From Rhodoferax sp. (lineage in GTDB: Bacteria > Pseudomonadota > Gammaproteobacteria > Burkholderiales > Burkholderiaceae_C), in NCBI GenBank assembly GCA_016790475.1, contig JAEUOX010000176.1, forward strand, positions 1 to 63,441: 63,441 nt of DNA, given 5' to 3'. A program made the translations under genes and the position numbers. The notes under the pieces are model-generated. The model made no database searches. It saw nothing but the letters and a program-made list of their open reading frames with translations, and had not been told where the DNA came from. This document shows, one piece after another, positions 1 to 63,441 of the stretch. Within the stretch, counting starts at the first letter, position 1. Every line of letters begins with the position of its first letter.

Positions 1-1
1 C

Positions 2-1264
2 AATACCGCCGCGCGCTTCCAGGATGGCACGCCGGTCACGGCCAATGCGGTGGCCTATTCGTTCCGCCGCACGCTGCGCCTGGCCAAGGGCAATGCCTGG
101 ATGATCGCCGGCGTCGTGGACCCGAACGGCATCGAGGCCACGGACGTGCAGACGGTCAAGTTCAAGCTGCTCAAGCCCTTCGCCCCCTTCCTGTCGGTGC
201 TTCCCTGGCAGTTCATCGTGAACCCGGTGCTGGTCGAGACCAACAAGGGCGCCGACGACGGGCAGGAGTACCTGCGCAAGAACCTGGCAGGCTCCGGCCG
301 CTTCAAGATCAAGCGCGCGGAGCAGGGCAACCTGTACGAGTTCGAGCGCGTGGCGCAGCCCTGGTCGACGGGCGGCAACCTGGATGGTGCGATCTGGAAG
401 ATCGTGCGTGAGACGTCTTCGCAGCGCCTGATGCTGGCGCGTGGCGAGGCCCACATCGCGGTGGACCTGACCAGCGAGGACATGGACGCGCTGAAGGACC
501 GCCCGGGCGTCGTGCGCATCCTGGAGCCGGAGTTCCGCACCTTCAGCATCAAGATGAATACCCAGCACGGGCCGCTTGCAGACGTGAATCTACGCAAGGC
601 GGTCTCGCACGCGTTCAACTACAAGGGCATGATGGACGCCGCCGGCTATGCGGATCTGATGGTCGGCCCGCTGCCCCCCGGCCTGATGAGCGACCCGAAG
701 CTCAAGGTGCCGCGCACCGACCTGGAAGCTGCCAAGGCCTTCCTGGCCAAGTCGAAGTACGCCAGCGGTGGTGTCAAGCTCACGATGGTGCATGTGACCG
801 GTCTGGAGCAGCAGCGGCAGTGGTCGCTGGTGCTGCTGGACAGCCTGAAGAAGATCGGCATCGATCTGGAGATCAAGCCGATGGTCTGGCCCGACATGGT
901 GGCCTCCACCAAGACGCCGGCCACCACCGCAGACTTCTTCCCGGTCTACCAGACCGGCAACTATGCGGACCCGGACAACGTGGCCTACGCTGCCTACCAC
1001 AGCTCACGCAACGGCAACTGGCAGAACCCGGTCTACAAGAATCCGAAGGTGGACGAACTGATCGAGAAGGGCCGCGGCGAGATCGACCCGAAAAAGCGCG
1101 CCGCAATCTACAACGAGTTCCAGAAGCTGGTGGTGGACGACGCACCGGACATCTTCGGCGTGCTGGAGAAGCGCCGCATCGCGATGCGCGACACGGTGCA
1201 GGGCTTCAGCTTCACGCCGGTGGCCAGCAATGCCATCGACCTGCAGAAGCTCTCGCTGAAGTAA
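2..1264 (+). CDS. ABC transporter substrate-binding protein, family 5 (5' truncated)
   Basis: Periplasmic solute-binding protein of the SBP_bac_5 family (peptide, opine or glycoside type), which delivers substrate to the permeases encoded just downstream. The reading frame is open from base 2 and begins inside the family motif FQDGTPVTANAV, so roughly the first 100 residues, including the signal peptide, lie outside the window. The GTG at base 50 is not the true start. The remaining 420 residues cover most of the two-lobed fold and end in LQKLSLK. A 27-base gap separates it from the first permease gene. The substrate cannot be read from the sequence; di- or oligopeptide is the default family guess. 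Confidence 0.9.
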   Translation, partial: NTAARFQDGTPVTANAVAYSFRRTLRLAKGNAWMIAGVVDPNGIEATDVQTVKFKLLKPFAPFLSVLPWQFIVNPVLVETNKGADDGQEYLRKNLAGSGRFKIKRAEQGNLYEFERVAQPWSTGGNLDGAIWKIVRETSSQRLMLARGEAHIAVDLTSEDMDALKDRPGVVRILEPEFRTFSIKMNTQHGPLADVNLRKAVSHAFNYKGMMDAAGYADLMVGPLPPGLMSDPKLKVPRTDLEAAKAFLAKSKYASGGVKLTMVHVTGLEQQRQWSLVLLDSLKKIGIDLEIKPMVWPDMVASTKTPATTADFFPVYQTGNYADPDNVAYAAYHSSRNGNWQNPVYKNPKVDELIEKGRGEIDPKKRAAIYNEFQKLVVDDAPDIFGVLEKRRIAMRDTVQGFSFTPVASNAIDLQKLSLK

Positions 1265-1291
1265 TCGCCCCCGCGCCAGGACCCGCCGCCC

Positions 1292-2299
1292 GTGCTCGCC
1301 TACATCCTCCGACGCATCGCGCTGCTGGTCCCGGTGCTGCTGGGGCTGTCGATGATGGTGTTCGCGATCGGCCGCCTGCTGCCGGGGGACCCGGTGATGC
1401 TGGCCGCCGGCCCGAACGCCAGCAAGGAGGAGATCGCGGCGCTGTCGGCGGAGTTCGGGCTGGACCAGCCGATCCCGCTGCAGTACTGGCGCTATCTGAC
1501 CGGGCTGTTGCAGGGCGACTGGGGCCGCTCGCTGCAGACCCGCGGCCCGGTGCTGGAAGACCTCAAGGTCTACCTGCCGGCGACGCTGGAGCTGGTGATC
1601 GCGGCGATGGTGATCGCGATCGTCGCCGGCATCCTGCTCGGCCTGCTGGCGGCGGTGCGGCGCAACGGCTGGATCGACTACCTGGTCCGTCTGGCCTCGC
1701 TGGCATCGATCTCGATGCCGCGCTTCTTTCTCGGGCTGCTGCTGCAACTGGTGTTCGCGATGTGGCTCGGCTGGGCCGCGCTGGGCGGGCGCTTTCCGCT
1801 GACCGGCAGCCCGCCGCCGACGGTGACCGGCATGCTGACGCTGGACAGCCTGCTCGCCGGTGACCTGCCGGCCTTCCTGCTGGCGCTGCAGCACCTGGCG
1901 CTGCCGGCGATCGCGATGAGCCTGTCGCCGCTGGCCACGATCACCCGGATGATGCGCGCTTCCACGATGGAGGTGCTGCAGCAGGACTATGTGCTGACGG
2001 CCCGGGCCCTCGGCATCCCGCCGCGCAAGCTGCTGTTCAAGCATGTGCTGCGCAATGCGCTGTCGTCCACGCTCACGGTGATCGGCCTGTATTTCGGCTG
2101 GCTGCTCGGCGGCACGGTGCTGGTCGAGACGGTGTTCGACTGGCCGGGCATCGGCCTGTACGCGACCAAATCCATCCTGACGCAGGACTTCATGCCGGTG
2201 ATGGGCGTGGTGCTGTCCATCGGCACGATGTTCGTGCTGTTCAACCTGGTGATCGACCTGCTCTACGGCGTCATCAATCCGAAGGTGCAGCTGCGATGA
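1292..2299 (+). CDS. ABC transporter permease, DppB/OppB type
   Basis: Inner-membrane permease of a peptide-type ABC importer, 335 residues with about six hydrophobic segments. The N-terminal MLAYILRRIALLVPVLLGLS is typical of DppB-like permeases. The cytoplasmic EAA loop (ARALGIPPRKLLFKHVLRNAL) contacts the ATPases. The chosen start is GTG; no ATG is available near the conserved N-terminus. The stop overlaps the next start in an ATGA, which suggests translational coupling. Function follows from family and operon position; the substrate is unknown. Confidence 0.92.
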   Translation: MLAYILRRIALLVPVLLGLSMMVFAIGRLLPGDPVMLAAGPNASKEEIAALSAEFGLDQPIPLQYWRYLTGLLQGDWGRSLQTRGPVLEDLKVYLPATLELVIAAMVIAIVAGILLGLLAAVRRNGWIDYLVRLASLASISMPRFFLGLLLQLVFAMWLGWAALGGRFPLTGSPPPTVTGMLTLDSLLAGDLPAFLLALQHLALPAIAMSLSPLATITRMMRASTMEVLQQDYVLTARALGIPPRKLLFKHVLRNALSSTLTVIGLYFGWLLGGTVLVETVFDWPGIGLYATKSILTQDFMPVMGVVLSIGTMFVLFNLVIDLLYGVINPKVQLR

Positions 2300-3204
2300 G
2301 CACGGCCGCACCCTTGGATCCTTCGGAACTGGCGCAGGGCGCGCACCGCGCCCGCCGCGAGGCCTGGCGCCGTGCCTTCTACCGGATGCGCCAGAGCAGC
2401 CTGTCGCTGGTCGGGCTGGTGCTGGTGCTTCTGCTGCTGTTCATTGCCGCGGCCGGCCACAGCCTGGCACCCTTCCCGGAACACATCACCGGCAGCATCG
2501 ATACCGCGATGCGCTTCAAGCCGCCCTCCTGGAAAAACTGGATGGGTACCAACGAGCTCGGGCAGGACGTGTTCTCGCTGGTGCTCGGCGGCGCGCGCAT
2601 CTCGCTGTTCGCCGGCCTGGCGGTGGTGCTGCTGGCGGCGCTGGTGGGCACCATCGTCGGTGCGCTGGCCGGTTACCTCGGCGGCTGGACGGACGAGGTG
2701 CTGATGCGCCTGGCCGACCTGAAGCTCACGCTGCCGGGCCTGATCCTGGCGATGGCGGTTGCTGCGGCGCTGGGAGCGGGCACGGTGAACATGGTGATCG
2801 CGATCGCGCTGGGCTGGTGGCCCGGCTTCGCGCGGCTGGTGCGCGGCGAGGTGCTGAGCCGGCGCGAGGAGGTCTATGTGCTGGCCGCGCGCGCGCTGGG
2901 CGCCGGGCCGGTGCGCATCCTGTGGCGCCACATCCTGCCCAACATCGTGTCGCCGGTGATCGTCAAGATGTCGCTGGACGTCGGCTTCGCGGTGCTGACG
3001 GTGGCCTCGCTGGGCTTCGTCGGCATCGGCGTGAAGCCGCCGACGCCGGAGTGGGGGCAGATGCTGTCCACCGCGCGCGGCTTCCTGCCGGACTACTGGT
3101 GGACGGCGATCTTCCCCGGCGCGGCGATCTTCCTGGCGGTGCTGAGCTTCAACCTGCTCGGCGACGGCCTGCGCGACGTGCTCGACCCGAAGTCGCGCCG
3201 CTGA
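2296..3204 (+). CDS. ABC transporter permease, DppC/OppC type
   Basis: Second membrane subunit of the same importer, 302 residues. A soluble N-terminal stretch of about 30 residues leads into the first membrane helix (LSLVGLVLVLLLLFIAAAGH). The family motif MGTNELGQDVFS follows at about residues 82-93, and an EAA loop (ARALGAGPVRILWRHILPNI) comes later. It starts at the ATG of the ATGA overlap with the upstream permease. It should pair with the preceding permease to form the channel. Confidence 0.92.
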   Translation: MSTAAPLDPSELAQGAHRARREAWRRAFYRMRQSSLSLVGLVLVLLLLFIAAAGHSLAPFPEHITGSIDTAMRFKPPSWKNWMGTNELGQDVFSLVLGGARISLFAGLAVVLLAALVGTIVGALAGYLGGWTDEVLMRLADLKLTLPGLILAMAVAAALGAGTVNMVIAIALGWWPGFARLVRGEVLSRREEVYVLAARALGAGPVRILWRHILPNIVSPVIVKMSLDVGFAVLTVASLGFVGIGVKPPTPEWGQMLSTARGFLPDYWWTAIFPGAAIFLAVLSFNLLGDGLRDVLDPKSRR

Positions 3205-3214
3205 GAACCTGCCC

Positions 3215-4239
<1,025 letters not shown>

Positions 4240-4243
<4 letters not shown>

Positions 4244-5052
4244 GCGCCGATCCGGTGCCGCTGATCGAGGTCCAGCAGGTCACGCGCCGTTATGCGCTGG
4301 CGCGCCAGGGCCTGTGGGAGCCGCGCCGCCAGCTGACGGCGCTGGACCAGGTGTCGCTGACGGTCCATGCCGGCCGCACGCTGGGCGTGGTCGGGGAATC
4401 CGGCTCCGGCAAGTCGACGCTGACGCGCTGCCTGCTCGGGCTGGAGCCTGTCGACGGCGGGCGCATCCTGTACCGCGGGCAGGACATCGCGGTGCATGAC
4501 GCGCGCGGCCGGCGCGGGCACACCGCCCGCATGCAGGTGGTGTTCCAGGACCCGAACGCTTCGATGAATCCGCGCATGAGCGTGCACGACATCATTGCCG
4601 AGGGCATGGTGATCCACCAGCGCGAGCTCGGCCTGGACGGGCCGGCCCGCAGCGCGCAGGTGCTGGAACTGCTGGGCCATGTCGGCCTGGGCCGCGACCA
4701 CCTGCACCGCTATCCGCACGAGCTCTCCGGCGGGCAGCGCCAGCGGGTGTGCATCGCCCGGGCCCTGGCGCTGAAGCCGGAGTGCCTGATCCTGGACGAA
4801 CCGACCTCGGCACTCGACGTGTCGGTGCAGGCCCAGGTGCTGAACCTGCTGCACGAGATGCAGCAGACCTTCGGGCTGACCTACCTGTTTGTCTCGCACG
4901 ACCTGGCGGTGGTGCGCTATCTGTGCGACGACGTGGTGGTGCTGCGCGGCGGCAAGGTGGTCGAGGGCGGGCCGGCGGAGCAGGTGTTCACCAGCCCGCA
5001 GGACGACTACACGCGCGCGCTGATTGCGGCGATGCCGGAGGTGGCGTTCTGA
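4240..5052 (+). CDS. ABC transporter ATP-binding protein, DppF/OppF type
   Basis: Second ATPase of the importer, 270 residues. Walker A is GESGSGKS (residues 52-59), the signature is LSGGQRQRV and Walker B is CLILDEPTSALD. The ATG at 4240 lies in an ATGA overlap with the upstream gene; a longer in-frame GTG start at 4204 would add 12 unconserved residues and was rejected. It ends soon after the nucleotide-binding domain (ALIAAMPEVAF), so it lacks the cysteine-rich C-terminal extension of full-length DppF. It closes the operon; I see no strong terminator after it. Confidence 0.92.
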
Positions 5053-5198
5053 TCTGTCGAACTTTCTGACAGCGCTGAATCCAGAGTGGTGACTTCTCCC
5101 GGTGGATCAAGCACTTGCTTTCGAGGCATGCCTTTTGCTCCGGGTCGCGTGGCGCAAAGCGCCAGACCTTTTGCCACCGCCTGTCCCGAAGGAGCCCC

Positions 5199-5768
5199 AT
5201 GATCAAGTCATCCGTTCTGGCCCTGTCCTGTCTGTTGTGTGCCGGCCTGGCGCAGGCGGACACCAACGTCGCGCTGAACAAGGCGGTGACGCTTAGTGGC
5301 ACCGGCTTCGGCCTGGGATGGGGAGGCAATCTGGCGGCTGCCGGCACCGTCACCGATGGCATCTTCCTTGGGAATGGGCATACCTGGGACAACGATACGG
5401 TGTACTGGTCCGGTACCGACGCCATCGTGCAGATCGACCTCGGTGCTTCCTTCAGCATCGTGTCCCTGAAAGTGGAAGCCGACAACAATGACACCTACCA
5501 GGTGGACTACCGGATCGGCGACACCTGGCAGCCTGCCGCGCTGGTACCTGCAGCCTACAACGGTGGTGGATTGCAACTGCGGACGATCCACCTGGACACA
5601 CCCGTCGCGACCAATGGGCTGCGCATCTATTCCACGGGCGGCGATGGTCTGTACTCGGTGTCCGAGTTCCAGGCCTTTGCGGCGCCGGTGCCGGAACCGG
5701 AGACCTACGCGCTGTTGCTGGCCGGGCTCGGCCTGGTCGCGGCGGTGGCGCGGCGGCGCGCGGGCTGA
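5199..5768 (+). CDS. PEP-CTERM protein with F5/8 type C (discoidin-like) domain
   Basis: Exported protein of 189 residues. A signal peptide covers about residues 1-20 (cleavage near AQA/DTN). A discoidin-like carbohydrate-binding domain follows; NVALNKAVT, VTDG and the WSGTDAIVQIDLG segment are family hallmarks. The C-terminal sorting tail is VPEPETYALLLAGLGLVA plus an arginine cluster. PEP-CTERM tails are processed by exosortase, usually in exopolysaccharide-producing bacteria; no exosortase gene lies in this window. The ATG at 5199 is preceded by AAGGAG (5189-5194). An earlier in-frame start at 5115 would precede the signal peptide and is unlikely. Confidence 0.88.
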   Translation: MIKSSVLALSCLLCAGLAQADTNVALNKAVTLSGTGFGLGWGGNLAAAGTVTDGIFLGNGHTWDNDTVYWSGTDAIVQIDLGASFSIVSLKVEADNNDTYQVDYRIGDTWQPAALVPAAYNGGGLQLRTIHLDTPVATNGLRIYSTGGDGLYSVSEFQAFAAPVPEPETYALLLAGLGLVAAVARRRAG

Positions 5769-5992
5769 GACGGCTGAGGACATTCTGCCCGACCATGCCG
5801 CTTTGATGGCTGGCAGCCGGTCCGGGCGGGATCCGAAAACCCTTGTTTGATGTCGGGTTTCTTGACGTGCCGGGTCGTGCCCGGCTGTGGAACCTCATGG
5901 ATTCAACGGCTTGCAACAACGGCACGGGAATTGCCTGGGAGCATTCGGGTTCCTTTACACCGATCGAGCCGCCCCCCCCAAGGAGAATGAGC

Positions 5993-6793
5993 ATGTGGAA
6001 GGTTTCCCTGTTGGTACTCGCCGGGCTGCTGGTGTCGGAGCATTCATTGGCCAGCCTTCCCGGCACCGGACAGACGCGTGCCAAAGCAGAGTTGGGTGTT
6101 CTGACTTTTGAGCTGACAGACCTGAAGCTCGACGATGCGGTGGCTCCAGGTGTCGTACTGACGCACGATGCGTTCATGAAGTCCTGGGCTTCGGCATATG
6201 ACCCTGATCCCGACGCTACAGGTTTCGAAAGCACGGCCTGGGGTTGACCCTCCTCCGCAGCATCGAGTGGCCGGTATTCCCTTGCCAATGCAGACATCAG
6301 CGACATCCACTTGACAAGCTTTGTGGTGACGGAGGGCAGCAGCCAGCCACCGGCGACCGCGCAGGCGCAGGCCGCCACCTATTCGGTATTTGCGTTCACA
6401 CTCTCTGCCCACAGCCGGGTGGTGTTCAATGTCCCCTACGCGCTGACTGCGCAGGCCTTTGAGGCCGGGACAAGTGCGGATGCCAACGCCCAACTGACCG
6501 TATCGGAGCCGTCCGGTATGCAGGACGCCTTCGTGATCGAGGTGGCCGGTGCGAACCAGTACGACGGTCTTGGCAGCTTCGCCAGGTCGGGTTACCTGTC
6601 ATTGACCGTCGTCAATGACACGGCCAATGTGTTGACGGGGGGGCTTCAGCTGTCAACGTCTGCCAATGTCTACAGTACTGTCGCGTTCGCGGCGCCTGTT
6701 CCTGAACCACAAGGCTACGCGCTTCTTGTTGCAGGGCTCGGGCTTGTCGGTGCATTTGCGCGGCGCCGTACCGTCGTTGCGGTCCAGGGCTGA
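5993..6793 (+). pseudogene. PEP-CTERM protein interrupted by an in-frame TGA
   Basis: One reading frame runs from a signal peptide (MWKVSLLVLAGLLVSEHSLA) to a PEP-CTERM tail (VPEPQGYALLVAGLGLVGAF then RRR). It is broken by one TGA at 6245-6247 (codon 85). Reading through that codon, the same frame stays open: PSSAASSGRYSLANADISD leads directly into the downstream part. The full product would be about 265 residues. The ATG at 5993 sits 7 bases after AAGGAG (5980-5985); the ATG at 5987 is too close to that site. The first 84 codons could make a short secreted peptide without a sorting tail. Possible causes are a recent nonsense mutation (for example CGA to TGA), a sequencing error or readthrough. 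The central domain is not recognised. Confidence 0.75.
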
Positions 6794-6811
6794 TTCCGGT
6801 AGCCTGCTGAC

Positions 6812-7732
6812 TCATCCTTCAGCCAGCGCGGCCCGCGACAGCGCCATTTCTTCGTGCAGCCAGTTGCGCAGCGCCCGCATCGGCCCCCAGTCCGCCAACT
6901 CCGGCGGGTAGACGATCCAGTAGGTCGCCGAATCCGCATCCGACAGCGGCGGACTCGGTAGCCGCACCAGCCGCCCGTCCAGCAGGGCGTCGGCGGCCAG
7001 CAGCTCGCGTACCAGCGCCAGGCCGAGGTCCTGCTCGGTAGCCTGCAGCATCAGGCCGGCGTCGTTGAAGTCGGCCACCGGCTGCGCCCGCAGCGTGACG
7101 CCGGCCAGCGCGAGCCAGCGCGACCACTCCTCGGCGCCCCCCAGCAGCGGTTCGTTCGCCAGTGCCGCCGCGCCCTGGTCGGCCAGCCGGGCGGCGCGGC
7201 CGGGGGCGGCCACCGCGATCAGCGTGGCGTCGAGCAGCCGCTCGGCCTGCAACCCACGCCACGGGCCGACCCCGACGCGCAGCCCGGCATGAAAGCCCTC
7301 GCGGGCCAGGTCCACCACGGCCTGCGAGGTACGCACCTCCAGCGTGATGTCGGGATGCTGCGCATGCCAGCGGCCCATGCGGGGCAGCAGCCAGCGCTGT
7401 GCGAAGGAGGGCAGCACGCTCAGGCGCAGCCGCGGTGCGGCGCCGCTGCCGGCCTCTTGCGCCTCCCGCACGCCATCGCCCAGGCGGTCCAGCGCCTGTT
7501 CCACGGCGCGCTGCAGGGCCGCACCCGCCGCGTTGAGCGCCAGGCGACGCCCGCGGCGGTCGAACAGGACCAGGCCCAGCTGGTCTTCCAGCTGCTTGAT
7601 CTGCTGGCTCACGGCACTGTGGGTCAGGTGCAGCTCGTCCGCCGCCGCCCGCAGGTTCTCCAGCCGGGCTGCGGCCCGGAAGGCGGGCAGGGTGTTGAGC
7701 GGTAGCCGGGTAGGACGGGGTGGAAGTGCCAT
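6812..7732 (-). CDS. LysR family transcriptional regulator, GcvA-like
   Basis: Regulator of 306 residues. The N-terminal winged helix-turn-helix (LPAFRAAARLENLRAAADEL, then LTHSAVSQQIKQLEDQLG) is followed by a LysR substrate-binding domain (LSVLPSFAQRWLLPRMGRW is typical of GcvA-like members). The start at 7732 (MALPPRPTRLPLNTLPAF) matches the family; an upstream in-frame start at 7792 would add 20 residues overlapping the divergent gene and is less likely. It is divergent from the small gene at 7792, a common arrangement for a LysR regulator and its target. The ligand is unknown. Confidence 0.88.
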   Translation of the reverse strand: MALPPRPTRLPLNTLPAFRAAARLENLRAAADELHLTHSAVSQQIKQLEDQLGLVLFDRRGRRLALNAAGAALQRAVEQALDRLGDGVREAQEAGSGAAPRLRLSVLPSFAQRWLLPRMGRWHAQHPDITLEVRTSQAVVDLAREGFHAGLRVGVGPWRGLQAERLLDATLIAVAAPGRAARLADQGAAALANEPLLGGAEEWSRWLALAGVTLRAQPVADFNDAGLMLQATEQDLGLALVRELLAADALLDGRLVRLPSPPLSDADSATYWIVYPPELADWGPMRALRNWLHEEMALSRAALAEG

Positions 7733-7762
7733 TCTGGTAAGAAATTTTGACCAGTAGGGTCT

Positions 7763-7776
7763 GAATCTATCGATTC
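7763..7776. promoter_or_regulatory. Small inverted repeat between divergent lysR and small ORF
   Basis: GAATC-TATC-GATTC is a perfect 5-base inverted repeat in the 59-base divergent gap. It is a candidate part of a LysR binding site, by position only. Confidence 0.3.
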
Positions 7777-7791
7777 TCCGCCGGAGATGCA

Positions 7792-8079
7792 ATGGATATT
7801 CTTTCCAGCGTTCACCTCAGGAGCACGATCATGGAAGCAGTCCATCCCCTGGCGGGCCCCGCCATCCAGCGCGTTGCGGCCCTTGTTGCCTCGGCAGCGG
7901 GGCTGCCCGGGCGCGGCTGGCGCTGGCGGCCCGGCGCCGCAGCTCGCGAGGCGCAGGCCGATGGGACACGCGCCAGCGCGCTGGACACCGCCGCGCTGGC
8001 GGATCTGGGCATGCCCGCGCGTGCGCTGTCCTCCCGGGAGCAGGCGGCGCGGCTGTGGCAGCGGGCCGGCCACGGCTGA
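7792..8079 (+). CDS. Small protein with DUF1127-like C-terminus
   Basis: A 95-residue protein divergent from the GcvA-like regulator. The middle is rich in Ala, Arg and Trp. The C-terminal segment (LDTAALADLGMPARALSSREQAARLW) resembles the DxxLxDIG-type end of DUF1127/YjiS proteins, which are often divergent from LysR genes in proteobacteria. The ATG at 7792 has GGAG about 8 bases upstream; the ATG at 7831 (MEAVHPLAG) is an alternative. No enzymatic motif is visible. Family assignment is tentative. Confidence 0.55.
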   Translation: MDILSSVHLRSTIMEAVHPLAGPAIQRVAALVASAAGLPGRGWRWRPGAAAREAQADGTRASALDTAALADLGMPARALSSREQAARLWQRAGHG

Positions 8080-8106
8080 CGGACTGGCACGCCGGTGGGC
8101 TCGCAA

Positions 8107-8133
8107 ACAAAAAGGCCGGCTTGCGCCGGCCTT
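8107..8133 (-). terminator. Rho-independent terminator of the dpp operon
   Basis: On the minus strand, AAGGCCGGC-GCAA-GCCGGCCTT forms a 9-bp stem with a 4-base loop (8112-8133), followed by a T-rich run (TTTTTGTTTG). It lies 30 bases past the dppA stop and is the clearest intrinsic terminator in the left half of the window. Confidence 0.85.
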
Positions 8134-8162
8134 GGGAACACAGGCGCCTTGCGCGCCCGCGC

Positions 8163-9797
8163 TTACTCCTTGATGTCCACGCCGTAGAAGCTGTGGCGAC
8201 CGAACGGGCTCAGACGGAAATCGATGACTTCCTTGCGCACCGGCTTGAGCTGCACGGCGTGCGCGATCGTGAACCAGGGCGCCTGCTCCTTGAAGATCAC
8301 CTGGGCCTGCTCGTAGAGCTTGGTGCGCTCGGCGACGTTGGTCACGGCCTTGGCCTTGACCACCAGGTCATCGAAGGGCTTGTAGCAGAACTTGGCGACG
8401 TTGCTGCCGCTGTTGCCCTGTGCCGAGTCGCAGCCCAGCAGCGTGTGCAGGAAGTTGTCCGGGTCACCGTTGTCACCGGTCCAGCCCAGCATGCCCATCT
8501 GGTGCTCGCCCGCCTGCATGCGCTTGCGGTACTCACCCCATTCAAAGCTCTTGATCTCCGCCTTGACGCCGATCTTGGCGAGGTCGGCCTGCATCAGCTC
8601 GGCGATCCGCTTGGCGTTCGGGTTGTACGGGCGTTGCACCGGCATGGCCCACAGGTCGGTGCTCAGGCCGTTGGGGTAACCGGCATCGGCCAGCAGCTTC
8701 TTGGCGGCGTCGGGGTTGAAGGCGTCGTCCTTCAGGTCCTTCTTGTAGGACCACATCGTCGGCGGGATCGGGTTCACCGCGGCGATGCCGCTGGACAGGT
8801 ACACCGCGTCAATGATCGCCTGCTTGTTGATGGCCATGTTGATGGCCTTGCGCACGCGCACGTCGTCGAACGGCTTCTTGGTGGTGTTGTAGGCCAGGTA
8901 GCCCACGTTCAGGCCGGGCTGCTCCAGCACCGTGACCTTCGGATCCTTGCGCATGGCATCCAGGTCGGCCGGGTTCGGGTAGGGCATGACATGGCACTCG
9001 CCCTTCTGCAGCTTGGCCCAGCGCACCGAGGCGTCGGGCGTGATCGAGAACACCAGATCGTCGATCTTGGCCTTGCCGCCGTAGTACTCGGGGAAGGCCT
9101 TGTAGCGGATGATGGCGTCCTTCTGGTACTGCACCAGGTAGAACGGCCCGGTGCCGATCGGCTGCTGGTCGATGCGCTCCGGGGTGCCGGCCTTGAGCAT
9201 GGCGTCGGCATACTCCTTGGACTGCACACCGGCGTACTCCATGGCCCAGCCGGACAGGAAGGGCGCATTCGGCGTGTTCAGCGTGATCTTGACCGTGAGG
9301 TCATTGATCTTCTCGACCGACTTGATCAGCTTGTCCATGCCCATGTCGCTGAAGTACGAGTGGTTCGGGCTGGTGACCTTGAAGTACGGGTGGTTCTCTT
9401 TCCACTGACGCTCGATCGCGAAGATGATGTCGTCGGCATTCATGTCGCGCGTCGGCTTGAAGACGGCATTGCTGTGCCACTTCACGCCCTTGCGCAGGAA
9501 GAAGGTGTATTCCTTGCCGTCGGGCGAGATCGTCCAGCGTTCGGCGAGGCCGGGGACCACGGAGGTCCCGCCGCGCTCGAAATCGACCAGGCGGCTGTAG
9601 ATCTGGCTGTTCGCATCGAAGGAGGTACCGGTGGTGTTGACGCCCGGGTAGAAGTTCTCGGGGCTGCCCTCGGAGCAATACACGAGCGTCTTCGCCGACG
9701 CGGGCGCCAGCGCCATCAGCGCGGGCAGCGCCAATGCGCACAGCAGCGCGCGTTTGGCCGGCAGTCGGCGTGCGCGGCGGGGGGTGGATGGGATCAT
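8163..9797 (-). CDS. dppA: Dipeptide ABC transporter substrate-binding protein
   Basis: Periplasmic dipeptide-binding protein, 544 residues with a signal peptide (hydrophobic core LLCALALPALMALAPASA, then KTLVYCSEGSPENF). The mature N-terminus closely resembles E. coli DppA (KTLVYCSEGSPEGFNP, from memory). The start at 9797 is preceded by AGGAG on the minus strand and overlaps the dppF stop as ATGA; the open frame extends upstream but lacks a better start. Here dppA is the last gene of the operon, whereas E. coli has it first. A terminator follows it directly. Confidence 0.93.
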   Translation of the reverse strand: MIPSTPRRARRLPAKRALLCALALPALMALAPASAKTLVYCSEGSPENFYPGVNTTGTSFDANSQIYSRLVDFERGGTSVVPGLAERWTISPDGKEYTFFLRKGVKWHSNAVFKPTRDMNADDIIFAIERQWKENHPYFKVTSPNHSYFSDMGMDKLIKSVEKINDLTVKITLNTPNAPFLSGWAMEYAGVQSKEYADAMLKAGTPERIDQQPIGTGPFYLVQYQKDAIIRYKAFPEYYGGKAKIDDLVFSITPDASVRWAKLQKGECHVMPYPNPADLDAMRKDPKVTVLEQPGLNVGYLAYNTTKKPFDDVRVRKAINMAINKQAIIDAVYLSSGIAAVNPIPPTMWSYKKDLKDDAFNPDAAKKLLADAGYPNGLSTDLWAMPVQRPYNPNAKRIAELMQADLAKIGVKAEIKSFEWGEYRKRMQAGEHQMGMLGWTGDNGDPDNFLHTLLGCDSAQGNSGSNVAKFCYKPFDDLVVKAKAVTNVAERTKLYEQAQVIFKEQAPWFTIAHAVQLKPVRKEVIDFRLSPFGRHSFYGVDIKE

Positions 9798-10870
9798 CTT
9801 GTGGACTCCTCTTGGGGTTGATGCTGCCAGGCAGCGGGTGGGGTCAGGGTATCGGCCAGGTGGCAGGCCACCAGGCGCGCTTCGATCGTGCGGGGCAGCG
9901 GGCGTTCGGCCCGGCAGCGCTCCACGGCATGCGGACACCGGGTCGAAAAGACACAGCCGCCCGGCGGATTCAGCGGCGAGGGCAGTTCGCCCTTGAGCGG
10001 CGTGCGGGGCAGACCGGCACCCTGGCCGACGATGCCGGGCGTGGACGCCAGCAGGGCCTGGGTGTAGGGGTGCAGCGGTCGGGAGAAGATGGCCTGCTTC
10101 GGCCCTTGCTCGACGGTGTGCCCGAGGTACATCACCAGCACATCGTGGGCAATGTGCCGGACCACGCCGAGATCGTGCGAGATGAACAGGTAGGCCAGGC
10201 CGAGTTCCTGCTGCAGGTCGGCCAGCAGGTTGAGCACCTGGGCCTGGATCGAGACGTCGAGCGCCGACACCGGCTCGTCAGCCACCAGCAGCGCCGGGTT
10301 GAGCATCAGCGCGCGCGCGATGGCGATGCGCTGGCGCTGGCCACCGGAAAACATGTGCGGATAGCGGTCGTAGTGCTCCGGGCGCAGCCCCACCCGGGCC
10401 AGCATGTCGCGGGCCCGCTCCGCACGCTGCGCCGCGTCGAGCGAGGTGTTGATCTCCAGCGGGGCCTCGAGGATGGCACCGATCTTCTTGCGCGGATTGA
10501 GCGAGCCGTAGGGGTTCTGGAACACCAGTTGCACGGAGCGCCGCAGCGTCTGGCGTTGTGCCGGTGCCGCGGCGACGACGTCCACGCCGGTCAGTTGCAG
10601 CATGCCCTCGGTCGGCGGCTCGATCAGGGAGACCATGCGCGCCAGCGTGGACTTGCCGCAACCCGATTCGCCGACCACCGCCAGTGTCCTGCCAGGCAGG
10701 ACCTCGAAAGACACGCCCCCCACGGCCTGCAGCTGCGCGGGTGGGCGCAGGAATCCGCGGCTGACCTTGTAGACCTGCCGCAGGCCCCGGGCCGTGACCA
10801 CCGGCTCGGGCGCCGCGGCACCCTGAGCGGGAGCGTGCGGGACGCCCTGCGGTTGCTCGGGGGACATCAT
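9794..10870 (-). CDS. dppF: Dipeptide ABC transporter ATP-binding protein
   Basis: ATPase subunit, 358 residues. An N-terminal extension of about 25 residues precedes the domain. Walker A is GESGCGKS, the signature is FSGGQRQRI and Walker B is [12 protein letters not shown]. The C-terminal oligopeptide extension carries [30 protein letters not shown] near the Q-loop is typical of DppF. It overlaps dppD and dppA by 4 bases each, so the subunits are probably translationally coupled. Confidence 0.93.
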
Positions 10871-11859
10871 GCCGGCTCCGCCTCGCGGCGCAGGTCGCCC
10901 TGCACCAACGGAAAGTGGCAGCGCACCGCTTCCTGCCCGTGTGCGGGCGGGGTCGGGCGCTCGTTGTGGCAGCGGTCCTGCACCTGCGTGCAGCGCGGCG
11001 CGAACAGGCAGCCGCGCGGCCGGTCGTACATGCCCGGCACCAGGCCGGGAATGGTGGCCAGGCGCGCATGCCCGTCGCTGCGCTCCGGCATCGCGGCCAT
11101 CAGGGCTTCGGTGTAGGGGTGGCGCGGGCTGGCGAACAGCGCGTCGCAGGGGCGCTCCTCCATGATCTGGCCTGCATACATGACCGCGATGCGCTGGGCC
11201 ATCTGGGACACGACGCCCATGTTGTGCGTGATCAGGACCAGCGCCATGCCCCGGTCCTTCTGCAGCGAACGCAGCAGGTCGAGGATCTGGGCCTGGATGG
11301 TCACGTCGAGCGCGGTGGTGGGCTCGTCGGCAATCAGCAGCTTCGGGTTGCAGGCGATGGCCATCGCAATCATCACGCGCTGGTTCATGCCCCCCGACAT
11401 CTGGTGCGGAAACGCCTTCAGGCGGCTTTCGGGTGCGGGGATGCCGACCTGTTCGAGCAGCTCGATCGCCCGCTTGCGCGCGGCGCGCGCGCTCATGCCC
11501 AGGTGCAGCTGCAGCGTCTCGGACAGCTGGAAGCCCACCGTGAAGCAGGGGTTCAGGCTGGTGGTCGGATCCTGGAAGATCATCGCCAGATCCTTGCCGG
11601 TCAGGCGGCTGCGCTCGCGCGGCGTCAGTGCCAGCAGATCGTGGCCGTCGAAGCGCAGCTTGTCGGCCTTCACCCGGCCCGGGAAGGCGACCAGACCCAT
11701 CAGGGCCATCATGGTCACGCTCTTGCCCGAACCGGACTCGCCGACGATGCCCAGCACATCGCCGGCATCCAGCGACAGACTCACGCCCTCGACCGCGTGC
11801 ATGACGCTGTCGCGCGACGGGAAGTCGACCGAGAGGTTTTCGATTTCGAGCAGAGCCAT
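10867..11859 (-). CDS. dppD: Dipeptide ABC transporter ATP-binding protein
   Basis: ATPase subunit, 330 residues. Walker A is GESGSGKS, the signature is MSGGMNQRV and Walker B is [12 protein letters not shown]. The C-terminal motif [16 protein letters not shown] is characteristic of DppD. I start it at 11859 ([15 protein letters not shown]), which fits the family; the frame is open to 11913 but that would overlap dppC. It lies 10 bases after dppC and overlaps dppF by ATGA. Confidence 0.93.
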
Positions 11860-11869
11860 GGCAGCGTCG

Positions 11870-12778
11870 TCAGCGTTTGAGTTTGGGGTCGAACGCGTCA
11901 CGCAGGCCGTCACCCAGCAGGTTGAAGGCGAGCACCGTGATGAAGATCATCAGCCCCGGCAGCGTCACGACCCACCAGGCCCGCAGCACGAACTCGCGCG
12001 CGTCGGCCAGCATGGTGCCCCATTCCGGGGAGGGGGGCTGTGCGCCCAGGCCCAGGAAGCCGAGTGCAGCCGCATCCAGGATGGCGGTCGAGATGCCCAG
12101 CGAGGCCTGCACGATCAGCGGTGCGGTGCAGTTGGGCAGCACTTCGCGGAACATCAGCCGCAGGTGGCCGGTACCGTGCATCCGGGCGGCGGTGACGTAG
12201 TCGCGGGACGTCTCGGAGATCACGGCGGCGCGGGTGATCCGCACATAGTGCGGAAGGATCACCACCGCCACCGCCAGCATGGCGTTCATCATGCCCGGGC
12301 CAAGGATGGCCACGATGACGATCGCCAGCAGCAGGCTGGGCAGCGTGAGGATGATGTCCATCAGCCGCATCACGGCAATCTCGTACACGCCCCGGAAGTA
12401 CCCCGCCGTGAGCCCCAGGATCGTGCCTGCCAGCACCGACAGCGCGACGACGGCGATGCCGATCACCAGCGAGAGACGCGCACCGTGGATCAGGCGCGAC
12501 AGGATGTCGCGGCCGATGGCGTCGGTGCCCAGCGGGTAGACCATCGATCCGCCGGCTTGCCAGAACGGTGGCTTCAGAAATGCGGCGTTGTTGGTGAGAT
12601 CGGGCGGATAGGGCGCCAGCAGCGGCGCGAACAGGGCCATCAGCAACACCAGCAGCACGATCGCCAGGCCCGCCAGCGCGCCATGGTTGGCACTGAAATA
12701 GGACCAGAACTCGCGCAGCGGCCCCATCGGCGCCTGCTGCTCCGCGCGCTTGCCCGTTGCCATGGTGCTGCTGCTCAT
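11870..12778 (-). CDS. dppC: Dipeptide ABC transporter permease
   Basis: Membrane permease, 302 residues. After a short cytoplasmic N-terminus there are about six membrane helices, with [19 protein letters not shown] and an EAA loop as in other DppC proteins. The start at 12778 ([11 protein letters not shown]) overlaps the dppB stop as ATGA; 12763 (MATGKR) is an alternative. The much longer open frame upstream is a dppB shadow and was ignored. It pairs with DppB. Confidence 0.93.
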
Positions 12779-13785
12779 CGCTGGTGCCGGATGCGGGGAT
12801 TGATGATGCCGTAGGTGATGTCGACCAGCAGGCTCACGACCATGACCATGGCGCCGACCAGCAGAACGCCGCCCTGCAGCACCGGGTAGTCGCGTCGGCT
12901 GATCGCCTCGATCAGCCATTTGCCGACCCCCGGCCAGGAGAAGATGGTCTCGGTCAGCAGCGCACCGGTGAACAGCACGCCGATCTGCAGGCCGATCACG
13001 GTGACCACCGGTATCAGGGCATTGCGCAGTGCGTGCAGCGAGACCACCCGGAAGGTGGACAGACCCTTGGCCCGCGCGGTGCGGATGTAGTCCTCCCCCA
13101 GGACTTCGAGCATGGCGGAACGTGTCATGCGCGCGATCACGGCCAGCGGCTGCGTCCCCAGCACGACCATCGGCAGGATCAGATGCGCCACGGCCGACTT
13201 GAAGGCGCCCTTCTCGCCGGACATCCAGGCATCGATCAGCAGGAAGCCGGTGCGCGGCTCGATGAAATACTTGACGTCGAGCCGGCCCGAAACCGGCGTG
13301 AGATCCAGCTGCACCGAGAACAGCAGGATCAGCAGCAGCCCCCACCAGAAGATCGGCATGGAGTAGCCGGACAGCGAGATGCCCATCACCCCGTGGTCAA
13401 AGATCGAGTTGCGCCGGACCGCTGCCAGGATGCCCGCCGGTATGCCGACCAGCAGCGCAAACAGGATCGCGCAGGTGCCGAGCTCGACGGTGGCCGGAAA
13501 GAGCGCCAGGAACTCCTCCATGACCGGCGTGCGGGTCACGATGGACTTGCCCAGATCGCCGTGCAGGACCCGCCCGATGTAGATGCCGTACTGGACGAGG
13601 ATCGGGCGGTCCAGGCCGTACTCCTGGAGCAGGGCGGCATGCCGTGCCGGGTCGATGCCGCGCTCGCCGGCGAGCGTTTCGATCGGGTCCCCGGGCACCA
13701 GCCGGATCAGGAAAAAGACCAGCAGTGTCATGCCCAGGAACGTGGGAATGACCAGGCTGAGCCGTGTGAGGATGAAGCGGATCAA
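12775..13785 (-). CDS. dppB: Dipeptide ABC transporter permease
   Basis: First gene of the operon; a 336-residue permease closely resembling E. coli DppB along its whole length (GYSMPIFWWG, LEVLGEDYIRTARAKGL and ETIFSWPG are shared from memory). The conserved N-terminus IRFILTRLSLVIPTFLG is preceded by a TTG codon at 13785. No ATG or GTG fits, so I take TTG as the start; no strong ribosome-binding site is visible, which hints at weak initiation. The promoter should lie in the 149 bases between this gene and murA. Confidence 0.9.
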   Translation of the reverse strand: MIRFILTRLSLVIPTFLGMTLLVFFLIRLVPGDPIETLAGERGIDPARHAALLQEYGLDRPILVQYGIYIGRVLHGDLGKSIVTRTPVMEEFLALFPATVELGTCAILFALLVGIPAGILAAVRRNSIFDHGVMGISLSGYSMPIFWWGLLLILLFSVQLDLTPVSGRLDVKYFIEPRTGFLLIDAWMSGEKGAFKSAVAHLILPMVVLGTQPLAVIARMTRSAMLEVLGEDYIRTARAKGLSTFRVVSLHALRNALIPVVTVIGLQIGVLFTGALLTETIFSWPGVGKWLIEAISRRDYPVLQGGVLLVGAMVMVVSLLVDITYGIINPRIRHQR

Positions 13786-13876
13786 GGCGGTGGGCGGAGG
13801 GGGCGAGCCGGCGCTGGTTCTTGTTGTGGCACATGGTCCCCAGCGTTGCGGGGCCGAGACGCATTCTAACCAGCCA

Positions 13877-13894
13877 GGGGGTCTGGCGACCCCC
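13877..13894. other. GC-rich hairpin between murA and dppB
   Basis: GGGGGTC-TGGC-GACCCCC forms a perfect 7-bp stem with a 4-base loop. There is no T-run, so it is not a classical terminator. It may separate murA from dpp transcription or act in the dpp leader. Confidence 0.4.
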
Positions 13895-13907
13895 GTCGCA
13901 GGGGGCT

Positions 13908-13933
13908 CCGTACTAGGGCAAACACCAGTACGG
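13908..13933 (-). terminator. Inverted repeat just after the murA stop
   Basis: CCGTACT-N12-AGTACGG begins one base past the murA stop codon on the minus strand. The arms are perfect (7 bp), but the loop is long and no T-run follows. It is a possible terminator or operator. Confidence 0.35.
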
Positions 13934-13934
13934 T

Positions 13935-15212
13935 TCAGTCCCGCCGCACGATCCGGGCGCCTAACGCGCGCAGCTTTTCCTCGATGCGCTCGTAGCCGCG
14001 CTCGATCATGTTCGCGTTCTGCACCGTCGACTTGCCGGTGGCACACAAGGCCGCCCCCAGCAGCGCCATGCCGGCGCGGATGTCGGGCGAGGGCAGCGTC
14101 GTCGCGCGCAGCTGCGAGCGCCCGCTGATCACGACCCGGTGCGGGTCGCAGACCACCGCGTTCGCGCCCATCGCGATCAGCCGGTCGACGAAGTACAGCC
14201 GCGACTCGAACATCTTCTCGAAGAACAGCACGCTGCCGCTGACCTGCGTCGCCAGCGTGATCATGCAGCTCATCTGGTCGGTTGCGAACTGCGGCCAGGG
14301 GCCGTCGCCGATCACCGGGATCGAGCCGTCATGGTCGCGCGTGACGCGCATCTCCTGGTTGCCGGGCAGGTAGACATGGTCCTTGTGCAGCTCGATCTTG
14401 ACGCCCAGCGTGCCGAACACCCGGCGCGTCATCCAGTAGGCATGCAGGTCGGTGCCCTCCACCCGTATCTCGCCGCCGGTCGCCGCCGCCAGCGCCAGGT
14501 AGGACGCCGCCTCGACATGGTCGTGGCAGACGGTGTGCGTTGTGCCGTGCAGCGAGGGCACGCCGTCGATCGTCAGCAGGTTGGTGCCGATGCCGCTGAT
14601 GCGCGCGCCCATTGCGTTGAGCATGTGGGCCAGGTCCTGCACATGCGGCTCGCAGGCGGCGTTGCGCATCAGCGTCTGACCCTGGCTGACCGCGGCGGCC
14701 ATCAGCACATGCTCGGTGCCGGTGACGGACGGCTCGTCGAAGAACATCTCGGCACCGGTCAGCGGGCCGTGCATCTGGAAGTCGTAGTGGCCGTCCAGGC
14801 TGACCGTGGCGCCAAGCTTCTGCAGGCCGTAGAAGTGCGTGTCCAGGCGCCGGCGGCCGATCACGTCGCCGCCGGGCGGGTAGACGCGGGCCTTGCCGAG
14901 CCGGTGCAGCAGCGGCGCCACGCACAGGATGCTGGTGCGCACCTTGTTGCACAGCGCGCGGCTGACCTCGCTGGTCTTGACGCTGGCGACCTGGATCGAC
15001 ACCCGCTCGCCGCTGCGCTCGACGCGCCCGCCGATCTCGACGATCAGCTCCAGCATGTGGCGCACGTCGACGATGTCGGGCACGTTGTCCAGCACCATCT
15101 CCTGGTCGGTCAGGATGCAGGCCGCGATGATCGGCAGGATCGCGTTCTTGTTTCCGGAGGCCCGTACGGTGCCGCGCAGCGGGACGCCGCCTTCGATTTC
15201 AAATGTGGACAT
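13935..15212 (-). CDS. murA: UDP-N-acetylglucosamine 1-carboxyvinyltransferase (MurA homologue, Asp in catalytic loop)
   Basis: EPSP-synthase-fold enzyme, 425 residues, which transfers enolpyruvate from PEP to UDP-GlcNAc in the first committed step of peptidoglycan synthesis. Conserved residues include Lys22-Asn23 (GNKNAILPI), the FATDQ segment and the C-terminal RGYERIEEKLRALGARI. The flexible active-site loop reads PPGGDVIG: the Cys at E. coli position 115 is Asp here (codon 14865-14867, residue 116). Asp at this position is known from mycobacterial and chlamydial MurA and confers intrinsic fosfomycin resistance. Being alone beside a peptide transporter, it could be a second MurA; the usual betaproteobacterial murA-hisG context is absent. 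It is divergent from mlrC. Confidence 0.88.
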   Translation of the reverse strand: MSTFEIEGGVPLRGTVRASGNKNAILPIIAACILTDQEMVLDNVPDIVDVRHMLELIVEIGGRVERSGERVSIQVASVKTSEVSRALCNKVRTSILCVAPLLHRLGKARVYPPGGDVIGRRRLDTHFYGLQKLGATVSLDGHYDFQMHGPLTGAEMFFDEPSVTGTEHVLMAAAVSQGQTLMRNAACEPHVQDLAHMLNAMGARISGIGTNLLTIDGVPSLHGTTHTVCHDHVEAASYLALAAATGGEIRVEGTDLHAYWMTRRVFGTLGVKIELHKDHVYLPGNQEMRVTRDHDGSIPVIGDGPWPQFATDQMSCMITLATQVSGSVLFFEKMFESRLYFVDRLIAMGANAVVCDPHRVVISGRSQLRATTLPSPDIRAGMALLGAALCATGKSTVQNANMIERGYERIEEKLRALGARIVRRD

Positions 15213-15355
15213 GGTGCTCGTGGTGGACAGGGCGCCGGCGGGGTGCCCGCGCCAGGGGTTCCGGAACCGGCCCGCCTCCCGGGGGTGTCCCCTATGATGG
15301 CGGCCTCGTTCGCGAGCCCCTATTGTTCCACTTCGGCCGGCCGGCCATCCACCCC

Positions 15356-16852
15356 ATGCGTATTGCCATCGGCGGTTTCCAGCACGAGACCAACACCTTC
15401 GCGCCCAGCAAGGCGCGTTATGAAGACTTCCTGCGCGACGGAGGCTGGCCCGGTCTGCGCCGCGGCGGCGAGATCCTGGACACCATGGTCGCGCGCAACG
15501 TGCCGATTGCCGGCTTCATCGCGCAGATGAAGGGCAGCCGCCACACGCTGGTGCCGACCGCCTGGGCCACGACCGAGCCCTCCGCCCATGTCACGCAGGA
15601 CGCCTACGAGCGCATCGCCGCGATGATCGTCGACGGCATCCGCGATGCGCAGCCCGATGCGGTCTATCTGGACCTGCACGGCGCGATGGTCGCCGAGCAC
15701 CAGGACGACGGCGAGGGCGAGCTGTTGGCGCGCGTGCGCCGGGTCGTCGGCCCGGACACCCCGATCGTCGCCAGCCTGGATCTGCATGCCAACGTGACCG
15801 CGCGCATGCTGGAGTGCGCTGACACGCTGGTGGCCTACCGGACCTACCCCCATGTGGACATGGCCGACACCGGTGCGCGCGTGGCGCACCTGCTGGTGCA
15901 GCGCGCCGACGGCATGGCGCGGCCGGCCGTGGCGGTGCGGCGGATTCCGTTCCTGATCCCGCTGTCCTCCCAGAGCACGGATCTGGAGCCGACCCGCTCG
16001 GTCTATGCCGCACTGGCCGGTCTGGAGTCGCGCGATGTGCCCACGCTCTCCTTCACGCCAGGCTTCCCGGCGGCGGATTTCCCGGAGTGCGGTCCGGTCG
16101 TGTTTGCCTACGGCAGCAGCAGCGGCAGCGCGCAGGCTGCCGCGGACGCGCTGGCCCGGCAGGTGCTGGAGCGCGAGCCGGCCTTCGACTTGCAGGTGCT
16201 GTCGCCGGAGGCCGCCGTGCGCCAGGCGATGCAGATCGCGCAGCGCGCCACCCGGCCGGTCGTGATCGCCGACACGCAGGACAACCCGGGTGCCGGTGGC
16301 GACTCGGACACCACCGGCATGCTGCGCGCGCTGCTGGCCTGCGGCGCGCAGCGCGCCGCGCTGGGACTGATGGTGGACGCCGAGGCGGCGCGGGCCGCCC
16401 ACGCCGCCGGGGTCGGGCGCAGCATCACGGTCGCGCTGGGCGGCCGCTCCGGCGTGGCGGGCGACAGTCCGTTCACCGGCACGTTCCGTGTCGAGGCGCT
16501 GTCCGACGGGCGGGTGCAGTGCAACGGTCCCTTTGCGCGCGGTGCCAACATGGTGCTGGGCCCCAGCGCTTGCCTGTCGCTCGAGGGCGTACGAGTGGTC
16601 GTCACCAGCCACAAGACGCAGCTGGCCGACCAGGCGCTGTTCCGCTTCGTCGGCATCGAACCGACGGCGCAGGCCATCCTGGTCAACAAGAGCTCGGTGC
16701 ATTTCCGCGCTGACTTCACGCCGATCGCGCAGCAGATCCTGGTCGCGGCGGCCCCCGGGCCGATGATTGCGGATCCGAGCCAGTTCCGCTGGAAGCGGCT
16801 GGCGGCCGGGATGCGGCTCAAGCCGATGGGGGCGGCGTTTCAGGCGCGATGA
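15356..16852 (+). CDS. M81 family metallopeptidase (MlrC-like)
   Basis: A 498-residue protein of the M81/DUF1485 family named after MlrC, the microcystin-degrading peptidase of Sphingomonas. It has the N-terminal motif GGFQHETNTFAP, the probable zinc-site segments DLHGAM and LDLHANV, and the C-terminal domain NMVLGPSACL. The start at 15356 gives the conserved MRIAIGGFQHETN terminus. Most members act on unknown small peptides or amides and often sit near peptide transporters, as here. Its 3' end overlaps the convergent toxin gene by 35 bases. Microcystin activity should not be assumed. Confidence 0.85.
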   Translation: MRIAIGGFQHETNTFAPSKARYEDFLRDGGWPGLRRGGEILDTMVARNVPIAGFIAQMKGSRHTLVPTAWATTEPSAHVTQDAYERIAAMIVDGIRDAQPDAVYLDLHGAMVAEHQDDGEGELLARVRRVVGPDTPIVASLDLHANVTARMLECADTLVAYRTYPHVDMADTGARVAHLLVQRADGMARPAVAVRRIPFLIPLSSQSTDLEPTRSVYAALAGLESRDVPTLSFTPGFPAADFPECGPVVFAYGSSSGSAQAAADALARQVLEREPAFDLQVLSPEAAVRQAMQIAQRATRPVVIADTQDNPGAGGDSDTTGMLRALLACGAQRAALGLMVDAEAARAAHAAGVGRSITVALGGRSGVAGDSPFTGTFRVEALSDGRVQCNGPFARGANMVLGPSACLSLEGVRVVVTSHKTQLADQALFRFVGIEPTAQAILVNKSSVHFRADFTPIAQQILVAAAPGPMIADPSQFRWKRLAAGMRLKPMGAAFQAR

Positions 16853-17294
16853 GGCGCAGGCGCGGGAAGTAGCTGCGGTAGCGTGCCGCGTCGCGCGTCA
16901 GCAGCTGCAGGTTCTGCACCAGCGCGTGGGCGCCGATGTAGAAATCCGGCATGGGCGAGGTCTTGGCGCCGCGCCCCAGGCGGTAGACCTTGAAGGCCTG
17001 CCCGGCCAGGAAAGCGGCGTCCCAGGGCAGCGCCTGGCGCGCCAATGGCAGCCCGGCCAGGGCGGCCTCCAGATCATCTGCCCGCTCAAAGCGGGGACTC
17101 ACCTCGGCCAGGATCAGCGGGTTGATCACCAGAGGGCCTTGCTGCCCCGCCTCCTCCAGATGCGACAGCGACCATTCGGCCCAACGCGGGTCATCCGCCA
17201 GCACGTCGATCAGCACGCAGCTGTCGACCAGCGTGCCGGCCGGGGCAGCGGATGCGAGGTAGCGCGCGTCAGGCTCGCGTGCGGCGCGGGGCAT
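16818..17294 (-). CDS. vapC: VapC-type PIN domain toxin
   Basis: PIN-domain ribonuclease, 158 residues, predicted to cleave RNA when not held by its antitoxin. The N-terminal acidic motif TLVDSCVLIDVLADD, a central Glu in NPLILAEVS and a C-terminal Asp in MPDFYIGAHA make up the usual metal-binding set. It lies 15 bases after the AbrB-type antitoxin gene. The last 35 bases overlap the convergent M81 gene. The start gives a somewhat long N-terminus; a later initiation is possible. Confidence 0.85.
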   Translation of the reverse strand: MPRAAREPDARYLASAAPAGTLVDSCVLIDVLADDPRWAEWSLSHLEEAGQQGPLVINPLILAEVSPRFERADDLEAALAGLPLARQALPWDAAFLAGQAFKVYRLGRGAKTSPMPDFYIGAHALVQNLQLLTRDAARYRSYFPRLRLIAPETPPPSA

Positions 17295-17309
17295 GGGCGG
17301 GCCCGGGCC

Positions 17310-17549
17310 TCAGCCCCGCAGGAAGGCCATGAAGGCGTCGGTGTCCATGCCCTTGAACTGCGGCGCATTGGCAGTGCCGCGGACCCGCTGGAACGCGGCG
17401 CGGATGCCGGTGTCTGCCGGCCTGACCGGGCGGATCACGACCTCACCGCCAGGGCGGATCTCGAACTCGACCTCGCTGTGTGGGTGCAGGCCGGCCTGGG
17501 CGCGGATGGCCTGCGGGATCGTGACCTGGCCTTTGCTGGTGATGCGCAT
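17310..17549 (-). CDS. vapB: AbrB/MazE-type antitoxin
   Basis: A 79-residue antitoxin with an N-terminal swapped-hairpin DNA-binding domain (MRITSKGQVTIPQAIRAQAG) and a C-terminal tail (AFMAFLRG) expected to bind the PIN toxin. The ATG at 17549 follows AAGGAG on the minus strand; the frame extends to 17600 but starts there lack a ribosome site. It precedes the toxin gene in the usual antitoxin-first order. It probably represses its own operon with the toxin at the palindromes just upstream. Confidence 0.88.
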   Translation of the reverse strand: MRITSKGQVTIPQAIRAQAGLHPHSEVEFEIRPGGEVVIRPVRPADTGIRAAFQRVRGTANAPQFKGMDTDAFMAFLRG

Positions 17550-17550
17550 G

Positions 17551-17578
17551 TTCTTACTCCTTCGCGTAAGAATCTTAC
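17551..17578. promoter_or_regulatory. Palindromic operator of the vapBC pair
   Basis: TTCTTAC (17551-17557) and GTAAGAA (17566-17572) form a perfect inverted repeat with an 8-base spacer. GTAAGA-A-TCTTAC (17566-17578) is a second perfect palindrome sharing the middle half-site. The three half-sites overlap the antitoxin ribosome-binding site, as expected for autoregulation. Confidence 0.65.
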
Positions 17579-17609
17579 CCCCGACACCTTGGAGGAGCAA
17601 GCAGTGCGG

Positions 17610-18107
17610 TCAGTCCCCCGCGATCCTGCGGTCCAGCGCCAGGCGCCCGCCGCCGCGGCCCACGAGGTACAGCAATAGCCCGGCCCAGGACAGGTGGGTC
17701 GGCCAGGCGTCCGGGTAGACGAAGACCTGGATCACCAGTGTCATGCCGAGCAGGACGAGCGCCGCGAACCGTGTACCCAGGCCCAGCACGAGCAGCAGCG
17801 GAAACAGATGTTCGGCATAGGCCGCCGCCGGGGCGGCCAGTTCGGGTGGGACCAGCGGCAGCCGGTACTCGGTGCGGAACAGGTCGATGGCGCCCGGCGT
17901 CAGCGTCAGCAGGCCCTCGACCTTGGTGCGGCCGGACTGGAAGAAGATCGCCGCGACCGCGATCCGGTTCACCAGGGCGAGCAGGTCGTGCGGTGTGGCG
18001 GCGTCGAGAAGATGCACCAGGCGGGCCCACCGGCTCCGGGTGCGTGTGGACTGCTGCGTTGACGACGCCTGTTGCTTCATTGGGGGCGAAGAGGAGGCAG
18101 GATTCAT
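17610..18107 (-). CDS. doxX: DoxX family membrane protein of the bufferin operon
   Basis: A 165-residue inner-membrane protein with about four helices (DLLALVNRIAVAAIFFQSG, LFPLLLVLGLGTRFAALVLLG and others) typical of DoxX. DoxX genes commonly close bufferin/Hvf operons, possibly linking them to quinone or redox chemistry, but their role there is not established. The ATG at 18107 overlaps the bufC stop by ATGA; the open frame upstream belongs to a shadow. A later start (MKQQASST) is possible. Confidence 0.85.
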   Translation of the reverse strand: MNPASSSPPMKQQASSTQQSTRTRSRWARLVHLLDAATPHDLLALVNRIAVAAIFFQSGRTKVEGLLTLTPGAIDLFRTEYRLPLVPPELAAPAAAYAEHLFPLLLVLGLGTRFAALVLLGMTLVIQVFVYPDAWPTHLSWAGLLLYLVGRGGGRLALDRRIAGD

Positions 18108-18955
18108 GGTGTTGCTCCGGCAAGGGGGGAGGGAACGGGCACCAGGCGCGTGAGCGCGCCCTGGCGCAGCAGCAGCGCCAGCAGGCCGGCGAGGTCGCAT
18201 GCGGGGTCCAGCGCCAGCGCGGCCTGGGCGGCGGCGGCCAGTGGGGCGCCGCCGGCGCAGGCATCCAGCAGCGCGCATCCGGCCTGCGGCAGCGGATGCC
18301 ACAGCACCTCGGCCTGCGGGCGCGTCAGCAGGGCGCCTTCGCCCTGCCAAGTGAGCTGGTCGCCGGGTCCGGTGCCTGCGCGGCTGGATGCCCAGATGGA
18401 CGGGACCGGCTGATCGGCGAACCAGTGCCAGCGGGCCGCGGGGTGCGGGCGCAGCACGGTGTCGCCCAGCGCGTCCGGCGGCAGCTGCGCCAACCAGGCG
18501 GGGTCGGCGGCTTCCGCATCCGCAGCGCAGTGGCATTGGCTCCAGGCAGCATCCAGCCGGGCCACGCCGCGCAGATAAGGCAGGGCGTTCGCCGCGGCGA
18601 GGTCCGCGATGAAGTCGGCGAACAAGGGCGGCACGGCCGGGTCGACCCCATAGCGGTACAGACGCGGGTCGCGCGGCGGGTGCTGGCGTGCGTACAGCGC
18701 CGCAGCCGACTCGAACCAGACCTTGCCGACGAGGTTGCAGACAGCCGGGTGGTTGGCCTGCAGCGCATCGATGCAGCCCTTCAGGACCGTGTTGCGATAG
18801 ACCGCGAAGGCCGGGTGTCGTGCCCAGGGTGGCGCAGGGTCCGGTTGGTCGAAGGCCTGCTGGTCATCGTGCACCGCTTGCGCAAAGCGCTGCTGAAAGG
18901 GGGCCGGCAGTTCGCCCGACGGTGGCTTGCCCGGGGCCCGGGCTGGCGCGTTCAT
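18104..18955 (-). CDS. bufC: BufC/HvfC family protein (DUF2063 N-terminal domain)
   Basis: Partner protein of the MNIO enzyme, 283 residues. The N-terminal DUF2063 region (FQQRFAQAVHDD, then FAVYRNTVLKGCIDALQANHP) is conserved in BufC/HvfC. In related systems BufC is thought to act with BufB in recognising or modifying the precursor peptide. The start at 18955 (MNAPARAPGK) overlaps the bufB stop by ATGA, and the gene overlaps doxX by 4 bases, so the operon is tightly coupled. The C-terminal half is less conserved and ends in Leu-rich helices. Confidence 0.85.
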   Translation of the reverse strand: MNAPARAPGKPPSGELPAPFQQRFAQAVHDDQQAFDQPDPAPPWARHPAFAVYRNTVLKGCIDALQANHPAVCNLVGKVWFESAAALYARQHPPRDPRLYRYGVDPAVPPLFADFIADLAAANALPYLRGVARLDAAWSQCHCAADAEAADPAWLAQLPPDALGDTVLRPHPAARWHWFADQPVPSIWASSRAGTGPGDQLTWQGEGALLTRPQAEVLWHPLPQAGCALLDACAGGAPLAAAAQAALALDPACDLAGLLALLLRQGALTRLVPVPSPLAGATP

Positions 18956-19857
18956 GCGGCCACCGCCGTTTCGGCAGCGGCGGCATCCGCCAGGGCCACC
19001 GCCGCGGCGCGCTCGGCCATCAGCTCCGCGAACGGCGGCAGCGCCGCATCGCGCTCGATCATCACCGGTCGCTGGCCCGCCTGGGCCAGGAAGTGCCGGT
19101 ACAGCGCCCATACCGGCGGCGCCACCGGCGCATCGTGGGAATCCACCAGCAATGCGGCGCCCCGCGCCGGGTCCTCGCTGTGGCCGGCCAGGTGCAGTTG
19201 CATCACGGCCTGGTGCGGAAACCGGGTCAGGTAGTCCAGCGGGTCAAAACCCAGGTTGCGGGCCGACACGAACACATTGTTCAGGTCGAGCAGCAGGCCG
19301 CAGCCGCTGCGCCGGCTCAGCTCGGCCAGGAAATCCGTCTCACTCCAGGTGTGGCCTTCGAGCGGCAGGTAGTGCGAGGGGTTCTCGATCGCGATGCGCC
19401 GGCCGAGCGCCTGCTGCACCTGATCGACGTGGTCGACGATGCGCTGCAGCGCGGCGTCCGTGCGCAGCACCGGCAGCAGGTCGGGCAGGTAGACACCCGC
19501 CTGCACCGACCAGGCCAGGTGCTCGGAGACCAGCGCCGGCTGGATGCGCTGCGCCAGCGCCGCGAGGCGGGCCAGGTGGGCGGCATCCGGCGGCGCGTCA
19601 CCGCCCAGCGACAGGCCCACGCCGTGCAGCGACACCGGATGGCAGGCGCGGATGCGCTCCAGCCAGGCGATGCGCGGGCCGCCGTCGACCATGTAGTTCT
19701 CGGCGTGGACCTCGAACCACAGGCCGGCGTCCCGCACGGTCCAGGCTTCCTGGAAGTGCTCGGGCTTGAGGCCCAGGCCCACGCCCAGGGCGTTCCGCGC
19801 CGGGGCCGGCCCCCCCGGCAGACGGTGCGGCGGCGAAGGCAACAGCGTGTCGCGCAT
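18952..19857 (-). CDS. bufB: MNIO family RiPP-modifying enzyme (DUF692)
   Basis: Multinuclear non-heme iron oxygenase, 301 residues, of the DUF692/MNIO family. In bufferin systems it converts cysteines of the BufA peptide to thiooxazole-type groups that bind copper. Candidate metal-ligand motifs of the TIM-barrel are all present: FEVHAENY, SLHGVGLS, SEHLAW, IENPSHYL, LDLNNVFVS, QLHLAGHS and VDSHDAPV. The start at 19857 has a GGAGG-like site upstream on the minus strand. It lies 20 bases after bufA and overlaps bufC by ATGA. Confidence 0.92.
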   Translation of the reverse strand: MRDTLLPSPPHRLPGGPAPARNALGVGLGLKPEHFQEAWTVRDAGLWFEVHAENYMVDGGPRIAWLERIRACHPVSLHGVGLSLGGDAPPDAAHLARLAALAQRIQPALVSEHLAWSVQAGVYLPDLLPVLRTDAALQRIVDHVDQVQQALGRRIAIENPSHYLPLEGHTWSETDFLAELSRRSGCGLLLDLNNVFVSARNLGFDPLDYLTRFPHQAVMQLHLAGHSEDPARGAALLVDSHDAPVAPPVWALYRHFLAQAGQRPVMIERDAALPPFAELMAERAAAVALADAAAAETAVAA

Positions 19858-19877
19858 CGGGGGCCTCCGGCTGGCGA

Positions 19878-20168
19878 TCAGGACTTCATCGGCGTCAGCG
19901 AACCCATGCCGTGCGGCGTCTTGATCGACACGCACGTGCCGGCGGGCACGTTCTTCCAGGCGTTCTTCTGGTAGTCCATCTTCGACGTGCCGGCGCAGGT
20001 GGTGCCCGGCCCGGCGGCGCAGTCGTTCTTGCCGGCCATGGCAACGCCGTAGCATTTCTCCATCTTGGCCGAGGCATCGGTCATCGGCTTGCTGTTCTGG
20101 GCGAGTGCGGCGCCAGCCGACAGGGCGGCCAGCGTGAGGGCGGTCAGCGTGAGGTTGCGAGAGATCAT
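19878..20168 (-). CDS. bufA: Bufferin precursor peptide (DUF2282)
   Basis: A 96-residue secreted precursor with a signal peptide (cleavage near ALA/QNSK, residue 23). The mature part has four cysteines, Cys39 (MEKCYG), Cys50 (KNDCAAG), Cys58 (TTCAG) and Cys79 (GTCVS), matching the DUF2282 pattern. In characterised bufferins the MNIO enzyme modifies the core cysteines and the product sequesters copper in the periplasm. It is the first gene of the operon, under a SigF-type promoter at 20230-20256, with AGGAG before the ATG. A Met/His tail ([13 protein letters not shown]) follows the last Cys. Confidence 0.93.
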
Positions 20169-20229
20169 GAATTGCTCCTGATGCAGTGGAAGGTTGAGGC
20201 CGGACCACCATGGCCTGGCTGCTTCCTAG

Positions 20230-20256
20230 TTCGGGCCGGGCGAGCCGCCGGTTACA
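20230..20256 (-). promoter_or_regulatory. SigF-type promoter of the bufferin operon
   Basis: On the minus strand TGTAACC (20256 to 20250) is followed by 16 bases and CGAA (20233 to 20230). This resembles the -35/-10 pair described for Caulobacter SigF (recalled, not searched). It lies about 60 bases upstream of the bufA start. The same motif occurs on the opposite strand for the sigma gene. Confidence 0.75.
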
Positions 20257-20297
20257 GTAGCGGCCACTTTTCAGCCCGGAATCTTTTTGCGTCCGGC

Positions 20298-20324
20298 TGT
20301 AACCGGACCCTCCCTTGGACCGAA
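20298..20324 (+). promoter_or_regulatory. SigF-type promoter of the sigma/anti-sigma pair
   Basis: TGTAACC (20298-20304), 16 bases, CGAA (20321-20324): identical in sequence and spacing to the bufA promoter. The two -35 regions form a 10-base inverted repeat, CCGGTTACAG (20248-20257) and CTGTAACCGG (20297-20306). It implies autoregulation of the sigma gene. Confidence 0.7.
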
Positions 20325-20368
20325 CTACCCCTGCCAGCCCCCGCGACCTGGACGCCCTGGAAGCCCGG

Positions 20369-20893
20369 TTGCGCGGCCAGTTCCTTGCGGGCCTGGCAGG
20401 GGACGCGCAGGCCTACCACGCCTTTCTGGCACAGGCGGCCCGGCATCTGCGGGCCTTCCTGGCGCGGCGCCTGTTCGGCTGGCCGGACGATGTGGAGGAT
20501 CTGGTCCAGGAGTGTCTGCTGGCGATGCACAACCAGCGCCACACCTACCAGAGCGAGCAGCCGCTGACGGCCTGGGTATTTGCGATCGCGCGCTACAAGC
20601 TGATCGACCTGCTGCGCGCGAAGTCGGCGCGAGAGGCCCTGCACGAACCGCTGGAGGACGAGATGGAACTGTTTGCGGAGTCGGTCGATGCGGCGCTCGA
20701 TGCGCGGCATGACCTGGAGACGATGCTGGACGCGCTGCCCGACAAGCAGCGTCTGCCGATCCGCCACGTCAAGCTCGAGGGCCTGTCCGTCGTCGAGACG
20801 GCGCGTCTGACCGGGCTATCGGAGTCGGCCGTCAAGGTGGGCATCCACCGCGGGCTCAAGGCGCTGGCGGCGCGATTCCGGAGCCGCGCATGA
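20369..20893 (+). CDS. sigF: ECF RNA polymerase sigma factor, SigF-like
   Basis: ECF sigma factor, 174 residues from this start. Region 2 includes WPDDVEDLVQECLLAMHNQ and TAWVFAIARYKLIDLLR; region 4 includes LPDKQRLPIRHVKLEG and the helix-turn-helix TARLTGLSESAVKVGIHRG. The first possible start in the frame is a TTG at 20315, but that lies inside the predicted promoter, upstream of the expected transcription start. I prefer the TTG at 20369, with GGAAG just upstream, giving MRGQFLAGLAGDAQAY, a normal ECF beginning. It overlaps the DUF1109 gene by ATGA and is divergent from bufA, its probable target. Confidence 0.88.
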   Translation: MRGQFLAGLAGDAQAYHAFLAQAARHLRAFLARRLFGWPDDVEDLVQECLLAMHNQRHTYQSEQPLTAWVFAIARYKLIDLLRAKSAREALHEPLEDEMELFAESVDAALDARHDLETMLDALPDKQRLPIRHVKLEGLSVVETARLTGLSESAVKVGIHRGLKALAARFRSRA

Positions 20894-21531
20894 AGACCGA
20901 GCACCTGATCGACCTGCTGGCCCAGGGTGTGGAGCCGGTGCGGCCCCATGCGGCGCGGCGCCATCTCGCGCTGGCGCTGGGGCTGGGCCTCCCCCTGTCG
21001 CTGGCGATCGTCCTGTTCGACTACGGCCTGCGGCCGGATCTGGCCCAGGCCGCGCTGCTGCCGATGTTCTGGGTCAAGCTGCTGTTCCCGGCGCTGGTCG
21101 GGCTGACCGGTTTCCTGGCGACGCAGCGGCTGGCACGCCCCGGCGTGGCCGTGGGCGCGCTGAAGGCCGGCTTCGTGCTGCCCATCGCAGTACTGTGGCT
21201 GCTGGCCGCCGTGGTGCTGCTGACGGCGCCGCCGCAGGAGCGCCCGGGCCTGGTGCTGGGCAGCACCTGGCGCAGCTGTGCGGTCAGCATCGGCTTCATC
21301 GCATTGCCGGTGTTCGTGGCCGTGCTGGGGGCGCTGCGCACGCTGGCGCCCACCCGCCCGGCTGCCGCGGGTGCCGCGGCCGGCGCCCTGGCCGGCGGGG
21401 CCGGGGCGATGGTGTATGCGCTGCACTGCCCGGAGCTGCAGGCGCCCTTCCTGGCCGTGTGGTACGTGGCGGGCATCGCATTGGTCGTGCTGGCCGGGGC
21501 GCTGCTCGGGCGCTTCGTCCTGCGCTGGTAG
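20890..21531 (+). CDS. nrsF: DUF1109 anti-sigma factor, NrsF-like
   Basis: Membrane anti-sigma factor, 213 residues, with a short cytoplasmic N-terminus (MKTEHLIDLLAQGVEPV) and about six helices. Two cysteines, Cys130 (WRSCAVSIG) and Cys180 (LHCPELQAP), match the conserved pair reported as needed for signal sensing in Caulobacter NrsF. It would hold the sigma factor inactive until metal or redox stress alters the cysteines. The start overlaps the sigma gene stop by ATGA. Signal specificity is inferred from the neighbouring copper-bufferin operon. Confidence 0.88.
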   Translation: MKTEHLIDLLAQGVEPVRPHAARRHLALALGLGLPLSLAIVLFDYGLRPDLAQAALLPMFWVKLLFPALVGLTGFLATQRLARPGVAVGALKAGFVLPIAVLWLLAAVVLLTAPPQERPGLVLGSTWRSCAVSIGFIALPVFVAVLGALRTLAPTRPAAAGAAAGALAGGAGAMVYALHCPELQAPFLAVWYVAGIALVVLAGALLGRFVLRW

Positions 21532-21561
21532 GGGCCGCCGCGGGCCCCCTGCGCCAAGGGA

Positions 21562-22959
21562 TCAGGCCAGCACCAGCAAGCGCCCGAACGGCGCCACCGC
21601 ATCCCGGTGGGCCTCCGGCACCGCCCACAGCACCGGCGCACGCGGCCGGAAGCGGGCCGGGCCTTCGAGATCGGTCAGCACCACCGTCAGGTCCGGGTCA
21701 TGGCGGTTCGCCTCCTCCAGCAGCGGCGTGAAGTCGGTGCCGCCACCGCCGGTGAACTGCAGGCCGCGCAGATCGCAGGCGCCCGGCTCAAAGTCCGCCA
21801 CGCGCTGCACCCGCTGGTCGCCGATCACCAGCGTCATCGGGGTTTCCAGCCGCCGCGTGATGCTGGCCACCTCGCGCGCGAAGCGCTCCAGCAGCGTGTC
21901 GGCGATCGAGCCAGACACGTCGATGACGATCACCAGCCGCGGCGCCGCCTTGGCCGGCATGTGCCCGGGCTCGAAAGGCATGCGCCGGTGCGGCCCGGCC
22001 CGGCCCTGGTTGGCCAGGTAGGAACGCGCTGGCCGGGACCAGGAGACGTCGCGCTTGCGCGAGAGGCTGCGGGTCAGCTGCACCCGCAGCACCTGTTCCC
22101 ATGGCGTGCGCGTGCGGGGCAGGTCGGCCATCAGGCTGCGCAGCATCGAGTAGGCCCCGTCCCCCGCATGCGCGCGCTGGATGCGCTCGCTCCAGGCCCG
22201 GGACTCGGCCGCCTGGTGCTCCGGGTCCTCCGGGCCGCCCACGCCGGGCTGCAGGTCTTCAATGATGCTCGCGCCCAGCTGCCGGGCGCGGGCGGCGCGC
22301 GGGCCATCGAGGCGCGTCGGGGCAGCACCGGCCTCGGCGTCCGGCTGCGGTCCGCCGCCAGCCTGCGGCTGCGCGTTCGCGCCGCCTCCGCGGCCGCTGT
22401 GGGGCCGCTCGCCCGCACCGGCGCCGCCGCGGCGGCCCTCGCCCGAGCGGCCACGGCTGGTTTCCGCGGACTGGCGGTCGTCCATCGCGTCGTACAGCCG
22501 CTCGACATCCCATTCCAGCAGCGCGGTCTCCACCGGATGGCTGCCGCCCAGCGCCGTCGCGAGCAGCTGGTCCAGCCGGACCGAACCCTGCGGCAGCTCC
22601 AGCCAGGGCAGGTGGTCCAGCGCGCTGTTGACGATCGCGTCGGCGCAGGTGGTGAACAGGCGCAGGTCGACGTCGCCCCGGCGCTGCTGCAGCGCCTGCA
22701 GCCGCTGCGGGTGGCGCAGCGCGATGTGCAGCACCTCGTGCGCGACCAGGCCGGTCTGCAGCGGCAGCGGCAGGCGCTCGAAGCCGGCGCCGTAGCGCAC
22801 GCTCTGCCCGTCGGTCGTGACCAGCGGCGCCGGGTGGCCGGGCAGGTCCGGCTGGTCGCGGTGTTGCACCCACAGCGCCAGCCCGCCGGTGGAAGGGGCG
22901 TACTCCACCATGCGCTGGATGGCCCGCGTGCCGCGGTGGCGGTGGATGTCGGCGCCCAC
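21562..22959 (-). CDS. DUF2201 putative metallopeptidase with VWA domain
   Basis: A 465-residue two-part protein. The N-terminal DUF2201 domain has a zinc-peptidase-like motif HEVLH (residues 74-78). A long low-complexity linker of about 90 residues (Gly, Arg, Ala, Pro) follows. The C-terminal von Willebrand A-like domain carries the MIDAS segment VIDVSGSIADT and later GGGTDFTPLLEEA. Such proteins are normally encoded beside a MoxR-type ATPase, as here; ATPase and VWA partner probably act together in protein maturation. The start is GTG, immediately after the ATPase stop (TGA-GTG). The substrate is unknown, and it is uncertain whether the HEVLH site is catalytic. Confidence 0.85.
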   Translation of the reverse strand: MGADIHRHRGTRAIQRMVEYAPSTGGLALWVQHRDQPDLPGHPAPLVTTDGQSVRYGAGFERLPLPLQTGLVAHEVLHIALRHPQRLQALQQRRGDVDLRLFTTCADAIVNSALDHLPWLELPQGSVRLDQLLATALGGSHPVETALLEWDVERLYDAMDDRQSAETSRGRSGEGRRGGAGAGERPHSGRGGGANAQPQAGGGPQPDAEAGAAPTRLDGPRAARARQLGASIIEDLQPGVGGPEDPEHQAAESRAWSERIQRAHAGDGAYSMLRSLMADLPRTRTPWEQVLRVQLTRSLSRKRDVSWSRPARSYLANQGRAGPHRRMPFEPGHMPAKAAPRLVIVIDVSGSIADTLLERFAREVASITRRLETPMTLVIGDQRVQRVADFEPGACDLRGLQFTGGGGTDFTPLLEEANRHDPDLTVVLTDLEGPARFRPRAPVLWAVPEAHRDAVAPFGRLLVLA

Positions 22960-24060
22960 TCAGCCCTCCCGGCTGCGGCGCTCGGTGTAGCGGCGGTAGG
23001 CCGGGCTGTCCAGGATCGTGGTCTCCAGGCCGGACTCCAGCGCCTGGCGCATCAGTAGCTCCATCGCCAGCGTCTGCGCCTCGCGCACTGGCAGCGGGGT
23101 CTCGCTGCGCGTCTCCGGCAACTGGTCGAGGATCTCGAGCGCGCGGGCGAGTGTCGGTGCGTCACGGCTGGCCGCCAGCAGGCCGTAGACCATCCCGTAC
23201 AGCGCATCCAGCGAGCGCGGCAGCAGCGCGGTGGTCTCCGCGCCGGGCCGGGCGGCCAGCAGCGCCACCACGTTCACCGCGGACTGCAGCTCGCGCAGTA
23301 CGCCAAAGAATTCGGCCGCATTGGCGGCGCCGATGCGGCCCTGCACGAACAGCCTCCGGGCGTTCTCCGACAGCGGCGCCTTCAGCACGTTCGAGATGTC
23401 CTCCCAGCCGCGCGGGCTGGCGCCCACCAGATGGTCGGCCGCCAGCTGCGCCTGGGTGTCGTCGAGCCGGTCCGGTCGCACGCGCAGGTAGGCCATCACC
23501 TCGGGCGCGAAGCCCTGGGCCACCGCATGGTCCAGGAAGGCGTCGATGACGGTCTGCACGTTGAAATGGAACATATGGTCCGCCAGTGCGGTGCCCATGT
23601 CGTGCGACACCGCGCCATGGAAGCTGGCGTTGCCGGCCGCCACCACCTGCCAGCCGTCCGGTAGCCGGTAATGCCCGACGCGCCGGTCCAGGATCAGCGA
23701 ATAGGCCGAGATCTGCAGCCGCTGGTCGGCGGCCGTCAGTTCGTCCAGGAACAGGATGCCGGCCGGCGTGTCGGGCGCCGGCAGGAACTCCGGCGGGAAC
23801 CAGACCGTCTTGGCCTGCGTGTCGTCTGCATAGATCGCGCCGCGGATGTCGACCGGCTCGATCGTCGTCAGCCGCAGGTCCACCAGTGGCACGCCGAAGT
23901 GCGCCGCCACCTGCCGCACGACGGAGGACTTGCCGACGCCGAGCGGGCCCCACAGCATCGTGGCGCGCCGGCGCAGCACCGGGTCGGCGTACTGCTCGAT
24001 CAGCGCGGCCTTGGTGGCTGCGATCGAGACCGGCGGGATGTTCATCGGGTTGCCGTTCAT
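22960..24060 (-). CDS. MoxR-like AAA+ ATPase
   Basis: AAA+ ATPase of 366 residues. Walker A is GPLGVGKSS, Walker B is GILFLDELTAAD and sensor 1 is VVAAGN. The early DLRLTTIEPVDIRGAI segment is typical of MoxR-type ATPases paired with VWA proteins. The ATG at 24060 (MNGNPMNIPP) overlaps the upstream gene stop by ATGA. The large open frame beyond it is a shadow of the frameshifted neighbour. Likely role: ATP-driven remodelling of a client with the DUF2201/VWA protein. Confidence 0.88.
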   Translation of the reverse strand: MNGNPMNIPPVSIAATKAALIEQYADPVLRRRATMLWGPLGVGKSSVVRQVAAHFGVPLVDLRLTTIEPVDIRGAIYADDTQAKTVWFPPEFLPAPDTPAGILFLDELTAADQRLQISAYSLILDRRVGHYRLPDGWQVVAAGNASFHGAVSHDMGTALADHMFHFNVQTVIDAFLDHAVAQGFAPEVMAYLRVRPDRLDDTQAQLAADHLVGASPRGWEDISNVLKAPLSENARRLFVQGRIGAANAAEFFGVLRELQSAVNVVALLAARPGAETTALLPRSLDALYGMVYGLLAASRDAPTLARALEILDQLPETRSETPLPVREAQTLAMELLMRQALESGLETTILDSPAYRRYTERRSREG

Positions 24061-25060
24061 GCGGATCCTTCGGTGGCAGGCACGGTGCGCGGCGTGCGCC
24101 AGCGGGGTTGGGTCAGGCGGCGCGGCAGCGGCGGAATCTCGAAGCGGGGCAACTCCTGCAGCATGAAGGCCACGCCGATGATCGCGATCGGTGCGTAGTG
24201 CAGCGTCATCCAGATGCCCGGGTCGACGTTCGGCGCAATGCGCGGCAGCAGCAGCGTGCCGCCCAGCATGCCCAGCGCGGTGAAGGTCGGGATCAGACGG
24301 CGCAGCACCGAGCTCCAGCGGGCCCAGACGAAACGCGCATGAAAGCGCTGCGGCGGCTCGGACAGCACACTGGCCAGGTGCCCGGCTGCGCGCTCCACCG
24401 ACTGCTCGGCCGCGCGGGTCCGCGGCGGGCCCTTGCCGCGCAGCCGCATCCGGGTGGTCCAGCGCTGGTTCTCCTGGGGCACCAGCCGGGCCCAGTTCCA
24501 GCCCAGCACGGCCAGCAGGTCCTCCGGCAGGTGGGCCTGCTCGCCGGGCGCGGCCTGCAGCACCAGATCGGCGGCCGCGCCGCGCAGCGACAGGATCTCG
24601 AAGCCCGGCGTGAAGCCCTCGACATGCACGACCGCCCGGCACAGCGCCGGCTCCTCGACGACACCGTCGGCGAAAGAATCGAACGCGTAGCTGCGGGCGA
24701 TGGCATAGCCCGGGCCCACGCCAGGTGGCGCTCCGGCGCCACCACATCGAAGCGCGCCAGCAGATCCGCCGGGTGCGCGCCGCGCGCCTCCAGCGTAGCC
24801 TGCAGCCCATCGAAGCCGGGCAGCGCGCCACTGAGCTGGCGCGTCAGCCGGAAGCTGCCGATGCCCAGGCTCTCCAGCGTCAGTGTCTCGCGCAGTGTCG
24901 GGGCGCCCGGCAGGTCCGGCAAGGGGCGATCGACCGGCTTGAACATCACCTTGCGCGCGGTGCGGTCGGAGCCGGCCAGGTCGACCTGCTGGCCCTGGCG
25001 CGCGAAGGGCTGGACCAGCGCGATGATTTCATGGTGGGTCAGGGGTGGTGCAGTGGCCAT
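24057..25060 (-). pseudogene. Membrane protein of the MoxR/VWA cluster, frameshifted
   Basis: Two overlapping frames together make one protein. The N-terminal part starts at 25060 (MATAPPLTHHEIIALVQPF) and reads well to DVVAPE. The C-terminal part is in another frame (PPGVGPGYAIARSYAF onward) and runs to 24057, ending with two hydrophobic segments (LIPTFTALGMLGGTLLLP, YAPIAIIGVAFMLQ). A single missing base between about 24712 and 24745 would join them into roughly 330 residues. No known domain is recognised. It overlaps the ATPase gene by ATGA and follows sulP closely, so it belongs to the cluster. It could be a true pseudogene, a sequencing error or a recoding site; I cannot tell which. Confidence 0.7.
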
Positions 25061-25094
25061 GCGCAGACAGGCGGGATGTCAGCCAAATTCTGCC

Positions 25095-26894
25095 TCATGC
25101 TGCCAGGGTGGCGTCCGATGCGGGCCTTTGGCGGCACGGGTGGAAGATCCGCGCCGTGCAATTCCGGCAGACCTCCGCGTTCAGCCGCCCGACCAGGATG
25201 CCGAACACATCGTCACCCAGCCGGAAGAAGTTGTCCTCGCCGATCTCGTCGGCGACGCCGCTGCGCCGCAGCATCTCCATCGGCTCGTTCTTCAGGTTGA
25301 ACAGGTAGAGCGCACCACCGAGCGCGCGGCGCCGGCGGGCCTCCTGGCCCAGCAGGTGGGCGCCGGCCAGGTCGACGAAGTTGATGCCGGAGGCGACCAG
25401 CAGCACATGCCGGTGTGCCGGGTTCCGCTCGTCGATGGCCTGCAGCGCCTCCTGCAGATGCGTCACCGCGCCGAAGTAGATCGAGCCGTTGAGCCGCACC
25501 ATCTTCAGCTGCGGGCAGTCCGGCAGGCCGGTGTCGGTGCTGAAGCCGAGGATGTGCTGCGGGTCGGCCGGCTTGACGTCCTCCAGCGGCGGGCGGGAGG
25601 TGCGGTTCAGGTAGAGCATCAGCGACAGCAGCACGCCGATGTAGATCGCATACTCCAGGTTCAGCGTCAGTGTCGCGACGAAGGTCGCCAGCAGCACGCC
25701 GGTCTCGGCCCGGCTGGTGCGCAGGATCTCGGCGATCTGCGCCCGGTCCACCAGGCCCCAGGCCACGACGAACAGGATGCCGGCCATCGCCGGCAGCGGC
25801 AGGTAGGCCGCCAGCGGCGCCAGGAAAAGCATCACCAGCAGCAGGAACACTGCCGACAGGATGGCTGCCATCGGTGTGCGGGCGCCGGCGTCGTAGTTCA
25901 GCCCGCTGCGGTTGAAGGAGCCGCTGCAGGCATACCCGGAGAAGAAGGCCGCCGCCAGGTTCGACAGCCCCTGGCCGATGAACTCCTGGTTGCCGTCGAT
26001 GCGCTGGCCGCTCTTGAGCGCGACCGCCCGCGAGATCGACACCGCCTCGGTCAGCGCCAGCACCGCCACCGCCATCGCGATCGGCGTGATCTGCCGGATC
26101 GCCTCGATCGAGAGATCCGGCGCCGACAGCGGCGGCAGGCCGATCTGCAAGGCCCCGATGCTGCCGATGCCGGTGCGCTGCACGCCGAACAGGTGGTTCA
26201 GCAACGCCGCCAGCAGGCTACCTGCCAGCAGGCCGGCAATCATGTGCGGAAACCGCGGCCACCAGCGGCGCGACAGCACGCTGCAGGCGACGGTCAACAG
26301 CGCCACGGACGTGATGTACGGGTTGATCGCGCTGAGCTGGTGGGCCAGCGCATCCAGCACCTCCCAGACCGACGCACCGCGCGCCACCGTGATGCCGAAG
26401 AAGTTGCGCACCTGGCTGCTGGCGATCAGCACCGCGGCGCCGGTCGTGAAGCCGACGACCACGGTGTGCGAGACGAAGTTCACCAGCGTGCCCATCCGCA
26501 GCAGGCCCAGCAGCAGCTGGAACACGCCGACCAGCAGCGTCAGCGTGAGCACCAGCCCGACATACTCCGGGCTGCCGGGCGGGGCCAGCGGGCTCATCGT
26601 CGCGAACACGACGATCGAGATCGCGGTGGTCGGCCCGGACACCAGATGCCAGGAGGACCCCCACAGCGCCGCGATGATGGCCGGCAGCATCGCGGCATAC
26701 AGGCCGTACTGCGGCGGCATGCCGGCGATCGTGGCGAAGGCCACGCCCTGCGGTACCAGGACCAGCCCGCCGGTCAGCCCGGCAATCGCATCGGCGCGCA
26801 GGGTCTGCCGGTTCAGCAGCGGCCACCAGCGCAGGAAGGGCAGCAGGCGCCACCACCAGCTCGGATCGCCGGTGCGCGGGGACAGGGCTTGCAC
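25095..26894 (-). CDS. SulP family anion transporter with STAS domain
   Basis: Inner-membrane SLC26/SulP transporter, 599 residues. The early segment AGLTGGLVLVPQGVAFATIAG is a SulP signature, about 10-14 helices follow, and a STAS domain occupies about residues 450-570 (KMVRLNGSIYFGAVTHLQEAL, then ASGINFVDLAGAHLL). The start is GTG. Family members carry sulfate, bicarbonate or dicarboxylates; the substrate cannot be told here. A Cys pair (VCRNCTARIFHPC) near the C-terminus is unusual. It lies upstream of the frameshifted membrane gene on the same strand. Confidence 0.92.
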   Translation of the reverse strand: MQALSPRTGDPSWWWRLLPFLRWWPLLNRQTLRADAIAGLTGGLVLVPQGVAFATIAGMPPQYGLYAAMLPAIIAALWGSSWHLVSGPTTAISIVVFATMSPLAPPGSPEYVGLVLTLTLLVGVFQLLLGLLRMGTLVNFVSHTVVVGFTTGAAVLIASSQVRNFFGITVARGASVWEVLDALAHQLSAINPYITSVALLTVACSVLSRRWWPRFPHMIAGLLAGSLLAALLNHLFGVQRTGIGSIGALQIGLPPLSAPDLSIEAIRQITPIAMAVAVLALTEAVSISRAVALKSGQRIDGNQEFIGQGLSNLAAAFFSGYACSGSFNRSGLNYDAGARTPMAAILSAVFLLLVMLFLAPLAAYLPLPAMAGILFVVAWGLVDRAQIAEILRTSRAETGVLLATFVATLTLNLEYAIYIGVLLSLMLYLNRTSRPPLEDVKPADPQHILGFSTDTGLPDCPQLKMVRLNGSIYFGAVTHLQEALQAIDERNPAHRHVLLVASGINFVDLAGAHLLGQEARRRRALGGALYLFNLKNEPMEMLRRSGVADEIGEDNFFRLGDDVFGILVGRLNAEVCRNCTARIFHPCRQRPASDATLAA

Positions 26895-26911
26895 GGTGCG
26901 CCGGGGCCGTG

Positions 26912-28138
26912 TCAGGCCAGCAGGTCGTGCAGGCTGCGCGCGATGACCTTGGAGGCGCGGCGCAGGTCCTCCAGCACCAGTCGCTCGTCGGCGCGCTTGG
27001 CATGGCTCTCCAGCACGGTGCGAGGGCCCGCGCCGTAGATGACGCCCGGGATACCGGCTTCGCAGAACAGGCGCACGTCGGTGTACAGCGGTGTGCCGAG
27101 CGCCGGGATCTTCTCGCCGAAGACCTGCTCGCCGTGGGTCTGGATGGCCTGCACCAGCGGGGCGTTGCCCGGCAGCGGGCGCATCGCATGGGCCAGCAGC
27201 ATGCGCCGCACGTCGACCGTGACGCCGGGGCGCGTCGCCACCACCTCGTCGATCAGCCGGCGCAGCGTGGCCTCAACCTCGGCCGGGTTCTCTTCCGGGA
27301 TCATGCGTCGGTCGAGCTTGAAGCGCACCCGTCCAGGCACGACGTTGGTGTTGGTGCCGCCGTCGATCAGGCCGACGTTCAGGTAGGGGTGGTTGATGCC
27401 TTCCACCTGGGAGCGCACGCTCTTGTACAGCGTGTTCTGCGCATACAGCACGTTCAGGATCGCCACCGCGGCCTGCATCGCGTCCACGCCGGAGTCCGGG
27501 ATCGCCGCATGGGCCATCTTGCCGTGCACGGTCACCTCCATCTGCAGGCAGCCGTTGTGCGCCGTGATGACCTGGTAGCTGAAGCCGGCGGCGATCATCA
27601 GGTCCGGGCGGACGATGCGCTGGCGCAGCAGCCAGGCCGGGCCGACCTCGCCGCCGAACTCCTCGTCGTAGGTGAACAGCAGCTCCACCGCGCCGCGGGC
27701 TGGCCGGGCCACCGCCTCCAGCGCGCGCAGCGCGAAGGTGTAGGTCGCGAAGTCGGACTTGCTGACCGCGGCGGCGCGGCCGTAGATGCGGCCGTCCTCG
27801 ATCTCGCCGCCGTACGGGTCCTTCGTCCAGCCCTCGCCGGGGGGAACGACGTCGCCGTGCGCGTTGAGCAGCACCGTACGCCCGGGCCCGTAGTGGCGCC
27901 GCACGACCAGGTTCGTGACGGATTCCAGACCGACGGCGCGCACCTCCTCCTGCGGCACCGGGTGCCGCTCGGTCGGCAAGCCCATGGCCTCCAGCAGCGT
28001 GGCGGTGCGTTCGGCATGCGGCGTGTTGTTGCCCGGCGGCGTGTCGGTCGGCACGCGGATGAGTTCCTGCAGGAAGCGAACCTGCTCGTCGAAATGGGCG
28101 TCGATCCAGGCGTCGAGGGCGGCGTAGGGCGTTGTCAT
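26912..28138 (-). CDS. M20 family metallohydrolase (ArgE/DapE-like)
   Basis: Zinc-dependent amidohydrolase, 408 residues. Metal-site motifs are LLNAHGDVVPPGEGW (His and Asp) and FTYDEEFGGEVGP (the Glu pair); the dimerisation domain is in the middle (MEVTVHGKMAHAAIPDSG). The start at 28138 (MTTPYAALDAWI) lies 7 bases after the UraD-AllC stop, so it is in the same purine operon. It could deacylate or hydrolyse a ureide or N-acyl intermediate, for example in the missing ureidoglycolate step, but that is inference. The annotated families nearest by motif are acetylornithine deacetylase and succinyl-diaminopimelate desuccinylase. Confidence 0.88.
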   Translation of the reverse strand: MTTPYAALDAWIDAHFDEQVRFLQELIRVPTDTPPGNNTPHAERTATLLEAMGLPTERHPVPQEEVRAVGLESVTNLVVRRHYGPGRTVLLNAHGDVVPPGEGWTKDPYGGEIEDGRIYGRAAAVSKSDFATYTFALRALEAVARPARGAVELLFTYDEEFGGEVGPAWLLRQRIVRPDLMIAAGFSYQVITAHNGCLQMEVTVHGKMAHAAIPDSGVDAMQAAVAILNVLYAQNTLYKSVRSQVEGINHPYLNVGLIDGGTNTNVVPGRVRFKLDRRMIPEENPAEVEATLRRLIDEVVATRPGVTVDVRRMLLAHAMRPLPGNAPLVQAIQTHGEQVFGEKIPALGTPLYTDVRLFCEAGIPGVIYGAGPRTVLESHAKRADERLVLEDLRRASKVIARSLHDLLA

Positions 28139-28145
28139 GGGGGTC

Positions 28146-29918
28146 TCAGTCGGGCTGGGCAAGCTGCTCCAGCAGGTGGGTGAAGGCGTCCACTGCCAGC
28201 TGCATGTCGTCACTGGTCGTGGATTCGAGCGGGTTGTGGCTGATGCCGGAGTTCTGGCCGCGCACGAACAGCATCGCCTGCGGCATCACCTCGTGCAGCT
28301 TCATCGCGTCATGGCCGGCGCCGCTGGGCATGCGGTGCACCGGCAGGCCGAGGGCCTCGACGGCGCGCTCCCAGCGGGCCTGCCACTGCGGGTGGCTGGG
28401 CGCGGCGGATGCGCGCAGGGTTTCCTCCAGCCGCACCTGCACCTGGCGGCGCTCGCAGACAGCCTGCAGCGTGGCCAGCACATCCGCCACCAGCGCATCG
28501 CGCTGGGCGTCGGTCGGTGCGCGCAGGTCCAGCGAGAACAGGCAGCGCCCGGGCACGACATTGATCGAGCCGTTGGGCACCTGCAGCTGGCCGACGGTGG
28601 CCACCGAGTCGCCGTCGCGCCGCGCGCGCTGTTCGGCGGCCAGCAGTACCTCGGCGGCGGCGGCGGCGGCGTCGCTGCGCCGGTCCATCGGTGTCGTGCC
28701 GGCGTGGCAGGCGGTGCCGGTGAGCTCCACCAGGTAGCGCACGCTGCCGTTGATCGCCGTGACGACGCCCAGCGGCAGGTCAAGTTCGTTGAGCACCGGG
28801 CCTTGTTCGATATGGACCTCGACGAAGCCGAGGTAGTCCTGCGGGTTGCGTTGCAGCGCGGGAATGTCCTGCGGACGCAGGCCCGCCTGCTGCATCGCCT
28901 GGCGCATCGGTATGCCGTCGGCATCCAGCTGGTCCAGCCACTCCGGGCGGAACTGCCCGACCAGCGCGCCGGAGCCGAGGAAGGTGGCCTTGTAGCGCTG
29001 GCCTTCCTCCTCGGCAAAGGCCACCACCTCGATGCTGAACGGCAGCCGCCGGCCGGCGCGGTGCAGGGCCTGCACGCAGGCCAGCGGCACGAAGATGCCC
29101 AGCCGCCCGTCATAGCGGCCGGCATTGCGCACGGTGTCGTAGTGGCTGCCGGTCAGCAGGCGCGGCGCGCCGGGCCGGGCCGCCCGGTAGTGCCCGACGA
29201 CATTGCCGACGGCATCGATGCCGACCTCGTCGAAGCCGCAGTCCTGCATGCGCTCCACCAGTTCGGCGGCGCAGGCGCGGTGGGCGTCGGTCAGGTAGGT
29301 GACCGTGAGCTGGCCGCGCTCGGCGTAACCCGGGTCGCTGTGGCGGGCCAGCGACGCGTGCCAGTCCCAGACCGTGTGGCCCTGCTCCGGTGCGACGCCG
29401 AACTTGTCGTTCAGGCGGATCTCGACGATGCGGTGGATGTTGCGCAGCGATTCCTGCAGCTCGAACAGCGGATGGTGCTGCAGGCGGCGCGCGAAGGTGT
29501 CCAGGATCTCCTGCTTGGTGAGCCCGGTGCCGCGCGGTCCGCGCACGGCCAGGATGAACGGGAAGCCGAAGCGCGCCTGGTAGGCCGCGTTGAGTTCGGC
29601 GATGCGAGCCATCTCGGCCGGGGTGCACTGCGTCAGCCCGGCGCGGCTCTGCTCGTTCGTGGATTCGGTGGTCAGCGAGCCCTCCACCATGGCCCGGCCG
29701 GCGAGCTCCGGGTGGGCCTGTATCAGCGCCACCTGGGCGTCGCGCCCGGCGGCGGCAAGCACCTGCACCATGCAATGCTTCAGGTGGGCCAGCGAGCGGA
29801 ACGGCCGCTGCGCCAGCGCCTGCCGGGCGATCCAGGGCGAATGCTCATGCAGCCCGTGCAGCATCCTGGCCGCATCCTCCAGCGATGCGGCGTTCAGTGC
29901 GTCCAGTGTCAGGACCAT
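28146..29918 (-). CDS. Fused OHCU decarboxylase (UraD) and allantoate amidohydrolase (AllC)
   Basis: Bifunctional enzyme of 590 residues. Residues 1 to about 170 form an OHCU decarboxylase domain (AHPELAG, ARFGFPFILAVRG), which makes S-allantoin. From about residue 175 an M20 allantoate amidohydrolase domain follows: GSHYDTVRNAGRYDGRLG, AEEEGQRYKATFLGSG, EVHIEQGPVL and CHAGTTPMDRRSD carry the metal and substrate residues. The AllC domain releases ammonia and CO2 from allantoate to give ureidoglycine. The two steps are not consecutive (allantoinase lies between), which makes the fusion notable. It sits 3 bases from puuE. Confidence 0.93.
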   Translation of the reverse strand: MVLTLDALNAASLEDAARMLHGLHEHSPWIARQALAQRPFRSLAHLKHCMVQVLAAAGRDAQVALIQAHPELAGRAMVEGSLTTESTNEQSRAGLTQCTPAEMARIAELNAAYQARFGFPFILAVRGPRGTGLTKQEILDTFARRLQHHPLFELQESLRNIHRIVEIRLNDKFGVAPEQGHTVWDWHASLARHSDPGYAERGQLTVTYLTDAHRACAAELVERMQDCGFDEVGIDAVGNVVGHYRAARPGAPRLLTGSHYDTVRNAGRYDGRLGIFVPLACVQALHRAGRRLPFSIEVVAFAEEEGQRYKATFLGSGALVGQFRPEWLDQLDADGIPMRQAMQQAGLRPQDIPALQRNPQDYLGFVEVHIEQGPVLNELDLPLGVVTAINGSVRYLVELTGTACHAGTTPMDRRSDAAAAAAEVLLAAEQRARRDGDSVATVGQLQVPNGSINVVPGRCLFSLDLRAPTDAQRDALVADVLATLQAVCERRQVQVRLEETLRASAAPSHPQWQARWERAVEALGLPVHRMPSGAGHDAMKLHEVMPQAMLFVRGQNSGISHNPLESTTSDDMQLAVDAFTHLLEQLAQPD

Positions 29919-29921
29919 GGC

Positions 29922-30890
29922 TCAGGCCTCCTGCGGGAACGGGTGCGTGGCACGCCAGTGCCGGGCAATGTCGATCCGGCGGCAGATCCAGACCTGCGGA
30001 TGGCCCTGCACATGGTCCAGGAACTTCTGCAGCGCACGCATGCGCCCGGGGCGCCCGAGCAGCCGGCAGTGCATGCCGATGCTCAGCATCTTGGGGGCGT
30101 TCGCACCGTGCGGGTCGCCCTCGGCATAGAGCACGTCGAAGGCGTCCTTCAGGTACGTGTAGAAATCCTCGCCCTGCGCGAAGCCCTGTGCGGACGAGAA
30201 GCGCATGTCGTTGGTGTCCAGCGTGTAGGGCACGATCAGCTGCGGCACGACGCTGCCGTCGGTCTTGCGCACGCGCATCCAGAACGGCAGGTCGTCGCCG
30301 TAGTAGTCGCTGTCGTACTCGAAGCCGCCGTAGTCGGCCACCAGCCGGTGCGTGTTCGGGCTGTCGCGCCCGGTGTACCAGCCCAGCGGCCGCTCGCCGG
30401 TGAGCTCGCGGATGATGTCCATGCCGATGCGCATGTGCTCGCGCTCGGTGGCCTCGTCGATGCCCTGGTAGCTGATCCAGCGCCAGCCATGGCAGGCGAT
30501 CTCGTGGCCCAGCTCCTTGAAGGCGGCGGTGAGCTCCGGGTGGCGCTGCAGAGCCATGCTGACGCCGAACACCGTCAGCGGCAAGCCGCGGCGCTCGAAT
30601 TCGCGCAGCAGCCGCCAGACGCCGGCGCGCGAGCCGTATTCGTAGATGCCCTCCATGCTCATGTGCCGTGCCGGGAAGGCCGCCGGATTGAACATCTCGG
30701 ACAGGAACTGTTCGGAAGCCGGGTCCCCGTGCAGCACCGCGTTCTCGCCGCCCTCCTCGTAGTTCAGCACGAACTGCAGCGCGATGCGCGCGCCGCCGGG
30801 CCAGCGGGCATGCGGCACCCGGCGGCCGTAGCCGATCAGGTCGCGTGGATAGTCGGCAGTGGCGTCGTACACGGGGGCAGCGGAGGGCAT
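29922..30890 (-). CDS. puuE: Allantoinase PuuE (polysaccharide deacetylase family)
   Basis: Cofactor-independent allantoinase, 322 residues, hydrolysing S-allantoin to allantoate. The diagnostic N-terminus DYPRDLIGYGRRVPHARWPG is followed by a NodB/polysaccharide deacetylase fold (NYEEGGE, GWRWISYQGI, GWYTGRDSPNTHRLV) and a C-terminal HCRLLGRPGRM segment. The start at 30890 (MPSAAPVYDATA) removes a 26-residue unconserved extension. It lies directly upstream of the UraD-AllC fusion and is preceded by the GntR gene, probably in one transcript. Confidence 0.93.
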   Translation of the reverse strand: MPSAAPVYDATADYPRDLIGYGRRVPHARWPGGARIALQFVLNYEEGGENAVLHGDPASEQFLSEMFNPAAFPARHMSMEGIYEYGSRAGVWRLLREFERRGLPLTVFGVSMALQRHPELTAAFKELGHEIACHGWRWISYQGIDEATEREHMRIGMDIIRELTGERPLGWYTGRDSPNTHRLVADYGGFEYDSDYYGDDLPFWMRVRKTDGSVVPQLIVPYTLDTNDMRFSSAQGFAQGEDFYTYLKDAFDVLYAEGDPHGANAPKMLSIGMHCRLLGRPGRMRALQKFLDHVQGHPQVWICRRIDIARHWRATHPFPQEA

Positions 30891-30900
30891 GGGCGCTCTT

Positions 30901-31566
30901 TCAGGACAGGGCGGTGGATATGTCATTGCTCGGCACGCGGCGGTCGAAGGCCAGGTTCTCCTCGACATGCTGCAGGTGCTCGGCCATCAGGCGGGCGGCG
31001 CGTTCGCCATCGCGTGCGGCGAGCGCGCGGACGATCTCGACGTGCTCGTCGCTGGAGTCCTCGGCGCCGCGGGGGGTCTGGTACATCAGCGTGATCAGTG
31101 CGCAGCGGGCGATCAGCTGGCCCAGCAGCTGCGCGAGGACCTCGTTGCCCATCAGTTCGGCGATGCGCACATGGAACTCGCCCAGCAGCTCGGTGCGCCC
31201 GGGGGCGTCTTCCTGCGCGATGGCGCGCTTCTCGCTGGCGATGTGCTCGCGCAGCACCCGGATCTTGGCGGCGGTGGCCTGGGCCGCAAAGCCGCGGGCC
31301 ATCTCGCACTCGAGCATGCGGCGCACCGCGAACACCTGGCGGGCCTCGTCGACCGAGGGGGCGGCGACGAAGGCACCGCGCGCCGGCTCCAGCGTGACCA
31401 GCTGCTGCTGCGACAGCTGCAGCAGCGCCTGGCGCACCAGCGTGCGCGACACGCCGAAATGGTCGGCCAGCTTCTGCTCGGCCAGCTTGCTGCCGGGCAG
31501 AAGGCGGTGCTCGACGATCGCCCGGGTCAGGGCGGACGCGATCACACCGGTGGACGAGCTTTCCAT
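30901..31566 (-). CDS. GntR family regulator (FadR/FCD subfamily) of purine catabolism
   Basis: Regulator of 221 residues. The N-terminal winged helix (GSKLAEQKLADHFGVSRTLVRQALLQL) is followed by an all-helical FCD ligand-binding domain with the usual His-containing helices (GEFHVRIAELMGN and AEHLQHVEENL). It is the first gene of the leftward puuE operon and is divergent from uraH. A 20-base perfect palindrome lies between them. I infer that it controls both directions in response to a ureide or purine; the ligand is unknown. Confidence 0.9.
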   Translation of the reverse strand: MESSSTGVIASALTRAIVEHRLLPGSKLAEQKLADHFGVSRTLVRQALLQLSQQQLVTLEPARGAFVAAPSVDEARQVFAVRRMLECEMARGFAAQATAAKIRVLREHIASEKRAIAQEDAPGRTELLGEFHVRIAELMGNEVLAQLLGQLIARCALITLMYQTPRGAEDSSDEHVEIVRALAARDGERAARLMAEHLQHVEENLAFDRRVPSNDISTALS

Positions 31567-31589
31567 GGCTGCATGTTAGCGCTTTGCCG

Positions 31590-31609
31590 CAAAAGTGTAT
31601 ACACTTTTG
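31590..31609. promoter_or_regulatory. Perfect 20-bp palindrome, probable GntR operator
   Basis: CAAAAGTGTATACACTTTTG is fully self-complementary. It lies 24 bases upstream of the GntR gene start and about 30 bases upstream of uraH. The TGTATACA core is typical of FadR-subfamily operators. Confidence 0.7.
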
Positions 31610-31640
31610 TTCTTCAAACGAGCCCGCCAAGGAGCGCACC

Positions 31641-31994
31641 ATGGGACTGAGCACCCACGTCCTGGACACCATGCATGGCGGCCCGGCCGCCGGCATGGCG
31701 GTCGAGCTGCACACCACCCGCGACGGACAGGCGACGCTGGTCAAGCGCTTCGTGCTGAACGACGACGGCCGGCATGCCGGTGGCCCGGTGCTGGATGGCA
31801 CCGAACTGCAGCGCGGCACCTACCGGCTGGTGTTCGATGTGGCGGCCTACTTCCGTCAGCGCGGCGTGGTCCTGCCGGAGCCGAACTTCCTGGACCGGGT
31901 GGCGCTGGACTTCGGCGTGGCCGAGCCGCAGCAGCACTACCATGTGCCGCTGCTGGTGAGCCCGTGGAGCTACTCCACCTACCGTGGCTCCTGA
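31641..31994 (+). CDS. uraH: 5-hydroxyisourate hydrolase (transthyretin-like)
   Basis: A 117-residue transthyretin-fold enzyme hydrolysing 5-hydroxyisourate to OHCU, between urate oxidase and the UraD domain. The N-terminal LSTHVLDTMHGGPAAGM and the C-terminal YHVPLLVSPWSYSTYRGS (the conserved YRGS end) are diagnostic, with catalytic His and Arg residues in both. The ATG at 31641 has AAGGAG at 31629-31634. It is divergent from the GntR regulator and is probably repressed at the palindrome in between. Confidence 0.94.
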   Translation: MGLSTHVLDTMHGGPAAGMAVELHTTRDGQATLVKRFVLNDDGRHAGGPVLDGTELQRGTYRLVFDVAAYFRQRGVVLPEPNFLDRVALDFGVAEPQQHYHVPLLVSPWSYSTYRGS

Positions 31995-32013
31995 GCGGCC
32001 GACCGTGCGTGCC

Positions 32014-32589
32014 TCAGAGCTGGCCTTCGGTCAGCGTGTCGAGCTGGAACTTCCCGCTCTTGTCCCACAGCCAGACATCGGTATAGGTGACCTTGCCCAG
32101 GCGCGCCGGGGCCGGGAAGGGCGCGGCGGCGCGCACGGTGCGCACGATCTCGGCCATGACCTCCGGCGCATGGCTGGGCGCACGCCGCCAGGTGATCGCG
32201 GTGACCTGCCCCTGCCGGTCGATGTCGACGTCCAGCACGCCGATCGCATACAGCTGCGGCTGCAGCATGCCCTTGTAGATCCGTGCCGCGTTGGCCGCAT
32301 ACAAGTGGCTTGCGGCATCCCGCCGGTAGGCCTGGGCGGTCAGCGCATTGGAGACGTTCGATGACGGGAAGGGCGGCGTCGTGGTGGCCGGCGGGCGTAC
32401 TGCAGTGGGAGGCAGCGTGGCGGGCGGTGGTGCGGTGATGACCGGCGCCGGGGCGGGAGCCGGAACGGGCGCGGGCGCCGGCGAAGGGGCCGGTGGCGCG
32501 GGGGCCCGGCGCGTGGAGCAGGCCGCCACCAGCACGGCGGCGGCCATGCAGGCCAGGGACAGCAGGGTACGGGTCGACGCGATGGCCAT
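32014..32589 (-). CDS. TonB C-terminal-like lipoprotein
   Basis: A 191-residue predicted lipoprotein. The signal peptide ends in a lipobox (VLVAAC, Cys24). A Pro/Ala-rich linker covers about residues 28-75. The C-terminal domain (YAIGVLDVDIDRQGQVTAITWRR) resembles the beta-alpha-beta of TonB C-terminal domains. It is convergent with uraH. It lacks the TonB N-terminal membrane anchor, so it is more likely a periplasmic or outer-membrane protein with a TonB-like fold than an energy transducer. Function unknown. Confidence 0.75.
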   Translation of the reverse strand: MAIASTRTLLSLACMAAAVLVAACSTRRAPAPPAPSPAPAPVPAPAPAPVITAPPPATLPPTAVRPPATTTPPFPSSNVSNALTAQAYRRDAASHLYAANAARIYKGMLQPQLYAIGVLDVDIDRQGQVTAITWRRAPSHAPEVMAEIVRTVRAAAPFPAPARLGKVTYTDVWLWDKSGKFQLDTLTEGQL

Positions 32590-32662
32590 GGGTGGTTCCT
32601 CGGGACGGCTAGGCCTCTACTGTGCCGCAAGTTCGGCACCCGGCCAGGCAGCCTGTCCCCTG

Positions 32663-32680
32663 TCAAAGGTAAATCTTTGA
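32663..32680. promoter_or_regulatory. Inverted repeat over the xdhC ribosome-binding site
   Basis: TCAAAG-GTAAAT-CTTTGA is a perfect 6-base inverted repeat. It covers the AAAGG ribosome site and reaches the A of the ATG, so it could be an operator or an RNA hairpin that hides the start. Confidence 0.45.
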
Positions 32681-33486
32681 TGCAATTGTCCATGCTGGCA
32701 CTGGAGCGACTGCGGCGGGAGCCGGCGGTCTGGATCACCGTGCAGTCCACGCAGGGCTCGGTGCCGCGCGACACGGGTACCTGGATGGCGGTGTTCGCCC
32801 GGGAGGTGATCGGCACGATCGGCGGCGGGCGGGTGGAGTTCGAGGCGATCCAGCGAGCTCGCGGGTATCTCGCAGCCGGCACCCTGGTCGACGAGACGCA
32901 GCGCTATGCGCTCGGCCCGTCGCTGGGCCAGTGCTGCGGCGGCGTCATGCACCTGCGGTTCGAGTCGGTGGATGCGGCGCAGGCGCCGATGCTGCGCACC
33001 CGGTTGCAGGGCAACCTTGCGCCGGTGGCCGTGTTCGGCGGCGGCCACGTCGGCCACGCGCTGGCCCGCCTGCTCGGTACGCTGCCCTTCGCGCTGACCT
33101 GGATCGACAGCCGCGACGGCATCTTCCCGGCGGACCTGCCGCCAGGCGTCACCTGCGAGCATTCCGATCCGGTGCAGGACGCGGTCCGCGATCTCGCCCC
33201 GGGCAGCGCGGTGCTGATCATGAGCTTCAGCCACGCGGAAGACCTGGAGATCCTGGCCCGCTGCCTGCAGCGCCAGCGCGCCGAGGCCGACCTCGGCGCG
33301 ATCGGGCTGATCGGCAGCAGGACGAAATGGGCCACGTTCCGCCACCGGCTGGAGGCGCGGGGCTTTCGCGATGATGAACTGGACCGGGTGCAATGCCCGA
33401 TCGGGCTGCCAGGCATCCGCGGCAAGGAGCCCGAAGTGATCGCGGTGGCCGTGGCGGCCCGATTGTTGCAAGACCGGATTGTTTGA
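32680..33486 (+). CDS. xdhC: Xanthine dehydrogenase accessory protein XdhC
   Basis: Molybdenum-cofactor chaperone, 268 residues, that inserts sulfurated Mo cofactor into XdhB. The N-terminal part has TQGSVPRDTGTWM and IGGGRVEFEA; a glycine-rich Rossmann segment VAVFGGGHVGHALARLL and the C-terminal LPGIRGKEPEVIAVAV are typical of XdhC. The ATG at 32680 is chosen; a TTG one codon upstream is equally possible. It lies about 18 kb from xdhAB but just ahead of puuD, probably in one unit. Confidence 0.92.
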   Translation: MQLSMLALERLRREPAVWITVQSTQGSVPRDTGTWMAVFAREVIGTIGGGRVEFEAIQRARGYLAAGTLVDETQRYALGPSLGQCCGGVMHLRFESVDAAQAPMLRTRLQGNLAPVAVFGGGHVGHALARLLGTLPFALTWIDSRDGIFPADLPPGVTCEHSDPVQDAVRDLAPGSAVLIMSFSHAEDLEILARCLQRQRAEADLGAIGLIGSRTKWATFRHRLEARGFRDDELDRVQCPIGLPGIRGKEPEVIAVAVAARLLQDRIV

Positions 33487-33513
33487 TACCCTCCCCGACA
33501 AAGGACACGATCG

Positions 33514-34710
33514 ATGGAAGCCTATTTCCTGGACTGGGCCAACCTGCTGCTGCGCTGGGTGCATGTGATCACCGCGATCGCCTGGGTCGGCTCCTCGTTC
33601 TATTTCGTCTTCCTGGACAGCAGCCTGGTCAAGCCGGCGTCCAAGGAGCTGCAGGATCTGGGCGTGGGCGGCGAACTGTGGGCCGTCCATGGCGGCGGCT
33701 TCTACAACCCGCAGAAGTACGCCGTGGCGCCGCGTGTCGTGCCGGAGAACCTGCACTGGTTCTACTGGGAGAGCTACAGCACCTGGCTCAGCGGCTTCGC
33801 GCTGTTCACGGTGTCCTACCTGTGGAGTGCGGGCACCTACCTGATCGACAAGTCGCTGATGGACTGGTCCACCGGCGCCGCGGTCGCGGTGGCGCTGGGC
33901 TTCCTGGTGGTGTTCTGGATCCTGTACGACGGGATCTGCCTGGTGTTCGGCCGCCGGCGCCATGGTGACGCGATCGTCGGCGGGCTGATCTTCCTGGTCG
34001 TCTGCGCCGCCGCCTGGCTGGCCTGCCACTGGTTTGCCGGGCGGGCCGCCTTCCTGCTGGTCGGCGCGATGATCGCCACGACGATGAGCGCCAACGTGTT
34101 CTTCTGGATCATCCCGGGCCAGCGCACCACCGTGAAGGCACTGCGCGAGGGCCGGCCGGTCGACCCGGTGCACGGCATCCGCGCCAAGCAGCGCAGCGTG
34201 CACAACACCTATTTCACGCTGCCGGTGCTGTTCGCGATGCTCAGCAACCACTACAGCTTCACCTACACCCACCCGCAGAACTGGCTGGTGCTGATCCTGA
34301 TGATGCTGGCCGGTGCGCTGATCCGCCAGTTCTTCGTGATGCGGCACGGCTTCAAGCTCGGCCGCAACGCCCACCCCTGGCCCTATGCGCTGGTCGGCGT
34401 GGCGGTGATCCTCGGGGTCATCGCCTGGATGCGGCCGGCCCCGCAGCCGGCCGCGGCGCCGGCCTCCGCCGCGCCACCCACCGCGGCCGAGGTGCAGGCG
34501 GTCGTGACGCAGCGCTGCCTGATGTGCCATGGCGCCGAGGTCCAGATGAAGAATGTGCGTCTGGATTCCCCCGAACTGGTGCGCCAGCATGCGCAGGCGA
34601 TCTACCAGCAGGTGGTCGTGGCCCGGCTGATGCCGATGAACAATGCGACCCAGATCACCGATGCCGAGCGGGACCTGATCGGGCGCTGGTTCCGGGCCGG
34701 CGCGCGGTAG
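33514..34710 (+). CDS. puuD: Cytochrome c urate oxidase
   Basis: Membrane urate oxidase of 398 residues. About eight hydrophobic segments form the urate oxidase (DUF989) part, starting WANLLLRWVHVITAIAWVG. A C-terminal cytochrome c domain carries the haem motif CLMCH (Cys335, Cys338, His339), and a later Met (ARLMPMNN) may be the sixth ligand. Known members oxidise urate to 5-hydroxyisourate and pass electrons to the respiratory chain instead of making hydrogen peroxide. It lies 27 bases after xdhC. It supplies the substrate of UraH. Confidence 0.93.
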   Translation: MEAYFLDWANLLLRWVHVITAIAWVGSSFYFVFLDSSLVKPASKELQDLGVGGELWAVHGGGFYNPQKYAVAPRVVPENLHWFYWESYSTWLSGFALFTVSYLWSAGTYLIDKSLMDWSTGAAVAVALGFLVVFWILYDGICLVFGRRRHGDAIVGGLIFLVVCAAAWLACHWFAGRAAFLLVGAMIATTMSANVFFWIIPGQRTTVKALREGRPVDPVHGIRAKQRSVHNTYFTLPVLFAMLSNHYSFTYTHPQNWLVLILMMLAGALIRQFFVMRHGFKLGRNAHPWPYALVGVAVILGVIAWMRPAPQPAAAPASAAPPTAAEVQAVVTQRCLMCHGAEVQMKNVRLDSPELVRQHAQAIYQQVVVARLMPMNNATQITDAERDLIGRWFRAGAR

Positions 34711-34770
34711 CCTCACGCCATGGGCAGGACGCCGCCCCATGGCAGGGGCTGGGGCCACGCCGCCAGCCAG

Positions 34771-34786
34771 CCCCCCGCGTGGGGGG
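34771..34786 (+). terminator. Possible weak terminator after puuD
   Basis: CCCCCC-GCGT-GGGGGG forms a 6-bp stem followed by GTAATTCT. It is the only hairpin I see in the 208-base gap between puuD and the TpsA gene, which is otherwise featureless. Confidence 0.3.
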
Positions 34787-34918
34787 GTAATTCTTCACGT
34801 CGGGCCCCTGTCCAGGGCTGGCGAAGGCCTGCGCGGCGGTCGATAATCCGGCAACAATCCATTACAGGTCGTGCGCCGGCGCAAGCTGGCGGGCGGCCGG
34901 TGCCCTCTGGAGCCGACC

Positions 34919-37900
34919 ATGCAACCCATCCGCGCCCTCCCGGCCCGCTCGGCCACCGCTGCAGCCGCAGCACTCCTGCTGGCCTTCGGGCCGGCGGCCT
35001 GGTCCCTGCCCCAAGGGGCCCAGGTCATCCATGGCCAGGTGGGGCTGAGCCAGCCCGCCGCCGGGCAGCTGCAGATCAACGCGTCCAACGGCGCGATCAT
35101 CAACTGGCAGCAGTTCAACGTGGGTGCCGGGGAGCTGACCCGCTTCGTGCAGCCTTCGGCCAGCAGCGCGGTGCTCAATCGGGTCACCGGCGCGGGCGCC
35201 TCGCAGCTGCTGGGGCAGATCCAGGGCAACGGGCGGGTGTTCCTGATCAACCCGAGCGGCATCGTGGTCGGTGCGGGCGCCCGGATCGACACCAACAGCT
35301 TCATCGCATCCACGCTGGACATCGCCGATGCCGACTTCCTGGCCGGGCGGCTGCGCTTCCTGGCCGGCGCCACGGCCGGCAGCGTGCGCAACAGCGGCAT
35401 CATCTCCGCCGGCCCGGGCGGCCGGGTCGCGCTGATCGCGCCGGACATCGAGAACAGTGGCATCATCCAGGCGCCCGGCGGCCAAATCCTGCTGGCCGCC
35501 GGGCGGCGCCTGGAGCTGGCCAGCATGGACCTGGAAGGCGTCACCTTCGAGGTGCAGGCGCCCACCGATTCGGTGCTCAATCTGGGCCAGCTGCTGGCCG
35601 ACAACGGCGCCGTCCAGGTGTTTGCCGGCACGCTGCGCCACAGCGGAGAGATCCGCGCCAACCGCCTGGTGCAGGACGCCGACGGCAGCATCCGGCTGGT
35701 CGGCAGCCATGAGGTCACGCTGACGTCCGACAGTGTCACCCGCGCCGACGGTCTGGCCGGTGGAAGCATCACGATCCGCACGACGCGGGGCGACACCCGG
35801 GTGGAAGGCCAGGTGTCGGCCACCGGCAGCGGCGGCCAGGGCGGCCAGATCCATCTGCTGGGCGAGCGCGTCGCCGTCGGCCAGGCGGTGGTGGATGCCT
35901 CCGGCAGCAGCGGCGGTGGCGCGATCCTGGTCGGGGGCGACTACCAGGGCGCAAATCCCGCGGTGCAGAACGCCAGCCGCGTGGCGGTGGGTGCCAATGC
36001 AGTGCTGCGGGCGGACGCCACGGTACAGGGCGATGGCGGCCGCGTCATCGTCTGGGCCGACCAGAACACCCGCTTCGCCGGGCACCTGAGCGTGCGCGGC
36101 GGGCCGGAGGGCGGCGATGGCGGCTTCGCCGAGGTATCGGGCAAGGAGCAGTTGGCCTTCAGCGGCACGGCAGACCTGACCGCCCCGGCCGGCCGGGCCG
36201 GCAGCCTGTTGCTGGATCCGCTCGACATCGTCGTGGCCGCCACAGGTGGCGTGCTGGAATCCGCGCTCGACGAGTTCGCCGACTTTGCCTCGAACATCGT
36301 GACGATCTCCCCGGCCGCGATGGCGGCGGTCGGCGGCACGGTCGTGCTGCAGGCCGCGCGCGACATCTATTTCAACGACGCGGTAACGCTGTCGACTCCG
36401 GGCGCGGGGCTGACGGTCATGGCCGGGGGCGCCAGCGCCACCGGGGGCCAGATCTACCTCGATCATGGCATCGTGACGACCGGCGGCGTCGTGACGATGC
36501 GGGGCACGACGCTGACCGGTGCGGGGACGATCAGCACGAACGGCGGCGCGGTCGATCTGCAGTTCACCAGCAGCTTGAATTACAACGCACTGGTCAGCTC
36601 TGGTGGCGGCGCCGTGACGGTGAGTACGCCGAACAGCTCGATCAACAGCCTGCAGGTGCAGGCCGGCGCCGGGGCGATCAGCGTCAGCGGGCGCAACGGC
36701 GTCCTCAACAGCACGATCGGCGGTACCGGCGCGGTGGCGGTCACCTCCAGCAACGGCGGCCTGAACAACAATGGCGTGACCGGCGGCACCGTGACGTTGC
36801 AGGCCGCCAGCAGCATCAGCAATGTGTCCGTGAATGCGTCGGACCGGGTTGACGCGACGTCCACCAACTCCAGCATCTCGCTGAACAACCGCAACAGCCA
36901 GCCGCTGCGGCTGGGCTCGGTCACCGCGGCCTCCAGCCTGAGCCTGTCCTCGGACGCCGGCTTCGTGCAGGCGGCGGGCGGCCTGCTCACATCGCCCTAC
37001 GTATCGCTGTACGGCTACCAGTCGGGGGCGACCTTCGGCAGCGTGGCGGCACCGCTTTCCATCGCGTCGCCCCGCCTGAGCCTGTCCGGCATGGGCGCGG
37101 CCGCGCATGTGGCTTTCTCCGGCAGCCCGACGCTGACGCAACTGGCGTTCGAGGGCACGGTCGCCGCCATCGGCGCCAGCACGGTCAGCGGTGCGGCCAA
37201 CCTGAGCGCGCTCAGCCTGGGCGCTGCCGGCGGCGTGCTGCAGGTGTCCGCGACCAGCTCGGGTGGCCTGGGCAGTGGCTTCTCGATCAGCACGAACGAC
37301 GGTGGCATCCATGCCACGACGCTGGATCTCCCGGGCGCCGCCGTCAGCCTGTCGGCAGAGGGCCCTGTAACGCTAGGCACCATGACCGGGGCCAGCCTCG
37401 ACATCAATGCCCAGGGCGCGGTGACCATCACCTCGGCGACCACCAGCGGCGGCGGCGGCATCGAGGTCAACACCGGCAGTTGCAGCTCCGGCTATTCGGT
37501 GTGCACCGGGGTCAGCCCGATCACCGCCGGCAGCCTGGTGACCACAGGTGGCGGCAGCGTCACCCTGCGCACCTACGACAGCGGCAATGTCGACGTCACC
37601 ACGATCACGTCCTCCGGCTCCGTGTCCGTACAGGCGGGCACGCAGTACACCAACTACGCCGAGTACGTCGGGTATCCCAACGGCTACAAGGAGTACGTCA
37701 CCACCAACCAGGTGACGCTCGGCACGGTGACCGCGCAGGGCTCGGTCTCGCTCTACAACCAGGGCGATGGCAACCTCACGATCGCGCAGAACCTGGTGGC
37801 CACGAACGGCAGCGTCTACCTGTCTGCCGGTGCCAGCTACAACGACGACGGGCGCTACGACACACCCGACCGGCTCACGACCACCATCGTGTCCACGGCC

Positions 37901-40900
37901 GGCCTGCAGGCCGGCTCGAACCTGAACGTCTACAACAATGGCGATGGCGCGATCACGGTGTCAGGCGCCGTGGCCGCGGGCAGCTACACCCAGCTGCAGA
38001 CCAACCATGGCAACCTCACGGTGACCGGGCCCATGACCTCCGCCTATTCGATCTCGCTGTACAGCGGTGGCGGCGCGCTGAGCGTGGGGCAGGTCAGCGC
38101 GACGAACCCCGGGTTCGGCGATGTGGACCTGTCCGCCGACCTCGGCATCCAGTTCGAGAAGGTCTCCGCGGCTGGTGGCTCGGTCACGATGACCGCCTCT
38201 GCGGGCAGCATCCGGGGGACGCTGGACGACACGGCCGCCGACATCTCCGCGCTGCGCAGCGTGAATCTCAGCGCCCAGGACAGTGCCGGCGGATTCATCG
38301 GGAATGCGTCCTTTGCCAATCCGCTGGACATCGTCGCCGGGACGGCCGCGACCGACGAGGTGGTGCTGCATGCCGGCGGTGCGATCGGTGCGCTGGGCAA
38401 GCCGATCACGGTGTCGGATACCGGTGTGCTGGACATCGACACCGCGCAGGGCCGTTTCTTCGTGCAGGCCCAGGACTTCAGCACGCTGCGCGTGCGCGCC
38501 AGCGCGGCAGGGCTGGGTGCGGGGGGCACGTCCAGCGTCACCAGCACGAACCTCACGCCGATCAACGCCACCAGCGACGGCAGCACGATCACGATCGGCG
38601 ACGTCCAGCAGTCGGCGGGGACCCTGCATGCCTTCCGCTTCGAGGTCACCGATGGCGCCCTGGTGCTGGGCGATGTGGCGCTGACGACCGCCACCGGCTA
38701 CAACCAGCTGTTCCTGCAGGCGTCCGGGGGTATCCAGCAGCTGGCCGGTGACATGCTCGTGGGCAGCGCCGACATCCGGGCCGGCAGCGGCGCCACCACG
38801 CTGGGCAACATCACGGTCGCTGCAGGTACCGGCAATGCGCTGTACCTCAGCGGCGACGCGATCACGACTGGGGACCTGCTGGCGCCGTCGCTCGAGGTGC
38901 AAGGCTCCGACCTCACGCTGGGCAGCGTCACCACGACCGGCACGAACCGGGGCTTCGGCCAGGCCGGCTACACCTGCATCGCCCGGCTCGGAACCTGCCT
39001 GTACCCGCTGGACGACCTGAGCCTGAGCGCCAGCGGGCAGATCACCACCACCGGCAACATCAGCAGCGCCACGTCGGCGATCGTCTCGGCCGGCACCGGC
39101 ATCGACGTGGATGGTGGCGCCGGCACGCTGACCGGTGGCCACTACACCAACACCTACTATTACACCGACACCGTCAATGCCGCCGCGGGTTCCGGCACGC
39201 TGCGTGCCGCGAGCGTGAGCGCGCACGACGTGACCGTCTCGGGCGACACGTTGACCACCGGTGCGATCACGGCCGACCGCAACCTGAACGTGAGTGGTGG
39301 CACGCTCACCACCGGCAACCTGAGTGCGGGCAGCAACCTGCAGGTCAGCGGCACCACCTTCACCACCGGCGACATCACGTCCGGCGGCGGGCTGTCGATC
39401 GACGCCTCCGGCGCCTATGTTCCGGGCTCGATCGCCCTCAGCGGCAGTTCGGTGACGATCCAGGCGCCCGATGGCATCGACCTGGTGAGCGGCGACGCAA
39501 CGCTGACCTCCGCCAACGTGACGCTGCGTGCGATCAATGGCGACGTGCAGGCGAATCTGGCCAATGCGACGAACCTGACCCTGCAGGCTGGTGGTCATTT
39601 CGCGGTGCATTCCGGCGCCGCGCTGACAGTAGTGGACATCACCGCCGACAGTCTGGTGGCGGGTTCGATCGACGGCTCCTCGGTCAGCAGCAGCGGGCAG
39701 ATGATCGAGGTGCTCAGCAGCGGCACGACCGCCACGCTGACGGCCGCCTCGGCGGCGACCAACCTCGACCTGCGCTATCGCGAGGCCTCCGGCGACCTGA
39801 CGGCCCTGGACCTCAGCACCTCCGGCAGCTTCGGCAATGGTGGCGGGCGGATCTACCTGACGGCTCAGTCGGCGGCCGTCACCGGCTCGTCACTGACGAT
39901 GAACGGGAGCAGCCTCGAGATCTACACCGAGGGTGACATCGCGCTGAACGCGCTGACCAACGCGGCCGGAGGCGCGGTCACGCTGGTCTCCTACAACGGC
40001 GGTGTCGACATCGGCACCGTGGCGCTCACGGGGGGGGCGTTGTCGGCGTCGGCGGGCGGCAGCGGCGCCGACATCACCGTGACGCGGCTCACGACGCTGG
40101 GTGGTGGCGTGAGCCTCAGTGCGGACTCCGGCAGCATCCTGAAGGCGGGATCCCAGCCGGCCCAGATCGATACCGCCGACGGTCAGGGCAACCCGGCGGC
40201 GACCGTCAGCCTGTCCGCTCCGCAGGGCAGCATCGGCACGGCCGGCAACGCGCTGCAACTGGCGAATGTCGTGACGCTGAACCTGGATGCACGCGACGCG
40301 ATTGAGGTCGACGTGGCCGGCACGCTGACGAACCTGTCGCTGGCGGCCTATGGCAGCGGGCTGGGCAACCTCCAGGTCACCAACAGCAACTTTGCCGGCC
40401 TGTCGGTGACCCGGGTCGGGGGCGACCTGCTGCTGGGTGCGCTGGCGCCGGTCAGCAGCGGCAATTTCGGCCTGACGGCGCGCGACGGCAACCTGATCGT
40501 CACCGGGGACATCACCAACGTCGCCGCGCTGACGCTGGACGCCGGCTACAGCGAGGGCAGCGCTGCGGACCTGCGTCTGCAGGCCCAGGGCGCGGACCTG
40601 AATATCACCGCCAGCGGGGCGATGGTGCTGCGCGCCGGGCGGGACGTGCTGGTGCAGGCGGATGCGGCACACGCGGTTGCGGTGCAGGGTGGCCTGAGCA
40701 CGGTCTGGGCCGGGCGTGACGTGGTCGTCACCGCCGGTGCGGGGGCGGCCGCCTCGGCGCTGCTGCAAGGCACCTACACCGATGTGCGTGCCGACCGTGA
40801 CGTTCTGGTGCAGGCGGGCGGCGCCTCGGCACTGCTGAACCAGTCCACGACCTATTCGACGCAGATCGTCAATGCGGGCGGCTCGATCCAGGTGCTGGGC

Positions 40901-43444
40901 GGCTCGGCCGGTGTGACGGGCGCCACCGCCGGCATCACCTCCGCGACCGGGCAGCAGTTGCAGGCGGGCGGCAACCTGCTGGTGCAGGCCGGTACCGCCG
41001 ATGGTGCCTCGGCTTCCGTCGTCTCCGCCGGCAACCAGTATGTGTACGCGCAGGACTTCAGCGTGCTGGGCGGTGGCGACAACGCGGTCGCGTCGGTCCG
41101 CGGCAATTACCAGGATTTCCAGCAGATCCGCGGCAATGTACGCGTGGAAGGCGGCAGCGGTGCGGCAGCGGCGGCGGAGGTGGTGTCCACCGGGTCGCAG
41201 CAGTACATCGGTACGCAGTACACCTACTACTACAACGCCACCGACTCGGTGCTGGTGCAGGGTGGCAGCGGCGCCGGCGCCACCGCCACGATCCGCTCGG
41301 CCTCCTCGCAGGAGGTGCATGCGGCGGTGCAGGGCGGGACCGGAGATATCCAGGTGATCGCCGGAACCGGTGCCGGCGCGGATGCGTCCATCGTCTCGCA
41401 GGGCGGCAGCCAGACCATCGGAAGCACCAGCACCTATCTCTATTCGCCGACCAACAACGTGCTGGTCCAGGCCAGCGGCACAGGCACCGCCAGGATCCAG
41501 GCCGCCGGCAGCCAGCAGGTCTACGGCAGCGGCGACATCTCGGTGCTCGGCGGCGCCGGCGCCGCGATGACCGCCTCCATCGAGACGACCGCCGGCTCGC
41601 AGACGATCGGCACCTCGGACGTCGCCTACTACAACGACCCGACGCAGAACATCCTGGTGCAGGGCGGTGCCGGCGGTGCAGCCTGGATCCGTGCGAGCGG
41701 CAGCCAGACGCTGCGCGCCGGCGGCAATCTGTCGGTCCTGGGAGGTACAGGCGCCAACACCACGGCCTCGATCCAGTCGACCGGCAGCAGCCAGAACATT
41801 GGCTACACCTACATCTTCTCGAACGACCCGCTGGACAACATCACGGTGCAGGGCGGTACCGGCGCGGATGCCGCCGCCTGGATCAAGGCCGCCTCGTCGC
41901 AGACGCTGGATGCGGGCAATGCGATCACCGTCGCCGCGGGGGGCGCGGGCGCCTATGCCGAGATCGTGTCATTGGCTGGGAGCCAGTCGATCGGTAACCG
42001 CAACTTCTCCAGCTACGACCAGACCGGCGTCATCAGCCTGACCGGCGGCACCGGCAACAACGCCTGGGCGAAGATCAGCGCCGGTGGCTCGCAGACGCTG
42101 GCCAATGCGGGCAACATCAGCCTGGCGGGTGGCGCCGGGGATGCCTCCGGTGCACTGGTCCTGGCCACCAGCGGGCAGACCTTCAACAGCGGCGGTGCGC
42201 TGACCCTGACCGGCGGCAGCGGCTCCGCCCCCGGCCTGAACGAGACCGCGGTGCGCAACAGCACCTCCGGGACGCAGTCGATCTCGATGTCCGGCGCGAT
42301 CACCGTGACCGGCGGCGGATCGGGCTCCGACACCTGGATCCGCCAGAGCGGCAGCGGTGCGCAGAACATCACCACCGGCGGCGCGTTGCGCCTGGAGGCC
42401 CTGGTCGCCAACACCGGCACCGTCAGCATCGAGTCCGGCACCGGTACGCAGACGGTCAATGTCACCGACGTCATCGCGCTGGACAACCAGGCCGGCGGCC
42501 GGGTGGCGCTGCGCTCCGGCGGGGCGCAGAACATCAATGCGGATTCGATGACGATCGCGCTGGCCTCCCCGAACGGCACGTCGCCCTATGCCGGCGTGTC
42601 GGCGGTGGGCTCGCAGATCATCCGCATGGTCGGTGGCGCCGCGCCCGCCTCGCTGACACTCACCAACACCAGCGGCATCAGCGGCTCGCTGGTCGAGGTG
42701 ATGACGGCGGGCAACCAGACGCTGTCGCTGTACGGCGCGCGGTATACCAATGCCGGCATGTTGCAGATCGGCTCCGCGGCAGGCCTGGGCGCTGCCAAGG
42801 TCGAGGCGGGGGGCAGCCAGACCATCATCGCGGGCGGGATACAGATCCAGGGCGGCCTGACCAGCGCCGCGCGGGCCTCGCTGCTGGCGGTGGGCGACAT
42901 GGTGCTCAGCACGCTGGACGGCCCGCTGCAGGTGCTGGGGGGGGCCGCCGGCGCCGCGGAGATCGATCCGCCGGTGCTCAGCGCGGTCTCCAACGGCTCC
43001 ATCCTGATCGATGGCGGCGCGGCCTCCACCGCGACCGCGACCGTCGTGGCCGGCCTGATCGACATGACGGCCACCAACGGCAACATGGCGGTGATCGGCG
43101 GCGGCGCGCCGGCAACGGTCACGTCGGGCTCCACCTTCGCGCTACAGGCCTCGGGCAACCTGACGATCGCCCCGAATGCCGGAGGTGCCGCAATCAATGC
43201 GCCCGGCGGTCTGAATATCGCGCTGCGCGGCAACTGCTTCGGTTGCACGGTCAATGCGCTGATCGGCACACCGCTGACCATCACCGAGGGGCCACCGATC
43301 GTCGACATCCTGTCGGACCAGCTCGTCAATGGCCTGATCTCGACGATCCTGGCCGACGCCTACGGCATCGGCGACCTGTACCTGACCCCCGATGGCGTGC
43401 TGGTCTACGACAGCCGCCGCCGTTCGCTGGCCCAGTGCTTCTGA
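34919..43444 (+). CDS. Two-partner secretion exoprotein (filamentous haemagglutinin-like TpsA)
   Basis: Very large secreted protein, 2841 residues. A signal peptide (AAAAALLLAFGPAAWS) leads into the TPS secretion domain: GAQVIHGQVGLSQ, INWQQFNVGAGELTRFVQP, LLGQIQGNGRVFLINPSGIV (NPSG in place of the usual NPNG). The rest is a low-complexity beta-helical passenger rich in Gly, Ser, Ala and Thr. Residues about 2111-2370 form four repeats of 63-70 residues, each with a GGxG-ASGSQ pattern and a Tyr-rich turn. No Cys-rich or toxin domain is recognised near the end. The ATG at 34919 has GGAG upstream; the upstream GTG at 34871 was rejected. Export should use the TpsB at 44932. A role in adhesion or biofilm is inference. 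Confidence 0.92.
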   Translation: MQPIRALPARSATAAAAALLLAFGPAAWSLPQGAQVIHGQVGLSQPAAGQLQINASNGAIINWQQFNVGAGELTRFVQPSASSAVLNRVTGAGASQLLGQIQGNGRVFLINPSGIVVGAGARIDTNSFIASTLDIADADFLAGRLRFLAGATAGSVRNSGIISAGPGGRVALIAPDIENSGIIQAPGGQILLAAGRRLELASMDLEGVTFEVQAPTDSVLNLGQLLADNGAVQVFAGTLRHSGEIRANRLVQDADGSIRLVGSHEVTLTSDSVTRADGLAGGSITIRTTRGDTRVEGQVSATGSGGQGGQIHLLGERVAVGQAVVDASGSSGGGAILVGGDYQGANPAVQNASRVAVGANAVLRADATVQGDGGRVIVWADQNTRFAGHLSVRGGPEGGDGGFAEVSGKEQLAFSGTADLTAPAGRAGSLLLDPLDIVVAATGGVLESALDEFADFASNIVTISPAAMAAVGGTVVLQAARDIYFNDAVTLSTPGAGLTVMAGGASATGGQIYLDHGIVTTGGVVTMRGTTLTGAGTISTNGGAVDLQFTSSLNYNALVSSGGGAVTVSTPNSSINSLQVQAGAGAISVSGRNGVLNSTIGGTGAVAVTSSNGGLNNNGVTGGTVTLQAASSISNVSVNASDRVDATSTNSSISLNNRNSQPLRLGSVTAASSLSLSSDAGFVQAAGGLLTSPYVSLYGYQSGATFGSVAAPLSIASPRLSLSGMGAAAHVAFSGSPTLTQLAFEGTVAAIGASTVSGAANLSALSLGAAGGVLQVSATSSGGLGSGFSISTNDGGIHATTLDLPGAAVSLSAEGPVTLGTMTGASLDINAQGAVTITSATTSGGGGIEVNTGSCSSGYSVCTGVSPITAGSLVTTGGGSVTLRTYDSGNVDVTTITSSGSVSVQAGTQYTNYAEYVGYPNGYKEYVTTNQVTLGTVTAQGSVSLYNQGDGNLTIAQNLVATNGSVYLSAGASYNDDGRYDTPDRLTTTIVSTAGLQAGSNLNVYNNGDGAITVSGAVAAGSYTQLQTNHGNLTVTGPMTSAYSISLYSGGGALSVGQVSATNPGFGDVDLSADLGIQFEKVSAAGGSVTMTASAGSIRGTLDDTAADISALRSVNLSAQDSAGGFIGNASFANPLDIVAGTAATDEVVLHAGGAIGALGKPITVSDTGVLDIDTAQGRFFVQAQDFSTLRVRASAAGLGAGGTSSVTSTNLTPINATSDGSTITIGDVQQSAGTLHAFRFEVTDGALVLGDVALTTATGYNQLFLQASGGIQQLAGDMLVGSADIRAGSGATTLGNITVAAGTGNALYLSGDAITTGDLLAPSLEVQGSDLTLGSVTTTGTNRGFGQAGYTCIARLGTCLYPLDDLSLSASGQITTTGNISSATSAIVSAGTGIDVDGGAGTLTGGHYTNTYYYTDTVNAAAGSGTLRAASVSAHDVTVSGDTLTTGAITADRNLNVSGGTLTTGNLSAGSNLQVSGTTFTTGDITSGGGLSIDASGAYVPGSIALSGSSVTIQAPDGIDLVSGDATLTSANVTLRAINGDVQANLANATNLTLQAGGHFAVHSGAALTVVDITADSLVAGSIDGSSVSSSGQMIEVLSSGTTATLTAASAATNLDLRYREASGDLTALDLSTSGSFGNGGGRIYLTAQSAAVTGSSLTMNGSSLEIYTEGDIALNALTNAAGGAVTLVSYNGGVDIGTVALTGGALSASAGGSGADITVTRLTTLGGGVSLSADSGSILKAGSQPAQIDTADGQGNPAATVSLSAPQGSIGTAGNALQLANVVTLNLDARDAIEVDVAGTLTNLSLAAYGSGLGNLQVTNSNFAGLSVTRVGGDLLLGALAPVSSGNFGLTARDGNLIVTGDITNVAALTLDAGYSEGSAADLRLQAQGADLNITASGAMVLRAGRDVLVQADAAHAVAVQGGLSTVWAGRDVVVTAGAGAAASALLQGTYTDVRADRDVLVQAGGASALLNQSTTYSTQIVNAGGSIQVLGGSAGVTGATAGITSATGQQLQAGGNLLVQAGTADGASASVVSAGNQYVYAQDFSVLGGGDNAVASVRGNYQDFQQIRGNVRVEGGSGAAAAAEVVSTGSQQYIGTQYTYYYNATDSVLVQGGSGAGATATIRSASSQEVHAAVQGGTGDIQVIAGTGAGADASIVSQGGSQTIGSTSTYLYSPTNNVLVQASGTGTARIQAAGSQQVYGSGDISVLGGAGAAMTASIETTAGSQTIGTSDVAYYNDPTQNILVQGGAGGAAWIRASGSQTLRAGGNLSVLGGTGANTTASIQSTGSSQNIGYTYIFSNDPLDNITVQGGTGADAAAWIKAASSQTLDAGNAITVAAGGAGAYAEIVSLAGSQSIGNRNFSSYDQTGVISLTGGTGNNAWAKISAGGSQTLANAGNISLAGGAGDASGALVLATSGQTFNSGGALTLTGGSGSAPGLNETAVRNSTSGTQSISMSGAITVTGGGSGSDTWIRQSGSGAQNITTGGALRLEALVANTGTVSIESGTGTQTVNVTDVIALDNQAGGRVALRSGGAQNINADSMTIALASPNGTSPYAGVSAVGSQIIRMVGGAAPASLTLTNTSGISGSLVEVMTAGNQTLSLYGARYTNAGMLQIGSAAGLGAAKVEAGGSQTIIAGGIQIQGGLTSAARASLLAVGDMVLSTLDGPLQVLGGAAGAAEIDPPVLSAVSNGSILIDGGAASTATATVVAGLIDMTATNGNMAVIGGGAPATVTSGSTFALQASGNLTIAPNAGGAAINAPGGLNIALRGNCFGCTVNALIGTPLTITEGPPIVDILSDQLVNGLISTILADAYGIGDLYLTPDGVLVYDSRRRSLAQCF
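41249..42029 (+). repeat. Four tandem coding repeats in the TpsA passenger
   Basis: Units begin at about 41249, 41459, 41651 and 41840 (210, 192, 189 and 189 bases). Each encodes VLVQGG-like strands, a GSQ-type ladder, a TIG/NIG turn and a Tyr-rich loop (YYNATD, YLYSPTN, YYNDPTQ, YIFSNDP). Confidence 0.7.
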
Positions 43445-43457
43445 CGGGAGACCTTCC

Positions 43458-44906
43458 ATGCAATTCGACTCTCTCCTCCCGTTTTCCGGCCGCGGCGCCG
43501 GTGCCCTGTGTGGCCTGCTGCTCGGGCTGGCTCTGCTGGGTGGCACGGCGGCGCAGGCGCAGACCCGCGCCGGTGAAGTCCAGCACCTGCAGGGCATGGC
43601 GACCGCGCAACAGAGCAACGGCGCGGTGCGCTTCCTGGTCAAGGGCGACGCCATCCTGGAAGGCGACACGCTGACGACGACCGAGAAGGGCTTTGCGGTC
43701 GTGCAGCTCGGCGACGGCAGCAAGATCACGCTGCGCCCGGCCACGGTGTTCGCGGTCGAGCGCTTCGCCCAGGACCAGGCCAACGAGGGCGCGGTGCTGC
43801 GGCTGTTCAAGGGCGGCATGCGCGCGATCAGCGGCCTGATCAACCGCCGCAATCCCGGCGCGATGGAGGTGCGCACGTCGACCGCGACGATCGGCATCCG
43901 GGGCACCAGCTTCGATGCCCGGCTGTGCGGCGACGACTGCCGGCTCGAGGACAACGCCGCGCTGAGCCACAGCAAGCCGGCCACCGCGGTGCCACCAGCC
44001 GACAGCGTCGTGGCCCGCGTCGTCAGCGTGCGTGGCGAGGCGGCCGCGGTGCAGACCGGCAAGTCGCCCCGCCGGCTCGTCGACGGCGCACCGCTGTATG
44101 CCGGCGACGAGGTCAAGACCGCGGCCGACGGCATCGCGGTGATCGGTTTCCGCGACGAGACCCGGCTGTCGCTGAACCCGGAGACGGCGTTCCGGATCAC
44201 CGGCTTCAGCTACCGCAACCCGAATGCGTCCGACAACATCGCGCTGCAGATCCTGCGCGGCGGCCTGCGGGTATTCACCGGCCTGATCGCCAAGTCCGAC
44301 CCGAAATCGATGTCGCTGCGCACGCGCCTGTCGACGATCGGCATCCGCGGCACCGGCATGGACATCAGCTGCGAAGGCCCCTGTGCCGAGGACGGCCCGG
44401 ACACGCCGACCAGCGCGACGCCGGCGCAGGGCGAGGGCCTGTTCATGGTCACCTGGCTCGGGCTGACCTACTTCGGACCGCCCGCCTCCGACCTGGACAT
44501 TCCGCTGGGGCAGGCCGGCTTCGTCGGCACGGCGCGTGTGGCGCGGCTGCTGGACGGCGTGCCGGCGTTCATGCTGAACTTCGCCGCACCCCGGCCGGAT
44601 GGCCTGTCCATCGACTGGCAGCAGCTGTTCGGTGCGATTCCGGCAAGTGGCGAAGACGGCCTGTATGTGTTCGTGCGCGATGGCGCAGTGTCGCTGCGCA
44701 CCGGCCGTGGTGTTTCGGAACTGGGCATCGGCGAGACCGGTTTCCTGGGCGCCGACGGCCTGCCGCGGCGCCTGGAAGGCGTGCCGCGCTTCATGAGCGA
44801 CGACCCCTTCCCGATTCCCGAGCTGTTCTCGCAGCCGGAAACCCGCATCCTGCAGATGTTCGGCACCACGCTCGGGCAGCCGGGCCAGGAAATCTGCCGG
44901 CTCTAG
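43458..44906 (+). CDS. Secreted protein with two FecR domains
   Basis: A 482-residue exported protein with a signal peptide (GLLLGLALLGGTAAQAQ) and two tandem FecR domains. The first covers about residues 36-160 (EGDTLTTTEKGFAVVQLGDGSKITL, STATIGIRGTSFD); the second covers about 185-340 (AGDEVKTAADGIAVIGF, RLSTIGIRGTGMD). It has no sigma-factor partner here and no membrane helix beyond the signal peptide, so it is not a classical FecR sensor. It lies between tpsA and tpsB, 13 bases after tpsA, with GGGAG before the ATG. It may aid folding, anchoring or secretion of TpsA; the exact role is unknown. Confidence 0.85.
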   Translation: MQFDSLLPFSGRGAGALCGLLLGLALLGGTAAQAQTRAGEVQHLQGMATAQQSNGAVRFLVKGDAILEGDTLTTTEKGFAVVQLGDGSKITLRPATVFAVERFAQDQANEGAVLRLFKGGMRAISGLINRRNPGAMEVRTSTATIGIRGTSFDARLCGDDCRLEDNAALSHSKPATAVPPADSVVARVVSVRGEAAAVQTGKSPRRLVDGAPLYAGDEVKTAADGIAVIGFRDETRLSLNPETAFRITGFSYRNPNASDNIALQILRGGLRVFTGLIAKSDPKSMSLRTRLSTIGIRGTGMDISCEGPCAEDGPDTPTSATPAQGEGLFMVTWLGLTYFGPPASDLDIPLGQAGFVGTARVARLLDGVPAFMLNFAAPRPDGLSIDWQQLFGAIPASGEDGLYVFVRDGAVSLRTGRGVSELGIGETGFLGADGLPRRLEGVPRFMSDDPFPIPELFSQPETRILQMFGTTLGQPGQEICRL

Positions 44907-44931
44907 AGACGACCCAAGAAGGCACCGACCC

Positions 44932-46521
44932 ATGCACACCACCCGCCATGCCCTGCGCCCCCTGCTGACCGCCCTGCTGGCGGCCGGCCTGCCTCTGGGC
45001 GCCGCATTCGCCCAGGGCACCCCCGCGCCGGCCGCGCCCGCCGCCGTGGCCGAGCCCACGCTCGACATCCGGGGTTTCAAGATCGACGGCGACAACCCGT
45101 TGTCCGAGGCCCAGACCGGCGCGGTGCTCGCGCCCTTCACCGGCGACAAGCGCGGCCTGAGCCAGATCGAGGCCGCCGCCACCGCGCTGGAGCGGGCCAT
45201 CCGGGCCGAGGGCTTCGTGTTCCACCGCGTGTTCGTGCCGGTCCAGAAGCCGGTCGACGGGCAGATCAGCCTGCAGATCCTGCGCTTCACGCTGGACCAG
45301 GTCACGATGAGCGGCAACGAGAAGTTCAGCACCGAGAACATCCGCCGCAGCCTGCCCGCACTCGTCGAGGGCAAGGCACCGGACATCTACGAGATCGGCC
45401 GCGACCTGACCGCCGCCAACGCGAACCCGGCCAAGCAGGTGCAGGTGACCTTCCGCGAGTCGGCCAAGCCGGATGCGGTGGACGCGGTGCTGCGGGTCAA
45501 GGACACCGACCCGCTGGCCTACTTCGTCAACTACACGACCAACTACTCCGTGCGCCCGCGTGCGCCGAACGACAACGTGCACCGGCTGACGGCCGGGCTG
45601 CAGCACGCCAACCTGTTCGACCGGGACCATGTCGGCGCGCTGACCTATACCACCGACCCGAACCGCATCCGCAGCGTGACGCTGTTCGGCGCCTACTACC
45701 AGATGCCGATCTACGGCACCGGCATCAACCTGTCGGCCTACCTCAACAGCTCGGATGTCAACTCCGGCCAGGTGGCCGGCGGCATCGACGTCAGCGGGCA
45801 GGGCCAGTTCATGGGGGTGCGCGCGACGCTGGCACTGGAGCGGCGCGGCAAGCTGCAGCAGACGGTCGGCCTGGCGCTGGACCGGCGCTACTTCGAGAAC
45901 AACTCCACCTTCAATGGCGCCCGCATCCTGCCCAACGTCGGCTCGATGCCGCTGTCGGTGCGCTACACCGCGCGCCAGGAGGAAACCTGGGGCACCGTGG
46001 GGGGCAGCATCGACCTGGTCACCAACCTCGGCTTCGGGCGCGGCAACAGCGGCCAGAGCTATGCCGCGAACGGCGGCACCCGCACCTGGAACGCGCTGCG
46101 TTATGCGGTCGACGGCAACTACCGGCTCAACGAATGGACGCTGACCGGGCGCTGGCGCGGGCAGTTCAGCGGAAATGCGCTGATCGCCGGTGAACAGTTC
46201 GGGCTGGGAGGTGTCGGCTCGGTGCGGGGCTTTGCCGACCGCGTCGTGGCCGGGGACCGCGGCTACTCGGTGAACCTGGAGGCGCAGGGGCCGGAGATGT
46301 TCTTCCCGCAGTTCCGCCCGCTGTTCTTCCTCGACACCGGTCGCGTGCATTCACGCACCGCCAGCGTCACCGAGGATCTGCTCAGCGTCGGCGTCGGCCT
46401 GCGCTGGTCCAGCCCGCATGTCGACGTCTCGGCCGACCTGGGCAAGGTGCTGTCGGCGCAGATCGGTGAACTGCGCAACAACCCGGTGCGCCTGCATGTG
46501 GCGCTGACCTACCGGTTCTGA
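44932..46521 (+). CDS. Two-partner secretion outer-membrane transporter (TpsB, FhaC/ShlB family)
   Basis: Outer-membrane beta-barrel exporter, 529 residues. It has a signal peptide (cleavage near AFA/QGTPAP), two POTRA domains (about residues 42-190; first strand LDIRGFKIDGDN) and a 16-strand barrel. The conserved motif GSVRGFAD lies in loop 6, and the protein ends in an aromatic residue (HVALTYRF), as outer-membrane proteins do. It should secrete the large TpsA encoded two genes upstream. It lies 25 bases after the FecR-domain gene, so the three probably form one operon. Confidence 0.93.
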   Translation: MHTTRHALRPLLTALLAAGLPLGAAFAQGTPAPAAPAAVAEPTLDIRGFKIDGDNPLSEAQTGAVLAPFTGDKRGLSQIEAAATALERAIRAEGFVFHRVFVPVQKPVDGQISLQILRFTLDQVTMSGNEKFSTENIRRSLPALVEGKAPDIYEIGRDLTAANANPAKQVQVTFRESAKPDAVDAVLRVKDTDPLAYFVNYTTNYSVRPRAPNDNVHRLTAGLQHANLFDRDHVGALTYTTDPNRIRSVTLFGAYYQMPIYGTGINLSAYLNSSDVNSGQVAGGIDVSGQGQFMGVRATLALERRGKLQQTVGLALDRRYFENNSTFNGARILPNVGSMPLSVRYTARQEETWGTVGGSIDLVTNLGFGRGNSGQSYAANGGTRTWNALRYAVDGNYRLNEWTLTGRWRGQFSGNALIAGEQFGLGGVGSVRGFADRVVAGDRGYSVNLEAQGPEMFFPQFRPLFFLDTGRVHSRTASVTEDLLSVGVGLRWSSPHVDVSADLGKVLSAQIGELRNNPVRLHVALTYRF

Positions 46522-46530
46522 GCCGTTGCC

Positions 46531-46549
46531 GCGGCGCGCTGCGCGCCGC
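46531..46549 (+). terminator. Possible terminator after tpsB
   Basis: GCGGCGC-GCTGC-GCGCCGC forms a 7-bp GC stem just after the tpsB stop. No T-run follows, so any termination would be weak or Rho-assisted. Confidence 0.3.
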
Positions 46550-46620
46550 CGGATGATCTGGATCAACCCTGCTGCTGCGGGTGGAACGTATGCTGCGCGC
46601 CTACGTTTCCGGAGATGCCG

Positions 46621-47130
46621 ATGTCCCTGCTTGAATGGTCCGATGCGCTGGCCCTGGACCTGCCCGCGATGGATGACACCCACCGCGAGTTCGTCGACCT
46701 GCTGGCCCAGGTGTCGTCGGCCGACGAGGCCGGGCTGATGGCCTGCTGGCAGGCCCTGGTGGACCACACCGACGAACACTTCGGCCGGGAGGACCACTGG
46801 ATGCGCTCCACCGGCTTCTCGTCGTCCAACTGCCACAGCATGCAGCATCAGGTGGTGCTGCAGGTCATGCGCGAGGGCCTGCTGCGTGGCCACGCCGGCC
46901 AGCAGGACCTGGTGCGCCAGATGGCCCGCGAGCTGGCGCTCTGGTTCCCGCAACATGCGCAGTCGATGGATGCCGCGCTGGCGCTGCACCTGCGGGGTGT
47001 GGGCTTCGATCCGGCCTCCGGCGTGGTGCACATGCCGGCCTCGCTGCCCCGCGGGGCGATCCATGGCTGCGGCGGGGCCACCTGCTCCGATCCGGCCGCG
47101 CAGACCGAGCCGGTTGCCGAAACTGCATGA
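46621..47130 (+). CDS. Bacteriohemerythrin
   Basis: A 169-residue four-helix hemerythrin that binds O2 at a di-iron site. Ligand motifs are DDTHREF (His21), HTDEHFGRED (His53, Glu57), CHSMQHQVV and WFPQHAQSMD. A C-terminal tail of about 40 residues with two Cys (HGCGGATC) extends past the family domain. I choose ATG 46621 because the GGAG at 46611-46614 directly abuts the ATG at 46615. The stop overlaps the next gene by ATGA. It may serve oxygen storage or sensing beside the oxygen-using purine enzymes, but that is inference. Confidence 0.9.
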   Translation: MSLLEWSDALALDLPAMDDTHREFVDLLAQVSSADEAGLMACWQALVDHTDEHFGREDHWMRSTGFSSSNCHSMQHQVVLQVMREGLLRGHAGQQDLVRQMARELALWFPQHAQSMDAALALHLRGVGFDPASGVVHMPASLPRGAIHGCGGATCSDPAAQTEPVAETA

Positions 47131-47759
47131 GCAGCATACCGGCGCCCCCGCCCGGCGCCGCCGGCCTGGCACGCCACCGTCCGCACGAGGATGTCCAGGC
47201 GCTGCTCACCGGCACGCTGTTCGTGGCGCTGGGCGCCGTGCTCCTGGCGCAGGCCGGCTTGCTGACCGGGGGCACGGCCGGGCTGGCGTTCCTGATCCAC
47301 TACGCCACCGGCGCGGACTTCGGCACGGCCTTCTTCCTCGTCAACCTGCCGTTCTACCTGTTCGCCTGGCGCCGCATGGGCCGCGCCTTCACGCTGAAGA
47401 CCTTCGCGGCGGTGGCGCTGGTATCCGGCTTTGCGCACGCGCTCCCGCTCGGGCTGACGCTGCAGGTGGCCTCCACGCCGCTGGCCGCGGTGCTGGGCGG
47501 CCTGCTGTGTGGGGCCGGCATGCTGATGCTGTTTCGCCACCAGGCCAGCCTGGGTGGCATGAACACCGTGGTGCTCTACCTGCAGCAGCGCCGGGGCTGG
47601 CGGGCCGGCCATGTGCAGCTGGCGATCGACAGCGCCATCGTGTTGGCGGCGCTGGCGGTGGCCAGCTGGGACCGTGTGGCCTGGTCGGTGCTGGGCGCGG
47701 TGGTGCTGAACCTGACGCTGGCCATCAACCACCGCCCGGGCCGCTACATGGCGGTGTGA
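47127..47759 (+). CDS. YitT family membrane protein
   Basis: A 210-residue membrane protein with about five to six helices. The segments LLTGGTAGLAFLIHYATG and FRHQASLGGMNTVVLYLQQ match the YitT/DUF161 pattern. Members are conserved but uncharacterised. The ATG overlaps the hemerythrin stop by ATGA, so the two are likely co-translated. Function unknown. Confidence 0.8.
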   Translation: MSSIPAPPPGAAGLARHRPHEDVQALLTGTLFVALGAVLLAQAGLLTGGTAGLAFLIHYATGADFGTAFFLVNLPFYLFAWRRMGRAFTLKTFAAVALVSGFAHALPLGLTLQVASTPLAAVLGGLLCGAGMLMLFRHQASLGGMNTVVLYLQQRRGWRAGHVQLAIDSAIVLAALAVASWDRVAWSVLGAVVLNLTLAINHRPGRYMAV

Positions 47760-47774
47760 CCCGCCGCGCGGCGC

Positions 47775-49166
47775 TCAGCCGCGCAGCTGCAGCGCCAGCA
47801 GGTTGTGCCGCTCGATCAGCGGGCCGAGCTCCAGCGTGGCCAACTGCCCCTCGCGCACCACGATGCGCCCGTGCACGATGGTCCAGGCCGCCTGCGGGCT
47901 GCTGCACAGCACCAGGCTGCCCACCGGGTCATGCACAGCGCCGCCGGCAAAGCCGAGCGTGCGCAGGTCGAACAGCGCGAGATCGGCACACAGACCGGGT
48001 GCGATGTGTCCGATGTCGCTGCGGCCCAGCACCTCGGCCCCGCCGCGCGTGGCCAGCGCCAGCGCGTCGCGCGCACCCATGTCGGCCGGGCCGTGGTCGC
48101 AGCCGAAAGGCTCCAGCGAGCGGCCCACCCGTGCCAGCAGCAGGGCCTGGCGCGCCTCGTTGACCATGTGCGCGGCATCGTTGCTGGCGCTTCCATCCAC
48201 GCCCAGGCCCACCGGCACGCCGGCCAGCCGCATGCGGCGCACCGGTGCGATGCCGCTGGCCAGTCGCATGTTGCTGCAGGGGCAGTGGGCCACGCCGGTG
48301 CGGGTCGCAGCGAACAGCCGGATGCCGGCGTCGTCCAGCTTGACGCAGTGCGCATGCCAGACATCCGGGCCGACCCAGCCGAGGTCCTGCGCGTACTCGG
48401 CCGGCGTGCAGCCGAACTTCTCGCGGCTGTAGGCGATGTCGTGGTCGTTCTCCGCCAGGTGCGTGTGCAGCCGCACGCCGAAGCTGCGTGCCAGCTGCGC
48501 GGATTCGCGCATCAGGTCGCGGCTGACGCTGAACGGCGAGCAGGGCGCCAGCGCGATCTGCAGCATCGCGCCATGGCCGGCATCGTGGTGCGTCTCGATC
48601 AGGCGCTGCGCATCGCGCAGGATCGCGTCCTCCCGCTCGACCACCGCGTCCGGGGGCAACCCGCCCTGCGACTGCCCGACGCTCATGCTCCCGCGCGTGG
48701 CGGTGAAGCGCATGCCGATATCCTGCGCGGCCTCGATGCTGTCCTCCAGCCGCACGCCGTTGGGGTAGATGTACAGGTGGTCGCTGCTGGTGGTGCAGCC
48801 ACTCAGCAGCAGCTCGGCCATGGCCAGCCGGGTCGAGACCTGCACCATCTCCGGCGTCAGCCCGGCCCATAGCGGGTACAGGCCGCGCAGCCAGCTGAAC
48901 AGCTCGGCGTCCTGCACCGGCCGTACCGCCCGGGTCAGCGACTGGTACATGTGGTGGTGCGTGTTCACCAGCCCGGGCGTCACCAGATGGCCCCGTGCGT
49001 CGATGACCTCGTCGGCGGTCTGCGGCAGGCTTTCGGCCGGGCCGATGGCCTCGATCCGGTGGCCGCGCACCAGGATCGAGGCTCGGGTCAGCTCCCGCGC
49101 CTGGCCGGGGTCGGCATGGTCGAAGGTGGCAATGCAGTCGGCGTCGCGGATCAGCAGGGTTCGCAT
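47775..49166 (-). CDS. 8-oxoguanine deaminase (amidohydrolase family)
   Basis: Metal-dependent amidohydrolase of 463 residues. The metal-site motifs are GLVNTHHHMYQSLTRA (the HxH pair), THLAEN (His) and GVDGSASND (the catalytic Asp). This pattern fits the 8-oxoguanine deaminase/chlorohydrolase branch, which converts 8-oxoguanine to urate. That product feeds PuuD and fits the purine cluster. The start at 49166 (MRTLLIRDADC) is conserved; an earlier start at 49199 is unlikely. It is divergent from the glycerate kinase gene. Guanine deaminase is the main alternative. Confidence 0.83.
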   Translation of the reverse strand: MRTLLIRDADCIATFDHADPGQARELTRASILVRGHRIEAIGPAESLPQTADEVIDARGHLVTPGLVNTHHHMYQSLTRAVRPVQDAELFSWLRGLYPLWAGLTPEMVQVSTRLAMAELLLSGCTTSSDHLYIYPNGVRLEDSIEAAQDIGMRFTATRGSMSVGQSQGGLPPDAVVEREDAILRDAQRLIETHHDAGHGAMLQIALAPCSPFSVSRDLMRESAQLARSFGVRLHTHLAENDHDIAYSREKFGCTPAEYAQDLGWVGPDVWHAHCVKLDDAGIRLFAATRTGVAHCPCSNMRLASGIAPVRRMRLAGVPVGLGVDGSASNDAAHMVNEARQALLLARVGRSLEPFGCDHGPADMGARDALALATRGGAEVLGRSDIGHIAPGLCADLALFDLRTLGFAGGAVHDPVGSLVLCSSPQAAWTIVHGRIVVREGQLATLELGPLIERHNLLALQLRG

Positions 49167-49225
49167 GGCGGGGTGCTCGGAGGTTCGCGGAGGCGGCACA
49201 ATGCGGCGAGGCTTCCTCGCGCACC

Positions 49226-50566
49226 ATGTCCGGCATCCATCCTATCCCGTCCGCATCGGCCCAGCCGCGTGCGTTCCTGGAGCACCTGTTCCGGGTCGCG
49301 GTGCAGCGCGCCTTGCCGCTGCACTGCATGGCGCCCTTCCTGCCGCCACCGCCGGATCCGGCCCAGGGCGGACGCACGCTGGTGCTGGGCGCCGGCAAGG
49401 CCGCCGGCGCGATGGCGCAGGCGGTGGAGGCCCTGTGGCCGGCGGACCGGCCGCTGGACGGACTGGTCGTGACCCGCTACCGCCACACGCCGCCCCGGCC
49501 CCCCGGGCTGGCACAGCGCATCGAGGTGGTGGAGGCGGCCCATCCGGTGCCCGACGCCGCCGGCCTGGCCGCGGCGCAGCGCATCCTGGGGCTGGCGCAC
49601 GGGCTGGGCCCGCAGGACCTGGTGCTGTGTCTGGTGTCCGGCGGCGCGTCGGCGCTGCTGACCTGGCCTGTCGAGCCGCTGACGCTGGCGGACAAGCAGG
49701 CACTGAACCAGGCCCTGCTGCACAGCGGGGCCGGCATCACCGAGATGAACTGCGTGCGCAAGCACCTCTCGCGGATCAAGGGTGGCCGGCTGGCCGCGGC
49801 CTGCGCGCCGGCGCGGGTCGTCACGCTGGCGATCAGCGACGTCCCGGGGGACGACCCGGCGACGATCGGCAGCGGGCCGACCGTGCCGGACGCCACCACC
49901 TGTGCCGATGCGCTGGCGATCATCGCGCGCTACCGGATCCCGGTGCCGGATGCGCTGCTGGCCGCGCTGCGGGCCGGCACGCTGGAGACCCCCAAACCGG
50001 GCGACCCGGCGTTCGCCGGCCAGGCGGTGCACCTGGTGGCTACCCCGCAGCAAAGCCTGGAGGCCGCGGCCCAGGCGGCCCGCGCGACGGGTGTGGAGGC
50101 CCACATCCTGGGGGACGATCTGGAGGGGGAGTCCCGCGAGGTCGCGAAGGTGCATGCAGCCATCGCGCGGGCGGTGGCCCGCCGCGGCCAGCCCTTTGCG
50201 CGCCCGTGCGTGATCCTCAGCGGCGGCGAGACCACCGTCACCGTGCGGCCGCCACCGGCCGGCTCCGCCCCCGGCCGTGGCGGGCGTGCCGGCGAGTTCT
50301 GTCTCGGCCTGGCACAGGCCCTGGCCGGTGAGCCGGGCGTGTACGCGCTGGCCGCCGACACCGACGGCATCGACGGCGTCGAGGACAACGCCGGCGCCTG
50401 GGTCGCACCGGACACCCTGCAGCGTGCCGCCGCCGCGGGCCTGCGACTGGCCGCGCACCTGGAGCGCAATGACGCCTACGGCTTCTTCGAGCCGCTGGGG
50501 GATCTGGTGCGCACCGGGCCCACGCACACCAACGTCAACGACTTCCGGGCGATCCTGGTCGTGTAG
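49226..50566 (+). CDS. Glycerate 2-kinase (MOFRL family)
   Basis: A 446-residue kinase of the GckA/TtuD family that phosphorylates D-glycerate to 2-phosphoglycerate. It has the N-terminal domain VLGAGKAAGAMAQAVE, the segment LVSGGASALL, ISDVPGDDPATIGSGPT, and a MOFRL domain (GRAGEFCLGLA, DTDGIDG, NDAYGFF). Glycerate arises from glyoxylate, the carbon end product of ureide breakdown, which explains its place here. It is divergent from the 8-oxoguanine deaminase gene. Older annotations call this family hydroxypyruvate reductase. Confidence 0.9.
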   Translation: MSGIHPIPSASAQPRAFLEHLFRVAVQRALPLHCMAPFLPPPPDPAQGGRTLVLGAGKAAGAMAQAVEALWPADRPLDGLVVTRYRHTPPRPPGLAQRIEVVEAAHPVPDAAGLAAAQRILGLAHGLGPQDLVLCLVSGGASALLTWPVEPLTLADKQALNQALLHSGAGITEMNCVRKHLSRIKGGRLAAACAPARVVTLAISDVPGDDPATIGSGPTVPDATTCADALAIIARYRIPVPDALLAALRAGTLETPKPGDPAFAGQAVHLVATPQQSLEAAAQAARATGVEAHILGDDLEGESREVAKVHAAIARAVARRGQPFARPCVILSGGETTVTVRPPPAGSAPGRGGRAGEFCLGLAQALAGEPGVYALAADTDGIDGVEDNAGAWVAPDTLQRAAAAGLRLAAHLERNDAYGFFEPLGDLVRTGPTHTNVNDFRAILVV

Positions 50567-50582
50567 CGGCTGCTTGGCTTCT

Positions 50583-50600
50583 GTTTGATGTTCCTCAAAC
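50583..50600. promoter_or_regulatory. Fnr/Dnr-like inverted repeat upstream of a Crp-family gene
   Basis: GTTTGA-TGTTCC-TCAAAC is a perfect 6-base inverted repeat. Read as TTGAT-GTTC-CTCAA (50585-50598) it differs from the Fnr box TTGAT-N4-ATCAA at one base. It lies 33 bases before the regulator start, suggesting autoregulation. Confidence 0.55.
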
Positions 50601-50632
50601 CGGGGGGCTGCAAAGCTTGGCACATTCACGCC

Positions 50633-51256
50633 ATGCTGACCGCACAGTTCCCCGATCCCACCGCTGAAAGTCTGGTCATTCGCCAGGGCGAGGTGTTGTT
50701 GCACCGCGGCGCGACGCCCGCCTGGGTCACCCATGTCGAGTCTGGCCGGGTCGCCCTGGGCCTGATGGAGAACGGCGTCCTGGCGCACCAGCTCGGCTCG
50801 GTCCAGGGCCCGTTATGGCTGGAGGTCTCCTGCGCGGTGCTGGGCCTGCCGAGCGCGGTTGATGCCGTGGCCGAGACCGAGTTGCGCCTGCGGCGACTGC
50901 CCCTGCCGGCATTCCGCACCTGGATCGGCAGCCTGCCGCCGTCCGCCCAGGGCGTGCTGCATGACGTGGCCATGGCCCACCGCCAGCAGTCCGAGCTGGC
51001 TGTCAGCCGGCTGGCCAAGGACGCCGAGGCCCGGTGCGCGGAATGGCTGCTGGCCCATGCACAGACCAGCGCCCAGGGTTCGGTCGCCGTGATGCTGAAC
51101 CAGCGCAAGCGGCTGATCGCGGCGCAGCTGGGCATCGCCCCGGAAACGCTGTCGCGCGTGCTGCGGCACCTGCGCGAACGCAGCCTGATCAGCGGCTCCG
51201 GACGGGTCGTCAACCTGGTCGACCCGGGCGGCCTGCGCTCCCTCGCCGGCGTCTGA
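50633..51256 (+). CDS. Crp/Fnr family transcriptional regulator
   Basis: A 207-residue regulator with an N-terminal cyclic-nucleotide-binding-like beta-barrel and a C-terminal helix-turn-helix (MLNQRKRLIAAQLGIAPETLSRVLRHLRER). The recognition helix segment PETLSRVL is typical of the Dnr/Fnr group. The N-terminal Cys cluster of oxygen-sensing Fnr is absent, so a Dnr-like (nitric oxide/haem) or unknown signal is more likely. I choose ATG 50633 over ATG 50585, which lies in the Fnr-like palindrome. It is convergent with xdhB. Confidence 0.88.
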   Translation: MLTAQFPDPTAESLVIRQGEVLLHRGATPAWVTHVESGRVALGLMENGVLAHQLGSVQGPLWLEVSCAVLGLPSAVDAVAETELRLRRLPLPAFRTWIGSLPPSAQGVLHDVAMAHRQQSELAVSRLAKDAEARCAEWLLAHAQTSAQGSVAVMLNQRKRLIAAQLGIAPETLSRVLRHLRERSLISGSGRVVNLVDPGGLRSLAGV

Positions 51257-51278
51257 GCCGGCCTTCCTCGGGGTCCGG

Positions 51279-53576
51279 CTACAGCCGGCCCAGCGCGCGC
51301 AACACGTTCTCTGCGGTCGCCGGCGCCGTCAGTTGCACCGGCGCGCGGTCCCCGGGCCGCGTCGACGCCACCGCCGCCCGCAGCGCCTCATAGACACTGA
51401 TCGCCAGCATGAACGGCGGCTCGCCGACCGCCTTGCTGCCAAACACGTTGTCCTCCCGGTTGGGCTCCGGCCACAGCGCCACCTGCAGGTGGTCCGGCAC
51501 GTCCCCGGTGGCCGGGATCTTGTAGGTGCTCGGCGCGTGCGTGGCCAGGTGCCCGCGCTCGTTCCACACCAGCTGCTCGGTCGTCAGCCAGCCCATGCCC
51601 TGCACAAAGCCGCCCTCGATCTGGCCGATGTCCAGCGCCGGGTTGATCGAGCGCCCGACGTCATGCAGGATGTCCACCTTCAGCACCCGGCTCTCGCCGG
51701 TCAGCGTGTCGATGGCGACTTCGGTGCAGGCCGCGCCGTAGGCGAAGTAGTAGAACGGCCGGCCGGTCAGCGTGGTCTTGTCGTAGTGGATCTTCGGCGT
51801 GCGGTAGAAGCCGTCGCTCCAGAGCTGGATGCGGTTGGCGTAGGCCGCCTGCACCACGTCCTCGAAGCGCCGCGTGCTGCGCGGCGTGATGACCTGGCCG
51901 CCGGCGAAGCGCACCGCACCGGCGCCGCACTGGTCCAGCCCGGCGACGAACTGCGCCAGGTTGTCGCGCACGTTGCGGGCGGCGAACTGGGCCGCCCGGC
52001 CGTTGAGGTCGGTGCCGGCGGAGGCCGCCGTCGCGGAGGCATTCGGGATCTTGCTGGTGTCGCTGGCGGTGGCCAGCACCCGGTCGAAGCCGATGCCGAG
52101 TTCGTCGGCGACGATCTGCGCGATCTTCGTGTGCAGGCCCTGGCCCATCTCGGTGCCGCCATGGTTCACCTGCACGCTTCCGTCGGTGTACACATGCACC
52201 AGCGCGCCAGCCTGGTTGAACAGCGTCGCGGTAAAGGAGATGCCGAACTTCACCGGCGTCAGCGCCAGACCGCGGCGCAGCACAGGGCTCGCGGCGTTCC
52301 AGCGCGCGATCTCGGCCTGGCGCTCGCGGTAGCGGGCGGTCTGCTCCAGCCGGGTGATCAGCGGGTCGAGGATGTTGTCCTCGACGCGCATCTGGTAGTG
52401 CGTGACGTTGCGCTCCTCGATGCCGTAGAGGTTGCGCCGGCGCACATCGAGCGGGTCGCGCCCGAGCGCCCGCGCGACGTCGCCCAGGATGGTCTCGATC
52501 AGGATCACGCCCTGCGGGCCGCCAAAGCCGCGGAACGCGGTGTGGCTCTGGGTGTTCGTCTTGCAGCGGTAGGAGCTGATGTCCACATCCGCCAGGAAGT
52601 AGGCGTTGTCGCTGTGGAACACCGCCCGGTCGGCCACCGGGCCGCTGAGGTCGGCGCTGAAGCCGCAGTTGGCGGCCATGCGCAGCTGCAGGCCCTGCAG
52701 CAGGCCGTCGTCGTCGAAGCCGACGGTGTAGTCGTACCAGAACGGATGGCGCTTGCCGGTGATCATGAAGTCGTCATCGCGGTCCAGCCGCAGCTTGACC
52801 GGGCAGCGCAGCTTGTGCGCGGCGATCGCGGCCCAGACCGCCAGATGGCCGGCCTGCGTCTCCTTGCCGCCAAAGCCGCCACCCATGCGCCGGCACTCGA
52901 CGCGCACCGCATGGTTGTCCAGCCCCAGCGCGTGGGCGACCCAGTGCTGCACCTCGCCGGGATGCTGCGTGCTGGAGTACACCTGCCACTGGTTCTGCTC
53001 GAGCGGCACCACGTAGGCGATCTGCCCCTCCAGGTAGAAGTGCTCCTGGCCCCCGACCTCCAGCGTGCCGCTGAGCCGGTGCGGTGCGCGCGCCAGCGCC
53101 GCGGTCGCGTCGCCCCGGCGCACATGCACCGGCGGCAGCACGAAGCTGTTCGCGGCCAGCGCCTCCTGCGGCGTCAGGATGGCCGGCAGCGGCGTGATGT
53201 CGGCGCGCACCTGGCGGGCCGCGCGGCGCGCCTGCAGCACGGTGTCGGCGACGACCAGGCCCAGCACCTGGCCCACATGCTGGACCGTGTCGGTGGCGAA
53301 GACCGGTTCGTCGCCGGCAAAGGCGGCCAGCATCGGGTCACCCGGAATGTCGGTGGCCTGCACGATGCCGCGCACGCCGGGCAGGGCCAGTGCGGCGCTG
53401 CAGTCCAGGCCGTGCAGCCGGCCGTGCGCGATCGAAGACAGGATCGGTGCGGCATACAGCGTGCCGCGCAGCACTGGCATGTCGTCGATGTAGGTCGCGC
53501 CCCCTGCCACCTGGGCGCGGGCGCTCTCGTGGGGCCGGGACACGCCGGCGGCCGGGGCGCTGGGCATCGCGGTCAT
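51279..53576 (-). CDS. xdhB: Xanthine dehydrogenase molybdopterin-binding subunit XdhB
   Basis: Mo-cofactor subunit of 765 residues, oxidising hypoxanthine and xanthine to urate. It carries the GGGFGGKE segment, HTAFRGFGGPQG and the catalytic Glu in GSKAVGEPPFMLA. The Mo-cofactor-binding segments NHGGTEMGQGLHTK and TAASAGTDLN are also present. The start at 53576 (MTAMPSAPAAGVS) overlaps the xdhA stop by ATGA. Maturation needs XdhC, encoded about 18 kb away. The product enters the urate pathway of this window. Confidence 0.94.
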   Translation of the reverse strand: MTAMPSAPAAGVSRPHESARAQVAGGATYIDDMPVLRGTLYAAPILSSIAHGRLHGLDCSAALALPGVRGIVQATDIPGDPMLAAFAGDEPVFATDTVQHVGQVLGLVVADTVLQARRAARQVRADITPLPAILTPQEALAANSFVLPPVHVRRGDATAALARAPHRLSGTLEVGGQEHFYLEGQIAYVVPLEQNQWQVYSSTQHPGEVQHWVAHALGLDNHAVRVECRRMGGGFGGKETQAGHLAVWAAIAAHKLRCPVKLRLDRDDDFMITGKRHPFWYDYTVGFDDDGLLQGLQLRMAANCGFSADLSGPVADRAVFHSDNAYFLADVDISSYRCKTNTQSHTAFRGFGGPQGVILIETILGDVARALGRDPLDVRRRNLYGIEERNVTHYQMRVEDNILDPLITRLEQTARYRERQAEIARWNAASPVLRRGLALTPVKFGISFTATLFNQAGALVHVYTDGSVQVNHGGTEMGQGLHTKIAQIVADELGIGFDRVLATASDTSKIPNASATAASAGTDLNGRAAQFAARNVRDNLAQFVAGLDQCGAGAVRFAGGQVITPRSTRRFEDVVQAAYANRIQLWSDGFYRTPKIHYDKTTLTGRPFYYFAYGAACTEVAIDTLTGESRVLKVDILHDVGRSINPALDIGQIEGGFVQGMGWLTTEQLVWNERGHLATHAPSTYKIPATGDVPDHLQVALWPEPNREDNVFGSKAVGEPPFMLAISVYEALRAAVASTRPGDRAPVQLTAPATAENVLRALGRL

Positions 53577-55048
53577 GCGGGTTCCCCCAACAGCCGCGTC
53601 GATTCCAGCTGCACGTCGGCCACGCCCTGGCTGTCCAGCCACAGGCGCTCCAGCAGGTTGCTGAGCACCGCGCTGCGGTAGGCCGCGCTGGCGCGCATGT
53701 CGGAGATCGGCCGGAACTCGCCGCGCAGCACCGCACCGGCCTGGCGGGCGGTGTCGGCGGACCAGGGCTGGCCGGTCAGCGCGGCCTCGGTCTGCCAGGC
53801 GCGGACCGGCGTGGCGGCCACGCCGCCGACACCGACCGATGCCGACTGCACGCGGCCGTCGGCCAGCTGCAGCCGCACGGCCAGGCAGACCGCGGAGATG
53901 TCGTCGTCGAAGCGCTTGGAGATCTTGTAGACGCGCAGGAACTCCCGGCCGGCCTGCGCGCCGTCCACCAGCAGCGGCACCTTGATCCAGGCCAGCACCT
54001 CGTCCGGCGCCATGACGTTCTGCCGGTAGCCGGTGTAGAGCGACTCCAGCGGCAGCTCCCGGTGGCCGCCGCGGCGCATCAGCACGATCGAGGCGCCGAG
54101 CGCGATCAGCAGCGGCATCGAGTCACCAATTGGCGAGCCATTGGCCACATTGCCGCCCAGCGTGCCGGCATTGCGCACCGGCAGGCCGGCAAAGCGCGTG
54201 GCAAACGCGTGCAGCTGCGGGCGATCGGCACGCAGCGCTGCGAAGGCGTCGGTCAGGCTGACCGCCGCGCCGATCGCGACATGGTGCGGGTAGCGCTCGA
54301 CGCGGCGCAGCTCAGCCACGCGGGTCACGTCGAGCACCTGCGCGAACTGCCGGTGCTGCTTGGTCACCCACAGGCCGACGTCGGTGCAGCCGGCCACCAG
54401 CTGGGCCTGCGGGTGGCGCTGGCGCAACTGCAGCAACGCGTCGAGCGTGCGGGGCGCCAGGTAGGCTGCATCGGCAGCAGGTGCAGGGGGGGGCAGCGCC
54501 TGCAGCTGCCGCAGCAGCGTCGGCTCGTCGACGCGGACCAGCGGCAGTGACGCCATCTGCTCGGCAGCATCCAGGATCGGCCGGTAGCCGGTGCAGCGGC
54601 ACAGGTTGCCGGACAGGTCTTCGCGCGCGTGGTCCCGGGTGATCGGCTGCCCCTGGCACACGCGGTTCTGGTACATGCCGAACAGGCTCATCACGAAGCC
54701 GGGCGTGCAGAAGCCGCACTGCGAGCCATGGCACTGCACCAGGGCCTCCTGGGCCGGGTGGAGCTGGCCGTCCGGGCCGGCCAGGTCCTCGACCGTCCAC
54801 AGCGCCAGGCCGTCGACCGCATGGGCCAGCCGGATGCAGCTGTTGACGGCCCGGTATTGCACCGCACCATCGACCGCCTCGCCGAGCACGACGGTGCAGG
54901 CGCCGCAGTCGCCTTCGCCGCAGCCTTCCTTGGTGCCGGTGCAGCCGAGGTCCTCGCGCAGCAGGTCAAGCAGCGTGCGGTCGGGGGGGACGTCGCGCAG
55001 CGTGACGGTCTCGCCGCGGCGCACGAATCGGATGTCCTGGGGCTTCAT
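53573..55048 (-). CDS. xdhA: Xanthine dehydrogenase FAD/iron-sulfur subunit XdhA
   Basis: Small subunit of 491 residues joining two modules. The N-terminal [2Fe-2S] domain has CGEGDCGAC (Cys43, 48, 51); the second cluster domain has CGFCTPGF and CRCTGYRP. The C-terminal FAD domain (about residues 195-480) has LVAGCTDVGLW and NAGTLGGNVANGSPIGD. It transfers electrons from the Mo centre to NAD+. The ATG at 55048 (MKPQDIRFV) is conserved; the open frame upstream is a shadow. It is divergent from the LysR gene at 55153, a likely regulator. Confidence 0.94.
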   Translation of the reverse strand: MKPQDIRFVRRGETVTLRDVPPDRTLLDLLREDLGCTGTKEGCGEGDCGACTVVLGEAVDGAVQYRAVNSCIRLAHAVDGLALWTVEDLAGPDGQLHPAQEALVQCHGSQCGFCTPGFVMSLFGMYQNRVCQGQPITRDHAREDLSGNLCRCTGYRPILDAAEQMASLPLVRVDEPTLLRQLQALPPPAPAADAAYLAPRTLDALLQLRQRHPQAQLVAGCTDVGLWVTKQHRQFAQVLDVTRVAELRRVERYPHHVAIGAAVSLTDAFAALRADRPQLHAFATRFAGLPVRNAGTLGGNVANGSPIGDSMPLLIALGASIVLMRRGGHRELPLESLYTGYRQNVMAPDEVLAWIKVPLLVDGAQAGREFLRVYKISKRFDDDISAVCLAVRLQLADGRVQSASVGVGGVAATPVRAWQTEAALTGQPWSADTARQAGAVLRGEFRPISDMRASAAYRSAVLSNLLERLWLDSQGVADVQLESTRLLGEPA

Positions 55049-55114
55049 GCCATCGGTCCTTGCAGGAGAAAGAGGGGCTCGTGCGCTAGGGTAAAACAGG
55101 TGTCTGCCGCCCTT

Positions 55115-55132
55115 CATACACGCTAGCATATG
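55115..55132. promoter_or_regulatory. Inverted repeat between xdhA and lysR
   Basis: CATA-CACGCTAGCA-TATG is a short inverted repeat in the 104-base divergent gap. It is a candidate LysR site, by position only. Confidence 0.25.
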
Positions 55133-55152
55133 ACAGCAATGTCCATGCCAGT

Positions 55153-56109
55153 ATGAGAGACCCGACTATCCTCGACAAGATCGACCTTCACTTGATCAGG
55201 GTCTTGCATACCGTGTTGACCGAACGCAGTGTCTCGCGCGCCGCCATCCGTCTGGGCATGCACCAGCCGGCGGTCAGCGCGTCTCTGAAGCGCCTGCGGG
55301 ACTTCGCCGGCGACGCGCTGCTGGTGCGCTCCGGCGCCGGCATGGTGCCCACCGAGGCCGGGCTGCGGATGATCGAGCCGAGTGCCGCGATCCTGCGCGG
55401 CGCGCAGAGGCTGTTTGCGGATGTGCGCGGCTTCGACCCGGCCACCGCCCGCACCACGTTCCGGATCGCCGCCAGCGACTACCTGGACAGCCTGTTCCTG
55501 CCGCGACTGGTGGCGCGCCTGAAGGACCAGGCGCCGCATTGCCGGATCGAGATCCAGCCACTGACCGGTGGCTCCGACTACCGCGCCCGGCTCGCGCAGG
55601 GCGACGTGGACATCGTCATCGGCAACTGGACGACGCCCCCCGGGGACCTGCACCTCGGCGCGCTGCTGGACGACGAGGTCGTGTGCCTGGTGTCGTCGCA
55701 GCATCCGGCGGTGCGCCGCGGCTGGGACGCGGCCGCCTGGCTGGCCGCCGACCATGTCGCGCCCGGCCAGACCCATCCCGGCGCCAAGGGCGTGATCGAG
55801 GAACACCTGGACGCACTGGGCCTGCAGCGCAACATCAGCACCCGGGTCGCGCATTTCAGCCTGATCCCGGCGATGGTGGCCTCCACGCTGCTGGTGCTGA
55901 CCACCGGGCGCGCCTACTGCCAGCGTTACCTGGCGCAACTGCCGCTGGCGCTGCTGCCCTGTCCGGTGGCCTTCCCGCCGATGCGCTACTACCAGCTCTG
56001 GCACGAACGCACCCATGCGTCGGCGTCGGCGCGCTGGCTGCGCGAGCAGGTCAAGTCAGTGGCATCAAATTTGCTAGACACCCGTTCAACCCACAGCAAG
56101 GCCGCATGA
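55153..56109 (+). CDS. LysR family transcriptional regulator
   Basis: A 318-residue regulator. The N-terminal helix-turn-helix (RSVSRAAIRLGMHQPAVSASLKRLRDFAGD) is followed by a two-lobed effector domain (FRIAASDYLDSLFLPRLVARL). It is divergent from xdhA and overlaps the importer ATPase gene by ATGA, so it is placed to control both xanthine oxidation and purine uptake. The effector is probably a purine or ureide, but that is inference. The C-terminal 20 residues (SNLLDTRSTHSKAA) look unconserved. Confidence 0.9.
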   Translation: MRDPTILDKIDLHLIRVLHTVLTERSVSRAAIRLGMHQPAVSASLKRLRDFAGDALLVRSGAGMVPTEAGLRMIEPSAAILRGAQRLFADVRGFDPATARTTFRIAASDYLDSLFLPRLVARLKDQAPHCRIEIQPLTGGSDYRARLAQGDVDIVIGNWTTPPGDLHLGALLDDEVVCLVSSQHPAVRRGWDAAAWLAADHVAPGQTHPGAKGVIEEHLDALGLQRNISTRVAHFSLIPAMVASTLLVLTTGRAYCQRYLAQLPLALLPCPVAFPPMRYYQLWHERTHASASARWLREQVKSVASNLLDTRSTHSKAA

Positions 56110-57659
56110 CCACTCCTCGACTGCAACTGTCCGGCATCACCAAGCGTTACCCGGCCGTGGTGGCCAACAGCGATGTGTCGCTGACGGTGCAGCCCGGCGA
56201 GACCCATGCGGTGCTCGGCGAGAACGGCGCCGGCAAGTCCACGCTGATGAAGATCATCTACGGTTCGGTCAAGCCGGATGCCGGCAGCGTGGTCTTCAAC
56301 GGCAGCCCGGTGCACATCCGCAACCCGCAGGAGGCGCGGGCGATGGGCATCAGCATGGTGTTCCAGCACTTCAGCCTGTTCGACACCATCACCGTCGCCG
56401 AGAACGTCTGGCTCGGCCTGGACAAGTCCCTGTCGCTGGACGCCGTCACGCGCAGCATTGTCGACAAGGCGCGCGAGTACGGTCTGGACATCGACCCGGC
56501 GCGCCCGGTGCACACGCTCAGCGTCGGCGAGATGCAGCGGGTCGAGATCATCCGCGCGCTGCTGACGCGCCCGCAGCTGCTGATCCTGGACGAGCCGACT
56601 TCGGTGCTGACGCCGCAGGCGGTCGAGAAGCTGTTCGTCGTGCTGCGCAAGCTGGCCTCGGAGGGCTGCAGCATCCTGTACATCAGCCACAAGCTGCACG
56701 AGATCCGCGCGCTGTGCACCGCCTGCACCGTGCTGCGCGGCGGCAAGGTCACCGGCGTCTGCAATCCGGCCGAGGAGACCAACGCCTCGCTGTCGCGGCT
56801 GATGATCGGCGCCGAGCCGCCCCAGCTGACGCACCGCGCGCAGACGCCGGGCGCGCCAGTGCTGCAGGTGCAGGGCCTGAGCCTGCCGCGCGAGGACCAG
56901 TTCGGCGTGGACCTGATCGACATCGCGCTGCAGGTGCGCGCCGGCGAGGTCGTCGGCATCGCCGGCGTGTCGGGCAATGGCCAGCGCGAGCTGCTGTATG
57001 CGTTGTCCGGTGAAGACTGCCGCGCGCCGGCCGGCAGCATCCGGCTGTCGGGGACCGACGTGTCCGGCGTGCATCCGGGCCGCCGGCGCAAGCTCGGGCT
57101 GCATTTTGTTCCGGAGGAGCGGCTGGGCCGCGGCGCCGTGCCCACGCTCGGCCTGGCGCACAACCTGCTGCTGACCCGCAACGAGGCGCTCTCGCCGGGC
57201 ACCGGCTGGATCCGGGTCGGCGCGTTGCAGGCCCAGGCGGCGGAGATCATCCGCCGCTTTCAGGTCAAGGCCGGGGGGCCGCATTCGGCGGCCCGTTCGC
57301 TGTCCGGCGGCAACTTGCAGAAATTCATCGTCGGGCGCGAGATCGACGCCCGCCCGAAGCTGCTGATCCTGTCGCAGCCGACCTGGGGCGTCGACGTCGG
57401 CGCGGCGGCCCAGATCCGCGGCGAGATCCTGGCGCTGCGTGACCAGGGCTGCGCGGTGCTGGTCGTCAGCGAGGAGCTCGACGAGCTGTTCGAGCTCAGC
57501 GACCGGCTGCACGTCATCGCCAAGGGGCATCTGTCGCCATCGATCCCGGTGGCCGAGGCCACGATCGAGAAGATCGGCGAATGGATGAGTGGCTTGTGGC
57601 ACGAGGAGGTGCAGGCCCATCTGGCCCATGGCGAAGGAGCCGCGCATGCTCAAGCTTGA
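56106..57659 (+). CDS. Nucleoside/nucleobase ABC transporter ATP-binding protein (double domain)
   Basis: A 517-residue ATPase with two ABC domains. The first has Walker A GENGAGKS, signature LSVGEMQRV and Walker B LLILDEPTSVL. The second has a degenerate Walker A (GVSGNGQREL), signature LSGGNLQKF and a Walker B-like LLILSQPTWGVD. This arrangement is typical of YufO/NupA-type ATPases of BMP-linked importers. The ATG at 56106 overlaps the LysR stop. It overlaps the first permease gene by 14 bases. Confidence 0.92.
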   Translation: MTTPRLQLSGITKRYPAVVANSDVSLTVQPGETHAVLGENGAGKSTLMKIIYGSVKPDAGSVVFNGSPVHIRNPQEARAMGISMVFQHFSLFDTITVAENVWLGLDKSLSLDAVTRSIVDKAREYGLDIDPARPVHTLSVGEMQRVEIIRALLTRPQLLILDEPTSVLTPQAVEKLFVVLRKLASEGCSILYISHKLHEIRALCTACTVLRGGKVTGVCNPAEETNASLSRLMIGAEPPQLTHRAQTPGAPVLQVQGLSLPREDQFGVDLIDIALQVRAGEVVGIAGVSGNGQRELLYALSGEDCRAPAGSIRLSGTDVSGVHPGRRRKLGLHFVPEERLGRGAVPTLGLAHNLLLTRNEALSPGTGWIRVGALQAQAAEIIRRFQVKAGGPHSAARSLSGGNLQKFIVGREIDARPKLLILSQPTWGVDVGAAAQIRGEILALRDQGCAVLVVSEELDELFELSDRLHVIAKGHLSPSIPVAEATIEKIGEWMSGLWHEEVQAHLAHGEGAAHAQA

Positions 57660-58713
57660 GGCGCGCCCGCAGCCGTCGAACTTCTGGAGCTACGGCTCGC
57701 CGATCCTGGCGCTGGTCGTCACCGTGATCATCGGCGTGGCGCTGTTCGCCGCGCTCGGCAAGGACCCGCTGCGCGGCCTGGAGATGTTCTTCTGGCAGCC
57801 GATCCGCAACGCCTATGCCCTGGGCGAACTGATGGTCAAGGCCACGCCGCTGCTGATCATCGCGCTGGGGCTGGCGGTGTGCTTCCGCTCGAACGTCTGG
57901 AACATCGGCGCCGAGGGGCAGTACATCATCGGCGCGATCTTCGCCGGCGGCGTCGCACTGCTGGCGGACAAGGCGACCGGCGGCTGGATCGTCGTCCCGG
58001 TCGTGCTGGCGGGGGTGCTGGGCGGCATGCTGTGGGCGGCGCTGACCGCACTGCTGCGCGACCGCTTCAATGCCAACGAGATCCTGGTCAGCCTGATGCT
58101 GGTCTATGTGGCGGTGCAGTTGCTGAGCTACCTGGTCGGCGGCCCCTGGAAGGACCCGGCCGGCTTCAACTTCCCGCAGACCAAGACCTTCGAGGCGGCG
58201 ACCCGCATCCCGCGCCTGCTGGAGGGCTCGCGGATGAGCATCGGCGTGCTGCTGGCAGTGCTGGGCGTGGCCGCGATCTGGGTGTTCCTGTTCCGCACGC
58301 GGGCCGGCTTTGCGCAGCAGGTCGGCGGGCTCGCACCCGCCGCCTCGCGGTATGCCGGCTTCTCGTCGCGCCAGGCGCTGTGGACGGCGTTGCTGATCTC
58401 CGGCGGCGCGGCCGGCCTGGCCGGTGCGCTCGAGGTGGCCGGCCCGATCGGGCAGCTCACCGCGTATGTGCCGGCCGGCTACGGCTTTGCGGCGATCATC
58501 GTCGCCTATGTCGGGCGGCTGCATCCGGTGGGCATGGTCTTCTCGGCCATCCTGATGAGCATGTTCTACATCGGCGGCGAGATGGCGCAGTCGCGCCTGG
58601 GCCTGACGAAATCCCTGACCGGCGTGTTCCAGGGCCTGCTGCTGTTCAGCCTGCTGGCCTGCGACACGCTGGTCAACTACCGGCTGCGCTTCGGCCGCAC
58701 GGGAGGCAAGTGA
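57646..58713 (+). CDS. Nucleoside/nucleobase ABC transporter permease 1
   Basis: Inner-membrane permease of the BPD_transp_2 family, 355 residues with about ten helices. RSNVWNIGAEGQYIIGAI and FNANEILVSLMLVYVAV are typical of YufP/NupB-type permeases. The ATG at 57646 follows AAGGAG by 6 bases; an earlier ATG at 57628 has no such site. The stop overlaps the next start as TGATG. It forms the channel with permease 2. Confidence 0.92.
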   Translation: MLKLEARPQPSNFWSYGSPILALVVTVIIGVALFAALGKDPLRGLEMFFWQPIRNAYALGELMVKATPLLIIALGLAVCFRSNVWNIGAEGQYIIGAIFAGGVALLADKATGGWIVVPVVLAGVLGGMLWAALTALLRDRFNANEILVSLMLVYVAVQLLSYLVGGPWKDPAGFNFPQTKTFEAATRIPRLLEGSRMSIGVLLAVLGVAAIWVFLFRTRAGFAQQVGGLAPAASRYAGFSSRQALWTALLISGGAAGLAGALEVAGPIGQLTAYVPAGYGFAAIIVAYVGRLHPVGMVFSAILMSMFYIGGEMAQSRLGLTKSLTGVFQGLLLFSLLACDTLVNYRLRFGRTGGK

Positions 58714-59633
58714 TGGAATCCTACGCACTGCTGCTCGCAGCCACGCTGAACGCCGGCACCGTGCTGGCTCTGGCCTCGCTGGGCCTGCTGATCAACGAGA
58801 AGGTCGGCATCGTGAACCTGGGCGCCGAGGGCATGATGCTGTGCGCCGCGATCGCCGGTTTCGCGACCGTCGTGCACACCGGCAACGACTGGCTCGGCTT
58901 CGCGGCCGGCATGGGGGTCGGGGCGCTGCTGGCCACACTGTTCGGGCTGCTGGTCATCTGGCTCAACACGAACCAGTTCGCGACCGGCCTGGCGCTGACC
59001 TTGTTCGGCACCGGCTTCTCCGCCTTCGTCGGTACCGGCTATGTGCAGGCCAAGATTCCGGAGCGCGCCAGTTTCGCCATTCCCGGTCTGGCAGACATCC
59101 CGTTGCTCGGGCCGGCGCTGTTCCGGCACCATCCGCTGGTCTATGTCACGGTGCTGCTAGCGCTGCTGCTGATCTGGTTCATGTACCGCACCCGCAGCGG
59201 GCTGATCATGCGCAGCGTCGGCGAGAGCCCGGAGTCGGCCCATGCGCTGGGCTATCCGGTGCGGCGCATCCGGCTGCTGGCGGTGGTCTGCGGCGGCGCG
59301 CTGTGCGGGCTGGCGGGCGCTTACCTGTCGGTGATCTACACGCCGCTGTGGGTCGAGGGCATGGTGTCGGGCAAGGGCTGGATCGCGCTGGCGCTGACCA
59401 CCTTCGCCACCTGGCGCCCGGCCCGGGTGCTGCTGGGGGCCTACCTGTTCGGCGGCGTCACGATGCTGCAGTTTCACCTGCAGGGCATCGGCGTCGAGAT
59501 CCCGAGCCAGTTCCTGTCGATGCTGCCGTATGTGGCCACGATCGTCGTGCTGGCACTGATCTCGCGCAACCCGCAGTGGATCCGCATCAACATGCCGGCT
59601 TCCATCGGCAAACCGTTCTATCCCGGCTCATAA
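58713..59633 (+). CDS. Nucleoside/nucleobase ABC transporter permease 2
   Basis: Second permease, 306 residues, YufQ/NupC-like, with about eight to nine helices. Motifs include INEKVGIVNLGAEGMMLC and MRSVGESPESAHALGYPVRRI. The start overlaps the upstream stop by one base. The next gene, 37 bases on, encodes the binding lipoprotein, so the importer is complete. The purine specificity is inferred from the neighbouring catabolic genes. Confidence 0.92.
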   Translation: MESYALLLAATLNAGTVLALASLGLLINEKVGIVNLGAEGMMLCAAIAGFATVVHTGNDWLGFAAGMGVGALLATLFGLLVIWLNTNQFATGLALTLFGTGFSAFVGTGYVQAKIPERASFAIPGLADIPLLGPALFRHHPLVYVTVLLALLLIWFMYRTRSGLIMRSVGESPESAHALGYPVRRIRLLAVVCGGALCGLAGAYLSVIYTPLWVEGMVSGKGWIALALTTFATWRPARVLLGAYLFGGVTMLQFHLQGIGVEIPSQFLSMLPYVATIVVLALISRNPQWIRINMPASIGKPFYPGS

Positions 59634-59670
59634 TGAGCGTTTTCCCAACCTACTCCCTTTGAGGACGACC

Positions 59671-60837
59671 ATGACAGACCTGAACAAACGATCCCTTCTC
59701 CGGGTTGCCGCCCTGTCGGCCATCTCGGCCGCCGTGCTGGTGGGCTGCGGCAAGAAGGAGGAGGCTGCGCCTGCCGCGGCACCGGCGCCGGCACCCGCCG
59801 TGGCCGCCTCGGCGCCGCCGAAGCCCGAGCCGCTGAAGATCGCGTTCGCGTATGTCGGCCCGGTCGGCGACGGCGGCTGGACTTTCGCCCACGACAGCGC
59901 CCGCAAGGCGCTGGAGAAGGAGTTCGGCGACAAGATCGTGACCTCCTTCGTCGAGAACGTGCCGGAGTCCGCCGACGCCGAGCGTGTGATCCGCGACATG
60001 GCCAGCCAGGGCAACAAGCTGATCTTCGGCACGACCTTCGGCTACATGGAGCCGATGCTCAAGGTGGCCGGCGACCACAAGGACGTCAAGTTCGAGCATG
60101 CCACCGGCTACAAGCAGGCCGACAACATGCGCACGTATGACAGCCGCACCTACGAAGGCGCCTACATGGCCGGCGTGATCGCCGGCAAGATGACCAAGAG
60201 CAACACGCTCGGCGTCGTGGCCTCGGTGCCGATCCCGGAAGTGATCCGCAACATCAACAGCTTCACGCTGGGCGCGCAGTCCAGCAACCCGAAGATCAAG
60301 ACCAAGGTCGTCTGGGTCAATGAATGGTTCAGCCCGCCGAAGGAGACCGAGGCCGCGACCTCGCTGATCAACGGTGGCGCGGATGTGCTGTTCCAGAACA
60401 CCGATTCCCCGGCCGTTCTGAAGACCGCCCAGGAGAAGGGCAAGCGCGCCTTCGGCTGGGACTCCGACATGACCGCCTATGGTCCGAAGGCCCACCTCGG
60501 CTCGGCCATCATCAACTGGGCGCCGTACTACATCAAGGCGACCAAGGACGCGCTGGACGGCAGCTGGAAGGGCGGCTCCGGCATCTGGTGGGGCCACAAG
60601 GAAGGCGCCATCGACATGGTGTCCATTGCCGAGGACGTGCCGGCCGAGACCAAGGCCAAGATCGACGAGATCAAGGCCGGCCTGAAGGCGGGCACCTTCA
60701 ACATCTGGAAGGGCCCGATCGTCGGCCAGGACGGCAAGGAGATCTTGGCCAAGGACGCCGTTGCGGACGACAAGTTCCTGAGCGGCATCAACTTCTACGT
60801 GAAGGGTGTCGAAGGCAAGGTGCCCGGCGGCAAGTAA
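59671..60837 (+). CDS. BMP family substrate-binding lipoprotein
   Basis: Substrate-binding protein of 388 residues with a lipobox (AVLVGC, Cys26) and an Ala/Pro linker before the BMP domain (KIAFAYVGPVGDGGWTF). BMP (PnrA/Med-type) proteins bind nucleosides or nucleobases. Conserved segments include ERVIRDMASQGNKLIFGTTF and SIPEV-like VASVPIPEVIRN. The ATG at 59671 has GAGGA upstream. It follows the permeases directly and is probably their binding protein. Confidence 0.93.
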   Translation: MTDLNKRSLLRVAALSAISAAVLVGCGKKEEAAPAAAPAPAPAVAASAPPKPEPLKIAFAYVGPVGDGGWTFAHDSARKALEKEFGDKIVTSFVENVPESADAERVIRDMASQGNKLIFGTTFGYMEPMLKVAGDHKDVKFEHATGYKQADNMRTYDSRTYEGAYMAGVIAGKMTKSNTLGVVASVPIPEVIRNINSFTLGAQSSNPKIKTKVVWVNEWFSPPKETEAATSLINGGADVLFQNTDSPAVLKTAQEKGKRAFGWDSDMTAYGPKAHLGSAIINWAPYYIKATKDALDGSWKGGSGIWWGHKEGAIDMVSIAEDVPAETKAKIDEIKAGLKAGTFNIWKGPIVGQDGKEILAKDAVADDKFLSGINFYVKGVEGKVPGGK

Positions 60838-60861
60838 GGCGCCATCGGCGGCATCGTCTGA

Positions 60862-61944
<1,083 letters not shown>

Positions 61945-61990
61945 CGCCGCCACCCGGGGCCGCCAGCAGGCGGCACTAGAATCTCCCACG

Positions 61991-62024
61991 CAAGGCCTGC
62001 TGCTCCGCAGGCCTTGTCGTTTTT
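61991..62024 (+). terminator. Rho-independent terminator after adenine deaminase
   Basis: CAAGGCCTGC-TGCTCC-GCAGGCCTTG forms a 10-bp stem (61991-62016), followed by TCGTTTTT. It lies between the deaminase stop and the second BMP gene. Confidence 0.85.
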
Positions 62025-62052
62025 CAACCCCGGAGCCATGTCGAGGAACACC

Positions 62053-63156
62053 ATGTACAAAAACCTCGCAGCCGCGTTCGCGGCCGCCTGTTTTTCCCTT
62101 CCATCCCCCGCCGCCGATCCGGCCCCGCTGAAGATCGGCTTCGTCTATGTCGCGCCGCTGACCGGCGCCGGCTGGGTGCACCAGCACGACCAGGGCCGCC
62201 TGGCGATGGAGCGTGCACTGAACGCCGACGCCCGCGCCCGCGGGCTGCCGGCGGTGCAGACCACCTACGTGGAGAACGTCGCCGAGGGCCCGGACGCCGA
62301 GCGCGTGATCCGCGACCTGGCGCAGCAGGGGCACCGGCTGATCTTCACGCCGAGCTTCGGCTACATGGAGCCGACGCTGAACGTGGCACGCGACTTTCCC
62401 GACGTGCGCTTCGAGTCGATCACCGGCTACAAGACCGCACCCAACGTGGCGGTGGCCAATGCGCGCTACTACGAGGGGCGCTACCTGGCCGGCATCGCGG
62501 CCGGGCGGATGACGCGCACGCAGGTGGCCGGCTATGTCGCGGGCTTCCCGATCCCGGAAGTGCTGCAGGGGCTGAATGCGTTCACGCTGGGCATGCGCTC
62601 GGTGAATCCGCAGGCGCAGGTCAAGGTGGTCTGGCTCGGCACCTGGTTCGACCCTGCGCGCGAGCGGGATGGGGCGATGACCTTGTTCAACCAGAACGCG
62701 GACGTGCTGGCCTTTCATACCGGCTCGAACGCGGTAATGGTGGCGGCACAGGAGCGCGGCAAGATGGCGGTGGCCTACCACTCGGACATGCGCGCGGTGG
62801 CGCCGCAGGCGCAGATCGTCGCGGTGACGCACCGCTGGGGCGACTACTACACCGCCCGCGCCCGCGCAGTGCGGGACGGGACCTGGGCCACCGGCAATGT
62901 CTGGGGAGGCGTGCGCGAGGGCATGGTGCAGGTCGGTGATTTCGGGCCGCAGGTGCCTGCCGGCGTGCAGCAGGAGGTGCTTGCCCGCCAGAAGGACATC
63001 GCAGCCGGGCGCCTGCATCCGTTCCACGCGCGGGTCGCGGTACGCGACAACCAGGGGCGCCAGCGGATCGCGGCAGGGCAGACACTCGGCGATCCGCAGA
63101 TCCTGCAGATGGACTGGCTCGTCGAAGGCGTGGCCGGCAGGCTGCCGGGGCCTTGA
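62053..63156 (+). CDS. BMP family substrate-binding protein (soluble)
   Basis: A 367-residue second BMP protein with a plain signal peptide (LAAAFAAACFSLPSPAA) and no lipobox, unlike its neighbour. The domain starts LKIGFVYVAPLTGAGWVHQHD and shares ERVIRDLAQQGHRLIF and GFPIPEVLQGLNAF with the lipoprotein. I choose ATG 62053, 5 bases after GAGGA; ATG 62038 is an alternative. No transporter subunits follow within the window, so it probably uses the importer at 56106-59633. It has its own transcription unit after a terminator. Confidence 0.9.
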   Translation: MYKNLAAAFAAACFSLPSPAADPAPLKIGFVYVAPLTGAGWVHQHDQGRLAMERALNADARARGLPAVQTTYVENVAEGPDAERVIRDLAQQGHRLIFTPSFGYMEPTLNVARDFPDVRFESITGYKTAPNVAVANARYYEGRYLAGIAAGRMTRTQVAGYVAGFPIPEVLQGLNAFTLGMRSVNPQAQVKVVWLGTWFDPARERDGAMTLFNQNADVLAFHTGSNAVMVAAQERGKMAVAYHSDMRAVAPQAQIVAVTHRWGDYYTARARAVRDGTWATGNVWGGVREGMVQVGDFGPQVPAGVQQEVLARQKDIAAGRLHPFHARVAVRDNQGRQRIAAGQTLGDPQILQMDWLVEGVAGRLPGP

Positions 63157-63203
63157 CGGGGCGCGCTGGAGAGCCGTTGCCTTGCCGCTCGGCGTGTTAG
63201 TTT

Positions 63204-63260
63204 GCTGTTGCGTCGCCCAAGGCGTGTGGGTTCGCTGTTGCGTCGCCCAAGGCGTGTGGG
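63204..63260. repeat. Two tandem 30-bp repeats
   Basis: A 27-base identical core (63204-63230 and 63234-63260) repeats with a 30-base period and contains TCGCCCAAGGCGTGTGGG. A diverged partial copy (GGCGTGTTAGTTT) precedes it at about 63191-63203. No coding function is seen. Confidence 0.8.
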
Positions 63261-63325
63261 GGCCCGGTGCGGCGCTTCGGTGGGGCGGTCGGCGCTGAAC
63301 GCGCCGACTTCCCGTCGGTGCTCGT

Positions 63326-63428
63326 GCTTGCGGCCCCATCGCGCAACTCGCTACGCGCCCGTTGGGCGCTTCGCTCGGACAAGCGCGATGAGTCAGTTTA
63401 CGAACGCGCTTCGCGCTGGGCCGCAAGC
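63326..63428. repeat. Palindromic (REP/MITE-like) element at the right edge
   Basis: GCTTGCGGCCC (63326-63336) pairs with GGGCCGCAAGC (63418-63428). Nested inside are CATCGCGC (63337-63344) with GCGCGATG (63383-63390), and the hairpin GCGCCC-GTT-GGGCGC (63355-63369). A short GCGC-TTC-GCGC hairpin follows. There is no transposase; it looks like a non-coding palindromic repeat. Confidence 0.6.
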
Positions 63429-63441
63429 CCTGTGCGCCTCG

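Follow-up and report, generated by a model that had tools for sequence, protein, structure and literature searches.

Between positions 17610 and 21531 of the window (the whole analysed stretch of 63,441 nucleotides) lies an intact bufABC-doxX operon with a sigF-nrsF pair divergent from it (Table 1). All six frames are open, which rules out broken genes, and ATGA overlaps join bufB to bufC, bufC to doxX, and sigF to nrsF. The first-pass annotation had described a complete set of these six genes, and Pfam matches together with the open frames confirm it. DUF2282, MNIO, and NrsF each have one match in the whole assembly (89.8% complete), all at this locus; the family matches, with the DUF2282 and MNIO matches being the only ones, likewise uphold the description of the locus as bufferin-type.

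Table 1. Coordinates of the genes, promoter-like sites and surrounding stretch in the window.
Feature	Position	Strand	Evidence or remark
doxX, DoxX-family membrane protein, 165 aa	17610..18107	-	PF07681 E=1.7e-17
bufC, DUF2063 partner protein, 283 aa	18104..18955	-	PF09836 E=1.7e-17
bufB, MNIO maturase, 301 aa	18952..19857	-	PF05114 E=8.6e-98
bufA, DUF2282 precursor, 96 aa	19878..20168	-	PF10048 E=9.8e-26; Sec-type signal peptide by eye
Putative SigF/ECF16-type promoter facing bufA	20230..20255	-	exact GTAACC-N16-CGAA; conserved in divergent relatives
Putative SigF/ECF16-type promoter facing sigF	20299..20324	+	exact GTAACC-N16-CGAA; conserved in divergent relatives
sigF, ECF sigma factor, 174 aa from probable start TTG 20369	20369..20893	+	NF009188 293.1 bits, cut-off 250
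nrsF, DUF1109 anti-sigma factor, 213 aa	20890..21531	+	PF06532 E=2.3e-68
8.3-kb stretch including the locus, between mlrC and a sulfate-permease-type gene	16840..25142	.	absent there in congener G004

The individual products conform to a bufferin locus of the Buf1 type. BufA carries Cys39, Cys50, Cys58, and Cys79, and all four residues are kept in 120 of 120 aligned sequences, the window sequence included, as expected of a Buf1 precursor. BufB scores 362.5 bits against the MNIO_BufB profile NF050167 (cut-off 310), which places it among the bufferin-maturase-type MNIO proteins, and 16 of its His/Asp/Glu/Asn positions are invariant across 109 of 109 aligned sequences; solved structures of its MNIO relatives include 3bww, 8hci, and 7dz9. 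The DUF2063 partner and DoxX share the operon with bufA, as in Buf1 loci, both with Pfam scores above cut-off. Among the NCBIfam profiles, neither bufA nor bufC found a match, and DoxX reached 39.4 of the 80 bits needed for the HvfX equivalog. On the other strand, the sigma factor appears to be of the SigF/ECF16 type, its subfamily profile being above cut-off (Table 1). The Pfam domain of NrsF scores 230.5 bits (gathering cut-off 26.8), and Cys130 and Cys180 are both kept in 56 of 56 aligned sequences, again with the window included, as in partners of ECF16 sigma factors. The stricter equivalog NF042994 was not reached (157.6 bits vs. a cut-off of 300), so NrsF is filed here as a family member and not as that equivalog. 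The alignments of BufA, MNIO, and NrsF comprise only hits above score and length limits.

The promoter-like sequence by which ECF16 sigma factors are recognized, GTAAC...CGAA upstream of their own gene and their targets, is present in exact form on both strands of the gap between bufA and sigF, and both sites fit within 95 bp. The sigma-side site bears on the start of sigF. The open reading frame as listed opens at TTG 20315, which the promoter overlaps; the -10 element falls downstream of that codon, and TTG 20315 therefore cannot be the start if this promoter is used. Between the -10 element and the conserved sigma domain, TTG 20369 is the sole ATG, GTG, or TTG codon in frame, and translation of sigF probably begins there. 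In the 4.77-Mb assembly, the exact pattern GTAACC-N16-CGAA occurs three times (four for a reversed control pattern), twice at this locus and once inside an open reading frame that by eye resembles a permease gene, on the opposite strand (L004). The relaxed pattern GTAACS-N16-CGWA is rarer than its reversed control (5 vs. 18 matches); two of the five lie at this locus, and the others are the site in the permease-like frame (L004), one in an ilvC-like frame (L147; both by eye and on the opposite strand), and a third, L146. No wider SigF regulon was found by this relaxed-pattern scan of the assembly. The location of two of the three exact sites in the bufA-sigF gap supports the SigF/NrsF-type control proposed earlier and, with the sole DUF2282, MNIO, and NrsF matches at the same place, bears out the first-pass view of a self-contained module.

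The promoter pair is conserved. Among 145 loci, from which five copies of the window (L001, L002, L003, L005, and L124) were excluded and into which the window was entered once (L145), a divergent pair was defined by a BufA score >60, a SigF score >100, and a gap <900 nt, so that, for example, L115 (BufA 56) was left out. The 28 divergent loci that resulted are this one and 27 relatives. Of their 56 sides, 38 are exact at spacer 16 and 11 more have one mismatch, compared with a mean of 0.017 sides and a maximum of 1 in 300 sequence shuffles; spacers of 14, 15, 17, and 18 gave 0, 1, 3, and 0 exact matches, respectively. Seven sides are without a good spacer-16 site (three of these are exact at spacer 17), and in three of the 28 loci neither side carries an exact site. 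The exact motif was also counted upstream of 79 bufA genes from 80 named loci (genes with <200 nt upstream were skipped). It is present in 10 of 15 with a divergent sigF, in 3 of 10 whose locus has sigF in another position, and in 0 of 54 without sigF, where absence means no sigF scoring over 100 in the stretch covered, some stretches being short. In one Variovorax locus (L166), the motif precedes bufA and no sigF or nrsF match occurs in the 9.4 kb covered; thus, the motif can occur apart from a linked sigF.

The product formed at this locus had been regarded as undescribed, a claim that is not supported. The layout is already known: publications on Caulobacter (PMC3511200, PMC8224329), on Sinorhizobium (PMC6180224), and on Cupriavidus (PMC10304878) report loci of the same arrangement with their control, and PMC12452194 gives a summary of Buf1 chemistry. 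In Caulobacter crescentus, an operon for DUF2282, DUF692, DUF2063, and DoxX proteins (CC3254-CC3257) adjoins sigF-nrsF, the promoters are GTAACC-N16-CGAA, and the anti-sigma cysteines have the same 50-residue spacing (131/181, compared with 130/180 here) (PMC3511200, PMC8224329). The published targets of Caulobacter SigF further include a second DUF2282 operon and an msrPQ-like pair, whereas the present locus was the only one found here. Cupriavidus metallidurans gigPABT/rpoQ-rsqA has the same divergent layout (PMC10304878, PMC11022561, PMC13192273) and, in our survey (L164), the same exact promoter motif on both strands, at 5047-5022 (minus) and 5082-5107 (plus) of L164, although its sigma-side motif lies approx. 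190 nt from the conserved sigma domain rather than 56 nt. Sinorhizobium meliloti, an alphaproteobacterium, has an ECF16 sigma/anti-sigma pair with a DUF692-DUF2063 operon (rpoE7-ecfR7/SMb20530-20527), and TGTAAC...CGAA promoters are given for both units, as here; the printed sites, however, differ in the fourth base group of the -35 element (GTAACA) (PMC6180224). Buf1 bufferins share the four-Cys DUF2282 precursor, MNIO, DUF2063 partner, and DoxX, and sigma and anti-sigma genes are known from their clusters (PMC12452194); the present locus differs by sequence divergence alone. The captophorins (fontiphorin, oxazolin, and gonophorin) have an MNIO and a DUF2063-type partner in common with this locus, and their 5-thiooxazoles and copper role resemble the chemistry suggested below; however, all three precursors have EGKCG-type repeats, whereas BufA is a compact four-Cys DUF2282 protein (PMC12668002).

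The genes with their open frames, the invariant residues, and the promoter pair with its conservation are established; for the modification of BufA, the metal, and the sensing step, we draw on published relatives. Taken together, the locus is probably a self-contained Buf1-type (bufferin-1) module for metal stress at the envelope, with a SigF/NrsF switch and a thiooxazole peptide that would chelate copper. At rest, SigF would be held by the membrane protein NrsF. NrsF would respond to a periplasmic stress that attacks thiols, copper in excess being the likeliest, with Cys180 as the likely input and Cys130 needed to hold SigF. Once freed, SigF would fire both back-to-back promoters, that of sigF-nrsF and that of bufA-bufB-bufC-doxX. 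BufB with BufC would then turn the central Cys50 and Cys58 of BufA into thiooxazoles (the central cysteines are the modified ones in Buf1, PMC12452194), and Cys39 and Cys79 would form a disulphide. The exported peptide would chelate copper and, as we infer, thereby lower the signal and close a feedback loop. Several of the observations above weigh against this scheme: the sides and loci without an exact site, the motif without sigF in L166, the relaxed pattern being rarer than its control, and the NrsF score below the equivalog cut-off. Published results from two relatives also count against parts of it. Caulobacter sigF is itself only partly SigF-dependent, strong autoregulation under metal stress not being seen in the reported data (PMC3511200, PMC8224329). 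In C. metallidurans, rpoQ-rsqA is reported to be RpoD-dependent (PMC10304878, PMC11022561, PMC13192273), gig is still expressed after rpoQ deletion, and gig adds little to copper resistance; control of gig by RpoQ is called undemonstrated in that literature.

The case for copper as the signal comes from relatives. In Caulobacter, such genes depend on SigF and are induced by copper, and a mutant in sigF is sensitive to the metal (PMC3511200, PMC8224329). Published sigma systems of the same family also answer chromate, cadmium, H2O2, and HOCl. It is conceivable, though unlikely, that the same parts and switch respond in nature to an oxidant or to thiol stress in general (H2O2, HOCl, or metal-glutathione complexes); copper would then be one of several triggers, and the peptide and DoxX would mainly protect the envelope. 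In Bradyrhizobium, sigma factors of the group answer H2O2 and singlet oxygen, and in Brucella HOCl, their anti-sigma partners having the same two cysteines, and metal-glutathione complexes are proposed as inducer in a Cupriavidus paper. However, the Bradyrhizobium and Brucella systems appear in the published passages without a bufferin operon, whereas the SigF-dependent genes of bufferin-bearing Caulobacter are reported to be induced by Cr, Cd, and Cu and not by agents that generate reactive oxygen species. It is less likely still that the peptide mainly serves another soft metal, such as gold, silver, or cadmium. Cupriavidus gig genes do answer Au, Ag, and Cu, and MerC-bufferin fusions have been published, but sensitivity of the Caulobacter sigF mutant to chromate or cadmium was reported not to be raised, and no other part of the present module points to another metal.

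The 17-residue tail of BufA, with one His and two Met, had been singled out as special, but among 118 tails (from 119 distinct BufA open reading frames, a few of which the simple reading rule made too long), HGxGSL occurs in this one only, which rules out a conserved Met/His metal site and leaves an extra metal site giving a distinct product highly improbable, the class consensus having Lys in place of His and the next position being variable (M, T, F, Y, N, H, V, and others). One BufA class ordinarily carries the signature KTPxGxGSLTP. Of the 118 tails, 18 contain some His, 63 some Met, and 12 both; over-long readings account for a few of these. A sigF gene accompanies 21 of 28 bufA genes with GSL tails, 2 of 42 with GQL tails, and 2 of 9 with other tails; tail class is confounded with taxonomy, so no functional conclusion is drawn, and the classes in the upstream-motif count were cut by a slightly different rule.

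The mlrC and sulfate-permease-type blocks between which the locus lies are 52 nt apart in one congener (L162), and in L155 they are separated by 1287 nt of other sequence. Among plasmid records searched with the 4-kb locus, 368 match and none covers at least 80% of it. A further reading, which we put forward tentatively and hold to be somewhat improbable as a whole, is that of a portable circuit with one target: SigF would drive only itself and one bufferin operon, the circuit would reside in exchangeable DNA, the peptide would take away the metal sensed by NrsF Cys180 and so silence its own sensor, and by the same promoter logic, RpoQ would fire gig directly in Cupriavidus. With so few other SigF-type sites in the assembly, the locus would be a simple circuit with one input and one output, and the promoter pair makes direct firing of gig by RpoQ in C. 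metallidurans testable at two short sites. Bufferin loci are common, but the hosts in which their control has been elucidated are few; through the conserved pair of back-to-back promoters, SigF control of such a locus can be tested from sequence.

The module in the window is an intact, ordinary bufferin locus of the bufferin-1 type (DUF2282 precursor BufA, MNIO enzyme BufB, DUF2063 protein BufC, and DoxX) under SigF/NrsF-type control, and most of the doubt left concerns the signal and the metal. The six genes that the first-pass annotation had placed at 17610-21531 all stand, each with a Pfam match over the cut-off. ATGA overlaps join bufB to bufC, bufC to doxX, and sigF to nrsF. DUF2282, MNIO, and NrsF each have a single match in the assembly (4.77 Mb, 517 contigs, 89.8% complete), in every case within this locus.

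Coordinates of genes and exact GTAACC-N16-CGAA sites in the window and in the C. metallidurans CH34 gig/rpoQ locus (L164)
Feature	Position	Strand or direction	Basis
bufA	20168-19878	minus	Pfam over cut-off; no NCBIfam match
bufB	19857-18952	minus	Pfam over cut-off; bufferin-maturase equivalog passed
bufC	18955-18104	minus	Pfam over cut-off; no NCBIfam match
doxX	18107-17610	minus	Pfam over cut-off; below NCBIfam HvfX cut-off
sigF (ECF sigma factor)	end at 20893	plus	Pfam over cut-off
nrsF	20890-21531	plus	Pfam over cut-off; below stricter NCBIfam NrsF equivalog cut-off
promoter site	20255-20230	towards bufA	exact match
promoter site	20299-20324	towards sigF	exact match
L164 motif site	5047-5022	minus	exact match
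L164 motif site	5082-5107	plus	exact match

The four BufA cysteines are identical in 120/120 aligned sequences, as are 16 His/Asp/Glu/Asn positions of BufB in 109/109 (window counted in both). The invariant BufB positions lie within blocks common to solved MNIO proteins, e.g., 3bww, and several of them presumably bind iron. NrsF Cys130 and Cys180 are present in all 56 aligned sequences, window included, with the same 50-residue spacing as C131/C181 in Caulobacter and C129/C179 in Bradyrhizobium OsrA, as numbered in extracts of the published work. The suggestion that the Met/His tail of BufA is a metal site is rejected: this tail belongs to the KTPKGxGSLTP class, with His at the class Lys position, and HGxGSL occurs in 1 of 118 tails, that of the window. 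Among the fetched BufA relatives (L006-L145), two main tail classes are seen, KTPKGxGSLTP and TSPTGxGQL; sigF is in the locus for 21/28 bufA genes of the GSL class and 2/42 of the GQL class, a split confounded with taxonomy.

Control sequences were absent from the first-pass annotation. Between bufA and TTG 20369 there are two exact copies of GTAACC-N16-CGAA, the Caulobacter SigF consensus as given in PMC3511200. The whole assembly holds three exact matches, the third inside an ORF resembling a permease gene, on the opposite strand, and four matches to the reversed control pattern. Across the fetched loci with bufA divergent from sigF (n = 28 including the window; 56 sides), 38 sides are exact at spacer 16, 11 have one mismatch, and 7 are worse, with exact matches at spacers 14, 15, 17, and 18 numbering 0, 1, 3, and 0; these loci are related to one another, so that their counts should not be read as independent events. 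Exact sites stand on both sides of 13 loci, on a single side of 12, and on neither side of 3. Dinucleotide-keeping shuffles gave a mean of 0.017 exact sides of 56 (maximum 1; 300 rounds).

The promoter pair also bears on the start of sigF. TTG 20315 overlaps the plus-strand promoter and should therefore fall outside the message. TTG 20369, the probable start, has GGAAG five nt upstream and is the only in-frame ATG/GTG/TTG that lies past the -10 element and ahead of the conserved sigma domain. The sigma-side motif in relaxed form was found in 27/28 loci, all 27 with an in-frame start in that interval. The start of B. japonicum ecfF was likewise corrected once its start site had been mapped (PMC3420878, table note).

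Among the 79 bufA genes with sufficient upstream sequence in 80 named loci, the exact motif occurs within 400 nt upstream of 10/15 with a divergent sigF, 3/10 with sigF elsewhere in the locus, and 0/54 with no sigF in the available stretch; thus, presence of the motif largely tracks that of the sigma gene. The association has an exception: in a Variovorax record outside this set (L166), the motif precedes a bufA gene with no sigF in the available 9.4 kb. On a Pseudomonas conjugative plasmid (NZ_CP083747.1, L165, 2480-5816), a bufABC-doxX operon lies divergent from nrsF with both SigF-type motifs and no sigF match in the available 8.3 kb, i.e., an anti-sigma gene without a sigma gene beside it.

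The bufferin locus is patchy, at a site that looks variable. A BufB relative occurs in 4/7 genomes of the genus (the window genome and three others at 46-51% identity), and NrsF in 37/200 genomes of the family. In the window, 8.3 kb (16840-25142) separate mlrC from a sulfate-permease-type gene and hold an AbrB/PIN pair, the bufferin locus, sigF-nrsF, and an AAA/VWA pair. The site looks variable because the aligned flanks are 52 nt apart in one congener (G004) and separated by 1287 nt of other sequence in another (G001); a third (G002) has mlrC and no permease match within its available 4.5-kb locus. Directly downstream of doxX, inside the variable stretch, lie an AbrB/MazE-type antitoxin-like gene and, next after it, a PIN-domain gene (16818-17600 minus; VapBC-like). 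A DUF2201 metallopeptidase/VWA-like gene and an AAA ATPase gene occupy 21562-24033 minus, also inside the 8.3 kb; the DUF2201 protein matched nothing in the six remaining genomes of the genus. Elsewhere (34871-46521 plus), a 2857-aa ORF resembling a secreted filamentous adhesin precedes ORFs of FecR-like and ShlB-like type; judged by eye, the group is a two-partner secretion locus.

The natural product of the locus and any use of the BufA tail had been considered undescribed. Going by extracts of PMC3511200, PMC8224329, PMC6180224, PMC10304878, PMC12452194, PMC12668002, PMC3420878, PMC8315932, PMC7563307, PMC11647585, PMC11022561, and PMC13192273, the layout of such a locus, its control by a sigma factor, the promoter, and the class of product are already known. 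The extracts on Caulobacter sigF describe partial SigF dependence and no strong autoregulation, which counts against a simple switch. So do reports from C. metallidurans, where rpoQ-rsqA depends on RpoD, gig is still expressed after deletion of rpoQ, and gig adds little to copper resistance. Among the matches listed for GTAACC at a word start, only PMC3511200 prints it for this sigma family, and ECF classification work may already list the Cupriavidus sites. In C. metallidurans CH34, the gap separating gigP from rpoQ carries the exact motif on each strand, with the sigma domain beginning approx. 190 nt past the second motif, further than in other loci. The presence of the motif in this gap supports direct control of gig by RpoQ.
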